Notes under the pieces: generated by a model | Database searches by the model: none | Seen by the model: only the letters and a program-made list of their open reading frames with translations | Told to the model about the DNA's origin: nothing | DNA from: Pyropia yezoensis | Taxonomy: Eukaryota > Rhodophyta > Bangiophyceae > Bangiales > Bangiaceae | Direction: 5' to 3' | Assembly (NCBI GenBank): GCA_009829735.1 | Contig: CM020620.1 | Span: forward strand, 6,340,545 to 6,404,544 | Length of the DNA: 64,000 nucleotides | Position numbers and translations under genes: made by a program | Part shown: piece by piece, positions 1 through 64,000 of the stretch | Layout: each line of letters starts with the position of its first letter | Numbering within the stretch: position 1 is the first letter of the stretch

Positions 1-2
1 CC

Positions 3-3000
3 GAGCGACAGCAACCCGATGACAGGAAGCCTAACCCATCGGCGCCTTCGGCGGAAATGCCGGCAAAGGACCAAGAAGCACTGAAGGCCCTGGCCGAGGC
101 TGACCTCGACCACCTTCCCCCTTCGGTAGCCGAAGGGGTACGGCGGATTCTAAGAAAGCATGACGTCATGTGGACAGGCGGGGCCTTGGGTACCATTGGG
201 GCAACCCAACATCGTATAGACCTGGTACCAGGCGCACGCCCCGCCCGGTCACAACCGCACCGAGCGGGACCTATGCAACGAGAGATCGTTGATGGAGAAG
301 TGAAGAGGATGAGCGAAGTCAAGGTGATACGACCTTCGATGTCGGAATGGGGTGCCTCAGTCGTTATCGTACCGAAGAAGGATCAAACCCCTCGGTTTTG
401 CATCGATTAGCGACGCCTCAACTTGGTTACCAAGAAAGACTCATACCCTTTACCAAGGATGGATGAATGCATCGACTCCCTGGGGGAAGCTACGGTGTTT
501 ACCACCATCGATTGCAATGCCGGATACTGGCAGATCCCAGTGGCGGACGAGGATATCCCCAAGACGGCGTTCGTCTGTCACAGTGGAGTGTACGAGTTCC
601 TAAGGATGCCCTTCGGATTGTCCAACGCCCCCGCTACATTCCAGCGGGCCATCGACATTATACTGTCGGGGGTGAAGTGGCGTAACTGCCTAGTGTACCT
701 CGATGACGTCATCGTTTTCTCGCGTAGCATGGATGACCATGTGCAACATGTTCACGAGGTACTCACCCTCTTGCGGAACGCCGGGGTAACCCTGCGTCTG
801 AAGAAGTGCGCCTTCTTCCAACAGACGGTCGAGTATCTGGGCCACCACATAACCCCTGGTAAACTAGGGGTACTCGAAGCCAATACCCGGGCACTCCGGG
901 ATGCCCGGTTCCCTAACACCCAGTCGCAGCTCAAGAGCTTCCTGGGAATGTGCAACGTATACCGACGGTTCGTCAAGGACTTCGCTCGGATAGCTAAACC
1001 GTTAACGGTTCTTACGAGCAGTACCTTGCCCAAGGTACTCCAACCCCCTTCGCCTAGCAAAGAGGAGGCATTCGAGTCGCTGAAGCGAGCCCTACTATCC
1101 CCACCCGTCCTGGCGTTACCGCACAGACGGGGTACTTTCGTCATCGATGTCGATGCATGCGATACACAAGTGGGATGCACCCTGTTACAGGGAGAGACGT
1201 TGATCGGTTCCGATACCGTTATCCCGGACCTACGTCCGGTGGGGTACTTCAGCCGGACACTCAACCCGGCTGAACGTAACTATCGTGCCACCGAGCGTGA
1301 GTGCCTCGGGATCATATGGGCAGTACAACTGCTCCGTCCATACCTGGAGGGCTCCAGGTTCATCGTGAGGTCCGACCACGAACCCCTACGATGGCTCCTC
1401 AACCTTGGTGACAAGAATTCCGGTAGCCATGGGAGGCTAGCCCGATGGAGGCTGAAGATGGCCGAGCACGACTACCGCACCGTGTATAAGGCTGGGTCAA
1501 CCCACCACCTCGGAGACGCGTTGTCGCGACTCGATACCCCAAGCGGGGATACCCGACAGGTGGACGAAGACATCCCGGTGGTACCGGTGTGCATGGTGGG
1601 TAATGCTACCCAAGGTATGGTTGACCATACCATGGCACACCTTGCGTGCCCGTTGACCCTCGCGGACTTCCGCGAGGCACAAGCCAATGACGACGACTGT
1701 AGACGCCATCGCGCTAACCTCCTGGCCGGTACGGCCGGCATCTTCTCCGAGAATGAAGACGGACTCATATACCGGCGGGCACCCGCCGACGGACGACATC
1801 AAGTCGTGGTTCCCGTGTCCTTACGGCAAGCCGTCATGGAACGAGAACACGAGAACCCTACAGCCGGACACCCGGGGGGTTCACGTATGTTCGCAGCAAT
1901 GCGAAGGTTCTTCTACTGGCCAGCAATGGCCGTCGACGTGGTCGACCACGTAAGGGGATGCCACCCCTGTGCACGTAACCGCATGAGTCTACATAGGCAG
2001 GCGTCTGCCATGAAACTGTTCCCACCTGATGGGCCCAACGAGCAGGTCGCTATCGACATACTCGGGCCACTTCCGGTAACGGAAGAAGGGAACAGGTACA
2101 TCCTAGTCATGTCAGACCGATTCACTAAGCTGTCACGAGCGGCAGCCATCCCGAATGATACGGCATAGACCATCATGAACGCAGTGGTTGACCACTGGAT
2201 CAGTGCATACGGAGTCATGAAGCAACTCCTCTCCGACAACGGAGCAAACCTTACGTCAGCATTCTGCACTAAGGTCCTGGGCATGTTCGGTATCGAACCC
2301 CGTCGGGCATCCGACTACCACCCGCAGTCCAACGGGCAAGGGGAGCGGTTCAACCGCACCATCGTCAAGATGCTCCAATGCTACGTGGCCGAGCACACGA
2401 ACACTTGGGACAGGCCTCTGTCCGTACTCACCCTGGCATACAATGCCAGGCCACATCGGAGCACAAACATCGCCCCACTGGAGTGGGTCATGCCACTAGG
2501 GGTCGGTAACCTGACGCTGCCACCCGGCAGGTGCACTCGGTATGATACACCGAAGGGCCGACCGGCCGAACGCATCCACCTAGCTTGGTTGGCCGAGCTA
2601 TCGTGGATGATACCCAAGCTCAAGGGTGCCCATGACAGAACACAACTTCGATACAAGAAGAACTTTGACGCCCGGTTACGGGTGCGCAACGCAACCCTGG
2701 TAACAGGTGACTGGGTCTACATCAGACACCAGAAGTTCCGAGGGAACAAGCTTATGCAACCGGTCAAGGGACCGTACCAGATCTTACACAGAGATGATCA
2801 CTCTGTCATAATGCACTCCGATACGGAGATACAACGCAGCAACCTCAACCATGTGACACCTGCTCCGAAGCCGGAACAGCCCCAGCCGGTACCGGCTGGG
2901 TTGCTACATGAAGCTCTTACAACCCACCGGTCAGATGACCCGGTGGGACCGGATGGGATTCCATACCAAGTAGAGAGCGTGGTCGGACACACCGACAAGG

Positions 3001-3125
3001 ACCTACCAGGACCCTGGTACGTCAAGGTTATGTGGGTCGGATACGACTCACCCACCTGAGAACAGGCGGCGAATATACCCCGCCAACTCCTCATGCCTTA
3101 CATGAGGCGACGACGCCTACTGTAA
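3..3125 (+). pseudogene. pol: Broken pol of element A (RT, RNase H, integrase, chromo-like end)
   Basis: One frame stays open from base 3 to the TAA at 3123-3125 apart from three nonsense codons: TAG at 408 (after FCID, where related copies have Tyr), TAG at 2166, and TGA at 3057 where a chromodomain Trp is expected. Reverse transcriptase is clear: SYPLPRMDECIDSLG, then the catalytic YLDD at 696-707. RNase H follows with VIDVDACDTQVG and VRSDHEPLRWLL. Integrase has the H-H-C-C zinc part (CHPCARN) and the core Asp in IDILGPLP, the second in LLSDNGA and the Glu in NGQGERFN. The end (VKVMWVGYDSPT, stop, EQAAN) resembles a chromodomain. Protein from these copies would need readthrough, so it is called a pseudogene. 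Confidence 0.92.
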
Positions 3126-3575
3126 CAACCCAACCGACACCGACTTCGGCTGTTGGGGGGTGAGGCTTATACCTACTGAGTAGGGTGTCACATGGACTCG
3201 GCAAGACTTAGGTTTACTAAGTTGGAGCGGACTTAGGCAAACTAAGTAAGCTACTGACTTTTACTAGTTTACTTGAAGGAGATGACTAACTCCGATAATC
3301 TCAAAGTAACCTAAGGCTTACACGAAGGTAAACCTTCAGCCAGGAGGCAAGTGACGGACCAAGAAGGTTGACCTTCATGAGTATTAACCAACCAGGATGG
3401 GTTGGGGGAGGCGGAAAAGAACCGAGGCAAGCCACGACTAAGTCAAACGGGGTACTCCCCAATGGCAGGCATTGGTATCTTGCAAACGCCCCAGCGGGGG
3501 ATGAGTTCATACTCACTACTACCCGGCCACCATAAGGGTTACCGGGGCCCTCTCCCTCACAAACAATAGCACTCC
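3126..3575. other. Convergent spacer of element A with two small hairpins
   Basis: This stretch lies between pol (+) and the antisense ORF (-), which run towards each other. It is less GC-rich than its surroundings. Two near-identical inverted repeats, at 3206-3222 and 3231-3247, each have an ACTTAG/CTAAGT stem. They could form hairpins in either transcript and act in termination or 3' processing, but that is inference. I see no ORF of note. Confidence 0.45.
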
Positions 3576-5945
3576 TCAGTGGGTAGACCCACTGCCCGAG
3601 GGAGGCCACACACACGTAAACGCGTATACCTCCGTGCTCCACCGGTCGGCAATCTCACGACGTTCAATCACCCGAGTTACCTCGGTGCATAGCTGGACGA
3701 GGGTGCTGCGGCCAGCCTCCACGTCCTCCAGAGCTGTCTGGAGGCGGTCAAGCACGCCACCGAAGCAACGCGCTGACCCAACCAGCGCAGCACCTGGGGG
3801 GATATCCCCCCAGCTAACAGAGAGACCCTCCCGCATTGCACGGGCAACAAGGGCGTCAACGCCCTCATACCAGAGACAGGGACCCCCGTCATGCATGACA
3901 GGGGCGGGAGGTGACACTGGCGCAGCCAGAGGAGCCACAGGAGCCGACACGGCCACCACCGGAGCCGGTGGCGCCTGCTATGAGGCCCGGTAGGACCCCA
4001 CCGAAGGGGCTCCACCGTAACCCCGGCGGGGCTCCGCCCGACGACGGGAGACCTCACGCTCCCCACCCGCAGAGCCCCACTCTCGGGGACGACGGCCAAC
4101 CGCCGCCGGTATCGGGTTACCGAACCACGGGGCAAGGACCTGAAGAGGGTCATGGATAACCATGGGAATACCCAGGTCAGCAACAGCCTCGGTGGGCGCC
4201 CACCCATGGCAATTGGGCTCAACCGGCTGAGTATGCCGGATACGCAGCGAGTGACGAGGCAAGGGGGAAGCCCAAGCCTGCGGGTCTCGGTACGAGGGGA
4301 GGGCCAACACCGCAGCCCAGTTCACGGCATCGTGAACAGCCAGCAGGGCCTCGAACTCCCGGGCCAACCCGGTCTTGGCGGCTATCAGGTCCACGCCCAA
4401 CTGCGCGATGTGCCAACGGACACCCGTCGGAAGATGAAACAGGCGCTCCTGCCGGCGGATGGACAGCAATAAGGAGAAAGCCTGCCCGAGGGTAACCTCG
4501 AGGGTGAAGGTACCCTGCAACGGGTGGACCGGCCGGGAGGCCAACACACTCCCGAAGTATCGGAGACAGGAGCCGGTGTCAAACCGGAAAGCAGGGGCGG
4601 GTTCCCACCCCTCCTGCCACAGAGGCGGGCGCACGGGAGTGTATACCGGCGCACGACCGTTGCCGGTCTGCAACGCACACGTTATATCGGTGCGGAACGC
4701 ATCCGCCATGACACCATGGTTACGTCGCCAGCTCGACGCCGACTTCAAACCCGCCATAGGAGGGTAGGGAGCCGTCAACGACAGATACGGGGATACCCCC
4801 GGGTAATAATCAAAGTCGGGATACCTACCGGTATCGCCCACCGTCTCCCCAAACGCAACCGGCTCCGCCGCCGCCGCAATCCCCCGAGCACTAGCCGGGT
4901 AGTCAACCTCCCGCGGCAACGCATGGGCAATCAGGTCGCATACCCCGAAGGCGGGGTCGAGGTAGACCTCACCCCGTCCCACCCGGGTGGGCCAGAGCTG
5001 CGCATGCCGGTCGTCCGGCTCACTCAGGATCCAATGGTGTTCCACCCGCACCGCGTTCGGCTGGTTGACCAGCCGCACCAACTCCCGCTCCCAACTCAGG
5101 TCCACCCTGACGCGGCGGGAAGTCCCTCCAGAGAGACGCGATTGGTGGAAGTCCACCCTGATCCGCCCAGCGGACTCCATTGACTCTTGCACAGTGATGC
5201 CTCGAACCCGAGCCACCAAGTCGGACATCGACATGGCGGGTTGACCTGCCGCCACGGCGACGCCGCCACCCAACGGGGCAACCCGGGCAGGACCAGGAAG
5301 AACTGGGGGCGCCGGGCGATGCCCCACCGGCAGATGGGCCGGCGCCGAAGGTGCACGAGGCCGAGGAGGAAGAAGAAGGGCGGGCGCCCGCCCGGAGTAG
5401 CTCCCGGAGTCCACTGCCATCGGGGTAGATAACTCTTGACCATCACGCGTCCGCGGCACCGCGGGCAGAGCATCGCCGCCACCCGGGCCCGACGAGGGTA
5501 CCACGGGGGCTGCACGGGTAGACCCGCTACCCGCCGCAGCGGACACACTAACCGGGCGGGCACTCGCGCCGTCTTGACCCGTCGAACCGGCCGGGGTGCC
5601 GCCACTACCATCCGCCACGCCGGCGACACCGTCTTGAGGTAGAGCCGCGCCGGCACCGGCGACAGAAGCCATCCGGGCCGCCGGAGGAGTAGCGGTAGAG
5701 GCCACCGCTGCACGCGGTTGTCCGCCACCCGACGGAGCCGTCGTGCCGCTACACACGGACGACAACCCGCCCGGCGCGCCTTCCGGGGGCACACGAACGG
5801 TCACCCGGTCGTCCTCGTCCTCCGACGAGCTCGCTAAGAAGCACCCGGCGGCGGTGGCAGAGACGGGAACGTCGTCCACCATCACCTCTTGCTCCTCCTC
5901 AAGCAGGAGGTCGTCCTCGCCCCCGGGTACCTGGGGATCCGACAT
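3576..5945 (-). pseudogene. Antisense ORF (aORF) of element A, unknown protein
   Basis: On the minus strand an ATG at 5945 in a good context (ACCATG) opens about 790 codons in one frame, broken only by a TAG at 3978-3980. The first 655 residues comprise an acidic start with a Ser/Asp/Glu cluster, a long Pro/Ala/Gly-rich linker, a folded-looking core (roughly residues 240-600) and a basic Arg-rich tail. After the TAG another 127 residues follow, predicted mostly helical. The core resembles the antisense ORF of element B: both have FGSV followed some 40 residues later by LFHLPTGVRWHIAQL (A) or LWHLPLRLIQGLEQL (B), and both have a PYL block further upstream. I recognise no known domain, membrane segment or zinc motif. 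Position and strand recall the antisense ORFs of plant Tat/Grande-type elements, but homology to those is untested. Confidence 0.7.
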
Positions 5946-6520
5946 GGTGAAACCAGGGTAGCAGGGGCGGCCCGTCAGACAAGCCGTCGACGGCTACGAC
6001 CCGGTACGGGGGGACAACCGGGACGAGTCAGGGAAGCGCGGGCACCCGCGCTTATGACCACAAACGGCCACGAGAAGCGCCGCAGGCACGCGGGTCGACC
6101 CGCGCTCCACGAGGCTACGAACACGCTCCACCCAGGCACCTGGGCGGGCCAGGGCCACACCCCCGTACGGGGCAACCAACAGGGGTTCACCCCGAAACCG
6201 CCCCCGCGAAAAGCGGGAGCGGCCGCCCGCATTCACTCGGTAACACGAGAGGGGCTCCCCTACCACCAGACACCTGGTGGCGGATCCGCTTGCACCACCC
6301 CTCGGAAAGGGGGGTCGTGAACAGAAACCCGCATCGGGAAATTAACGGTCCGGAAAACGAATCGTGTGTGTACCACACAAAGGGGGGCACCCCCCTCAGA
6401 CAACCTGGAAAAGGGGTGTCTGTCGCGACAGGGCGCAAAGCCCCACCCGACTGGTAAACGGTCACGCGACCCACTTACATTCGGTAACCCGAATGCAACT
6501 CGACCCGAGGACGGGCCGAA
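5946..6520. other. Non-coding stretch between aORF start and 3' LTR of element A
   Basis: There is no convincing ORF. The antisense ORF begins at its left edge, so any promoter for that ORF should lie here or in the LTR. I see no clear TATA box or other known element. Confidence 0.4.
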
Positions 6521-6535
6521 TCTGAGGGGGGGATA
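6521..6535 (+). other. Polypurine-like tract of element A
   Basis: A G-rich purine run ending in GGGGGGGATA lies directly before the 3' LTR, where plus-strand DNA synthesis is primed in LTR elements. It is assigned by position. Confidence 0.55.
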
Positions 6536-6898
6536 TGTAGCAATATGGTTGGCCGTATTGTGACCCTAATGTTAGGGGGGCTTCTTCTAATCTTTGGCTT
6601 TCAATTTGAGAGTCCGTACTGGTCACGGTATCTATAAGTTACGTATGACCCGAGGGACTTGCATCTTGGGGTGGAGGGTAGTTAGTAGTGTCTCCGAGGG
6701 TTTATAACGAGGGGGCCGGCGGTGAATCCACCGCCGGTCAAGGCAGAACAACAAACCCCTCCCATTTGGGCTCCCATCTTGGTCCCGTGGCTTGCGCTCC
6801 AAGGACAGCAACCTTGGCCTCCCGGTGACGTTGGTGCCGATCCCCCTTGGTGAGTGTTCCCTGAGAGTGGACGTGCGACGGATTCCTATTGTGCTACA
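6536..6898 (+). repeat. 3' LTR of element A (family 1)
   Basis: It starts TGTAGCA and ends TGCTACA, a 7-bp terminal inverted repeat, and is 363 bp long. A clearly related copy lies in reverse at 35418-35770; both share long blocks such as GGGACTTGCATCTTGGGGTG and the stretch around GTGAGTGTTCCCTGAGAGTG. The LTR-internal order with the upstream purine tract supports the call. Confidence 0.85.
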
Positions 6899-7257
6899 AT
6901 ATGTTCCATGGCGTGGGCTCGATTCTGGGCATCCAACAGTCATTTTTGCGCTGACGTTAAGGCGGCTTTTGTCACACCTGCGGCGGCGCAGCGCAGCGCC
7001 ATGCCATGCGCCGCGTAGCGAGGGCGCCAGCGGCGGCGGCTATCGTCCGCTGTCGGCGGTGGGGCGGTGGACCGCCAGCGGTCGCAATACGGCGGCGGTG
7101 GCGGGCGCGGCGCAGTGCGGCGACGACGGCAGTCCAGCCGCGGCGGCGGCGACCAGCGGCGGCCGCTGTCAGGTGAGGTGGAGCGATACCAGCGCACGCG
7201 CGGCGGCCGCCGCCGCAGCGAAGGCCACGAGGGGTGGGGTTCGTGGCGCAGCGCTAC
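6899..7257. other. GC-rich spacer, no gene seen
   Basis: From about 6960 the sequence is built of GGC/GCC-like triplets that give Ala/Gly/Arg-rich frames on both strands. No domain or motif favours any frame. Confidence 0.4.
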
Positions 7258-8229
7258 TGTAAGGACCCACTCACAACCGGGGAGCCCTCAACGAACTCGT
7301 GGGGGTGTCAGCGGGTTCTCCCAGCCAATAGGGCGGCAGGGTACGGGGAAGAGAACGGTGGTCTTCACGGGGGTGGGTGTGGGGCGGAAGTTGGTCGCGT
7401 CGTCGGTGAGGATCGAGGGTACGAAGGGCAAAAGGGGTTCTTCGTCTGTGTCTGTGGTTGCCTCTCTTCTCTCCCCCGGTGGTGCCGACACCCACGCACT
7501 ATATACTGGCGTCGGGGCAGCCGAGGTGCCCCAAAGCATGCGATTCCCCGTCGCGCCGCCGGTAGGCACAGAACGGCCCAAAAACAAAGTATGTCTCTCA
7601 GAATAAAGCATGGGCGGGCGTGCGGACTAGAACAGTGCAGCCCCAGTTTGTCCGAAATGAAGGGGGTCCCGTGGATGGCGCCCAGCGCGCCCCATCAGCC
7701 GGCTCCAAACGCCGGTCGGCCAGGAGGTCCGACCGGCTGTAAGGGCCAGCAGGGCCAAATTTAATCAATCCCTTGGCCGGCCGGCCAGTCACCAGCCAGT
7801 TGGCCGAATTCAGTCATTCCAAAAGCCGGCGAGCCAGTCATATCACACTCAGCCGCCTGCGAGGGTATGTGGTGTCCTCGGTGTCGATTAATCATGTGAC
7901 TCGTCCATGGTTGCCTGCTTTCGGCCAGCGCAGAGAATAAAGTTCTGGCAGTCGCAGACAGGAATGTCCTCCCGTGGTTGGTCGACGATGTCACTCGTTC
8001 CTCGCTGTCGAGTTGCAACATCCACGACCAGGCTCCGACAGTGAGTTGACGACGGTCATCGTGCGGCCAGCCGACGCTTTCAGAATAAAAGGAATACAGC
8101 GTGGTGTCGCCCAGGGTAATGGGGAGTTGATCTGTCTTGGGAGGAATTAGCGGGGCAGGACATGCAAGGAGAGGCCCCAGTTCATATCCCCTGGGCCCCA
8201 GGCGTGGACTTACGGGGCAAATCCTTACA
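7258..8229 (-). repeat. Solo LTR of family 3, reverse orientation
   Basis: Its reverse complement matches the LTRs of element D over the whole length. It has the TGTAAGG start (here at 8229), three CATGCTTTG-like motifs, the GGGGCAC..GTGCCCC palindrome, the TATATA box and a final GGTCC..ACA. No internal retroelement sequence is attached on either side. Flanks are GCTAC at 7253-7257 and GCCAC at 8230-8234, an imperfect 5-bp duplication (4 of 5). It probably arose by recombination between the two LTRs of a full element. Many short ORFs inside it are shadows. Confidence 0.88.
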
Positions 8230-10357
8230 GCCACCACCCAGGACGCCCGATAGTCATCCAGCGACATCGAAAAGTGCCAGGAGAACAGCATTAAGCGCCG
8301 CGCCGGGACGCTGGCCAGCTAGAAGCACGGCGAAAGCGGTGCATGTGTGGTGCCCGGCGACGAGCCGATGCGGTGCGGACGAGGCGACTGCAGGGGGGCG
8401 GGCTGGTGCAGCGCCAGCACATCCCACGGGAACAGAATCGCGATCTGAGCGCGATCATGGACTCCCTCGCATGGACCTGCCAGGGACGGTCAGAGCTGCC
8501 CCCAAACCGCGATTTGTCAGACTTTGATTGGCTCATAATCGTCCTCAGCACCTCCAGACCGCAGCGCAAAGATCTACATCTGCGAACCTCTTACAGATCA
8601 TGCAGGCAGTCTGTAGTGATTTTCGGTCATCAGTTGTTTGTGCTTCTCTTTCGCCTTTTTGCTACCTAGAACTTTCATGCTCTCATCGCACCCCTACTGC
8701 TCTAGCAAGCTGAAAAAGTCCCGCTGCTGCTGCGCCAGCTCCTGCTCACGCGTCGGCTGCATCGAGGCGTCTCCGGGGGGGTCAGACGAGAAGGCGCCGT
8801 CAGTAGTGCCCCCGCTGCCGCGCCCACCCCCGCGGTTGCCGGCACCCCCACCCACGCCCTCGCCTCACGCTCGCGCCTTCCCACCGCGTCCACCCACATC
8901 CCCCTCCTGGCCTCCCCCCTTGAACCCTCCCCCACCCCCGCCCCCTCTCGCCTCCGGGCCCCCACTGACACAGACAGCATGCTTGCGCGATTTGCTCCGT
9001 TGGCGTTGCCTCAGGCTAGGTGACAAGACCGAGAAGGCACTCCAGCTAGACTCGTACTGCTCCACACGTGGCTCGGGGGCCTTGATTTTCTCGACGGCGG
9101 CGCTCAACTTCTCCCGCTGCTGCGAGCAGATAGGTGACGCAGACCCGAAAATCTTGTCAACCGCGAAAGCCACCCATGGGCGCATCCTCCACCGATCCGT
9201 CGGCCCCAGCCCGAGGCAATCAAATTGGAAAATGTTGATCTACATGATGGTGGGCTTTCGAGCCGGCAGAGATCGGACACCACCATGGTAAAGCCCTTTC
9301 CTGCGACGGCGACGAGCGACAGAAACATCTTCGACCTCTATGGGAGCTGCAGGCGGGGGGGGGGCAGCGGACGCCGAGGACCCCAAGGGAGGAAGGTCAC
9401 CAGGGGGGGGTCCGACGCTTGAGGCTGCAGGAGAACCAGTCGGCGGGGGACAGGGGAGAGCACCCACGGCCAGGGGAGCGTGGCCGATCCCGGGGACAGC
9501 AAAGCAGCGGAAAAACTAGCGGTGCTGTTGGTAGGATGGGCAACGCCATCGGACGCCATGGGGTGCGATAGCGTGCGGAAAACACGATCCAAAGACGACA
9601 GTCCACCTGGCAGCTGCAGGGCAGCCGCAACCTGTGCTGCAGCTACCAATCCGCTCAAGACCGATACCCGAAGGAACCACTTAAAAAACAAAAAGAACGC
9701 ACCGATTCGTGCACGAGTCGGCAGTCACAGCCTCATGAGAGAAGAACATGTGTGTCGCAAAAATAGAGGACACCCGTAGAGCATGTATGTGCAGATCAAG
9801 AAAAAGCATGCAATAAAGATCACTCGGAAGCACTCAGCACGGTTGCGGGACGACGAGCAACCACGCAGTACCTGGATAGTGCCTTGAAAGGCGGCTTTGC
9901 CTTGCGACCGAGCTTGTGCGCCTCTTGGACACCACTGTCACCAACGGGGTCGGATGCAGCCAGCCTACACATCGTGCACGCGCGCACAGGCCGTTGACGC
10001 ACGCTCGCCTGCGACGGGCAAGACAAAGTGCCCCCGCGGTCGGCCGACCACGTCCCAAGCGCACAAGGCGGCACACTTTAAGGAGGCACCTCAAGCAAAA
10101 TCGACCTTCCTTGGATGTATCGAACAAGTACTGCCTGTTCTAACGTTCATTGCACAGCTGTGCTCAATTTCTGACCCCGCGGGACATGTTCTTGCAGAAG
10201 GATTCCGCGCCGATGTCATACTCGTTCCCGCTGCCCGCTCACTACATTGCACGCAACACGTGAGAAAACCACTCCCAGTGCCACAGGGCTCTGCGTGAAG
10301 AGGGGCTGCGGACTCTCCGCCACAATAACCCCCCCCAAAAGACAGAAAATCAATCAT
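8230..10357. other. Unassigned region; weak minus-strand coding pieces
   Basis: No gene can be defined. On the minus strand several pieces have protein-like composition: a hydrophobic start around 9680-9620 (VLSGLVAAAQVAAALQL) just after a pyrimidine-rich stretch ending in AAG, a basic block near 9350-9240, a Lys/Glu/Ser-rich piece at about 9160-9000, and a Gln-rich helical piece at about 8770-8700 (MQPTREQELAQQQRDFFSLL). They lie in different frames with stops between, so this could be an intron-containing or decayed host gene. The plus strand shows only Pro-rich low complexity at 8800-8960. Confidence 0.25.
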
Positions 10358-11038
10358 CTACTCGTTTCTAAACACCTCCCTGGTGAGCAGAACGCCTTGC
10401 ATTTCTACCACAAAGACCGTGCCTACGACTGCCTCGATGTATATCACGTTGACATACCCCATCGCACCACGAAAGCTTGTGAAGCACTCTATGTCACGCC
10501 GCTTCTTGGCAAGCCCCGAGCGTCCATTGCGGCTCACGGCCAACTTATTGCACTCAATGCTCGCGAAAGCGTGAGGATTCCCGTCGATCAAAACGACCGC
10601 ATCGTGGTGCACCGCCCCGTACACATTCACGTCGACAGGGTAAGCTCCCTGTCCTCGTCTCGCCGCTTGTCGCACATGGGAGCTCACCCGAACGACGTGG
10701 TCAGGCCAGTAGTCGCCGGCGTCGTCGGAGATCAAGTCCGTCCCCGCTAGTTGACCGTTCGCGAGGCGCAGACGGAAAACATTCCTTGCAACCATTCGTT
10801 CAGGAATTGTTGACGCTTGCTCCAATGCAAGTACAGCCTTCACGCTCGCGACCCTTCCACAGTCGGCGGGAGTACCTGCAGCAAGTGCCCCCCTGTTACC
10901 ATCCCCCGCCTCGACCACGGACGCCCTATTTCCGGCGCCCTCCACCCCCCGCCCCGTCGAGCTTCCCCCGCCAACTCCGACAGCTGCGGCCGCGCGTGCA
11001 CCGGAGAGTAACGGCGGGAGTGCTGCGCCGTCCTCCAT
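10358..11038 (-). CDS. Hypothetical protein, 226 aa
   Basis: The frame is open further upstream, but the ATG at 11038 (MEDGAALPPLL) is the first likely start before an ordinary-looking protein; earlier residues are Arg-rich low complexity. After an Ala/Gly-rich first 80 residues the composition becomes balanced, with short hydrophobic strands (GYVNVIYIEAVVGTVFVVEM near the end) suggesting a globular beta-rich domain. No catalytic motif, signal peptide or family could be recognised. It may be an exon of a larger gene or a transposon-derived fragment. There is no coding partner nearby to suggest a role. Confidence 0.35.
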   Translation of the reverse strand: MEDGAALPPLLSGARAAAAVGVGGGSSTGRGVEGAGNRASVVEAGDGNRGALAAGTPADCGRVASVKAVLALEQASTIPERMVARNVFRLRLANGQLAGTDLISDDAGDYWPDHVVRVSSHVRQAARRGQGAYPVDVNVYGAVHHDAVVLIDGNPHAFASIECNKLAVSRNGRSGLAKKRRDIECFTSFRGAMGYVNVIYIEAVVGTVFVVEMQGVLLTREVFRNE

Positions 11039-11219
11039 GACCACCGCAACGGCGCACGTCCACGATGCGCGCGCTCGTGGACGGCACAATCTGTTACTGA
11101 GCCCGGCGGCGGCCCTGTGCCGCGCCAGGCGTGGTCGGTGCGCACGCTGTCGGGGGACGTCATTCATGAGGAGGGCGAAACGGTGGGACCGGGGGCGTCG
11201 CGCCGGCCTTATGACCACT

Positions 11220-11721
11220 TTATGACCATGTTTCGCGTGGGCCCGCCGCGAGGTCGGCGCGGACGCCCGCGGCGACCGCCGCCCCCCGCTGCGCATGCAC
11301 ATACGTCGCTGCTGCGGCGGCCATGGCGTCATGGGCGGCGGCCGCGGCGACCGCCGCGGCGGTGGCCGCGTCGGCGCGCCGCGCCGCCGCCGCCGCCGCC
11401 GTGTCGGCGCGGCCGCCCGCGGCGGCCGCGACAGTAGCTACGACGGCGGCGGCCTCGGCGGCGACGGTCGCCGCCGTCGCCGCCGCGTCTGTCCCCCGCG
11501 CGCGATCCGCCGCGGCCGACAAGGCCGCGTCGGCCGCCGCCGACCGCGCGTCTGCTGCTGTCGACAGCGCGTCAGCGGCCGCCGCGAGCGTGTCAGCGGC
11601 GGCGGCCGCGTTGGCGGCGGAGGACGCCACCGCGAGATGTGCCGTCGGTGAGGTCAAGCCGAGTCCGCTCGAACAGTGCCTCCAGGGGTCAGAATCGACG
11701 ATTTCCGAAAGGCTCTTTTGA
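11220..11721. repeat. GCC/GCG-rich, Ala-coding low-complexity tract
   Basis: GCC/GCG/GTC-type triplets give long Ala-rich frames on both strands (for example repeated AAAD or SAAAD patterns). Because both strands encode similar Ala-rich peptides, composition cannot decide whether either is a gene. Most likely it is simple-sequence expansion. Confidence 0.5.
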
Positions 11722-11863
11722 GCCTCAGCACCGGCTCATTTGAGCCTTTCTTGGGGTAGACTAGACACTAGGGATCAAGGTGGAGTTGGGACAGGTGGAA
11801 AGGATGGGGTTAGGATTCAGGTTGTTGTAATTGGGACGGGGCCAGATCGACTTGCGTAGCAAG

Positions 11864-12329
11864 TATTGCTGTTCTCCCAATTTTGGCCGATCCGGACAAG
11901 AACAACACTGCATGAACAACTGTGTGAGCCAATCACGTGCTGGCAGGTGAGGGCGAGCCAATCGCGTGCTCTAGAGGCCCGATCGCCCAGAGCAGATGAT
12001 TGGCTGCAGCCACAGTGGGCCTCTTACCAATCGCTGATTGGTCGAAACACTGTTGTTCTCTCGGCTTAGATCGCCGAAGATTCCCCCCACATCGGCTCGT
12101 TCCTCTCGGGAACAGTTGTCCAGCTTGTCTTGGTGTCTATTCCACTCAGGTTCTCCCCTCCATGTGCTCGGAGTCCCGGGAAAGTCGCAGATCTTCCTGT
12201 TGGCACAACAATGGAGGCTGATTCGGAGCTCTCATTGGTCAGAGAGGCATCCTGTGAGGCATGTCATTGGTCAGCGGACTGTTGTTCTTGTTCTTGTCCG
12301 GATCGGCCAAAATTGGGAGAACAGCAATA
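11864..12329. mobile_element. MITE-like element with about 40-bp terminal inverted repeats
   Basis: The left end begins TATTGCTGTTCTCCCAATTT and continues to about 11907. The right end, about 12286-12329, is its reverse complement apart from a 6-base insertion of an extra TTCTTG unit. Both outer ends read TA, so a TA target duplication (Tc1/mariner-like) is possible. The body of about 466 bp has no transposase. It contains at least six CCAAT/ATTGG motifs, including AGCCAATCACGTGCTGG and AGCCAATCGCGTGCTC. Confidence 0.6.
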
Positions 12330-13013
12330 TGCTGTGTTGGGCTGGGGTAGGACTTGTGCTGCCGAGCTGCATCCGCCACAGGTGGCGCCAAAAAATCGCG
12401 CACATTTTTGGCGTGCGCCACCGCGCGCCGTGATGGGGCCGGGAATGGGCGGGGCGGGAGGGGGGGTGGCCTGGGACGCGGCCGCCACCGGCCGACCGCC
12501 GCCATATTCACTGGGGTCGACCGCGTCGGCTGTGCCATGGTGTGGCACACGGTCGGGTGCTCTCGGCGGTTTTGCTTTGACTCTGCGGCACGGGCGGACC
12601 GATTGTGCGTCGTGTGAGCGCGTCGGGCGGTTGCTGCTCCTTTCCCACAGGGCCATAGAGTATGTTTCTGTGTATGACGGGATCGAGAGCGACTCCTCTT
12701 CCTCTTCTGGCGACCCTGCCAACAATGGTGTCGATGGCGCCGCGACGTGCAATGCGGATGGTGATGGGAACACCTCGGGGAGCTTTCTGCTGTTCAAGAA
12801 GGAGCGCTCCGGAGCGTTCAGAGTACGTTAATGCGCGTTTTATCTTTCTTTGGTTCCAGGCGGTTCTTGCCTGAGTGTTTCATCGAGGCGTACAGGAAGA
12901 AGCTGATGTGCACGAGTGCTCATATACTGTCCTCTTTTTTGTCCGCTGCTTTCCGTGGCGCGCGTTTTGTTTTTCCTGCCCCCCCCCCCTGCCCCCCCCC
13001 CCCCCCCCGACCG

Positions 13014-15918
13014 GCAGATTAGCCAGCTCAAAACGGTTGGGCGCGTTATCATTCACGACGCCCAGTCTAGCACGCAGTATCTGTGAACCAGCGACAGCGG
13101 CGTCGCGCTTGTACTGGACATCAACGTCGTGGCGTGCAAAAACTGGGTTAAGGACAGCCCCTACACGTCGAGGGTGCCGAAGAGCATGGACAACACCATT
13201 GATCACATTGGCGGGAGCCGCGTTCCCTACTCTGTGCGAAAGCGCAGCTGCCATTCCCCGAACGTGTGTTCATTGACGCCGGAGTCGGTGGCGGATCTGG
13301 CCCATGAGGAGGTGAACTTTGAGGACCCTACCTGGGTATCCGCAATGAGTCTATGTGAGGACAACGACTCGCCGGAACGCCTAGTGCACAAGCCCACACT
13401 GGTATGTTTTTCATTCTTCTCCACTTTGTGCTATCATACCAGATGCAGTCGTGGTGTTGCATTGCCCGTCTGCATGAATTTGGACCTGACCTTACCACTC
13501 ATTCATGCTACCCCGTTTCTTCTCGTGTTTTCTTTTCTGACTCTGGTAGGCTTTTTGCAAGACTGTACAGAAAATGGAGGAAGGTGGATGTTCCTTCCAT
13601 GACAACGAGGGCTGCCCATGTGGGGGCGCGCCTGTGTTTGTTTCTAGCCGAGGTAGCCGGGGCACTTTCATTGGCTGATCTGGTTGGCGCTCCGGCGACC
13701 CGCTCAAGAGGGATGGCGGGCACATTTCCACTGCTGTGCTCCACGGAGTGGACGAGGAGAAGCTCTCCAAGTGGCTGGAGTCTGGAGTGGAGGAGGAGGA
13801 GCCTGGCGAAAGCTGCTGCTCTATTTCCAGCAAGTGGGTGAAGGACCGCTCGTGCAAGAGGCATAGCGGTCTTCTACCACGTCTGCGACGAGCTGCTGGC
13901 GGCCAGAGCCCGGCGCGGGTGGAGGTGCACACCCCGATGCCGCTCCCCCAATCCGTGACCGTGCGGGTGACCGTCGTGCTCCGCGGCGTCCACTCCCATA
14001 TCTTTCCCGTCTGCAAGCCGAGCGGTGAGACGGTTCATAAGTTTGTCGCCGATAATCCATCCCTATCGATCCCGTCTCTTCAGGTATGCGAATGTTATCC
14101 TCATGCTTCTTTTGTGTCTGGTTTTTTTTTTTTCAGTCGGGAATTCGTCTGGTGCCGACAAAGGCAGTGGGCCCGTTTTTCCGGGGCCCGGTTGTGGACT
14201 CGGAGGGCTCATGACTGTGTCCGCTGCGCGGGTGGTGGAGCCGGTCAGATGACAGACGGAGGGGGACGGTAGATGGAGCGGCATTCATTCCGTGCCAGCA
14301 CCTCGCTGACTGTACAAACGGTTATTTTTATTGTGTTCTGTCTGGGCTTCCAACAGAGCGCGATCGCTGACGCCAGCGAGGGGGCCCAAGCCAGCAGCGC
14401 CTTTGTGTGGAAGCTGCGCCACCATGCGCGCTTGGCAGCGCATCCCTTTGGGCAGGACCTCTTAGGCGGCATGGACCTGAGGCTCCCCAGTGGCTAAAAG
14501 CATTCTTACGTCAAGTTCGTTACGGACAGGGACGACTTCACCATCGTGGTCTTGCAGAACGAGGAGCAGGCACGCTTGTCAGGCAAGCTTCGCTATTAAG
14601 AAGCGGACTCTTGGTTTGGGGCGGTTGCCCCTGGAGCGGCAAAGGATGGCGTCGCAGCTGAAGCCGTCGCCGGCTCCGGCAAGCAGGCCTTCGACTGGAA
14701 TCAGTTCTCCATTGTGTACGTTGCAATCGACCATCTTGGGAGACACACGGCGTGCTTTAATTTCTTATTCTTCGTGGTCGCGGTTCTGACTCACCGTGCA
14801 TACCCGCTTTTTCTTTCTGTTACTTCTTTTTTTTGATCGATTTCTGTCCATGCAGTGCCTTCGTTCCATCTATGAACCGGGCCGTTGGGCTGTTTCGCGC
14901 CATGGTAATAGGCAAGACAACGGCCATGTACCAGACACTGTTTGAGACCTCTCTTTCGTCGGCGGCCGCCAGCGGACTGGTCGCGCCCGCTGGGGTACGC
15001 GCGGAAGAGGAGGGGCACCCGAAGGGTGTGCGCAAGACGCCGTTCATGTCCATCATCATGGACTTTGAGACCGCCCAGCACAACGGCCTCTTCCAGGCCA
15101 TGAGCCGCGTTTTTGGCGGCCAACCCTCGGAATAATTTAGCCGCGCCATTGGCTGTGGCGTGCACTACAAGCGCTTTTTGCTGCAACGTGTTGCCAACAA
15201 CGTTCGGCATGAGTTCTTCGTGCGAATGATGGCCATCAGGGACGCGGAGGGCGACGGAGGGCTGCACGCCGTGCCTCAAAAGCTGGAACAGCTGAGGCTG
15301 GAGTGTTTCGACGCTGGTGGGGGAGACCGAGCTGATGTGATTCAATGGCTGCTGCGGACACGGCCGGCCCTGCTGGCCGCATTTCCTAAGGCCAGCGGGG
15401 CCTTGGTGCGGACGGAGCTGCTTGCCAGCAGCAACAACACCATTTGCTGCGAGTCCCTCAACCGGCAGACCAAGCACGTCATCAATGAGAGTGGAGCCAG
15501 GTCGTTGCTGGGGGTGATTGAAGCGCTGTCCGATTCTGACAAGCGCACGATGGCCGCCGCGTCGGTGGGCCCCAACGCCAGCACGCACGTGTCTGACCAA
15601 GTGGCCCGCATGAGCATGGGCATCGCACGGAATCAGAGGACCAGTGCAGTTCCCGCGCAAGGACATCCCCCCAAGACTACGGGCCGCAAGCGCAAGCGGG
15701 CCGCTGCAGGTGCTTCTGGGACCAGCGCGGCCTCCCCCTCCAACTGCGCGCACGCGATTTTGACAGCACTGCTGGCGGGGCAAGGTGGTTCCTCAAGCCA
15801 GCCTGCTGACGCCGGATGTCCTCACTCAATTCCAGATGTCCTCACTCAATTCCGGGCATTCTTGGCTGCCCGTCAGGGGCGTGGCGGAGGGGAGGGCTCA
15901 CAGCCTCAGGGGCTTTAA
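13014..15918 (+). pseudogene. Degenerate MULE (Mutator-like) transposase gene with introns
   Basis: Several blocks match the Mutator transposase pattern in order. An N-terminal Cys/His region (CSFHDNEGCPCGG, then VVLRGVHSHIFPV near 13990) recalls the WRKY-GCM1/FLYWCH zinc domain of MULEs. Next come KTTAMYQTLFE (about 14910-14945), FMSIIMDFETAQHNGL (about 15045-15090, core Asp), GCGVHYKRFLLQRVA (15151-15195) and NNTICCESLNRQTKH (about 15435-15480). The tail is basic (GRKRKR). Small introns are likely: 14084-14136 (GTATGC..TTTCAG), one starting at 13402 (GTATG) and an acceptor at 14855. An in-frame TAA at 15133-15135 and other stops (for example near 13090) break it. A 21-base unit is duplicated at about 15817-15858. 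Coding pieces at 12600-12829 may be an earlier exon. It would have cut and moved a Mutator-type DNA transposon in the nucleus; no terminal inverted repeats were found. Confidence 0.72.
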
Positions 15919-18230
15919 CCATGTTCCACTAGGAGTGGTATTTACTCTGACGTCGAACCGTCGGCGCTTAGCCCGGGGGGGGGCGTGCCTTCTCCATAGC
16001 CTTGATCATACCCTCTCCCATGGTGGAATGAGCCAGCATCATCCGCAGTCACGGAAGCAGATGCCAGTACGTGGATTGCTTTTTAGGCAGTCCCTTTGAT
16101 TGTTTCCGAGCTGCGCCGCAAACGTCACAGGCTGTCGTGTCCCGCCGTTCGACTATAAAAGCTACACACCCCGCTCTACAGCAGTCAACTTTCCGCATTT
16201 CTAAGGTGGCACTTGCCTCTATCTTTGACTTGAGGCGATGGGGACTGCGGCAAGTACCCGAGTGACGGCGCTGTAGCAGATAATCCTCAGTCGCACCCCG
16301 CGCAGGCAGTGCTCAGGGCCTTATCCGGAGCACTATCCTCGTTCACTGGAGCGCATGTGGCACCGCTCGGGGGATAGATGCGACCTCGGGGGGGTCGCGT
16401 GATGCCGCGGTCCTCTTGCGGCGAGGCGGCAGCCCACTTGTCAGGGCGTACCCACCCATGCGGATTAACGAGGCGACTAAAACGAGGCCATATATTGGTT
16501 CTTTGTATGCAAGTTTTACTTGCCTTTCGTCACAACTTGAAAATCAATTCTGTTAATCAGACGTGCGTATCACAACGCGCCCGATAGTCAGGCCCTTTCC
16601 AGCTCCCGCTTTTGTTCGTGTACGCGTACGTGTCTCCTCGCGTATGCGGCTCCCATTGGTCGCCCATGTGACGGCGCAGGGTACACGTACAGACTTCCGA
16701 GAGGGCCGGCTCTATGTCTAATCGAAGCATACATCGGCGTACATCGACACTAACAGAACTTACAACGCATTTATCTGTCGTAATACAAGGTGGCCTCTCT
16801 CAGGATCAGATTGCCCTGCAACCGGCATCGGCAAAGAGTCTACACTGGCACCGTGCTGCGCCCCGTCGACCGCTCCCCTTTACCGACCACCCTCTGGCCG
16901 ACTACCCCCTCCCCCGACCATCCCTCGTGCCCCCCGCCCCAGTAGCTACGCGCCCCCTGTTCGGCCCGCCTGTAGTGCCACCAACACAATTGGTCACGTC
17001 GCGTATTGGGAGTGGCTTTGCGTTTAAGTTCGCGGTACACCAGCGTGGTATGGAAACTGCTCGCCATGTTCTTTCCAAGCCCGTCACATGATACAGTATC
17101 GCGATATACGAATCAAATCGAACTTGGAAAGGGCGTCAGCTGACTATCGGTGTGACTAAAACTCGCTGCTTTGGTCACCCCGATAGTCAACGGACCAACG
17201 GAAGTTTCCCTGGGCTTCATCTGATTGGCTGTCGCTTCGTTACAAGAATATGCGATTTCGCTCTGTAACGTTACATTATAGCCCATTGTCGGATGGTCAC
17301 AGTGGTGGATACTGTATGCCCTCAGGCGCCGGTGCTCAAACCACGTGGCTCGACTCACTCGTGGACGTCCGCCCGCTACTCCCCAATGCAAGCGTACGTC
17401 AGCAGCAGCCGAAGCGGCGGCGGCAGCCGAAGGAGTAGCGGCAGCCACAGCAGTGTGGTCGGCGGAGCGAGCCCGCGACGACACAGTCCGCAGCAGCGGC
17501 GGCAGCCGTCCAAGGTGGTCCTGGAGAGGTTCACGGACGAGCAGATGGACCGCCGCCGTTGCGCCGCTGACGCCGCGCGCGGGTGCGCCCCCCGAGTCGG
17601 GGGCCCAGATCAACGACCGCCACCGTGGACCCGCCCACCCGCACCCGCGGCATCCTCCATGCCGCCACCGAGGAGCTTCCCCCATGCGCCACGCCCCCCC
17701 CCCACCCCCCCGCCACCCACACGGTGAGGCGGCGACAGCGCTGGCGGCGGCGCGTCCGTTGACGGGTAGCTGGGGGGGGAAGGCCGCGTAGGGGGGTTGT
17801 CGGTGGTGACCACGGCAGTGGCAGCGGCAGTGGGCCGGCGGCCGCGGCGGCCGCGGCCACCGCCGCCGTCCGTCGCCACCGTGCTATTGGCTTGGGGGGG
17901 GACGCCGACGGCAACGGCGTCGGCGACGGCGGCGGCGGCCGAGGCTTGTCCCAGAAAGTCCACAGGCCATAGACGTGTTGTACAACAAGAGAATGGCTGG
18001 GCGTGCGCCCCGTCGGTCGCGTGGCTCGCCCCGCTGCCTGTCCACCCCACGCACCGGCGCCGGCGCGCCGTCTGCAGCCCAACCGCTGGGTGAGCAGCCC
18101 CCCAGCCCCCGTCCAACTCCCACACATCCAACCGCACCAGTAGGAACGGGACAAGCGGCAAGGCCACACACGAGCACCGGAGGTAGGCGGCGGCGGCACG
18201 CTCGTCATCGTACAGACCGTCGGCATCCAC
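15919..18230. other. Intergenic region with CCGATAGTCA inverted repeats
   Basis: No gene is supported. The motif CCGATAGTCA occurs at 16581-16590 (+), 17141-17150 (-) and 17180-17189 (+). The first two are followed inward by a shared GCCCTTTCC block, making an imperfect inverted repeat about 560 bp apart that could mark a small DNA element. From 17390 on the sequence turns into CAG/CGG-rich low complexity with long uninformative frames on both strands. Confidence 0.4.
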
Positions 18231-18245
18231 ATCGAGCAGCGCCGC

Positions 18246-18285
<40 letters not shown>

Positions 18286-18934
18286 ACCGCTGCCGCCGCT
18301 GTCGCCGCCGCCACGCAACGGCTGTACCGCGGCCGCTCCCCCCCTGCGACAGACGGGCAGGCAGCAGGGACCGCGTGCCCCCGACCATACAGGCGGTCGC
18401 ACGAGGATGCGGAGTGGCGCACAGGGAGGGGGGGGGGGGGGGGGGGACAGAGAAAGGTCATAGGTGGCGCGGCTCGCCCGTCTCGTAGACAGCACCCCAC
18501 CTACACCCGCCGCCGCCGCCGCGCATGGCCGCGACCGACCAGCCGCGGGGGGGGGGGGGGGGGGAGGGGCGACCGACCGCCCCCCGCCGGCGTGGTCCGC
18601 GTCTCCCCGGGCGGGCTCGGCACAGCCACTGCCGGGGACGGCGGCGCGGGCGGCCGCCGCGTGGCCGGCCGCGAGGGGGCGCCTGCCCGCCACCATGGCC
18701 GCAGGGCCCGTCCGCGTGGGCACCGCCGCGGCACGGAGGCGGGTGGGTGGGCAGGCGGGAGGGCTGGCTGGTGGGGTGGGCGGGAGGGCGGGGCACGCCG
18801 CGCCACCCCCCCCCCCCCCCCGCCACCCTCCTATCCTGGACACGGATCAGCAGCCGCTGCTGCTGCGTGAGTGCACCCCCTCCCCCCTCCCCCCCCCCAC
18901 CGCACTCACCTCCTTCCCCCCCCCTCCCCCCGCA
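18231..18934. repeat. Simple-sequence tracts: (GCC)n and long G and C runs
   Basis: A GCC/CCG triplet tract spans about 18238-18310, then there are long G runs at about 18427-18447 and 18547-18562 and C runs at about 18807-18821 and near 18890-18930. These lie downstream of the PCH2-like gene. They are prone to polymerase slippage and assembly error, and the G runs could form G-quadruplexes. Confidence 0.7.
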
Positions 18935-19217
18935 TTACCCACCCGCCCCCCCACCCCCCAACGCGGCGCGCTCCGCGGCCTCGGCGGCGGCCACCGCAGG
19001 CAGTCTCCGCACAAACGCTGCGACAGACGGCGGCACCCCCCCCCCCCCGCCGACGACGCGCCCGGCGCGGCGGCGGCGGCGAGCAGTGGCAGCCGCCGGA
19101 GGGCGCGGCCGGATAGGCCCGCCGTCGCGGCGGCGGCGTCGTCGAGCGCGGCGGCCGCCGCGTCGCCCAGCACGGGGGGGGGGAAGGGGGAGGTCGCCCC
19201 GCCGTCGTCGGCAACGG

Positions 19218-19250
<33 letters not shown>

Positions 19251-19516
19251 GGGGGGCCGCCGCGCCGTCGTCACCGCCGTCGGGTGCGAGGAGCCCCGCG
19301 CGGAGGAGCTCGGCGATGGCCGAGGCGAGCACCGCCCGCCGGGCGATAGCCGACGGGAGCCCCACGTACGCCTTGATGTCCGCGCGGTCGGCAAACGCCG
19401 TGTCGACGGCGGTGGGCAGGTTGCTGGTCGTTAGTGTCAGCACGTTGGGCACCCGCCGCAGCGTGTCCAGCTGCGTCAGCAGCGCGTTGACCACCCGCAT
19501 CGCGTCGCCGGGATCC

Positions 19517-19548
<32 letters not shown>

Positions 19549-20574
19549 CCCTCCGCCGCCCCCCCCCAAGCGGGAGGTTGTGAGCGACTCGACCTCATCC
19601 ACCACCACCACCACCAACGTGGTGCCGTCCGCCGCGGCGGCCCGGATGGAACGAAAAAGGGCGGTCACGCGCTTGGCGCTCTCGGAAAACCAGCGGCTGT
19701 AGAGCGCCGCGGGGGACACCGTCGCCGCCACGGCGCGCGCATAGACGGCGGGGACAAGGCGGGTGGCGAGCTTGTGGCCCAGCGCCGCCGCGAGGCTGCT
19801 CTTGCCCGTCCCGGGGGGTCCGTGCAGCAACACGACGCGGCTGGCCGTGACCAGGTGCGGCGCCACCCCCGCCGCCGCAAAGCGCAGGGCAGTGGCGGCG
19901 TGGCCCAGCAGCCGCCGCTTGAGGGGGGTGTCAAAGTGCAGCGACTCCCACAGGCCTTCCAGGTGCGCCGCGGGCAGCGGCGTGGCCACGTACGCCGCCG
20001 ACCCGTCGTCGCCGCCACCGTCGCCGCCGCTGTCGTCGCCGCCGTCGGCGTCGGCAGCGTCCCCGTCGGGGCCAGCGTCGTTGGCCGAGGCGAACGGCGC
20101 GGCGCCCCCCCCAGCGGCAGCCGCCGTCCCCTCATCATCCCCCTCCAGAACGTAGGGGTGCACGTGCAGCGCCGCCGCGGCGGGGTCCACCGACCAAACT
20201 GCGCGGGGCGGCGGCGGCGTGGCGCCCACCCCCCCCCGCCCCCCCCCGTCGTCGTCGGGGACATTGTCATCGGCAAAGTCTCCCACCCGCGCGGCCACCA
20301 CGTGCGGCGCGATCGCCGGGTCGGCGGCGGCGACGCCGGCCAGTGGCGCGCCCGACATGAGCGCCGGTGCCGCCGCCGCGAGTGCCGCGACGCGGGCGGC
20401 CACCCACGGCAGGGGGGCGGCACTGGACGCCGCCACCTGCACGTCAATGTGGACGTCCAGCCGCCGCGGAGGGGGGGGGGGAGAGCGAGACGCCGCCGCC
20501 ACCGCCGCCGTCGGGGGGGAAACGTGGGGGGGGGCGCCCCGGTTGGCCATGTCCAAACCGCCGCCGCCGCCCAT
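18935..20574 (-). CDS. TRIP13: PCH2/TRIP13-like AAA+ ATPase (apparent frameshift in a G13 tract)
   Basis: PCH2/TRIP13 remodels HORMA-domain proteins (Hop1/HORMAD, Mad2) in meiosis and the spindle checkpoint. The ATG at 20574 (MGGGGGLDMANRG) is the first in frame. The N-terminal part has RRLDVHIDVQVAASS, like the family's substrate-recognition domain. Then come WESLHFDTPLKRRLL (about residue 209), Walker A GPPGTGKS (about 252-259), RWFSESAKRV, Walker B VVDEVESL (about 325-332), sensor-1 LTTSN, the Arg-containing DRADIKAYVG and GLSGRALRRLPLL. Poly-Gly and poly-Ala insertions interrupt conserved parts. As read, the frame changes at a G13 run (19036-19048): the literal frame gives a meaningless tail to 18847, while shifting by one base gives VPPSVAAFVRRLPAVAAAEA and a TAA at 18935-18937, the family's usual helical end. 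Total about 546 aa against about 430 in animals. The shift may be a sequencing error or a real lesion. Confidence 0.88.
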
Positions 20575-21559
20575 GTCAAGGGGAAACAAGTACAGAGCGC
20601 TGTCAGAGGAAGAGAGATGGGCGGTGGGCGAGGTGCCTGCGAGGCCACCAGGGAACCAACCCCCTGGATCGCTCGGCACAGTTCGACGATGTGGTCGGAG
20701 TGGCTGGAAACGTCGCGAATCCAGCGCGCAATCGACCCTCGGCACGGTTCAGGGGGGGTCCGAGACATTAGAGACTTTCAACAGGTACAGATCTCGTTAC
20801 AGATCTCGGTAGTTTCTCGGTAACGTGGCACCAGGATTCCCTTACCTTGCTAGGGTTGTGCAGCGCTCCCAATTTTGGTGGGCGTTCGTGCGGATCACGC
20901 CCGAGAGCACGCCGGGGCACGCCCCGCAAAGTTCATCACGCCCATCCCGCATCCAAAGTAGACCACCTAATTATTTACATAATTCGCCCGAATATCGTCG
21001 TGGTACCCGCAGATCTTATTGGCGGAGCCGTGATGGGACACGGCGATCCTTCCCCTGTCTTGGAGGCCTCAGATCAGCCACAGCACACGAACGGACATCG
21101 TCCGAGACGCAGGCGCTGTCTGCCGTTGGTGGTGGACGCGTGAGGGGGGGACGCTGACCGACCGCCGCGTCACCGCTGCCGAGGTGGCACGCGGCGGTTG
21201 GGGGCGGCGGCCCGGTACACAAAAAAAGGGGGCAACTCCTACGTGAGACTTTCCAGCTCCTACACGAAACCGCGCTACTCCTACCCCCCCTCAATGGGCC
21301 TCTATGGGGGACGCCACTCCTACCCACTGGCCTGTATGCCCCCATCATATTTGCAATCGATGCGATCGTCCACACGCTGGGGAGCAGTCACTCCCGCGAT
21401 CGCCGCCGGCATGGGGAGCACCTCGTGGGGGACAGGCCATGGGGTGCTGCCAGCTTGCCCGGCAGGGGGCGCGTGGCACCGCCGCCGGCGACCCCCCCCG
21501 GGGGGGTCGCCCGGGGGGGCGGGCTGCAGCTAGCACCAGCGGCTGGTTAAGTAGAGGGG
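20575..21559. other. Upstream region of the PCH2-like gene, no other gene seen
   Basis: This holds the presumed promoter of the minus-strand ATPase gene. A short tandem repeat (ACAGATCTCGTTACAGATCTCG) lies at about 20787-20810. Around 21230-21330 a CTCCTAC motif recurs. No TATA box or coding region is convincing. Confidence 0.35.
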
Positions 21560-22098
21560 TGCGAGGTGTTTGTCCCCGGCGGCTGGCCGTGGGGGGTTGG
21601 GGCAGCCGCTGGCGGGTGCGGCTGGCCGCTGGGAAGGGTGGCTCGCCGGGGGGGGGGCGGGCAGCGGCTGGCCGGGGCGGCTGGCCGAATCGGGCGGGCG
21701 GCTGGCCGTGACAGGGGAAAGCCTGGCCCTAGGGCGGGCGGCTGGCCAGGGGGGGCCGGGCAGCGGATGGCGGGGGTGGCTGGCCGATGAGGGCGGGCGG
21801 CTGGCCGCGGGAGGGGGGCGCCTGGCCGTGGGGGGGGCGCCTGGCCGGGGGGGGGCAGACGGCGGGTGGTGGGTGGTGATGGCTCGTCAGGGGGGGCGGG
21901 GCGGCGGCTGGTGAGGGCGGCTGGCTCGGGGGGGGCGGGCATTGGCTGGCGGGGGCGGCTGGCCGATGAGGGCGGCCAGTTGGCCGTGGGAGGGAGAGCG
22001 GCTGGCCGGGGGCGGGCCGACGGCGGTTGGTGGGCGGTGGCGCCTCGTCAGGGGGGGCGGTTCGGCGGCTAAAGAGGGCCGCTGGCCGATGAAGGTGG
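21560..22098. repeat. G-rich minisatellite (CTGGCCG/GGGGCGG type), left block
   Basis: Imperfect units built on GGCTGGCCG followed by a run of G and GGGCGGGC or GGCGGCTGGC repeat many times. The plus strand is strongly G-rich with many GGGG runs. The same array continues at 22568-22798 and again at 32176-32300, so it was split by two retroelement insertions. Confidence 0.85.
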
Positions 22099-22567
22099 TG
22101 TGGCAATAACCACTCGCACACGCGGCACCCAAGTTGGGGCGGTGCGCAAGGGCTGCCTCCCGTGTCGGGGGAACCGGAAGAAGTGCAAGTCGCACACACG
22201 CTGTCCCTGTTGTGGGGCAATCCCCCCACTAACAAACAAGAAGATGGTGTGTGGGCCAACAGTTTCTTGGTCGGGACGGGGACGCAGGGCCAAGCCCCGC
22301 TGTCCCTCCCCTTATCCCCCAAGGGTCCCCTCAGAACCTCGCCACTCGAAATCTCCCACCCCAGCACCTGCCCACCGGGCCACACGAAAATTCAAGACGA
22401 TAAATGCAGAAAACCCTCAAATCCACGTTGGATTTACTACTAAGCCAACTATCCCTAACTTAGGGAATCGGGACCCAAATGCATGGGGAGAAACGGGTCA
22501 GGCTAGTTGCCTGCCGTCCCTTTCATGGCACGCGTTGCCCCTTTACCTGGGGGTCAATACTGCCACA
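22099..22567 (-). repeat. Solo LTR of family 2, reverse orientation, with perfect TSD
   Basis: The 469 bp match the reverse complement of the element B LTRs, running from TGTGGCA to TGCCACA. It is flanked by GGTGG on both sides (22094-22098 and 22568-22572), a perfect 5-bp target-site duplication. It sits inside the G-rich minisatellite, about 230 bp from element B. Confidence 0.93.
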
Positions 22568-22798
22568 GGTGGGGCGGCTGCCCGTGGGGGGCGAGTGGCT
22601 GTCCGTGGGGGGGGGGGGGCTCGCCCTGCGCGGGGCGGCTGGCCTGGTGGGGGCAGTCGGCGTGTGGCCGGTGGCGGCGGCTCGTCAGGGGGGCCGAGGC
22701 GGCGGCTCATCAGGAGGTGAGAGGCGGCGGCTGGCGGAGCGCTGGACGGGGGGGGGGCGGCCAGCGGCTGGCGGGGGCGCCTGGCCGCTGGGGGTGGG
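22568..22798. repeat. G-rich minisatellite, middle block
   Basis: This continues the 21560-22098 array with the same CTGGCCG and GGGGCGGC units, lying between the solo LTR and the 5' LTR of element B. Confidence 0.8.
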
Positions 22799-23267
22799 TG
22801 TGGCAGTATTGACCCCCAGGTAGGGGGTCAACACGTGCCATGCAAGGGGTGGCAGGCCACTAGCCTGATACGTTCTTCCCCCTGCATTTGGGTCCATATT
22901 CCCTAAGTTTGGCATAGTTTGCTTAGTAGTAAATCCAACTTGGATTTGAGGGTTTTCTGCATTTATCGTCTTGAATTTTCGTGTGGCCCGGTGGGCAGGT
23001 GCTGAGGTGGGAGATTCTGAGTGGCGAGATTCTGAGGGGACCCTGGGGACATAAGGGGAGGGACAGCGGGGCTTGGCCCTGCGTCCCCGTCCCGACCAAG
23101 AAACTGTTGGACCACACACCATCCTCTTGTTTGTCCGTGGGGGGTTTGCCCCACAACAGGGACAGCGTGTGTGCGACTTGCACTTCTTCCGGTTCCCCCG
23201 ACACGGGAGGCAGCCCTTGCACACCGCCCCAACTTGGGTGTCGTGTGTGCATGTGGTTTTTGCCACA
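22799..23267 (+). repeat. 5' LTR of element B
   Basis: It runs from TGTGGCA to TGCCACA, 469 bp, the same length as the 3' LTR, the solo LTR at 22099 and the 5' LTR of element C. I saw no strong TATA box. Confidence 0.93.
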
Positions 23268-23268
23268 T

Positions 23269-23286
23269 TGGGTGGAGCAGCAGGGG
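23269..23286 (+). other. Primer-binding site of element B
   Basis: TGGGTGGAGCAGCAGGGG lies one base after the LTR. Element C has TGGTGGATCAGCAGGGG and the family 1 copy has TGGTGAAGCAGCAGGGG in the same place. TGG pairs with a tRNA CCA end; I could not name the tRNA. Confidence 0.65.
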
Positions 23287-23387
23287 ACAGAGGTAAACTT
23301 TACCTCCGGGTGCACCCGGGTGTAGGGGGCCCTCTGTCTCAGAGGAACGGTGGACTTGGACCGTGTCATACGGATCGTCAGCCAACA

Positions 23388-25333
23388 TGGCTAGTTCGGA
23401 TCCCCCGTCGTCCGGGAAGTACACGGGTGACGCACGTACTTCAGTGCCTTTGAATACAGGTGAGACACAGGTGGGTTTACCTGGGGTCGCAGAGGGACTA
23501 GAGGTCCCTCAAGCCAGCAGGACTGGAAGTGCGGGCGGGCAACAGGCCACGCCGACTTAGTCGGGAGTTCACTCGGGTGACACTTCTGATGTGGGTGGGC
23601 CGAAGTCTGGCCACCGTGTGGTACACTCAACGGGAACGTCCCAAGGGGTGAGGACTGTCCCCGCGGGTTCCACTCGGGTTGGAGCCAACTTTGGCTTGGA
23701 GCCGTCGCCAACTAGGCTTTCGGAGGACGGCGGACCTCCGTTGGTCGGCGATGGGCTCGCGCCCGTGCCCCCGGTTGAGACCCCTGAGGAACGTGGTTAC
23801 CCCTCAGGTGGACTCCCGGAGGCGGACCGAGACTCAACTGGAGTCGTCAATCCACTCCTAGCGGAAGCTGTCCGTCGGGAGGCGACCAATGTGTTGCGGC
23901 AGACTTTGCCGGACCTGGTGGTCACGATGACGAATACAACTCTGAATCAGATTGTGGCGAGTTTGCCAGATGGCCTTAATGTCCAGACCGGATCGGGGCT
24001 TTCGAGCCCGCAGGCGCAAGGGGAATCCCTCCTCACGCCTACCTCTGGTCGCCCCGAACAGGGGGCAACACCTGTGACTCCCAACGAGGGAGCCACACCA
24101 TACTCGGTGGGGCGTACGCCCTTCATGGGTGAGTTCCCCCCGGAAACGCCGGCGGCTACACCAAGCGCGCCGCGCCGGACTACAGGCACTGAGGGTGAAT
24201 TTACCCCAGTGTCACAGCGGCTGTTCCCTCAACGTGACGTGCCGCCCAAGATCCAGGTAGCCAACCCGGTCTCCCAGAGGATCTTTGACTGTGAGACCTA
24301 CCCCCTCCACAACAAGTCGGTGGTGTATGGTCCTGTCCAGGCCCGAGCCGTGGGCCGTGCCAAGAAGAATGCACTTCACTCTTTTGGGCACAAAGCGGAG
24401 TGGGATGGAACTCCCCCCCTCCGTGTCTTTGAGTTCCTACGTCGTTTCACAAAAGCCTGTGACGACAATGCCATAAGTGAAGGCATGGCTTTCTACATGC
24501 TACGGGAGTTTACGAAGGGAGACCTGCGGACAGAACTTATATCCGTCATGCCCAGCTCCTCAAGTGGAGGCGCCGGTGAGGTGACGTCCTATTTGGAGCT
24601 CGTCAACTGGTTGTTGAGAGCCATGGTTGATGAAGCGGCGCTGGCTTCTCAAGTCGAGGAGTTTACGCAAGCCCATCAGGAAGAGGCGGAGGACGAGTTG
24701 TCCTCTGCGGAGCGAGTCCGTAAGCTCAACAATCTTTGTGGGTTTCTTCATCCACAAGCTGTGGTGAAGAGTCGGTTTGTGGAGGGGTTCCATTGGTCAG
24801 TCCGGATGGAGACCCGGGAGCATAACACTGCCCGGGCGACCCTGGCCGAGTTGGCTAGGTTCGCCTACCGCAGAGGTGAGGCGCACCGCAAGTTGCGGGA
24901 GGAACAACGCCAGGAGTGTCAGTCCGAGTTGGCCAAGGAACGAGAGGAGGCGCGCCAGGCCAGAGAGCTGAGAGAGGCACGCCGAATCCGCAAGGAGAGG
25001 GTGGTAGCTGCCGTGGGAACTTCCCAGGGTATCACTTCGTCTTCCCCAGTTGGGAAGACCCCTCCGGGAACTGACCATCGGTGTTGGAACTGCAACTCCG
25101 ATGGACACTGGGCATATGATTGCCCCAAGTTGAGTAAACGCATCCAACAACTTGTTAGGAATGCGAGTAAGAAGTCGGCTACGAACGAAGTACGTTCACG
25201 CCGCGAGGGTGGGTCTCGACCGTTGGTGGCGGTCGCCACACCCTCGGCGAAGAGGGCGGACACGTCGTCCTCAGACTCGTCGTCTTCCCCTTCGCCCTCA
25301 GATTCGGACGCCGAGTCGGCGGGAAACGAATGA
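23388..25333 (+). pseudogene. gag: gag of element B (one nonsense codon)
   Basis: Gag forms the particle shell and packages the RNA. The ATG at 23388 (MASSDPPSSG) opens a frame to the TGA at 25331-25333, broken by TAG at 23558-23560 where element C has CAG. The first 200 residues are Ser/Thr/Pro/Gly-rich. The capsid-like part (VFEFLRRFTKACDDNAISEG, then LVNWLLRAMVDEAAL) is helical, followed by a charged coiled-coil-like stretch and one CCHC zinc knuckle, CWNCNSDGHWAYDC, at about 25083-25124. The C-terminus is rich in Ser/Asp/Pro. The stop codon overlaps the pol start as ATGA. Confidence 0.88.
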
Positions 25334-28300
25334 CCGTTGGAGCTGGTCGTCCGAAGCTCACAACAGCAGCCTCGGCCAAGTGGGTCAAGAGGACGAAGCA
25401 ACCGTGCCGGATACTGCCGCGACCTAAGGGAGTCCGCCCACCTCGGGTAGGACTCCCCAAGAACGTAAACCCACGTCGGGTCATCGCGGTGCTGACGGGT
25501 GAGAACTTCCAGGTGGCTGGACGGATGCAACTTGCCCCCGGCCGCGCCTGTTGTGCCCGTATCGTACTTGATACCGGGTCAGGAGCCTCCTTGATACGCA
25601 AGTCGCTATTACCAAAGGAGATGAAGCTCCGACGCTGGAAGTCTAAAGCCGACCATCTGATCGATATCAATGGTGGGGTACTTCCCATCGTTGGTGCCGT
25701 GACCCTACCAACTAGGTTGGGGACCCATGAGGTCGACGTGACCTATGGAGTAGTTGAGAATATATCGGTACCCCTGCTTCTGGGTACCCCTTCAGTTGTT
25801 ACACAAGTGCCTTTGATTTGTGGCCCTGATTATTGGGTCAAGTTGATGAATGGGGAGACCATCCCCATCCTTGGTAAGGGAAAATCTGTGGCTCCTGTGA
25901 CAGTCTCACAGTCAAAGCCTGTTTGCTCTGTGAGAGAATGATTTACTGCTACCCTGCGTTTAGCCCGTAAAGTCACGTTGCCCCCCAACTCGGTGGCGCA
26001 CGTTGACGTTGTAACTGATTATACGGGGAACGGGTTGGTGCACCCTCACCCCCGTCTTGCTCGCAATCGCAAGCACCAAGTGCATGTTGCCCTTGGCACG
26101 ATGGACTCCAAAGCCGGAGTCCCGTGGAGGATCCAGGTTATGAACCTGAGCTCGTCGCCCAAGTACTTCAAGTCGGGAACCATGTTCGGCTATATCGACC
26201 AACATGAGGGACCGGTAGTAGCGGTCACCCTCAATGCGGGCGCGAATAGCGACCCGAAGGCAGGAAAGGAGAAGCACCAAGCCAAGTCGGCCGCCTCTCC
26301 TCGTCCCCATGTGAACATGGAGGGTGTTCCACCCAGGTTGAGGGTTCAAGTTGAACGCCTCTTGGACCAATATCACAAGTTGTGGGATGGTCAATTGGGA
26401 CTCATGAGAGCCACCCAACACCGGATCGAGCTGAAGCCCGGTGCACCCCCTATACGCCAACAACCGTATAGGGGAGGACCCCATTCAAGGGCCCTCTTTA
26501 AGGAGCAAGTCGTTCGCATGGAGGCCCTCGATGTGATCGAGGCCAGCAACGCCGAGTGGGCGAGTCCGGTGGTTATCGTCCCCAAAGTTGATGGGACCCC
26601 CCGCTTCTGTATCGACTACCGTAAGCTCAACGAGAGCACGGTGAAGGACAGTTATCCCCTACCTAGGATGGACGACTGTCTGGACTCTCTGGGGGAGGCG
26701 AACGTGTTCTCTACCCTGGACTGTAACGCGGGGTATTGACAAATTCCCATTGCCCCGGAGGACAGGCATAAAACTACCTTTACCTGTCACTGTGGTACCT
26801 ACCAGTGCAAGCGTCTACCGTTTGGCCTGAGTAACGCGCCGGCAACTTTCCAGCGCGCTATGGACATGATTCTGGCCGGAGTACGGTGGCAGATCTGTCT
26901 CGTGCACCTAGACGATATCATTGTGTTCTCCCGAAGTCCGGAGGAACACATTGGCCATCTTGGCCAGGTGTTCAAGCTACTTGCTGACGCCGGTGTGTCA
27001 CTGAAGGCGAGTAAGTGCCACCCTCAAGAGGTGGAATACTTGGGACATGTTGTCCGTCCGGGGCGCCTCAGAGTCAACGAGAAGAACTTGAGGGCCATCC
27101 ATAAGGCTCAGTACCCCCGGACCCAGACCCAGATGACGAGCTTCCTCGAGATGTGTAACGTGTACCGACGTTTCACCAAGGGCTTCGCCAAGGTGGCGAA
27201 GCCGTTGAATGAGCTAGTGAGCTCAACGCTACCGAAGAACCTGCCTCCCCCAAGTCGGGTGGAGCAGGAATCCTTTGAGACTCTTCGGGACCTTCTGCTG
27301 AAGCCCCCTATCCTGGCTATTCCCAGGTTGGGAGGCCACTACATACTGGATGTGGACGCTAGCTACGACCAACTTGGTTGTGTATTGCTTCAGCAGCAGC
27401 TGGACTAGGAGTACTTGCCGGTGGGAGACTTCAGCAAGGGGCTGAACTCGGCCGAGAAGAACTACGGAGTCACCGAGTTGGAAGGACTCGCAGTGGTGTG
27501 GGCGGTGACGTCACTTCGTCACTACCTAGAGGGTGAGAAGTTTCTCATCCGCTGTTACCACCGCGCGTTGCAGCTCATCTTTAAGACGGACTGTACGAAC
27601 ACTCGTCTCAACCGGTGGAGGGTGCGACTGGCACCCTTCAACTTTGATATTGAGTACCGACCTGGCAGGCAACATGCCCTTGCCGACGGCCTTTCTCGGG
27701 TACCTACCGAGGGGCTAGACACTAACCCAGTCGATGAGGATATCCCCATCGTGGGGGTAGTCACGCGCTCGGGTCAGGTGTTGAACCCCGAGGCGCCAGG
27801 GAACAAGAAGTACTTGCCCCTGTCCCTGGACGAGGTGGTGAAGGCCCAGGCCGAGGATCCCTTCTGCAAGTCGCAGAGGGATACACTGGATACAGTGGCG
27901 GAGACGCGGTTCTTTCTGGGAGACGATGGCCTCCTCATGAGGAGGGAGGTATTCCAGGGGACCGAACAACTTGTCGTCCCCGCATCCCTCAAGGACAGTA
28001 TCCTTGAGAGGGAGCACAACGCTCCCACGGGTGGACACCTGGGGTCTAGTAAACTGTACCAGACTCTGAGGACCAGGTACTACTGGCCGTCCATGGTGGT
28101 GGACATCTACAGTTGGGTGACTGCCTGCACAAGTTGTGCACAAAAACGTCTGATGGAACGGCGGCCTACTACGGCTATGCTATTGTTCCCGGCCAAGGAG
28201 CCCTTTGCCGCGTTGGCGCTGGACATCCTTGGGCCACTGCCAGTGACCGAGGAGGGCAACCAGTACCTCCCGGTCATCTGTGACCGCTTCACGAAACTTA

Positions 28301-29313
28301 CGCGAGCGATCCCACTGGCAGAGATCACGGCCATGTCGGTCGTGTCAGCCTTCCTAGATCACTGGGTTGCCGCGTATGGCATTCCGGATAGTACACTATC
28401 GGACAATGGACCGCAATTTGCGTCTGTACTGTTTCAGGGAGTGCTGGATATGTTGGGGGTTAAGGCAAACTGTGCCACCCCCTACCACCAACAAACTAAT
28501 GGGCAGGTGGAGCGTTTCAACAAAACTATTGTTCGGCAGCTGCGCCACTATGTGAGTGAGCACGTGAAAACGTGTGACCAATACATTTCTATTCTTACCA
28601 CTGCCTACAATTCGCAGGTTCACTCATCTACCGGGGAAGTACCCCTCGCTTTTGTGACCCCCCGTCGCGTGCGGTCTATTGCCGTGCGGCGGCCGCTCCC
28701 AACTAGGGAGGATGGTGGCAGTACGCCTACTCCTACTGAGAGTAAGGCGGAGTTCGCTGCTAAACTTGAAAAACTCATCCCTAAAGTCAGGGCTGAGACG
28801 GACAAAGCACAAAAGCGCTATAAGCGCACCTTTGACAAGAATGTGCGCATTGCTAAGCATGTCCCCGAGCAGGGTGACTGGGTGCTGGTACACTCACACA
28901 CCCCAACTGGGGGTAAGTTGGTATTCGAGACGAAGGGGCCGTACCAGGTCCTTCGTACTGATGGGCGGCGCTTCACCATCAAAAGTGACGATGGGGTCCG
29001 CACAGTGAACGGACAGGACGTGGTCAAAGTTGCACCACCGCCTGCAGGCGACCCAGCTTGGGCGCGTGCGTTGGAAGCGTGGCGCCTCCCCTCGCTGCCT
29101 GCGGCCAAACAGGGCCCGCAGGAGTACGTGTTCGAAAAGTTTATCGACCACGGCTGAGATGAGGACACTAACCGCCTCATGTTGAGGGTGCGTTGGTTTG
29201 GCTACAAGGCCAAGGATGATACGTGGGAGTATGTGGAGGACCTTCCCGCTGAGAAGGTCCGGGCATACTGTGCCCGGAATGAGAAAGACCCTAACAGCCC
29301 TCCCTCAACGTGA
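25330..29313 (+). pseudogene. pol: pol of element B (PR-RT-RNase H-IN-chromodomain), four nonsense codons
   Basis: The ATG at 25330 shares ATGA with the gag stop. One frame runs to the TGA at 29311, interrupted by TGA 25939, TGA 26737 (Trp of NAGYW), TAG 27406 and TGA 29155 (Trp of DHGW). Protease has VLDTGSGASLI. RT has FCIDYRKLNESTVKDSYPLP, but the catalytic box is HLDD (26905-26916) instead of YLDD. RNase H reads RCYHRALQ where C has the catalytic Asp (RCDHRALQ). Integrase retains H-H-C-C, ALDILGPLP, LSDNGPQF and NGQVERFN. The end, LRVRWFGYKAKDDTWEYVED, is chromodomain-like. Altered active sites plus stops show it is dead. Confidence 0.92.
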
Positions 29314-29424
29314 GGGAAGGCCGAGTAACAGTGCCAAGAGAGTGCTTCAAGTCGAAGTGGTACGCAGAGTGGCTTTTAACTACAGCCCTAACCCTCAAAC
29401 TCTCACAACAAAGGCAGCTGCCAA

Positions 29425-31368
29425 CTAGGCATGCATTCTAGACTCTCCAACCCCACGGCCCTCGCCCTCACGAGGAGGCGAGCGGCGAGACCCACAGCGA
29501 TAAGGCTCCCCACTAGTCGGCGGGGCCGGCGGCTCCAAGTCGGAACCGCCGCGCCCCTCACGGTCGCGCAAGTGGCGACGACCGCGGCTACTCTTCTGCT
29601 CAGTCTTGCGCGCAAGTTGGCGACGCAGACGCCGGACCGACTCCGACTCTGACGGAGTCGAGGACTCCGAGACGGAGCAAGACAACTCGTCTTCTGACAC
29701 GGAGGGAGAGCGCCGCGAGTGTCGGCGACGACGTCGAGGAGGCGAGTATGCCCGGCACGCGCGACGTTTGCCACGCCCAAGTGGGGCTGGCTGGGGCATA
29801 ATAGCCCCGATGCAAGCCAACTCGGCCGTCATAAACTCCGCGACCGACTCGCAACTCGCGGTCGCCACTGCAGTACGAACGCGCTCCTCAAGTTGAGGAG
29901 TCTCGGAACTCTGGAGGGTTGCGGTCGACGCGGCCAGCCAGGAAATGGTGCGCACAAACGTGGTGATCATCATCTCTGAGGTTAGAGGCGTGGGCAGTAA
30001 CACCAACTTGGGGTATACCGTCAGGAGGGTGGCCCCCAAGTTGGGGGAAACCGGGGTGGACGACTCAACGGCCACGCTAATCGGGATGTCCCCGTGCGGC
30101 TGGTAGGGGACAGGAGGAAGCGGAGGGGCACGCCGAGGTGGCGGGACCCGGGTGTAACTGCGACCCCGACTTGGGGCCCCCGCAGTGGGTTGAGTCATAT
30201 GGTCATCATATGAGGGCACGGCCATAACTATGGCCTTGTCCGGGGGTGGCGCAGTGTGGCGATCCACCCCCGGGGCATACGGGTAGTCCCCGACGCCCAA
30301 CCCCTCTCGTAGGACCACACAGCCGTCGTGAAGTTCACGAGCGACCCACACGAACTGACGAAGTGCGCCATCGTCCTTGGGCCCACGAGTGGGGCGGCGC
30401 AACTTGTGCTCAATGCTCTCCCACTCGATAAACTTGTGGAGGCGGAGCATCTCCTCAAGTAGAGTGAGTTGTCCTGATGAGCACCCCTCAGCAACTAGCT
30501 GAGGGGTAAGCTGTTCCAAACCTTGGATAAGGCGGAGGGGGAGATGCCAGAGCATCCCCCGCCGCTGACCGCAAGACACCCAGGTCGACATGACCTCGAG
30601 GAGCCACTGGGTGGCCAACATAGCCCACACCAGGTGATCAGTGCTAGCCGTCAACATGACGGAGCCGAAGTGGTCATGCAACCGTGGTAACAACGCCGGG
30701 AACCCGTAGAGAACCTGAACTTGAGGCCACCACTCGGGCTTTTTCGGCTAGTACTGCTCCTTACTGGCAGCAGACTGCTGAGGGAGCTCAAGTTGAGCCG
30801 AGGTCACCAAGTAGGGACCTCGCCGGAAGTCCTTCTCCATCCGCACATCAAAGTGATGAGTGTGCGGATCGGCCTCGTGAAGGTACGGGGGGCGAGTTCC
30901 CACCGCGTCCCAAGTAAAGGTCGACAGGTCGCCGGGACCCGGGATAGTTCCCCCGCGGTCCACCATGGCCTTGGCCCGCTGTACGTCTTCGACTTCGTCA
31001 TCGTCCAGGAAGGCAAACTGGTCCGTCCTGAAGCCGGCAGGGAACCCGACCCTACGGGGATACTTCTCCCGTAGGCGGTCCCATACCCGACCCATCGCTG
31101 CGCCAAGTCGGCCACAGCGAAGAACAGTCTACTTCTCCTCATAGAGAGGCCAAGCGGGGTAAAACCACCGCCCCAAGGCCTCACGCGGGACAACTTGTCC
31201 CGCCTCCGGGGGAAATCCCGCCGTCAACCCAAAGCCGGGTGACGCGGGAGTCCCATCCCCCGGAGCGATCGCGGAGCCCCCGCCGGAAGTCCCGGCGGGT
31301 GCTGCACCGTAGGTGGTGTCCTCCATACGCTCATCTAGAGAGTCCGTCTCCACTCCCGGGGTCGCCAT
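29425..31368 (-). pseudogene. Antisense ORF (aORF) of element B, unknown protein
   Basis: On the minus strand the ATG at 31368 in a strong context (GCCATGG) opens 648 codons in one frame to the TAG at 29425-29427, broken only by TAG at 31129-31131 and TAG at 30748-30750. It begins MATPGVETDSLDERMED, similar to the start of A's antisense ORF (MSDPQVPGGEDDLLLEEE). The middle contains PGDLSTFTWDAVGTRPPYL, FGSVM and LWHLPLRLIQGLEQL, which align with the corresponding parts of A's ORF. The last 130 residues are Arg/Ser/Glu-rich, like a nucleic-acid-binding tail. No known domain is recognised. It lies between pol and the 3' LTR and converges with pol, leaving a 111-bp spacer. Its length and frame have survived better than random antisense sequence would. 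Confidence 0.72.
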
Positions 31369-31689
31369 GGCTCTCCCCAAGTTGGGGAGAGACGCCCTGG
31401 CTACAGCAGCACGAGACCCGCCTCGAGTTCAGGGGGACTCGGATCGTGGGTAGACGGGTGGCCTCCCCAACGTGGGGCGGCCCCGTGGAAGGTGAAGGGG
31501 AGGTGGTGGTGAAGGTGAAGTGTGAACCGGGGAGAGCAAGCTGCCGAGTGGGCAAGCTCGAGGAGAGGGGCGGTCAACGTGACCGCCTCCACATCCGTGT
31601 TACGTACTCAAGGGGGGACAGCAAGTCGCGCCCCCAACGCCGAGACGTGCGTTTACGCACCCCCTCACAGGGCCGACCGGGTCGGTCGG

Positions 31690-31706
31690 AACTGAGGAGA
31701 GGGGAG
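31690..31706 (+). other. Polypurine tract of element B
   Basis: The purine-rich run GAGGAGAGGGGAG lies immediately before the 3' LTR and would prime plus-strand synthesis. Confidence 0.65.
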
Positions 31707-32175
31707 TGTGGCAGTATTGACCCCCAGGTAGGGGGCCAACACGTGCCATGCAAGGGGCGGCAGGCCACTAGCCTGACCCGTTCCTCCCCCTGCATTTGGG
31801 TCCATATTCCGTAAGTTTGGCATAGTTAGCTTAGTAGTAAATCCAACTTGGATTTGAGGGTTTTCTGCATTTATCGTCTTGAATTTTCGTGTGGCCCGGT
31901 GGGCAGGTGCTGGGGTGGGAGATTCTGAGTGGCGAGATTCTGAGTGGACCCTGGGGGGATAAGGGGAGGGACAGCGGGGCTTGGCCCTGCGTCCCCGTCC
32001 CGACCAAGAAACTGTTGGACCATACACCATCCTCTTGTTTGTCAGTGGGGGGTTTGCCCCACAACAGGGACAGAGTGTGTGCGACTTGCACTTCTTCCGG
32101 TTCCCCCGACACGGGAGGCAGCCCTTGTACACCGCCCCAACTTGGGTGTCGTGTGTGTAAGTGGTTTTTGCCACA
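31707..32175 (+). repeat. 3' LTR of element B
   Basis: It is 469 bp, TGTGGCA to TGCCACA, followed directly by the GTGGG target duplication. Confidence 0.93.
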
Positions 32176-32300
32176 GTGGGTACCTGGCCGGGTGGGGGGG
32201 GCGACTAGCCCTGCGGGGGGGCGGCTGGGCAGGGGGGGGGACGGTTGGCCAGGGAGTGCGGCGGATAGCCGGGGGGTTGGGCGGCTGGGCATGGGGAGGT
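32176..32300. repeat. G-rich minisatellite, right block
   Basis: CTGGCCGGG and GGGGCGGCTGGGCAGG units continue the array found left of element B, confirming that B inserted into it. Confidence 0.75.
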
Positions 32301-33067
32301 GGACGTCTTGTGCGGAAGTGGGGCAACTGGCAGACCGTGGGGCTGAGTCGCGAGAGATCATGATTTTGCAACATCCATGACGACGAAGTGGGTTCAAGCG
32401 TGGGGATGCTGTGCCCGCGGTGGTGACCACGGCGAAGTGCAGGACTGCTTTTGATTGGTAGATGGCTGCGTCCCCCGAGAACAAAGCATCCAGCGCTCAG
32501 GCGGTTCAACGGAAGAACACTCAAATTGGGAGTTATCATATAGCATTTTCGTCCCCTGCACTTCCCCTGTCAAAAATGCTTTCGTAACCGAAACAGAACG
32601 AAGCGGTTCAAACAAGTTGTCTCGTTCTGTTCGACGATACGTCTGTGAATCCTTGTGTTCTTCGCGGTAGTTGGACACATTAGTTTGTAGCCCTCCATGG
32701 CAAAGCTTGAGTTACTTGGTGGCAAGCGACCGTTCCCTTCCTCTGGGCTCCCATGGCCGACGTCGGGCATCCTGCCTGCGGACGATCCGCGGCCAGGGAT
32801 CGGTGCATCACCAGGAGAATCGGCCTGCACGGCCGCCGTGAGTCGACAGCGCAGCCGAGGTCGGGTCGGGCGCGTCTGCCTGGTCGGCCAGGGTGGCCGG
32901 CAGCGCCGTAGCGGTCGAGTTGAGCGCGCCCGCCTGGGTCGTTGTCGCACTCGCATCCGCTCACAGTGGCTGTAGGGCCTTGTGGGCAGTGGCTTTCCAT
33001 CTTGATGGGTGCTCCTCCCGGGCAGGTTGTGCAGCATGTTGCTTAAGTACATTGTGGCCGCGTATCA
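32301..33067. other. No gene supported
   Basis: Moderate-GC sequence with short frames only. No motif, repeat or RNA gene stands out. Confidence 0.35.
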
Positions 33068-33376
33068 GTGATTCTCTACAACGCTGACACGATCTGTGGA
33101 CCTGGGTCACTGGAGTCTGCACAGGAACTGGAGCGACACCAGGAGAATCAAATCCAGTCAACTGCACCATTTCAAAGCTGGGTTGGTAACCAACTGGATG
33201 TGCTGTTGAAGGACACGGATGCTGTCCTGAGAGACTGCCTCGGTCGAGATGAAGGCGCTCCGTCTAGTGCTGTTGAAGTCCCTCCACGCGACAAAGGCTC
33301 TCATGATCAAGATGGCAGTGTGGAAGAAGATTCTTCCGTGGAAGAGGGGGATCCCCTGCCACCACCGGCCGAGTGA
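33068..33376 (+). pseudogene. Fragment of an unknown gene, about 100 codons
   Basis: The frame has an ordinary hydrophilic composition (SLESAQELERHQENQIQ, later EEDSSVEEGDPLPPPAE) unlike the Ala/Gly low complexity around it. It ends just before the truncated reversed family 1 element. A Pro-rich coding frame on the same strand resumes right after that element at 35771, so this may be the upstream part of the same host gene. No family is recognised, and the start is not an ATG, so it may be an internal exon. Confidence 0.35.
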
Positions 33377-33396
33377 TGTCCAGTCGTAGTGCATGG

Positions 33397-35194
33397 TCAG
33401 TTCGGGCCTCCGAACATGGGGACTCCCTTCATAAGGGTCTGCATCGATCGGATAGCCCGATGCGAGGTGTTACTCATCGATTCCGATACGATAGTAGTAC
33501 GGTCTTCCAAACGATAACGTTCTGGAGTCAGTACCAATCGGAAGACTTCGTCGATAATCTCCGTGTCAGCGTCCAGAGTATCCAGTCGCTTGGCCAGTCG
33601 GTGAGTAAACTCATCCGACTCCATGCGCTTCAGTAGGCTAGAAGTAATATGCGCGGTTATGGCCTGAACCAGTGAGGCTGGTACTTCTTGCGTGGTCGCC
33701 ACGGGTTCCCAAGTGTCTTGACTTCCTCCGTCTTGGGGATACTGCGAAAGGGTACCACTTCCTCCGATGGCGGATTCCGCTCAGGCGAACGTCTCTGCCG
33801 GGGTGTACCCGCGGAGTCCTCTCCAGGCTCTCCGGGCGTATCGCTCCGTATGGCTCCGTTCCAACTCGGCAGATGAATCGGGTCCATAACCCGCGGTATC
33901 CGGAGGTTGTCCAGGAGTCAGTGCGCCGGGGTCAACCCCGGTGGACTCAGAGACTAGTCCGGCCTGTTCGAATCGCACTGGTATGGGAGGACTACGACGC
34001 TGTCCCGTCGTTTGTCGTGTTTACATCAACACTACCATTGCGTCCTCCACGCGCTTTTGACGGGCGTCGAGTCCGGATAACCGGGCTTCGATTCGAGCCA
34101 ACGATGCCGTTAGGGAATCTCCTGGAGAGGGTGGAGGCGGAGTGATCTCCGCCGACGACAGCCGAGGTGGCCCTCCGCCCCCTGCCGAGCGAGCCGTGCC
34201 GAATGTCGATCCGGCACCGGATGGCATCGGCGTCTCAATGCTGTCGGTCGGGGTACCTGTAAGGACTTCCCCCCTAACCCCATGCCTCATACCTAAGGGA
34301 TAATATCTGGGACCGCTCCTTACAGATCCTGCCGAACCCACTCCTGGCAACATGGATCAATTCCTTGTATTGTGGGGCATGATGCGGTGTACCGTCCAGA
34401 CTCATGATAAGTCAGCCGCTGTCTCACGGTGTCTGCTGGCTGCACGACAGCGGCCATCGACAACGCATCATTGCCTGTCGAAATGCGCCACCGTAAGCAC
34501 CCATGACGAGCCACATCTGCCACAGCTGGCGAGTCCATTAGAATGTCCTCGCTGCAGCATTGCAGCGATGTGACTGGCTAGCCGGCTGGCAGATTCGATC
34601 GACTCGATCAAACCGTGCTTACACGCCTCTCGGACCGTCGGACTGCCTGGCGTCTAGGGGCGGCTGGGACGGCGCACTAGGCGCTGTACGCCGGACCCCT
34701 TCGTTTGGGGGAAACTGGGGCTGCACTCCTGTACTGCGCACGCCCGCCCATGCTTTGTTCTGAGAGCCATGCTTTGTTTTAGGGCCGTTTTGTGCCTACC
34801 GGCGGCGCGACAAGAAAAGGCATGCTTTGGGGCACCTCGGGTGCCCCGACGCGAGTATATAGTGCGTGGGTGTCGGCGCCACCTGGGGAGACCGGAGGGG
34901 AAACTACAGACACAGACCAATGACGACCTCAACCCTTTAAGCCCCCCTCGGTCACCACCGACGTCGCGCCGTCTTCTTCCCCAGACCCACCACCGTCACA
35001 ATCTTGATCTTCTTCCCCGCACCCTGTCGCCCTTTTGGCTGGCACGGGTCGCTGACACCATCACGAGTACGTTGAGGGCTGCCCAAGTGTGGGTGGTTCC
35101 TCACAGTACCGGTCACGGCTCCCGTGAGAGCCTCCGGGATCGGTGGTGACCCCGATCCGTCATCTTGAGCGTGCCCCGTTTCTTGAGTTGACAT
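33397..35194 (-). pseudogene. gag: gag fragment of family 1 element, split by a solo LTR
   Basis: The ATG at 35194 (MSTQETGHAQ) starts a frame that is cut at 35105 by the inserted LTR and resumes in frame after it (PTDSIETPMPSG, then SLARIEARLSGLDARQKRVE, a coiled-coil-like stretch). Further pieces in other frames (PASLVQAITAHITSSLLKRM, ending GVPMFGG at about 33400) show frameshifts. The assignment as gag rests on position after the LTR and primer-binding site and on Gag-like composition; no zinc knuckle is included. Confidence 0.55.
34258..35105 (+). repeat. Solo LTR of family 3 (variant) with perfect TSD GTACC
   Basis: It starts TGTAAGGA and ends CCTCACA, 848 bp, flanked by GTACC at 34253-34257 and 35106-35110. 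Its left half matches the truncated LTR of element E (57055-57492) closely and its right half matches the D LTR, including the CATGCTTTG motifs, the palindrome and TATATA. It interrupts the gag of the reversed family 1 element. Confidence 0.95.
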
Positions 35195-35397
35195 AGTCAC
35201 AATCAGTCAACCGACGTAACATTCACCACAAAGCAGAGAGCGAGGGGGTATGTTGGGGGACGCATCCACTCAACAGTCACACGTAACAACTCAACACAGT
35301 CAAACAGATAGCAACGACACGAATACAAGAAAAGGACCGACTCCCTACCGGTGTGCCAGAGCCGAAGACGGCGTCACCACTAGAGTGACGGAACCCC

Positions 35398-35416
35398 GTC
35401 CCCTGCTGCTTCACCA
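35398..35416 (-). other. Primer-binding site of truncated family 1 element
   Basis: Read on the minus strand, TGGTGAAGCAGCAGGGGAC follows the LTR end after one base. It shares CAGCAGGGGAC with elements B and C, linking families 1 and 2. Confidence 0.6.
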
Positions 35417-35417
35417 A

Positions 35418-35770
35418 TGTAGCACAATCGTGATGCGGTACTTGTCCACTCTCAGGGAACACTCACCAGGGGGGATCGGGAGCAAAGTCACCGGGAGGCC
35501 AAGGTTGCTGTCCTTGGAGCGCAAGCCACAGGACCCAGATTGAAGCCCAAATGGGAGGGGTTTGTTTGGCCGGCGGTGGACTCGCCGCCAGCCCCCACGC
35601 TGTAAACCCTCGAAGACACCACTAACTACCCTCCACCCCAAGATGCAAGTCCCTCTGGTCATACGTGACTCGTAGGTACCGTAACCAAGGTGAACTCCCA
35701 ACTTGACATTTAAGGATTGGAAGTAGGCCCTCTAAATTAGGGTCGCAATACGGTCACCCATTTTGCTACA
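35418..35770 (-). repeat. 5' LTR of truncated family 1 element
   Basis: It is 353 bp; on the minus strand it runs from TGTAGCA to TGCTACA. It shares long blocks with the element A 3' LTR (6536-6898) but with several indels, so the two insertions are not close copies. The right flank is GCCGC; no matching duplication was found on the left because that end is truncated. Confidence 0.82.
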
Positions 35771-37582
35771 GCCGCCAGCCACCCCAGTGGCTACTGAGAG
35801 GCCTGACGCAGGCGAAGTTGCGCTCTCGCCAACTGTTGCCGACCCCAACACCGAGACGGTGACCGTTCATCCGCTAGAAGATGATGAAACACCCGCTGCA
35901 GCGGGACCTGACGCAAAGGGGGGTGCCGCCCGGGGAGGAGATGCGGCCGCTGATCGAAAACCTGCTGCAAGCTTTTGAGTTGACCTGGCCATGGGGCTGG
36001 TGGAGCTCCTGACGCATAGCCGCGGTGTGGCAGGCTCTCTGGCATCTGCGCGCAGGGATGTCAACATCGTAGCCGACAAGTATGAAGCCATCCTCCGGGA
36101 GCTGAAGACCAACACTGCCGCCGTCGCGGAGAGGGCGGAGGCCACGGCGTTGACCATCCTGGTCAAGGAGCTAAAAGGCTCTGTGAAAGGCATGACCCTT
36201 GAGGCGCGGGCAAAGGTCGAGGACGACATTGAAAAGTGTCCGGTGGCCTGCGCTGACAAGTAAAGGGTTTTTTTTATGGATGCCGCCACGATGGGGGACA
36301 TCTGGTTCGGACAAGTGGGCACCACGGCAGTGATCGACCAGTTCATGGCGTCCTTTTTGACGCTGACATTGAAGAGGCCGAGAAGGTGGTGACCGGCAAG
36401 CGGGAGACGTCAAGGCAAACCCGGGACCAGGACAAGAGGCTCGCAACACCGAAGCCGTCCCCTACCTTGAAGGTTTTCAGATACCGCCGCGCTACGCTCG
36501 TCCTTCATCTAAGCGACGCGATTGTAAAGGCATGGAAGGAGTCAGTCGGTTTCGCGACGGGCGCGGACAAGATCATCGTCGACGCTATTGCCTGGCTCAA
36601 CATGGACAAGTACATCATGTCCGTCGATGGTGTTAAGGGCATTTTGAAGGCCATCTGCGCCATGCTTCTCGTGTTGAACTGTGACACGACATTCATTGTT
36701 CATCGAGAGGTCGGCTATCCTGGCTATGTCCGCGCATTTCTTGGTCACTGCTCCTTCGTGCCCACCAAGGTAAGATTGCGGCGGCTTGAACTTCACTGTG
36801 ATGGGTGGAGGGAGCGCTGGAAGAGGGGCTGTAGAACGGGAGGGTCACCAGCCCACACATGGTGTGTGGTCGTATGCTTCGGGGTGGGGCGCGTGGTGCC
36901 GTTCCACGCGCATCTGCGCACCGTCCCTCCTTGGTTGGATGCCTTCACTGCGTGGCATGAATCGACCCCCTTTTGGGGCGCGCGTCCTTGACCCGTGACA
37001 TCCGTACCTCGCATGTGTTCCCTCCGTGTTCGCTGGTAATTTTTGACGCCCGAGGTGCGGAAGAAGCTCACCAAGCTCATCCGTCAGTTCAAGCTGCCGA
37101 ACTACAAGTTGGAGAGTCACCGGCTTCACTGGCTGGTGGAGAACCACCGTCTCCACTTTCATCTTCGAAGCCATGGTGAAGCGGAAGGAGGCTTGATGCT
37201 CATTGACAAGAACGATCCTGGAAGAGCGGCGGTCAATCGGATTGTACCTGTGCTGCCGCGCCGCACCACGGCGGTGCACCCTGACACTGAGAACGTGACG
37301 GATCCTACTGGGGAGTTCTCACCACCGGCTGGCGACGGTGCAGCGGCACCGTCTGGGTCGGCAGGTGGGGCTCGTACAGACTCGTCACAAGAAGGGGCAC
37401 CCGCGGATGCTGGAGGTGCTCCGGCGGCGGCCGGTGACACAAGTGCGCCGGGTGCTTTCCCTGACGCTTGTGTAGCCGCAGCAGCCGATGCGCTTGTTGA
37501 CGCCACGGCGGACTCTGACGCTGCCTCCGCCGTAGCACGCGCGGCCGTGGCCGCTGTCCTCGCGAGGATGTCGTCCTCGTAG
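35771..37582 (+). pseudogene. Unknown gene or remnant with possible introns
   Basis: Several plus-strand coding pieces have natural composition. One frame runs 35771-36263 with a TGA at 35976: a Pro/Thr/Ala-rich part, then from an ATG at 35991 a helical, coiled-coil-like part (VELLTHSRGV, EAILRELKTNTAAVAERAEA). A second piece at about 36460-36769 (AIVKAWKESVGFATGADKII, later CDTTFIVHREVGYPGYVRAF) ends at a good donor site, AAG followed by GTAAGA at 36770. A third at about 37043-37582 (VRKKLTKLIRQFKLPNYKL) ends in an Ala/Asp-rich tail. I do not recognise the family. It is flanked by a retroelement on each side. Confidence 0.4.
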
Positions 37583-37660
37583 GCAGTGGGGTGGCGCTTG
37601 TAGTCATTGCGGGTGGGCATCCGTGCGGGAGGGGGGCTGGAAGTAGTTTTGATGGATGAG

Positions 37661-37680
37661 TGTGTGTGTGTGTGTGTGTT
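37661..37680. repeat. (GT)n microsatellite
   Basis: A run of about ten GT units is followed by T-rich sequence ending in GTTGTGCAG at 37741, which could be the end of an intron. Confidence 0.8.
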
Positions 37681-37798
37681 TATGTGTTTTCTTACGATGT
37701 CATGCGTCTGGGGTGCTTTTTTGTTGAAAGGGGTTGTGCAGAGATGGACCGGCAGGGCGGAGCAGCATCTGTGCGGCCGACAGTCGCAGGGCGGTCCT

Positions 37799-38719
37799 TG
37801 TAAGGATTTGCCCCTTAGATCCCCACCCGGAACCCAGGGGATATGGACTGGGACCTCTCCTTACATGTCCGGCCCCGATAACTCCCCCCAAGACACATCA
37901 ATTCCCCACTACCCTGGGCGACACCACGCTGTATCCCTGACATTTTGCGGACGTCGGCCGACCGCACGAAAGCCGCCGTCAACGCACTGTCGGAACCCTG
38001 TCATGGACGTCGAAACTCGACAGCGAGGAGCGAGTGTCATCGTCCACCAACCACGGGCGGACATCCCCGTCTGTGCTGCCTGAATTTTATTCTCTGCGCT
38101 GCTTGAAAGCTGGCATCAAGGACCAGTCACATGATTCACCGACACTGAGGACACCGCACATCCTCGCTGGCGGCTGAGTGCGATATGACTGGCTCGCCGG
38201 CTTTTGGATTGATTGAATTTGGCCTTGCTGGCCCTTACAGCCAGTCGGACCTTCTGACCGACGGGCGTGTGGAGCCGGCTGGTGGGGCGCGCTGGGCGCC
38301 ATCCACGGGACCTCCTTCGTTTCGGGCAAACTGGGGCTGCACTCCTTTAGTGCGCACGCCCGCCCATGCTTTGTTCTGAGAGACATGCTTTGTTTTTGGA
38401 CCGTTCTGTGCCTACCGGCGGTGCGATGGGGAAACGCATGCTTTGGGGCACCTCGGGTGCCCCGACGCGAGTATATAGTGCGTGGATGTCGGCGCCACCG
38501 GGGGAGACGAGAGGGGCAACCACAGACACAGACCAAAGACACTGTTTACCTTTTGTACCCTCGATCCCCACCGACGTCGCGCCCATCTTCTTCCCCAGAC
38601 CCACCCCCGTCGAGACCACCGTCCTCTTCCCCGTGCCCCGCCGCCCCATTGGCTCGCAGGGCCCGCTGACACCCCCACGAGTACGTTGAGGGCTCCCCGG
38701 TCTTAGGTGGGTCCTCACA
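37799..38719 (+). repeat. 5' LTR of element D
   Basis: It runs from TGTAAGG to CCTCACA, 921 bp. Compared with the 3' LTR I see G/A at about 37817, A/G at about 38257 and C/T at about 38702. Short ORFs inside both LTRs are shadows. Confidence 0.96.
38365..38477 (+). promoter_or_regulatory. Putative U3 promoter of element D
   Basis: CATGCTTTG occurs three times (38365-38373, 38384-38392, 38437-38445), followed by the 19-base palindrome GGGGCACCTCGGGTGCCCC (38445-38463) and a TATATA box at 38472-38477. The same order is present in the 3' LTR and in the solo LTRs at 34258 and, reversed and less exact, at 7258. Transcription would start some 25-30 bp after the TATA box. Confidence 0.6.
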
Positions 38720-38721
38720 TG

Positions 38722-38739
38722 TGGTAGCTTCCGATTGTT
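38722..38739 (+). other. Primer-binding site of element D
   Basis: TGGTAGCTTCCGATTGTT lies two bases after the LTR. It would pair with a tRNA ending GCUACCA; the implied A1-U72 pair is typical of eukaryotic initiator Met tRNA, so initiator tRNA priming is likely but not proven. Confidence 0.55.
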
Positions 38740-38949
38740 CGACTTTCTACCTGGCGGTGACTGCGATTCCGTGCGTGATTTGGACCTCCCTGCGATTGTG
38801 ACGTCGTGTTGCCCCCTGCGTTCGGCTTGCCACGGGCATTGTAATACGAACGCAGTGGGTTCCACGAATCACACCGAAAGAATATTTCCCTGACACTGCC
38901 ATCGCGCTTGATGTCACGGAATTTTTCTTTTTGGTCAACCGATTGTTGA

Positions 38950-39699
38950 ATCCCAGTGAGTTCCAAATCAGGTTCCGAATATTCTTCCTCGGCTGTGGCG
39001 GCCGCGTCGGCATCCTCCGGCACGACGGCCCGCAACACGGTGGCCACGTCACGTGGAAACCCTGAGACCCGCGCACCCCCGACGACCCGCGCACCCCCGA
39101 CGATCCGCGGCGCTGGTACAGCGCGCGGCTCGTCGGCACGCGGCAGTCCGTCCGCACGCGGCCCCGTGGGAGGGCACCACCACCCGGGGGCACGCAGCCC
39201 CCCGGCGGGCGCCTTCTTCACCTCCACCCAGGCGGCCCCCCCGCACCTATCCCTGCTGGGGCGGACCGCCCCCAAGCCCCCCCTCTCGGGCAAGGGCAAG
39301 GGCCCTGCCTCGGCGGGCACAGCGGCCCGGACGAACCGGCGCCTGCTGCTACCCCCGCAGGAACCGGCGCGCCGTTTCATCGCACCGCCCCCCCCGCTGA
39401 TTGGGCACATTAAGCCGACCACCGCGCGGGCGGTGGAACAGCGCGAACAGCGCCGAATCGCCAAGGCCCGCCGCATCCCACTGGGCACACACCAGTGTAA
39501 GCCCTGCGGTGTGACGTGCAACAGCCTATCGGTGTTGCGCGACCATCGCAACTCACGTCGGCATCGCAATACTGTCAACCGCCCTTCCACTCTCCCACGC
39601 TGCGATCCCTGTGGGCGTGATTTTGATTCGGTGGTTCAATTTGAAAGCCACTTGCGTGGCAAGGCGCACAACCGCCAGCTGGCGCGGGGCACCGATTGA
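38950..39699 (+). CDS. Leader ORF of element D with two U1/JAZ-type zinc fingers
   Basis: An open frame of about 250 codons lies between the 5' LTR and gag. The N-terminal two thirds are Ser/Ala/Pro/Gly/Arg-rich with repeated APPT and RGS units. The C-terminal part has two C-x2-C-x12-H-x5-H fingers: CKPCGVTCNSLSVLRDH..H at about 39497-39563 and CDPCGRDFDSVVQFESH..H at about 39601-39669. This spacing is that of zf-met/JAZ/U1-like fingers, often double-stranded-RNA-binding. There is no ATG in the frame; a TGA lies at 38947 and a pyrimidine-rich stretch ending CCCAG lies just before 38956, so it may be a spliced exon, a captured host exon, or read from a non-AUG start. Confidence 0.62.
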   Translation: MPVSSKSGSEYSSSAVAAASASSGTTARNTVATSRGNPETRAPPTTRAPPTIRGAGTARGSSARGSPSARGPVGGHHHPGARSPPAGAFFTSTQAAPPHLSLLGRTAPKPPLSGKGKGPASAGTAARTNRRLLLPPQEPARRFIAPPPPLIGHIKPTTARAVEQREQRRIAKARRIPLGTHQCKPCGVTCNSLSVLRDHRNSRRHRNTVNRPSTLPRCDPCGRDFDSVVQFESHLRGKAHNRQLARGTD

Positions 39700-40042
39700 C
39701 AACCTACATTGATCTACCGCGAGAGCCCGATTTTCCCCCTCTGATCTCCCCCCCGCGTGAGAATCCGACGAGACCGACTCGGGCCCGAGCGCGGAAGCCG
39801 ACCGAAAATCCGATTGCGCGCCCTCGAGCGATTTGCTTGTGATTGGATTTAACGAGATAGTGTTGCACGCTCTTGATCTCGTCACCGCGATCCCTCGGCA
39901 CTTGACCAATTGTCGCGCGCCACTACGTTGCTTGACCAAATTTCTTACACAAATCTATCCGGAGTTCGACTGGGCATTTCTTGTAAGTTCAGGGCGCTCT
40001 GTCCTGTGAAATTAGAACTTCTGGAGTTAACTCCTGGAAACG

Positions 40043-40921
40043 ATGGACCCCTCGAGTATTGCTGGCGGGACCCCGGTCACTTCTGGGTCGACATCCGGCA
40101 CCCCCAGTGTCGAGGCATGGAATCAGCTTACGACATTTGTGACGCAAATGCGTGACGAGCTCGAGGCACACAAGGTGGAATTGGAAGACACGAAGCAGCA
40201 GCTCGCCGAGACCAAGGCGAAAGCAGCCCGCGAGAACGCAAAACCCGCGCGGCCGAACAAGGCCGGGCTTTTCTCTGGCAAACCCGGGACCATTGAAGCG
40301 TGGTGCTCCCACATGGACTCCTACGTCCGGCTGAGTGAACCCGCCGAAGCGTGTCGTGTCGCTTGCTCCTATCTCGATGGAGAAGCGTTCAACTAGTGGC
40401 ATACCTATAGTCAGACTACAGACGTTTCGAGCTGGGACGCCTTCCGTGCTGCACTCATCCGGCGCTTCAGTCCCCTGAACATGACGCAGGCGGCACGGGA
40501 CAAGCTGCACGCATGGCGACAGATTAAGGACGTCGGGACGTTTAACAAGACTTTCCTGAGCGTCGTCGTGGACATCCCAGACATCACTGAAGCGGAAAAG
40601 ATTGACCGCTACACGCGAGGTCTGAAGCGGGACATCTGGCGGGCACTGTGCCTCAAGAACTACACTGAACTCGAGCCTCTAATGACAGACGCCCTGCGCG
40701 TAGAAGCTGCCAAGGCTGGAGCCTCGCGCTTCAGGAACAACCTCAGCAGCACCTCTGGGAAGCCGTCTGCGACGGGTGTCGTCCCCATGGACATTTCCAG
40801 CATCAAGGTCGAGAAGCTCACGCCCGAGGAGCGCCAGCGCTGTATGCGCGAGGGACTCTGCCTCCGCTGTCGCGAAAAGGGGCACCTGGCAAAGGACTGC
40901 CCAAAAGGCCAGCGGAACTGA
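40043..40921 (+). pseudogene. gag: gag of element D (one nonsense codon)
   Basis: The ATG at 40043 (MDPSSIAGG) opens a 293-codon frame to the TGA at 40919. It is broken by TAG at 40394-40396, where element E has Trp (FDWW), a TGG to TAG change. A short coiled-coil-like part (ELEAHKVELEDTKQQL) precedes the retrotransposon Gag domain (GTIEAWCSHMDSYVRL, then RRFSPLNMTQAARDKLHAWR). A CCHC zinc knuckle, CLRCREKGHLAKDC, lies at about 40859-40900. Pol follows in the -1 frame. The AAAA at 40903-40906 just after the knuckle would allow tRNA-Lys to slip back one base, but this is a guess. Confidence 0.9.
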
Positions 40922-40944
40922 AGCAGCAACCGTCGTCAACAACG

Positions 40945-43900
40945 GTGAAAGATGCTCCTTTGGTTCCGGAAAACAAATCGTCACCCTTTGAAGGCCCGCG
41001 TCTCGGGCTACTGCTTTCTACTGCTTCTGTCAATGGCCATGTTGTACAGGTGCTGTTCGACGACGGGTCTCCCATCAACGTCGTCTCCAGGCGCCTCATG
41101 AAAACCCTGAATGTCAAGACCACTGAAACGGACTTCGCGGCAAACATGCCCGATGGACGTTCCCATGTACTCGCTGAAACCATTGAACCCTTAGAGATTC
41201 ACATCGGCCTTTACCAAGAGCGACTACGGTTCGCCGTATGCGACCTCAGTGCGTACGACGTTATCCTCGGTAAGAAATGGCGCGATGACAAGGGCGCCAA
41301 GATCAACAACAAAAAGAACAAGATATCCTTTAAGTTCAACCACAAGAATATTTCTATCACCGCCTCCCTCAAGAAACCGGAGGGCCTCATTAGCCGGCAA
41401 CGACTCGCAAGTGACCTCATCCAAAGGACTCCTGTATTCGCCATCTACCTGCAGTCTGAAGACCCCTCAAGCAGCTTTGACATCAACTCCATCATTATGG
41501 GAGAAGCTGAAGACAAAAATGAAGTCCAACAGATTCTCAAGGAGTACGCTGACGTCTTCCCGGCTGAGCTCCCGGACGTACTCCCTCCCGAGCGTAGTCA
41601 CAAGTTTAGCATCAAGCTGACCGACGACGCTGAACCACGTCGCAGCGGTATTTACCGCCTCTCCGAGTGGGAACTCGATGAACTCAAGACGCAACTTGCG
41701 ACCCTGATTCGGAAGGGATTCATCCAGCCAAGTGCCTCACCGTGGGGCTCCTCCGTTCTATTTGCGGCGAAGAAGGACGGCGGCTGGCGGATGTGCATCG
41801 ACTACCGAGCATTGAACAAGGCCACCATCAAGAATGCGTATCCTCTACCACGTATCGATGACCATTGTGATCAACTACGAAAGGCCAAGTATTTCACGAA
41901 GATGGACCTCCGCTCTGGCTACCATCAGATCCGGCTGGACCCTGACACCATCCCATTGACGGCGTTCCGGACCAAGTATGGATTCTACGAGTTTACTGTG
42001 CTACCCTTCGGACTGACGAGCGCCCCCGCAGTCTTCATGAACTTGATGAACGATGTGTTCAGGCCCTACCTGTACGACTTCATCTGCGTCTACTTAGACG
42101 ACATTTTGGTCTACAGCGAAACCAACGAGGATCATCTCAAGCACCTGAGAAAAACCCTGGCCAAGCAACGAGACCACAAGCTTTACGCCAAGGCAAGTAA
42201 GTGCCAATTCGCTCGAACCACTGTCGATTACCTCGGCCACGTCATATCTGACGCAGGCTTATCCATGGAGGACCAGAAGGTCCAAGCCATTCGGACGTGG
42301 GCAACCCCCAAGAGCAAGAAGGACGTGCAGTCCTTCCTCGGTATGGCCAACTTCTATCGCCGATTTATCAAGGGAATGGCCGCAGTTGCTACCCCTCTTA
42401 CGAGGTTGACGGGGAAGGTCGACTTTGAGTGGACGCCGGACGCCCAAAAAGCCTTCGAGCAGCTGCGGACTCTGACAACAAGTGCACCGGAACTAAGGCC
42501 GTTTGACAAACGATATCCCATCTACGTGTCTACTGATGCCAGCGGGTATGCTATTGGCGCAGTCCTCGAACAAGACGACGGGAAGGGACGGCGTCCAGTG
42601 GCATTCTTCTCCCTGACCTTGAATATCCACGAACAACGCTACAGCATCCGCGAACGTGAGCTGCTCGCAGTGGTCCAAGCCATCCGGCACTGGCGCTGCT
42701 ACCTCCACGGAAGACCCTTTGAGGTCCATACCGACCACGAGTCCCTGAGATACCTGCAAACCCAAGAAAGGCTGAACGACCGCCAAGTCAAGTGGCTCGA
42801 ACTTCTGGACCAATTCCAGTGCAAGATTGTCCCGATCAAAGGCATCTCCAACGCCGTAGCTGATGCCCTTTCCAGGCAACCCCAAGATGCCCCTGACAAG
42901 CACGAACTCAACCAAGATCTCCTTAGTCGAGTGCTGACCAAGACCATTGACGAAACCCTCAAGAAAACTGAAATCAACAACCTCATGACCATCAACCAAA
43001 GTGATCAAGACCTTGCCACCCTAGAACAAGAGTTCAAAGCGGACCCCGAATTTGCCGACCTAGCCAAGGACCCGGTATCTCCCTACCGGTTTCATATGAG
43101 GTTGTTGAAACGAGGTGACCGTACGTGCATCCCCGCTGGTACTCTACGTCAAAGACTCCTCCACGACTACCAAGACGTCCCGTGCCAAGGGCACATGGGA
43201 GTGAAGAAAACCACCAAGGCCGTTGCTTCCAATTACTCTTGGAAGTCTATGCGGCAGGACATCCAAAGATACGTACAATCATGTGATTCGTGCCAGCGGA
43301 ACAAGGCTAGCACTCATTCACCTCTGCGTCATCTCAAACCACTCGAACCCCCAAGCCAAAGATGGGCAAGTGTCTCCATGGACTTTATCACCCCACTGCC
43401 ACTGACACCACGAGGCCACAACGGCATTTATGTCGTTGTTGACCGACTCACCAAGATGATTCGCCTGGCACCAATGAAGCCGGAATGTACAGCGCCGGTC
43501 ACAGCTCAGCTTTACCACGATCACGTCTATCGCAACCACGGCCTACCTCAAGAAGTCGTCAGTGACCGCGACCCCATCTTTTTCTCCAACTTCTGGCGGT
43601 CACTGACAAAGATCCTCAAGGTCAAGATCAAAGCCTCATCGGCCTACCACCCGCAGACGGACGGCCAAACTGAGATTATGAACAAGAAAATTGAAGAAAT
43701 CCTCAGAAACTTCGTCAACCATCATCAAGGCGACTGGGATCTTTTCCTCGTTGGCGCGGAAGTTGCGTACAACCGGTCACCTAATGCCGTAACCACGTAC
43801 TCTCCATTTTTCTTGAACTACGGGTCTGAACCAAGGACCGTGCCTATGGACATCCTCGACAGCAGGGACTCAAATCTTCCTGCTGTGTCGGATTGGCTAT

Positions 43901-44436
43901 CCAGCCTCCACGATGCTCAAAAGACGGCTATCGCCGCCATCAAAAGCGCCAATGAGACGCGCGCGGCGTACGCAAACCGTCATCGCCGACCATGCACAAT
44001 CGCTGTGGGCGACCACGTACTCCTCAGCACCAAGAACCTCTTGCCCGACGCTTTTCAAGGCGCTCGTAAGCTGATGCCCAAATACTCCGGACCCTACAAA
44101 GTCACGGAGAGCATCAATGAGGTCACGTTCCGTCTCGATCTTCCTCAAGCTGTCCTCGATCGCAAAGTTCACAACGCCTTCCATGCCAGCCTCCTGAAGC
44201 CGTACCGCGCTGATCCGTATGGTCGACTTCCTCCCGTTCCACCCCCGGTTGCATTTCCGGATGGCTCGGTCGAGTATGAAGTGGACTTCATTATACGGTC
44301 ACGAAAGCGCCGTGGACGACTGCAGTACCTCGTCAAATGGAAAGGCTGCGACATCAGCGAGAACTCTTGGCTGACAAAGCAAGACCTTGTGAGCGCCCCT
44401 GAAGTTTTAGACGCGTTTCTTCGACGCGCGTCCTAA
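40945..44436 (+). CDS. pol: Intact pol of element D: PR-RT-RNase H-IN-chromodomain
   Basis: This is an uninterrupted frame of 1,163 codons and the only intact pol in the window. It has no ATG at its start, and the frame is open upstream into the gag zinc-knuckle region, so it is probably made by a -1 frameshift. The protease has an unusual active site, FDDGSPINVVS, with DDG for the usual D(T/S)G. RT has FVLP-type motifs (TVLPFGLTSAP) and YLDD at 42091-42102. RNase H has VSTDASGYAIG and VHTDHESLRYL. Integrase has the zinc part (CDSCQRN), MDFITPLP, VSDRDPIF and TDGQTEIMN (D,D,E). The last 55 residues are a chromodomain (YEVDFIIRSRKRRGRLQYLV, then KWKGCDISENSWL), expected to bind histone marks and target integration to chromatin. 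Confidence 0.96.
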   Translation: MKDAPLVPENKSSPFEGPRLGLLLSTASVNGHVVQVLFDDGSPINVVSRRLMKTLNVKTTETDFAANMPDGRSHVLAETIEPLEIHIGLYQERLRFAVCDLSAYDVILGKKWRDDKGAKINNKKNKISFKFNHKNISITASLKKPEGLISRQRLASDLIQRTPVFAIYLQSEDPSSSFDINSIIMGEAEDKNEVQQILKEYADVFPAELPDVLPPERSHKFSIKLTDDAEPRRSGIYRLSEWELDELKTQLATLIRKGFIQPSASPWGSSVLFAAKKDGGWRMCIDYRALNKATIKNAYPLPRIDDHCDQLRKAKYFTKMDLRSGYHQIRLDPDTIPLTAFRTKYGFYEFTVLPFGLTSAPAVFMNLMNDVFRPYLYDFICVYLDDILVYSETNEDHLKHLRKTLAKQRDHKLYAKASKCQFARTTVDYLGHVISDAGLSMEDQKVQAIRTWATPKSKKDVQSFLGMANFYRRFIKGMAAVATPLTRLTGKVDFEWTPDAQKAFEQLRTLTTSAPELRPFDKRYPIYVSTDASGYAIGAVLEQDDGKGRRPVAFFSLTLNIHEQRYSIRERELLAVVQAIRHWRCYLHGRPFEVHTDHESLRYLQTQERLNDRQVKWLELLDQFQCKIVPIKGISNAVADALSRQPQDAPDKHELNQDLLSRVLTKTIDETLKKTEINNLMTINQSDQDLATLEQEFKADPEFADLAKDPVSPYRFHMRLLKRGDRTCIPAGTLRQRLLHDYQDVPCQGHMGVKKTTKAVASNYSWKSMRQDIQRYVQSCDSCQRNKASTHSPLRHLKPLEPPSQRWASVSMDFITPLPLTPRGHNGIYVVVDRLTKMIRLAPMKPECTAPVTAQLYHDHVYRNHGLPQEVVSDRDPIFFSNFWRSLTKILKVKIKASSAYHPQTDGQTEIMNKKIEEILRNFVNHHQGDWDLFLVGAEVAYNRSPNAVTTYSPFFLNYGSEPRTVPMDILDSRDSNLPAVSDWLSSLHDAQKTAIAAIKSANETRAAYANRHRRPCTIAVGDHVLLSTKNLLPDAFQGARKLMPKYSGPYKVTESINEVTFRLDLPQAVLDRKVHNAFHASLLKPYRADPYGRLPPVPPPVAFPDGSVEYEVDFIIRSRKRRGRLQYLVKWKGCDISENSWLTKQDLVSAPEVLDAFLRRAS

Positions 44437-44447
44437 GGGGGGGGAGG
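44435..44447 (+). other. Polypurine tract of element D
   Basis: The run AAGGGGGGGGAGG directly before the 3' LTR begins inside the pol stop codon, so nothing separates pol from the LTR and there is no room for an antisense ORF. Confidence 0.8.
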
Positions 44448-45368
44448 TGTAAGGATTTGCCCCTTAAATCCCCACCCGGAACCCAGGGGATATGGACTGG
44501 GACCTCTCCTTACATGTCCGGCCCCGATAACTCCCCCCAAGACACATCAATTCCCCACTACCCTGGGCGACACCACGCTGTATCCCTGACATTTTGCGGA
44601 CGTCGGCCGACCGCACGAAAGCCGCCGTCAACGCACTGTCGGAACCCTGTCATGGACGTCGAAACTCGACAGCGAGGAGCGAGTGTCATCGTCCACCAAC
44701 CACGGGCGGACATCCCCGTCTGTGCTGCCTGAATTTTATTCTCTGCGCTGCTTGAAAGCTGGCATCAAGGACCAGTCACATGATTCACCGACACTGAGGA
44801 CACCGCACATCCTCGCTGGCGGCTGAGTGCGATATGACTGGCTCGCCGGCTTTTGGATTGATTGAATTTGGCCTTGCTGGCCCTTACAGCCAGTCGGACC
44901 TTCTGGCCGACGGGCGTGTGGAGCCGGCTGGTGGGGCGCGCTGGGCGCCATCCACGGGACCTCCTTCGTTTCGGGCAAACTGGGGCTGCACTCCTTTAGT
45001 GCGCACGCCCGCCCATGCTTTGTTCTGAGAGACATGCTTTGTTTTTGGACCGTTCTGTGCCTACCGGCGGTGCGATGGGGAAACGCATGCTTTGGGGCAC
45101 CTCGGGTGCCCCGACGCGAGTATATAGTGCGTGGATGTCGGCGCCACCGGGGGAGACGAGAGGGGCAACCACAGACACAGACCAAAGACACTGTTTACCT
45201 TTTGTACCCTCGATCCCCACCGACGTCGCGCCCATCTTCTTCCCCAGACCCACCCCCGTCGAGACCACCGTCCTCTTCCCCGTGCCCCGCCGCCCCATTG
45301 GCTCGCAGGGCCCGCTGACACCCCCACGAGTACGTTGAGGGCTCCCCGGTTTTAGGTGGGTCCTCACA
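44448..45368 (+). repeat. 3' LTR of element D
   Basis: It is 921 bp, TGTAAGG to CCTCACA, followed by the GTCCT duplication. Palindrome and TATATA are at about 45094-45112 and 45121-45126. Confidence 0.96.
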
Positions 45369-46245
45369 GTCCTGCAGATGAGGGTGCGGGCCGGGAAGCG
45401 AGCAAGACGGCTGCTACCATTGCAGCCACAGAGGTCATTGCTGCCACTGTGACAGCTGTCGCTCCGGCTGGCCATGTCTGAGCTTCTGTCTCGTCAGCAC
45501 GAAGGACCAAGGCCGTGCAGCCAGGACAGTGGGTGTGCGCCTTGGCGGAGTGAGGCGAGGGAGCTTGTGTGAGATCTACACTTGCGTATGCGTATGTGCA
45601 TGTCTGTTTACAGCCTGGTAGTGCCGCGGAGAGACATGCAGGGTAGGCCTGCGAGATACAATAGGGCCAGGACAGAAACAGGGACGCTGTTGAAGCATGC
45701 TCGTATCGAAAGCGTTGGTATGTGTCTGCGAGCCAGCTCTCAGACGGCTTTAATAGCGGCAGTCAAGCCGGCTTCAGCTGGTATTGTGGACGCTGGCAAA
45801 ACTGTGTACGACCGGGCTGTCGAAAACGCAATGCAGAGCGCTGCGATCGGTCGGTCGGTATTTGGATTTCAAAGAAGGGATCCCAAAGCAGCGGCAAGGA
45901 CAGATGCGAGCTGTCTGCGAGATCCCCGGAAAGTCTGCAAAAGGGAGCCCTTACGATCGCCAACCGACGCGGCCCAGGCGCCGGCACCGACCGACCCGAA
46001 TGGATGCATATGGTACGTTGCACAAAAGATACACCGAGCGCACTTTTCTCAAGCCTCCGAGAACCTTCGGGCCACGGGCCTGCGCCAATCAGGTGCTTTC
46101 ACGGTATGACCCGGTGTACTGGGCCCAACAAGGGGCGCGGTGGATCCTATCCGGGAAACCGCAGCAAGCGTGCTCATCAAGCGGGACAGCCGGAGGAGGT
46201 CACGCTCGGTGAGGAGGCCGCGACACGGGGGGTGGGGCTGGTGCC
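45369..46245. other. Flank of element D; possible continuation of the interrupted gene
   Basis: If element D is ignored, an open frame from 37742 (after a possible GTTGTGCAG acceptor) continues across the insertion point into 45374-45478 with an Ala/Thr-rich end (KTAATIAATEVIAATVTAV) and a TGA. This suggests insertion into an exon but is weak evidence. The rest of the stretch shows no supported gene. Confidence 0.25.
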
Positions 46246-46274
46246 GTGGTCGGCGTCGACGACGGTGGGGACGT

Positions 46275-46308
<34 letters not shown>

Positions 46309-46405
46309 AGCGACGAGGACGAAGACAGCGATGACGGCGACGACGGCGACGGCGACGGCGACGGAAACGGTAGCGGCGGCGGCAGCGGCGGCAGCAGCGG
46401 CGGCA

Positions 46406-46445
<40 letters not shown>

Positions 46446-46893
46446 CGGTCACGGCGGCAAGGACAGCGACGGCGTCGAGAGCGGCGGCGGGGACGAAGAC
46501 GACTTTGCGGGGCGGGTGAGGGGGAAGACGGCGGCGGCGACTGCGACGGCGACGGTACAGGTGAAGTCGGTCGCGACTGCGGGCGCGGTGGCCGAGGAGG
46601 TGGTGGCCGTCGCCCCGCCAGTGCCATTGTCCGCGGTGGCGGCCACCCCGCCTACCGTGGTGCTTGTGAAGCAAGCCGCAGCGGCCGACGCGGCGTCGGT
46701 CGTGACCGCGGCAGTGGCGATGGCGACGGCGGCCTCCGCGGCGGCGGCCTCCGCGGCGGCGGCGGCGACCAACGCCCACACGGTGGTCACGGCGGCGGCC
46801 GCGGCGGCCGCCGAGGCGGCCGTGACGGCGGGCACGCCACACTCGGCTGTGGCGACGTGTTTTGGGGAGGGTAGTGGCGGCGAGAGTGTTTAG
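46246..46893. repeat. Low-complexity GAC/GGC then GCG-rich tract
   Basis: GACGGCGACGAC-type repeats pass into a pure (GGC)n run at about 46405-46443, then GCG/GTG triplets. The plus frame reads Asp/Gly-rich, then Gly-rich, then Ala-rich; other frames are Thr/Ala- or Arg-rich. I do not call a gene. Confidence 0.6.
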
Positions 46894-48530
46894 CGGGGGG
46901 GGGGAGTGGGCGGCAGGCGGTCGCATGGACATTTTGGTGTGGTGGGGGCTGGCCACAGGCGACTGTGGCTACGTTTTTCCGGGGGGGGCAACGGTGGCGC
47001 AGTTGTCTGGGGGAGTGGGGGGGAGGGGGGCATGCGGCCGCGGGGATGGTTACAGGGAAAGGGCGGGGGGACGATGGTGGCGCTTCGTGAGGAGGGGGCC
47101 AGGCGGTGGGGACTGCGGGGTCGGTGGTTGGGCAGTGGGGTGTGGTGGCGGCAGCCGCGCTTGGGCCGCAAAGAGAGCGTTTTAAGGGGCGGTGGCCTTA
47201 GTTCTTGCCGGGGGGCGGGGAGGGGATGTTGATCGCTTCGTTGAGGGGAGTCTGGTCACCCACGGAGGCGGGGTTGGTGTTTGAGCGCGGGCATCTGCGG
47301 CGATGGCGAGAGAATTGAAAGCTGGATTGGGGTACGGGGTTCGGGCTCGTTTGCGTGAGGGGAAGACGGGCGGGGTAAAGTCACTGTTACACCTGCAGTG
47401 GAGTGGGCGGCGGCGGCTGTAGTGGCGGTGGTGCTTTCGCCTCTAGCGCCGGTACCCGCGCCTGCGCAGGCTCTTTTTTTTTCTGTTGCGGGCGCAGGGG
47501 GTCGGGCGCGGAGGCACCGATGGGCAGGAGGGATATGCGGGGCGGGGCGGGGTACTTCTGGTGCAGCGGGAGGGGGGAGAATCTGGTTTTGGAATGGCGC
47601 AAGATATTGTGGGGACCGACTTAGAGGGGGCCTCTGGAGGGGCGGGGGCGGTCAGCCCGACAAGCTAAAAAGCACCAAGGATTTTCGTGCACTTGCGCCT
47701 CTTATCACATGAACCATGCCCCCCCCCCCCACGCCCCACAAACGCGCAACGTCTTCCCCCTTGCTCCCTGGGGCCGCGCATTGTTAGCGCCTACGCACCC
47801 ATGTGGGCACACCCCCCTGCACCGCGCTCCGTTCGCCGAAGGTGGACCCGCCCAAGTGCCCGCATGAGGGATCGCCACGGAGGGTGGAGGGCTGGGGGGG
47901 TTTGTCTCCCCGAGATGCCTGGACCAGGAGATGGGAACAGGAGAGGCAGGGGGGGGGGAGACCGCCTCATGAGGAGGTGTGCGGGGCACCTGCCGATTGT
48001 GCCCGAAAGGGCATGGTACACATGTGTACCAGGCTTCTTCGTGGACCAATCAAACGAGCCCATGACATAGAACACTTCACCGTACAAATATTTAAAAAAC
48101 AAATCTTATTGTATTTAACCCCATTGTTCTAACTCCCCCCCCCCCCCCCTCCCACCAGCCAACCCCCCTCCCTCCTGCCAGCCCTCCTTGGCTGCTTATT
48201 TACCCTCAGTCAAGGCTGCAATTTTCTCGCCTCCATCGGCCACGCCCGCACAACCGCACACGGGGAGTGAGGAGGAAGAGGTGTACACACGAGTGCGTGC
48301 AGTGGTGGGGATGGGGTGTAGTGAAGTGTACATCACATATCTCTGGCTGGGTTGGAGAGCGCGGGGGGGGGTGATAACTGCGGGGGGGGATAAGAGCCAC
48401 CTGCGTACCCTGAACGCTGTCGGGTCGCCGTCGGGGCGGGGGACAACAGGTCAAAGAGGGGAAAAAAAGGAGCGGGCGGGCCGCCGCGGACGCGCAGGGC
48501 GGGGGCCCGGTCGGAAAGTCCCAGCGGCGC
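46894..48530. other. Intergenic, G-rich then moderate; no gene supported
   Basis: Long G-rich stretches lie at 46890-47230, then ordinary sequence with short frames only, and a C run at about 48137-48152. The region 48080-48120 (TACAAATATTTAAAAAACAAAT) is the most AT-rich patch nearby. Confidence 0.35.
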
Positions 48531-50303
48531 TCACGCGTCGGTCGTGTCGGGGGGGAAGAGGAACACCAGCACAGACGCCACGCCGCCGGCAATCACGAGG
48601 ACGGCGGGGTAGCGGGTGATCACCAGCAGCAGCCCCAGCGTCGCGGTCGACCCGAGCGCCATCAGCCACAGCGGTGGCGCGATAGACCGCCGCCCGGCGC
48701 GCGGCGCCGCGCCCCCCCCCCGCGCCTCGCCCGCCACCGCCGCCACTGCCGCCCCCTGTGCTACGGGCGTCGTGGCCACAGGCGGGGAAAACAGGCCCGC
48801 CGCCGCCCGCTCCAGCGGCGACGTCATCGATGGCTCTGGTTGCAGCAGCGCCGCCATATCCGGCGCCGCCGTCACCGCCGTCACGGTCGCCTTGGCCGGC
48901 AGGTCCACCGCTGACCGCGGCCCCACCACCGTCCCAACCTCTGCCACGGGGAAAAGCGCCTCCGCCGCCCGCTCCAGCGGTGACTCCATCGATGGCTCTG
49001 GATGCAGCAGCGCCGTCATGTCCGGCGGTGGCGTCACCGCTGCCACGGTCGCCTTGGCCGGCGGGGCCACAGCCGCCCCCGCCTCTGCCAAGGGGAACAG
49101 CGCCTCCGCCGTCCGCTCCAGCGGCGACTCCATCGACGGCTCTGGGTGCAGCAGCGACGCCATACCTGGCAGCGCCGCCGCCGCCACTACCGCCGCTTTG
49201 CTCGACGGCCTCACCGCCGCCGGCCGCGTCACCCCTGCCGCCACCCACTCGAGCGGAGAGCGCCCCGCCGGCGACTCCTGCCCCTGCCCCGCATGCGCTA
49301 CATTGCTCTCTGGCGCCGCCGCCGCCGACAGTCGCTGCCACGCAGCCGCGTCCTGCCGTCCAGAAGCGTACGGGTGGGACGCGAGAGAAAAGCCGAGCGC
49401 TGCCTTAAGCGCCGAATGCCCATTGGGGCGCGACGCCGGCTCCGTCGGCGTCACCGCCTTGGCCGTGGCGGTCCCACCCGCCGGTGCCGGTGCAGCAACG
49501 GCGGCCACGCCCGCCGCCGCCGCCGCCGCCGCCGCCGCTCCCACCGCCCCCTGCCTCGGCGTCGGCGACAGCACCGGCGCCGGCGTGACGGGCTCCCCGG
49601 CTGCCGGCGCCGGCGCCCCCGACGGGGGCAACGGCCGCGCAAGCACGACGTCTGCGGCCGCTGCCGCCCGCACCGGCCGTGCCGGCGTGGCGGCGGCGGC
49701 CAGGGCGGCGGCGGCGGCCTCGACAGGCGACTGTCCAGTGGTCTGCGGCTGCACCTGGGGGGGCGTCGTCCGCTCGGACGGCGTCGCCACCGCCGCCGCA
49801 GACGACATCGAGGGCGTGGCCACCGGCGCGGCCACCGTATGCGCCGCGCCGCCTGTCGTCGGCAGCGGCGACAGCACCGACACCAGCGAGGACAGGACCT
49901 CTGCCACCGCCGCCACCGTGGGCGCTTCGGCCAGTGCCGACGGGTGGCCCCGACCAGGGGGCGACTTGCCGTACGCCGACGCCTCGTCTGGGCGAGGCGA
50001 GGCTACGGTGCCGGGACGCACGCCGGCCGCCTCGGCATCGCCGGCAGTGCGGCGTGCCAATGTCGGCCGCCTCACCACAAAGTGCGGGCCGGCCGAGGCG
50101 ACGGGCGTCTGGGGTACGCCGCTGGCGTGGGGCGCGTTGGGGGGGCGGGCACCCGCCGTCGCTGCCGCCGCCGTCGCCGCCGGTTTAGTCGCCACAGACA
50201 AGCCAGGCGTAAAGGACGACGCGGGGGCAACCGCCTCAGCACCCCCCGGCAGCCGGGGTGGTGCCACCAGAGGTGCCACAAAGGTGGATGACGACGCTGC
50301 CAT
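48531..50303 (-). CDS. Unknown protein with tandem repeats and two C-terminal membrane segments, 590 aa
   Basis: The ATG at 50303 (MAASSSTFVAPLV) and TGA at 48531-48533 bound an uninterrupted frame. Most of the protein is Ala/Pro/Ser/Thr/Val-rich and probably disordered. In the second half a unit of about 45-52 residues repeats at least three times, each with the core HPEPSMESPLERAAEALFP or a close variant (QPEPSMTSPLERAAAGLF, HPEPSMESPLERTAEALF), and a fainter copy (GRSPLEWVAAGV) precedes them. The last 50 residues hold two hydrophobic segments separated by RYP: LWLMALGSTATLGLLLVI and AVLVIAGGVASVLVFLF, followed by a short acidic end. This predicts a protein anchored by a C-terminal hairpin with the bulk on one side of a membrane. 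There is no signal peptide. I recognise no family. A longer frame on the opposite strand is Ala/Gly noise. Confidence 0.68.
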   Translation of the reverse strand: MAASSSTFVAPLVAPPRLPGGAEAVAPASSFTPGLSVATKPAATAAAATAGARPPNAPHASGVPQTPVASAGPHFVVRRPTLARRTAGDAEAAGVRPGTVASPRPDEASAYGKSPPGRGHPSALAEAPTVAAVAEVLSSLVSVLSPLPTTGGAAHTVAAPVATPSMSSAAAVATPSERTTPPQVQPQTTGQSPVEAAAAALAAAATPARPVRAAAAADVVLARPLPPSGAPAPAAGEPVTPAPVLSPTPRQGAVGAAAAAAAAAGVAAVAAPAPAGGTATAKAVTPTEPASRPNGHSALKAALGFSLASHPYASGRQDAAAWQRLSAAAAPESNVAHAGQGQESPAGRSPLEWVAAGVTRPAAVRPSSKAAVVAAAALPGMASLLHPEPSMESPLERTAEALFPLAEAGAAVAPPAKATVAAVTPPPDMTALLHPEPSMESPLERAAEALFPVAEVGTVVGPRSAVDLPAKATVTAVTAAPDMAALLQPEPSMTSPLERAAAGLFSPPVATTPVAQGAAVAAVAGEARGGGAAPRAGRRSIAPPLWLMALGSTATLGLLLVITRYPAVLVIAGGVASVLVFLFPPDTTDA

Positions 50304-51122
50304 GAGGACCCGTGCCAGCGGCGCCGCTCACGGAGGCGGTGGGGAGGGAGGCAGGTGGGGCGTGGGGGAACAGCGAGTGGCCGCGCAGGCCACCCCCGCA
50401 TGCACAATGGCCGCCTGGCCACAGAGTCAGTTACACGATGGAGAGGGGGGGAGTACAGGGGGGCGAGGGACACAACGTGCACAACCACCACGTCCGTCTC
50501 TCCCACAAGGCGGGGATGTCGATGACGCTGAATGGGCCTGGCACGACCGTCGGGGCGGCCGGGTCAAGTGGGGCGCCCCGTTCACAAGCCACCGGCCATG
50601 CTTGCAGACCCCGCGGGGAGCGGGCAGCGTGCAGCATCTGAGCCCAACCACCGCGGAGGCATAGCGCCCCAAAGGCCGCACTGTGGCGCCCCGCTGGCTG
50701 GCGCCGCGCTGGCCACACGTGTGCGCGGAGGGGACGGGGGTGGCAAGAGCGGGGGCGCAGGCGGGTGAGAGAGCGGGAGGGGGGCGGATGGGTGGGGTGA
50801 GCGGTGGGACATGGAGTGGGGTGGTGTCCGTCCACACCAGCTGGTGAGTGGAGCACCGCCGTTGCGGCAAGCCACTCCTCCTTCCCAAGCCCCGCAGGCC
50901 TCTCCGATTGCTCACAGTAGGACACGCTCTCTCCGTCGCCAGACAATGAGGTGCCCCGCCCTGGCCAATGGACCGCCAGAACGGGCCCACCTGTCGAGGA
51001 TTGGTGGCTTCGCTAGCCTTCATTCACAGATGTATAGAGCCATAAAATACATAAGCACTTCGTACGAATCCCTCTTTTGCACTGATAAATACTTGCAGCC
51101 CTCTCCCGCAATGACCAGGACT
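50304..51122. other. Upstream region of the repeat protein; no other gene seen
   Basis: GC-rich with short frames in all phases. It should contain the promoter of the minus-strand gene, but no TATA box is evident. Confidence 0.35.
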
Positions 51123-51169
51123 GCGGGTCGTGCGACCCGCGGGACTCGAGTGCGGGTCGCGCGACCCGC
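51123..51169. repeat. Pair of 18-bp palindromes downstream of the SWIM-like gene
   Basis: GCGGGTCGTGCGACCCGC (51123-51140) and GCGGGTCGCGCGACCCGC (51152-51169) differ by one base; the second is a perfect palindrome. They lie 47-93 bases past the stop of the minus-strand gene at 51216, so they may form hairpins at its 3' end or bind a dimeric protein. Confidence 0.6.
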
Positions 51170-51215
51170 TCGTCGTAGGTTTTGGACAGGATCGTCGTCT
51201 CGCTCTTTGCCGCAC

Positions 51216-52445
51216 TCAATGCACTGCTCTTCTACAAAAAAACTCCGGCAGGACGCAGTGAATGTCCTGCGATCGGGCGGCGTCCACCGCTGCGTCGTAC
51301 TCTCGGCACAGACGCACCTCTTCCGAGCAAGGCAGCATGTTTCTCGATCTCCTCGGCTGCAGCGTGCCTAGCGCCCTACGAGCCCCTGCAGCTGACGGAG
51401 CCGACCCCTGCGAGGACGCTACAGCCCACGGCTGCGGCAGAGGTGTCCCTTGTGAAGCACCGGGAGGGCCGCCATCGTCGCTGTCGTCGCTGCCCATGTA
51501 GATGCCGTCAACGCCGATCTGGCTGTCCTCAATAAAGGCCGCCACGGCCGCCGACGACTCTGCGGCCTCAATCTCCCTCTCAGAGTTGACCCGCTTGGCG
51601 TGGATGCAGCCGTACGGCTGCGTCAGGCAGCCAGAAGAGAAGCAGCACGCAAGCTTGTGCGGGTTCTTGCTGGGCTTGATAATGACCGGTTTCCACACCT
51701 CGCTGTAGAACACAAAATACACGGGCGTGTCCCTCCGCTTGTCCCGCAGACCGCCAAGCTCTGCCAAAATGTACTCGAGCGGTCCCGGAGGCTGCTGGTT
51801 GTCGCGGCGCAAGCCCCGATGCAGTCGCAAGGAGAGAGCCGGCAACGCCCCAAGTGGGCCGAAAACGTATGCCTGCCTGTCGAGAGCCTGCGAGAGTGCA
51901 CGAGCATGGCGGCATGGGGTGGCTTGAGAATTGAGCTCTCGTAGCTCGGCTTGGTCCACGTGCGTCAAAGAGTAGGCAGCACGGCCTTTGCCAAGAACAT
52001 TCCCGCAAGAGCACAACACTTGAACGGACGAGCCACTTGCGACAGGCCAGACAGCGATGACATCGTTGTTCTCCATGAATGTGCACACGAGCCCATCGGC
52101 CGCGCCACACCCATCCAAGCGGGTGACAGGGGTAGACGGCACAGACCGCTTCAGGTGCGGGTAGTACACGGTCTGGACCTCCCTCTCAAAAGCGGCAGTG
52201 AGGAAGCTTTCCGACATGACAGTGGCTGGCGCCGATGTGACTGCTGAGCGTGACGCCCCCGGCGTCGACCCCTTCGCCAGCTCCGCTGCATGCAGCACCC
52301 TTGCTTGCGCCTCTTTAGCAGATAACTGCCGAGGCTGTCTCGGCCTAGGGACAGGAGGTGCCGCAGCTCCAACAGCTAGACGTGCCTTGTCTCCTCGGCC
52401 AGAAAAACCCATTGCCTCGGCTCCCGGACCGGCGTCTTCGAGCAT
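51216..52445 (-). CDS. Protein with SWIM/CxC-like zinc motifs, about 409 aa
   Basis: The ATG at 52445 (MLEDAGPGAEAMG) is the first in frame; a later ATG (MSESFLTAAFERE) is possible. After a basic/Pro-rich lead comes a mixed domain with CSCGN followed about 40 residues later by PCRHARAL, a C-x-C..C-x-H pattern as in SWIM zinc fingers. A second cluster, CCFSSGCLTQPYGCIHAKR, again has C-x-H at its end. The acidic/Ser-rich region (GSDDSDDGGPPGAS) is followed by RRSRNMLPCSEEVRLCREYD and a Cys-containing end. SWIM and CxC fingers are common in MULE and KDZ transposases and in domesticated relatives, so this may be transposon-derived, but no catalytic domain is seen here. Confidence 0.5.
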   Translation of the reverse strand: MLEDAGPGAEAMGFSGRGDKARLAVGAAAPPVPRPRQPRQLSAKEAQARVLHAAELAKGSTPGASRSAVTSAPATVMSESFLTAAFEREVQTVYYPHLKRSVPSTPVTRLDGCGAADGLVCTFMENNDVIAVWPVASGSSVQVLCSCGNVLGKGRAAYSLTHVDQAELRELNSQATPCRHARALSQALDRQAYVFGPLGALPALSLRLHRGLRRDNQQPPGPLEYILAELGGLRDKRRDTPVYFVFYSEVWKPVIIKPSKNPHKLACCFSSGCLTQPYGCIHAKRVNSEREIEAAESSAAVAAFIEDSQIGVDGIYMGSDDSDDGGPPGASQGTPLPQPWAVASSQGSAPSAAGARRALGTLQPRRSRNMLPCSEEVRLCREYDAAVDAARSQDIHCVLPEFFCRRAVH

Positions 52446-52884
52446 GCACGCGCCGCGCACGAGCCCCCCCCACTCATCGTCGCCCGCACAGCGCCGACAG
52501 TCACCGCTGGCGTCTTGTACCCGCACGCCGGCCCACTCAGGCGCACGTCTTGTCTCCGCACGCCCTCACCGTCCGGCGCACGTCTCGAACAGGGTCACCT
52601 CGAGCGTGATTCGAGAATGTGGTTCTCTGCAGCATGCTCGGGAAGCGCTCCATCCAGGGGTCGTGCTAGCACTGACAAAAGAAGCCCGAAAAATTGAGAC
52701 TTCGATCGTCACCTGCCACTTACACATGACTTTCTTTCTCCAGGAAGAATTACCTGAAATCTACTTGGGACAGTTCTTAAGGCGACATCACGGTTTTCTT
52801 GAACGCGTCACGCTCAATGTCTTCCGCTTTATTCTGGTTCTCTGCGGTTTTGTAATACATATGTTCATTAGTGTATCACGCAGT
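52446..52884. other. Spacer between SWIM-like gene and element E
   Basis: No gene is supported. It includes the presumed promoter of the minus-strand gene and the 5' truncation point of element E at about 52885; no LTR precedes E. Confidence 0.35.
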
Positions 52885-53532
52885 GGTGCCGCAATTGTGG
52901 GACCTGGGACGGTTGAAGCGTGGTGCTCGCATATGGATTTCCATGTTCGACTGAGTGACCCCGACGATGCGTGCAGTATCGCTTGCACCTTCCTCGACGG
53001 TAAAGCTTTCGACTGGTGGAAGGTCTACAGCCAGACTACAGCTGTCCCGAACTGGGAATCCTTCCATTCTGCGCTAATCCGACGCTTTAGTCCACTGAAC
53101 AAGACACAAGCGGCACGAGACAAGCTGCACTCGTGGCGCCAAATCAAGGACGTCGGAACGTTGAACAGGACGTTTCTCAGCGTCCTCTTGGACATCTTTG
53201 ACATCACGGAAGCCAAAAAGATTGACCGCTACACCCGAGGCTTGAAGCGGGACATCTGGCAGGCTCTTTGTCTCAAGACCTACTCAGATCTTGAGTCTCT
53301 CATGACTGACGCTTTGCGCGTGGAGGCTGCCAAGGCTGGTGCCTCGACGCACCTCGGGGGCACATCTGCGAAGCCGTCCACGACGGGTATCATTCCCATG
53401 GATATATCCAGCATCAAAGTCGAGAAACTCACGTCTAAAGAGCGTCAACGCTGCATGCGTGAAGGTCTCTGCCTCCGCTGACGTGAGAAAGGACATATGG
53501 CCAAGGACTGCCCAAATGTCCAGCGGAACTGG
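52885..53532 (+). pseudogene. gag: gag remnant of element E
   Basis: The frame aligns with element D gag from GTVEAWCSHMDFHVRL through FDWWKVYSQT, RRFSPLNKTQAARDKLHSWR and MREGLCLR. It keeps the Trp (FDWW) that D has lost, but a TGA at 53479 replaces the second Cys codon of the zinc knuckle (the rest reads REKGHMAKDC). The first 85 or so codons of gag are missing. Confidence 0.88.
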
Positions 53533-53555
53533 AGCAGCAACCGTCATCATACCCG

Positions 53556-56500
53556 GTGCCAGATGCTTCTTCGGTTCCTGAAAACATGTCGTCACCTTTT
53601 AAAGGCCCGCGTCTCGGGCTTCTTCATTCTACTGCCTCTTTCAATGGACATCTTGTTAAGGTACTGTTTGACGACGGATCTCCCATTAACGTCGTATCGA
53701 AGCGCCCCGTGAATACCCTGAATGTGATCACAAAAGAAACGGACTTCGCGGCTAACATGCCCGATGGCCGCACCCACGTCCTCGCAGAGACCGCTGAACC
53801 CTTAGAGATTCACATCGGTCCATACCATGAACGCCTTCGGCTTGCTGTATGCGACCTAAGTGCATACGACATCATCCTCGGAAAGAAATGGCGTGACGAC
53901 AAGGACTTCAAAATCAACAACAAGAAGAACAAGATCTCCTTCAAGTTTAACTACAAAAACATCTCCATTACTGCCTCCCTCAAGAAGCCCCATGGCCTGA
54001 TACGTAGGCAACGCCTCGCCAAGGACTTTACCCCAACATTTATTGTCTTTGCTATCTACCTGCAATCTGAATACCCTTCCAGCACCTTTGACATCAATGC
54101 AATCAAAATGGGAACAGCTGAAGACAAGAATGACGTCCAAGCGATTCTCAAGGAGTACGCCGACGTCTTCCTAGAAGAGCTTCCGGATGGACTTCCTCCT
54201 GAACGCAGTCACAAGTTTAGCCTCAAGCTTACGGAGGACGCTCAACCACGTCGCAGTTGCATTTATCGTCTATCTGAGTGGGAACTCGATGAACTCAAGA
54301 CACAACTTGCAACCCTCATGTGAAAGGGGTTCATCCAACCAAGCGCCTCACCGTGGGGCTCCTCTGTACTCTTTGCAGCGAAGAAGGACGGTGGCTGGCG
54401 AGTGTGCATTGAATATCGAGCATTGAACAAGGCCACTATCAAGAACGCATATCCCTTACCACGAATTGACGACATCTTCGACCAACTGCGAAAAGCCAAG
54501 TACTTCACGAAGATCGACCTCCGATCAGGTTACCACCAGATTCGGCTTGACCCTGATACTATCCCGCTGACGGCGTTTCGAACAAAATACTGGTTCTACG
54601 AGTTTACTGTGCTACCCTTTGGGCTAACAATTGCCCCCGCGGTCTTTATGAACCTAATAAATGACGTCTTCCGACCTCATCTCTACGATTTCATCTGTGT
54701 CCACGTCGACGACATCCTGGTCTACAGTGAAACTTACGAAGATAACCTGAAGCACCTAAGGCAAGCCCTGGACAAGTTGCGAGAGCATACGCTCTACGCC
54801 AAGCTCAGCAAATGCCAATTTGCTCGAACAACTGTGGACTACCTCAGCCACGTCATTTCCAACGAAGGTTTCTCTATGGAGGAATACAATGTCCAAGCCA
54901 TCAGATCATGGGCAACTCCGCAGAGAAAAAAGGATGTGCAATCCTTCCTCGGCATGGTCAGCTTCTATCGTAGATTTATTAAGCGAATGGCATCCGTGGC
55001 TGCACCACTCAGGAGGCTTACTGGAAGCGTCGACTTTGAATGGAACTCTGACGCCCAGAAGGCTTTTGAGCAACTACAAACCCTGACGACAAGTGCACCA
55101 GTACTGAGGCCAATTGACAAGATGTACCCAATCATTGTGTCCACAGATGCCAGTGGGTATACTGTTGGCGCTGTCCTTGAACAAGATGACGGATAAGGAC
55201 GACGCCCAGTGGCCTACTTCTCATTGACGCTGAACATCCACGAACAGCGCTACAGTATCCGGGAGCGCGAACTGCTCGCAGTAGTACAAGCCATTCGCCA
55301 CTGGCGCTGCTACCTCTATGGAAAAACTTTCGAGGTGCACACCGACCATGAGTCCCTAAGGTACCTGAAAACCCAAGATAAGCTCAACGACCGCCAAGTC
55401 AAGTTGTTCGAGCTGTTGGAGCAATTCGATATCAAGATCATCCCCATCAAGGGCACATCCACCCCGTAGCTGATGCCCTTTCGAGGCAACCACAAGACGC
55501 CCTCGACAAGCACGCACCCATAAAGATCTCTTTAGTCGCGTGCTGACCAAGACCACCGAATACCTACCCAAGAAAACTGAAATCAACAACCTCATGACCA
55601 TAAGCCAAAGTGATCAAGACCTTGCCACCCTCGACCAAGAGTACAACGCGGACCCCGAGTTTGCCGACCTAGTCAAAGACCCGGTATCTCCCTACCGGCT
55701 TCACATGAGGTTGTTGAAACGAGGTGACCTTTCGTGCATCCCCGTTGGTACTCTACGCCAGAGACTACTCCATGACTACCACGACATGCCAAGCCAAGGG
55801 CACATGGGAGTCAAGAAAACCATCAACGATATTGCTTCCAAATACTACTAGAAGACCATGCGGAAGGACGTCCAAAGAGACGTACAATCATGTGATTTGT
55901 GCCAGCGAAACAAGGCTGGCACCCATTCACCTCTGGGTCACCTCGCACCATTAGATCCACCGAACCAACGATGGGCAAGTGTCTTCATGGACTTTATCAC
56001 CCCTCTTCCACTGACCCCAAGGGGCCACAATGGCATTTACGTCATTGTAGACCGACTGTCGAAGATGATTCGACTAGCACCAATGAAGCCTGACTGTACT
56101 GCACCAGTCGTGGCGCAACTCTACCATGATCACGTCTACCGTCATCACGGTCTACCATCCGACGTCGTCTTCGACCGAGACCGTATCTTCTTCTCCAACT
56201 TCTAGCAGTCGCTCACCAAAATTCTCAAGGTCAAGATCAAGGCATCTTCGGCCTATCATCTCCAGACGGACAGACGAACCGAGATCATGAACAAGAAGAT
56301 TGAAGAAATCCTGCGAAACTTCGTGAACATCACTAGGGTGATTGGGACCTCTTCCTTAATGCTGCAGAAGTAGCTTACAACCGGTCACCCAATGCGGTCA
56401 CGACGTACTCCCCATTCTTCCTGAACTACGGCCTGGAACCAAGGACAGTACCTGTCGACATCGTGGAGAGCAAGGAATCGAAACTACCAGCAGTCTCAGA

Positions 56501-57044
56501 TTGGCTAAGCAGTCTGCAAAAAGCTCAGGAGACTGCCATTACCGCTATCAAGAAGGCCAATGAGACGCGCTCGGCGTACGCTAACCGTCGACGCCGACCA
56601 TGTACGATCGCTGTCGACGACCTCGTGCTCCTGAGCACCAAGAAACTTATGCCGGACGCCTTCCAAGGCGCTCGCAAGCTAATGCCCAAGTTTTCGGGAC
56701 CATACCGAGTCACTGAAAGCATCAACGATGTTACGTTCCGTCTGGATCTTCCTCAAGCAGTTCTTAATCGAAATGTACACAACGCCTTTCACGCCAGTCT
56801 ACTGAAGCCGTACAGCGCTGATCCGTATGGTCGAGATCCTCCCGCCCCACCTCCGGTAGCATTTCTGGACGGTTCGGTTGAGTACGAAGTGGACTCCATT
56901 ATATGGTCACGAAAACTTCGTGGACAACTGCAGTACCTGGTCAAGTGGAAAGGCTGCGATGTCAGTGAAAACACCTGGCTAACGAAGAAAGACCTCGATA
57001 ACGCACCTGAGGTTCTCGAAGCCTTCCTTCGACGCACATCCTAA
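53556..57044 (+). pseudogene. pol: pol remnant of element E with chromodomain
   Basis: It is homologous to D pol over its whole length. The protease again has FDDGSPINVVS. RT shows HVDD where D has YLDD. Stops: TGA 54321, TAA 55194, TAG 55849 and TAG 56203 (the last two in place of Trp). Frameshifts lie near 55459 (one base lost in the RNase H end) and near 56330. Integrase pieces (MDFITPLPLTPRG, then a damaged core after VFDRDRIFFSNF) and the chromodomain (LVKWKGCDVSENTWL) are recognisable. Confidence 0.92.
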
Positions 57045-57054
57045 GAAGGGGAGG

Positions 57055-57492
57055 TGTAAGGATTTCCCCCCTCATCCTATGCCTCATACCGAAGGGATAA
57101 TATCTGGGACCTCTCCTTACAGATCCTGCCGAACCAACCCCTGGGCATCAATCAATTCCTTGTATTGTGGGGCATGACGCGGTGTACCGTCCAGACTCAA
57201 GATAAGTCAGCCGCTGTCTCACGGTGTCTGCTGGCCGCACGACAGTAGTCATCGACAACCGATCATGGCCTGTCGAAAGGCGCCACCGTAAGCACCCATG
57301 ACGAACCACATCTGCCACAGCTGGCGAGTCCATTAGAATGTCCTCGCTGCAGCATTGCAGCGATGTGACTGGCTAGCCGGCTGGCAGATTGAATCGACTC
57401 GATCGAACCGTGCTTACACGCCTCTTGGACCTTCGGACCGTCTGGCGTCTGGGGCCGGCTGGGACGGCGCACTAGGCACCGCACGCCGGACC
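57055..57492 (+). repeat. Truncated 3' LTR of element E
   Basis: It begins TGTAAGG after the purine run AAGAAGGGGAGG (57042-57054, partly overlapping the stop) and matches the left half of the solo LTR at 34258, stopping at CGCCGGACC. The right half, with palindrome and TATA box, has been replaced. Confidence 0.85.
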
Positions 57493-57603
57493 TGTAAGGA
57501 ATTGCCTCTTCAATCCACGCCTGGAACCCAGGGGAAATGGACTGGGACCTCTCCTTACATGTCCTGCCCCGCTAACTCATCCCGAGACAGATCAACTCCC
57601 GAT
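57493..57603 (+). repeat. Fragment of another family 3 LTR (first about 108 bp)
   Basis: It starts TGTAAGGAATTGCCTCTTCA and follows the first 108 bases of the D LTR (AACCCAGGGG, GGACTGGGACCTCTCCTTAC, AGATCAACTCCC), then is cut by the 5' LTR of element C. Confidence 0.8.
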
Positions 57604-58072
57604 GGTGGCAGTATTGACCCCCAGGTAGGGGGCCAACACGTGCCATACAAAGGAGGGCAGGCCACTTGCCTGATCCGTTCCTCCCCCTGCATTTGGGTCC
57701 ATGTTCCCTAAGTTTGGGATAGTTAGCTTAGTAGTAAATCCAACTTGGATTTGAGGGTTTTCTGCATTTATCGTCTTGAATTTTCGTGTGGCCCGGTGGG
57801 CAGGTGCTGGGGTGGGAGATTCTGAGTGGCGAGATTCTGAGGGGACCCTGGGGGGATAAGGGGAGGGACAGCGGAGCTTGGCCCTGCGTCCCCGTCCCGA
57901 CCAAGAAACTGTTCGACCACACACCATCTTCTTGTTTGTCAGTGGGGGGATTGCCCCACAACAGGGATAGAGTGTGTGCGACTTGCACTTATTCCGGTTC
58001 CCCCGACAAGGGAGGCAGCCCTTGTACACCGCCCCAACTTAGGTGTCGCGTGTGCGAGAGGTTTTTGCCACA
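57604..58072 (+). repeat. 5' LTR of element C
   Basis: It is 469 bp, ending TGCCACA. The first base is G where the other copies have T (GGTGGCAG for TGTGGCAG). It aligns throughout with the element B LTRs. Confidence 0.92.
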
Positions 58073-58074
58073 TT

Positions 58075-58091
58075 TGGTGGATCAGCAGGGG
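58075..58091 (+). other. Primer-binding site of element C
   Basis: TGGTGGATCAGCAGGGG follows the LTR after two bases; it corresponds to the sites of B and of the family 1 copy. Confidence 0.65.
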
Positions 58092-58167
58092 ACAGAGGTA
58101 AACTTTACCTCCGGGTGCACCCGGGTGTAGGGGGCCCTCTGTCTCAGAGGAACGGTGGACTTGGACC

Positions 58168-60138
58168 ATGTCATACGGATTGTTCGCCAACATGGCTAGG
58201 TCGGACCCCCCGTCGTCCGGGGAGTACACGGGTGACGCACGTACTTCAGTGCCTTCGAATACTGGTGAGACACAGGTGGGTTTACCTGGGGTCGCAGAGG
58301 GACTAGGGGTCCCTCAAGCCAGCAGGACAGGAAGTGCGGGCGGGCAACAGGCCACCCCGACTCAGTCGGGAGTTCACTCGGGTGACACTTCTGATGTGGG
58401 TGGGCCGATGTCCGGCCACCGTGTGGTACACTCAACGGGAACGTCCCAAGAGGTGAGGACTGTCCCCGCGGGTTCCACTTGGGTTGGAGCCAACTTTGGC
58501 TTGGAGCCGTCGCCAACTAGGCTTTCGGAGGACGGCAGACCTCCGTTGGTCGGCGATGGGCTCGCGCCCATGCTCCCGGTTGAGACCCCTGAGGATCGTG
58601 GTTACCCCGCAGGTGGACTCCCGGAGGCGGATCGAGACTCAACTGGAGTCGACAATCCACTCCTCGCGGTAACTGTCCGTCGGGAGGCGACCAATGTGTT
58701 GCGGCAGACTTTGCCGGACCTGGAGGTCACGATGACGACTACAATTCTGAATCAGATTGTGGCGAGTTTGCCAGATGGCCTTAATGTCCTGACCGGATTG
58801 GGGCTTTCGAGCCCGCAGACGCAGGGAGAATCCCTCCTGACGCCTATTCCGGGTCGCCCCGAACAGGGGGCGACCCCTGTGACAGCCAACGCGGGAGCCA
58901 CACCATACTCGGTGGGGCGTACGCCCTTCACGGGGGAGTTTCCCTCGGAAACGCCGGCGGCTACACCAAGCTCGCCGCACCAGACTACAGGCACTGAGGG
59001 TCAACTTACCCCAGTGCCACAGCGGCTGTTCCCTCCACGTGAGGTGCCGCCCAAGATCCAGGTAGCCAACCCGGTCTCCCAGAGGATCTTTGACTCTGAG
59101 ACCTACGCCCTCCACAACAAGTCGGTGGTGTATGGTCCTGTCCAGGCCCGAGCCATGGGCCGTGCCAAGAAGAATGCACTTCACTCTTTTGGGCACAAAG
59201 CGGAGTGGGATGGAACTCCCCCCCTCCGTGTCTTTGAGTTTCTACGTCGTTTCACAAAAGCCCGTGACGACAATGCCATAAGTGAAGGCACGGCTTTCTA
59301 TATGCTACAGGAGTTTACGAAGGGCGACCTGCGGACAGGCCTTATGTCCGTCATGCCCAGTTCCTCAAGTGGAGGCGCTGGTGAGGTGACGTCCTAATTG
59401 GAGCTCGTCAACTGGTTGTTGAGAGCCATGGTTGATGAAGCAGCTTTGGCTTCTCAGGTAGAGGAGTTTACGCACGCCCATCAGGAAGAGGCTGAGGACG
59501 AGTTGCCCTTTTCGGAGCGAATTCGTAAGCTCAACAATCTTTGTGGGTTTCTTCATCCACAAGCTGTGGTGAAGAGTCGGTTTGTGGAGGGGTTCCATTG
59601 GTCAGTCCAGATGGAGACCCGGGAGCATAACACTGCCCGGGCGACACTGGCCGAGTTGGCTAGGTTCGCCTACCGCAGAGGTGAGGCCTACCGCAAGTTG
59701 CGGGAGGAACAGCGCCAGGAGCGTCAGGCCGAGTTGGCCAAGGAACGCGAGGCGGCGCGCCAGGCCAGAGAGCTGAGAGAGGCACGCCGAATCCGCAAGG
59801 AAAGGGTGGTAGCTGCCGTGGGAACTTCCCAGGGTATCACTTCGTCTTCCCCAGTTGGGAAGACCCCTCCGGGAACTGACAATCGGTGTTGGAACTGCAA
59901 CTCCGATGGACACTGGGCATATGATAGCCCCAAGTTGAGTAAACGCATCCAACAACTTGTTAGGAATGCGAGTAAGAAGTCGGCTACGAACGAAGTACGT
60001 TCACGCCGCGAGGGTGGGTCTCGACCGGTAGTGGCGGTCGCCACACCCTCGGCGGAGGGGGCGGATACGTCGTCCTCAGACTCGTCGTCTTCCCCTCCGC
60101 CCTCAGATTCGGACGCCAAGTCGGCGGGAAACGAATGA
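58168..60138 (+). pseudogene. gag: gag of element C (one nonsense codon, damaged zinc knuckle)
   Basis: The ATG at 58168 (MSYGLFANMARSDPP) is in frame with a second ATG at 58192 that matches the start in B. The frame ends with TGA at 60136-60138 and is broken by TAA at 59395-59397, where B has Tyr (VTSYLELV). The capsid-like region is as in B. The zinc knuckle reads CWNCNSDGHWAYDS, the last Cys being replaced by Ser. At the site of B's TAG (23558) it has CAG. The gag stop overlaps the pol ATG as ATGA, as in B. Confidence 0.88.
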
Positions 60139-63100
60139 CCATTGGAGCTGGCCGTCCGAAGCTCACAACGGCAGCCTCGGCCAAGTGGGTCAAGAGGACG
60201 AATCAACCGTGCCGGATACTGCGGCGACCTAAGGGAGTCCGCCCACCTCGGGTAGGACTCCCCAAGAACGTAAACCCACGTCGGGTCATCGCGGTGCTGA
60301 CGGGTGAGAACTTCCAGGTGGCTGGACGGGTGCAACTTGCCCCCGGCCGCGCCTGTTGTGCCCGTATCGTACTTGATACCGGGTCAGGAGCCTCCTTGAT
60401 ACGCAGGTCGCTATTACCAAAGGAGATGAAGCTCCAACGCTGGAGGTCTAAAGCCGACCATCTGATCGATATCAATGGTGGGGTACTTCCCATCATCGGT
60501 GCCGTGACCCTACCAACTAGGTTGGGAACCCGTGAGGTCGACGTGACCTATGGAGTAGTCTAGAATATATCGGTACCCCTGCTTCTGGGTACCCCTTCTG
60601 TTGTTACGCAAGTGCCTTTGATTTGTGGCCCTGAGTATTGGGTCAAGTTGATGAATGGGGAGACCATCCCCATCCTTGGTAAGGGAAAATCTGTGGCTCC
60701 TGTGACAGTCTCACAGTCGAAGCCTGTTTGCTCTGTGAGAGAAGGGTTTACTGCTACCCTGCGTTTAGCCCGTAAAGTCACGTTGCCCCCCAACTCGGTG
60801 GCGCACGTTGACGTTGTAACTGATTATACGGGGAACGGGTTGGTGCACCCTCACCCCCGTCTTGCTCGCAATCGCAAGCACCAAGTGCATGTTGCCCTTG
60901 GCACGATGGACTCCAAAGCCGGAGTCCCGTGGAGGATCCAGGTTATGAACCTGAGCTCGTCGCCCAAGTACTTCAAGTCGGGAGCCATGTTCGGCTATAT
61001 CGACCAACATGAGGGACCGGTAGTAGCGGTCACCCTCAATGCGGGCGCGAATAGCGACCCGAAGGCAGGAAAGGAGAAGCACCAAGCCAAGTCGGCCGCC
61101 TCTCCTCGTCCCCATGTGAACATGGAGGGTGTTCCACCCAGGTTGAGGGTTCAAGTTGAACGCCTCTTGGACCAATATCACAAGTTGTGGGATGGTCAAT
61201 TGGGACTCATGAGAGCCACCCAACACCGGATCGAGCTGAAGCCCGGTGCACCCCCTATACGCCAACAACCGTATAGGGGAGGACCCCGTTCAAGGGCCCT
61301 CTTTAAGGAGCAAGTCGTTCGCATGGAGGCCCTCGATGTGATCGAGGCCAGCAACGCCGAGTGGGCGAGTCCGGTGGTTATCGTCCCCAAAGTTGACGGG
61401 ACCCCCCGGTTCTGTATCGACTACCGTAAGCTCAACGAGAGCACGGTGAAGGACAGTTATCCCCTACCTAGGATGGACGACTGTCTGGACTCTCTGGGGG
61501 AGGCAAACGTGTTCTCTACCCTAGACTGTAACGCGGGGTATTGACAAATTCCCATTGCCCCGGAAGACAGGCATAAAACTACCTTTACCTGTCACTGTGG
61601 TACCTACCAGTGCAAGCGCCTACCGTTTGGACTGTGCAACGCGCCGGCAACTTTCCAGCGCGCTATGGACATGATACTGGCCGGACTATGGTGGCAGATC
61701 TGTCTCGTGTACCTGGACGATATCATTGTGTTCTCCCGAAGTCCGGAGGAACACATTGGCCATCTTGGCCAGGTGTTCAAGCTAATTGCTGACGCCGGTG
61801 TGTCACTGAAGGCGAGTAAGTGCCACCTCTTCACTCAAGAGGTGGAATACTTGGGACATGTTGTCCGTCCGGGGCGCCTCAGAGTCAACGAGAAGAACTT
61901 GAGGGCCATCCATAAGGCTCAGTACCCCCGGACCCAGACCCAGATGAGGAGCTTCTTCGGGATGTGTAACGTGTACCGACGTTTCACCAAGGGCTTCGCC
62001 AAGGTGGCGAAGCCATTGAATGAGCTAGTTAGCTCAACGCTACCGAAGAACCTGCCTCCCCCAAGTCGGGTGCAGCAGGAATCCTTTGAGACTCTTCGGG
62101 ACCTTCTGCTGAAGCCCCCTATCCTGGCTATTCCCAGGTTGGGAGGCCACTACATCCTGGATGTGGACGCTAGCTACGACCAACTTGGTTGTGTATTGCT
62201 TCAGCAGCAGCCGGACAAGGAGTACTTGCCGGTGGGATACTTCAGCAAGGGGCTGAACTCGGCCGAGAAGAACTACGGAGTCACCGAGTTGGAAGGATTT
62301 GCAGTGGTGTGGGCGGTGACGTCACTCCGTCACTACCTAGAGGGTGAGAAGTTCCTCATCCGCTGTGACCACCGCGCGTTGCAGTTCATCTTTAAGACGG
62401 ACTGTACGAACACTCGTCTCAACCGGTGGAGGGTGCGACTGGCACCCTTCAACTTTGATATTGAGTACCGACCTGGCAGGCAATATGCCCTTGCCGACGG
62501 CCTTTCTCGGGCACCTACCGAGGGGCTGGACACTAACCCAGTCGATGAGGACATCCCCATCGTGGGGGTAGTCGCGCGCTCGGGTCAGGTGTTGAACCCC
62601 GAGGCGCCAGGGAACAAGAAGTACTTGCCCCTGTCCCTGGACGAGGTGGTGAAGACCCAGGCCGAGGATCCCTTCTGCAAGTCGCAGAGGGGTACATTGG
62701 ATACAGTGGCGGAGACGCGGTTCTTTCTGGGAGACGATGGCCTCCTCATGAGGAGGGAGGTATTCCAGGGGACCGAACAACTTGTCGTCCCCGCATCCCT
62801 CAAGGACAGTATGCTTGAGAGGGAGCATAACGCTCCCACGGGTGGACACCTGGGGTCTAGTAAACTGTACCAGACCCTGAGGACCAGGTACTACTGGCCG
62901 TCCATGGTGGTGGACATCTACAGTTGAGTGGCTGCCTGCACAAGTTGTGCGCAGAGCCGTCTGATGGAACGGCGGCCTACTACGGCTATGCTACTGTTCC
63001 CGGCCAAAGAGCCCTTTGCCGCGTTGGCAATGGACATCCTTGGGCCACTGCCAGTGACCGAGGAGGGCAACCAGTACCTCCTGGTCATCTGTGACCGCTT

Positions 63101-64000
63101 CACGAAACTTACGCGAGCGATCCCACTGGCAGAGATCACGGCCATGTCGGTCGTGTCAGCCTTCCTAGATCACTGGGTTGCCGCGTATGGCATTCCGGAT
63201 AGTACACTATCGGACAATGACCGCAATTTGCGTCCGTACTGTTTAGGGAGTGCTGGATATGTTGGGGGCTAAGGCAAACTATGCCACCCCCTACCACCCA
63301 CAAACTAATGGGCAGGTGGAGCGCTTCAACAAGACTATTGTTCGGCAGCTGCGCCACTATGTGAGTGAGCACGTGAAAACGTGGGACCAATACATTTCTA
63401 TTCTTACCACTGCCTACAATTCGCAGGTTCACTCATCTACCGGGAAAGTACCCCTCGCTTTTGTGACCCCCCGTCGCGTGCGGTCTGTTGCCGTGCGGCG
63501 GCCGCTCCCAACTAGGGAGGATGGTGGCAGTACGCCTACTCCTACTGAGAGTAAGGCGGAGTTCGCTGCTAAACTTGAAAAACTCATCCCTAAAGTCAGG
63601 GCTGAGACGGACGAAGCACAAAAGCGCTATAAGCCTACCTTTGACAAGAAGGTGCGCAATGCTAAGCATGTCCCCGAGCAGGGTGACTGGGTGCTGGTAC
63701 ACTCACACACCCCAACTGGGGGTAAGTTGGTATTCGAGACGAAGGGGCCGTACCAGGTCCTTCGTACTGATGGGCGGCGCTTCACCATCGAAAGTGACGA
63801 TGGCGTCCGCACAGTGAACGGACAGGACGTGGTCAAAGTTGCACCACCGCCTGCAGGCGACCCAGCTTGGGCGCGTGCGTTGGAAGCGTGGCGCCTACCC
63901 TCACTGCCTGCGGCCAAACAGGGCCCGCAGGAGTACGTGTTCGATAAGTTCATCGACCACGGCTGGGATGAGGACACTAACCGCCTCATGTTGAGGGTGC
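60135..64000 (+). pseudogene. pol: pol of element C, runs off window
   Basis: It starts ATGACC at 60135, overlapping the gag stop. Stops: TAG 60561, TGA 61542 (the same Trp codon of NAGYW as in B) and TGA 62925 (Trp). One-base deletions near 63219 and 63243 shift the frame inside integrase, close to the second catalytic Asp (LSDND). Intact features include protease LDTGSGASLIRR, RT YLDD at 61710-61721, RNase H IRCDHRALQF and integrase MDILGPLP. The window ends within the chromodomain, where the Trp lost in B (HGWDEDTNRL) is kept. Confidence 0.92.

Follow-up and report, generated by a model that had tools for sequence, protein, structure and literature searches.

A probable antisense accessory gene between pol and the 3' LTR of two diverged Ty3/gypsy families in the red alga Pyropia yezoensis

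Antisense genes of LTR retrotransposons are known mainly from flowering plants and some fungi, and deltaretroviruses carry antisense genes of the HBZ type. The class considered here is that of antisense additional ORFs placed between pol and the 3' LTR (aORF-3R), and accessory genes at this site are already known in plants and fungi. In PMC7264820, GENE23 of Grande and the ORFs of RIRE2, Wallabi and Gran3 are described as long antisense ORFs between pol and the 3' LTR, with no clear protein relatives and kept across copies and species. GENE23 is moreover reported there to be nuclear and to have its own promoter. The Retand antisense proteins with the Transposase_28 domain (TRP28, PF04195) are encoded at this site and on this strand in 61 of 63 clusters and are predicted to bind DNA, according to PMC11963269, in which Retand is a non-chromovirus found only in flowering plants. 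An extra antisense gene of the Boty-like gypsy elements of Botrytis cinerea, brtn, is named in PMC7264820 and PMC8365987, and the deltaretrovirus antisense genes have been proposed as a parallel for a regulatory role (PMC7264820 and PMC11963269). Among the titles and abstract beginnings listed in searches of the open-licence literature, no antisense ORF is described in red-algal retrotransposons.

We have analysed a window of 64,000 nucleotides of P. yezoensis (contig CM020620.1, positions 6,340,545 to 6,404,544) in which two retroelements, A and B, contain an ORF of this kind; genome searches covered 107,475,971 bases in 11 contigs. The slot and orientation are those of the Retand and Grande type genes, whereas the proteins of A and B gave no PF04195 match. 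The hosts of GENE23, RIRE2, Wallabi and Gran3 are land plants and their sequences were compared with A and B only via Pfam; brtn has a fungal host and is likened to A and B by description and not by sequence. No homology is claimed with the deltaretrovirus genes, which serve as an analogy of mechanism only. The features of the window needed here are the following (window coordinates).

423..3125, plus strand: pol of element A, with RT, RNase H, integrase and a chromodomain-like C-terminus, tail-to-tail with the antisense ORF
3126..3575, no strand: spacer of element A between two convergent genes (pol and the antisense ORF)
3576..5945, minus strand: probable accessory ORF of element A, antisense, with 789 codons and a stop codon; the window copy has an internal TAG at codon 656
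5946..6535, minus strand: leader of element A from the antisense ORF start to the 3' LTR, presumed antisense promoter region
6536..6898, plus strand: 363-bp 3' LTR of element A, reading TGTAGC...GCTACA
22798-32181: whole element B
22798..23273, plus strand: 5' LTR of element B
23591..25333, plus strand: gag of element B, with zinc knuckle
25330..29313, plus strand: the part of element B with protease, RT, RNase H, integrase and chromodomain, in which stops and frame changes break the reading frame
29425..31368, minus strand: probable accessory ORF of element B, antisense, with 647 codons and a stop codon; the window copy has two internal TAGs
31706..32181, plus strand: 3' LTR of element B, sharing 96.2% identity with its 5' counterpart
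37799-45368: element X, a young gypsy element with LTRs at about 37799-38719 and 44448-45368, 99.7% identical

Both A and B are assigned to Ty3/gypsy by the order RT-RNase H-integrase and by their gypsy-type domains. RVT_1, RT_RNaseH and Integrase_H2C2 of Pfam were matched in both, while rve was above the cut-off in B and below it in A, and B gave in addition a protease-like match. The chromodomain of B (PF00385) scored 27.5 bits against a cut-off of 25.1 with the letter X placed at the stop. For A the score stayed under the cut-off, at 16 bits in one copy, and the fragment from the window copy gave no match; the end of the A pol is at most weakly chromodomain-like. The lineage carrying the ORF is a red-algal, chromovirus-like Ty3/gypsy. 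The pol of the window copy of A has stops at 2166-2168 and 3057-3059, the leader has a purine-rich tract at the end adjoining the 3' LTR, and an ORF in gag position (placed as such by its position) is found upstream of the window. The tandem unit of A ends where the 3' LTR ends, and a second A unit lies directly upstream (window 1-6898 together with C3:6330545-6340544). As these units are 99.95% identical over the 6541 bases compared and directly adjacent, with a unit length of 10,357, they apparently share one LTR. Element B also has a B-type LTR copy in inverted orientation beside its 5' LTR, at a distance of 231 bases (window 22099-22567 and 22799-23267).

The preliminary description had reported a minus-strand ORF with a single TAG in A and one with two TAGs in B. 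Read from 5945 to 3576, the first has indeed 790 codons, with the TAG at codon 656 and the terminal stop at 790, and the second, from 31368 to 29425, has 648 codons with TAGs at codons 80 and 207. The longest stop-free runs in the window copies are 671 (A) and 440 (B) codons, the maxima in 1000 Markov shuffles per region being 472 and 430, so that the decayed window copy of B is only just above chance. In one other open-frame copy per family the runs are 805 (A) and 713 (B), with shuffle maxima of 425 and 431.

The state of the frame in other copies was assessed in 19 A and 20 B copies, taken from the upper, better-scoring half of the 40 best DNA matches listed for each family and so not a random sample; a partial second A-like copy inside locus L024 (92.5%) was excluded before counting. 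Twelve A copies were clean, without stop or indel, one had a one-base insertion, five were interrupted by a stop (including the tandem twin, which has the TAG of the window copy) and one was truncated. The B copies were clean in eight cases, had one gap and one insertion in two and internal stops in ten. The start codon was ATG in all 39. In both families many copies besides those of the window thus have an open ORF, and since 12 of the 19 other A copies and 8 of the 20 B copies keep the frame open, the TAGs of the window, which among the sampled copies are confined to the window copies and, for A, the tandem twin, represent decay. By protein identity to A, measured at five places, further subfamilies could be distinguished: C, E and F at 91% and D and G at 69-71%. 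One D-type copy that was examined had two stops, of which one is simply where the frame ends. Each of the D and G copies entering the comparisons below has one in-frame stop, and a D-type DNA query gave at least 42 matches in the genome. With a protein of Pyropia vietnamensis as query, 67 places were scored out of 2176 candidates (50-53% identity), 45 of them without a stop, and 74 of the 76 best places for B were likewise stop-free, both tallies being tilted towards intact copies because they come from the best-scoring places among the matches listed.

The proteins of A and B are homologous: BLASTP gave 46.2 bits (E 3e-9, 24% identity over 242 aa), and the Smith-Waterman score of 112 exceeded all shuffles (maxima of 77 in 500 global shuffles and 88 in 500 local ones with 20-residue blocks). 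The core blocks that had been proposed as common (PYL, FGSV and LFHLP/LWHLP) were aligned between both proteins. Of the similar acidic N-termini claimed for them, that of A is strongly acidic, with 17 acidic residues among the first 50, and that of B only mildly so, with 7. Three protein searches, with A, with B and with an alignment that includes A- and B-type rows, scored only about 8000 candidates, those with most words in common. The search with A found six proteins, four of which are hypothetical proteins of P. vietnamensis at 42-52% identity, the best of these standing for a cluster of 19 sequences; the one with B found a single near-identical protein, and the alignment found ten, six of them from P. 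vietnamensis. A conserved extra protein, as the preliminary description had called it, is thus present in a second Pyropia species. The six P. vietnamensis proteins matching the antisense protein (MMPV_009242, 008948, 008454, 001347, 009449 and 006872) are probably themselves genes of retrotransposons, which suggests that some of the "hypothetical proteins" in Pyropia annotations have this origin.

The arrangement relative to pol was near-constant among the matches listed. In all of the 22 places where both match lists meet (16 of the best 67 and 6 of the best 40, the latter including the window copy and its twin) the integrase was on the opposite strand to the ORF and convergent with it. The distance was 533-561 bases for the 16 places and, counted from the query edge, 944 for the other 6. 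Element X has an intact pol frame of 1163 codons, including the chromodomain, that ends at 44436, and within 37799-45368 an antisense ORF between pol and LTR is absent; this pol ends about 11 bases before the 3' LTR, leaving no space there for such an ORF. Pol identities were 55% and 38% between A and B, 30% between X and A, and 37% and 29% between X and B, placing the pols of A and B nearer to each other than to that of X. On these comparisons a single gain of the ORF before the A-B split would be the simplest reading, and the ORF was probably kept afterwards by purifying selection on the protein. An array on C2 at about 9.88 Mb (about 9880067-9892399; L051, L054) has four A-like antisense ORF places with a period of 3489, and the one spacer read, in L054, goes from the leader through the LTR directly into the post-pol spacer, without gag-pol. 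It suggested that the abundant A-like subfamilies might be elements made only of LTR and antisense ORF, an idea rejected as a general rule: the tandem array is one locus, in 10 of 10 other copies (of the C, F, D and G types) the 250 bases flanking the ORF matched the normal pol-ORF spacer and not LTR, and beyond this spacer integrase was present in 16 of the best 67 places.

The dN/dS measurements that had been suggested for the frame gave low values, far under 1, for the comparison of B copies and for that of A subfamilies, and a value not significantly below 1 within family A. Comparing one copy each of A and D, dN was 0.195 and dS 0.793 (ratio 0.25), with 126/96/257 differences at the three codon positions. 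Along the same comparison the ratio was below 0.5 in each block, with a minimum of 0.08 at residues 394-469, before and into the FGSV motif. Over two A copies the ratios were 0.24-0.27 against D and G and 0.38-0.49 against C, E and F, and C/E/F against D/G gave 0.24-0.28. Close pairs were high or mixed (A-A 0.97, C-E 0.67, D-G 0.58, E-F 0.35, C-F 0.21), as would be expected if much of the difference arose after insertion. Variants shared by at least two B copies (20 copies plus the window) fell 17/6/54 by codon position, with 25 nonsynonymous changes observed and 52 expected (omega about 0.21, p 3e-11), and B singletons had an omega of 0.70 (p 0.0005). Family A alone (19 copies plus the window) gave 62 nonsynonymous among 97 shared variants (omega about 0.78, p 0.13) and an omega of 0.85 for singletons (p 0.07), which by itself is no proof of selection. 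Ratios between B and the A-like group were left unused because they are near saturation (dS 1.6-2.2). The pol of family A (8 copies plus the window) had an omega of about 0.15 for shared variants and 0.33 for singletons, and its mean pairwise identity was 0.956 (8 copies) against 0.974 for the antisense ORF (18 copies, a different set). In this family pol thus combines greater diversity with strong constraint, and the antisense ORF combines greater uniformity with little sign of it, a pattern that recent recombination or replacement of the 3' part would fit.

An open homologous frame in both families, the convergent layout, conservation across species and low dN/dS are the grounds on which we consider it almost certain that the antisense ORF is a coding gene under selection. 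In the A protein the acidic N-terminus is followed by a long linker of low complexity, the conserved core and, at 600-650, a stretch rich in arginine. The strongly basic stretch of B is at about 530-600, and the arginine-rich character of the C-terminal part is strongest in B. The conserved core covers about 200-250 residues. No known domain had been recognized in the preliminary description, and neither Pfam nor PDB profiles gave a real match: seven members and the window frames had no Pfam match, six core fragments gave nothing beyond one match at chance level, and the PDB sequence profile search gave one chance-level match (E 0.17) and no solved relative. An AlphaFold model of a 468-residue relative (11 sequences) was unusable, with a mean pLDDT of 34.3 and a pTM of 0.21, only a C-terminal stretch reaching 60-77. 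Among viral contigs four stretches fitted a pattern and none of them encodes a relative, and plasmid records gave no match. Hydrophobic segments of membrane-span strength were absent (maximum 19-residue means of 1.33 and 1.23, one protein per family), which together with the antisense orientation speaks against an env-like third ORF; the lack of Pfam matches and the separate ORF in gag position in each element speak against a gag. The protein of A and B apparently represents a new family, one seemingly unrelated to the known ones, in a new host lineage.

Several other explanations have to be weighed against a selected gene with a regulatory product. The region has 67% GC, long chance ORFs are common in the window, and the frame could be a by-product of this composition and of codon constraint from a gene on the sense strand. 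The other five frames in the A-D comparison gave ratios of 1.42, 1.83, 1.14, 0.37 and 1.89, and the mirrored frame with 0.37, which is on the sense strand and has its third positions in common with the ORF frame, is indeed low as well. But the lowest ratio is that of the ORF frame, the ORF length is beyond the 1000 shuffles, the three opposite-strand frames contain 6, 18 and 13 stops in the one copy checked, and the homology between A and B and with P. vietnamensis runs in the ORF frame. Homology and frame controls refute this reading, which we find scarcely credible. That the antisense RNA is itself the product, damping the element as double-stranded RNA with the ORF being incidental, is a possibility known for plant and animal elements (PMC7264820), but it does not account for codon selection (dN/dS 0.24-0.27 and 0.21, with an excess at third positions) or for a protein conserved across species. 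The codon pattern largely refutes RNA as the sole function, a decidedly improbable one, while its coexistence with the protein would be possible. Capture of a host gene by transduction has precedents, since accessory genes of retroelements can come from cellular sequences (PMC7264820 and PMC11963269). A recent capture is nevertheless very unlikely, with the ORF shared by two families that have diverged strongly and represented by several annotated proteins in a second species, and with dozens of element copies as the best genome matches among those listed; a diverged host gene could have escaped detection, given that only the best matches were listed.

A block of B (L-D-x-F-G-x7-P) resembles by eye what we take to be the plant Transposase_28 domain. 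The ORF could then be a very distant member of the Retand/Tat antisense family, inherited or transferred, which would agree with the placement and strand known from Grande, RIRE2 and Retand (PMC7264820 and PMC11963269). The likeness to Tat/Grande noted in the preliminary description stands for position and orientation and fails for sequence: neither the proteins nor their core fragments matched PF04195, and the pattern of conserved positions of TRP28 fitted no better than shuffles in 5 of 5 proteins. A genome search for PF04195 was blank too, but so were the control genomes, and this blank is no proof of absence. The lineage here has a chromodomain-like pol end, as against the non-chromovirus one of plants, and such a kinship appears improbable. 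The alternative that we take most seriously, although still rather unlikely, is that of a structural or enzymatic accessory factor, such as a particle component, an RNA chaperone or an integration-targeting partner, instead of a regulator. It is favoured by the large size of the protein, its conserved core and arginine-rich part, its retention beside pol in both families, and by pol and ORF travelling together at constant spacing where both are seen. Against it, B owns a gag with zinc knuckle and A an ORF in gag position (by its position), and a transcript from the opposite strand would be an unusual source of a particle component; domain searches favour neither side.

Our preferred explanation, a selected antisense accessory gene acting as a nuclear regulator of its own element, stands for us at about an even chance as a whole. 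For the specific part in which the protein regulates from the nucleus by binding nucleic acid, as opposed to having some other accessory function, our confidence falls slightly short of even. Position, composition and the plant parallels suggest the following route. A separate antisense transcript would start between the ORF and the 3' LTR and would be translated into a soluble, partly disordered protein, with its acidic N-terminus, low-complexity linker, core and arginine-rich region towards the C-terminus. This protein might act in the nucleus on the nucleic acid of the element, regulating transcription, RNA handling or integration, as proposed for GENE23 of Grande and TRP28 of Retand.

Tentatively, and with somewhat more doubt than confidence, we suggest that red-algal chromoviruses gained an antisense protein in this slot independently of the plant Tat/Retand and the fungal Boty elements and kept it until two families had diverged to 24% identity. 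If so, the antisense slot from pol to the 3' LTR would be a recurrent home for regulators encoded by elements, much as deltaretroviruses have their minus-strand genes. The antisense protein gene described here is under selection in a red-algal lineage with a chromodomain-like pol, and the many similar copies, the diverged second family and the homologs in a second species provide enough sequence to define the conserved core. These elements could be a compact system in which to ask why such genes occupy the opposite strand. Elsewhere in the window, the region 18001-20800 has 72-78% GC and contains long overlapping ORFs on both strands, of up to 632 and 412 codons.
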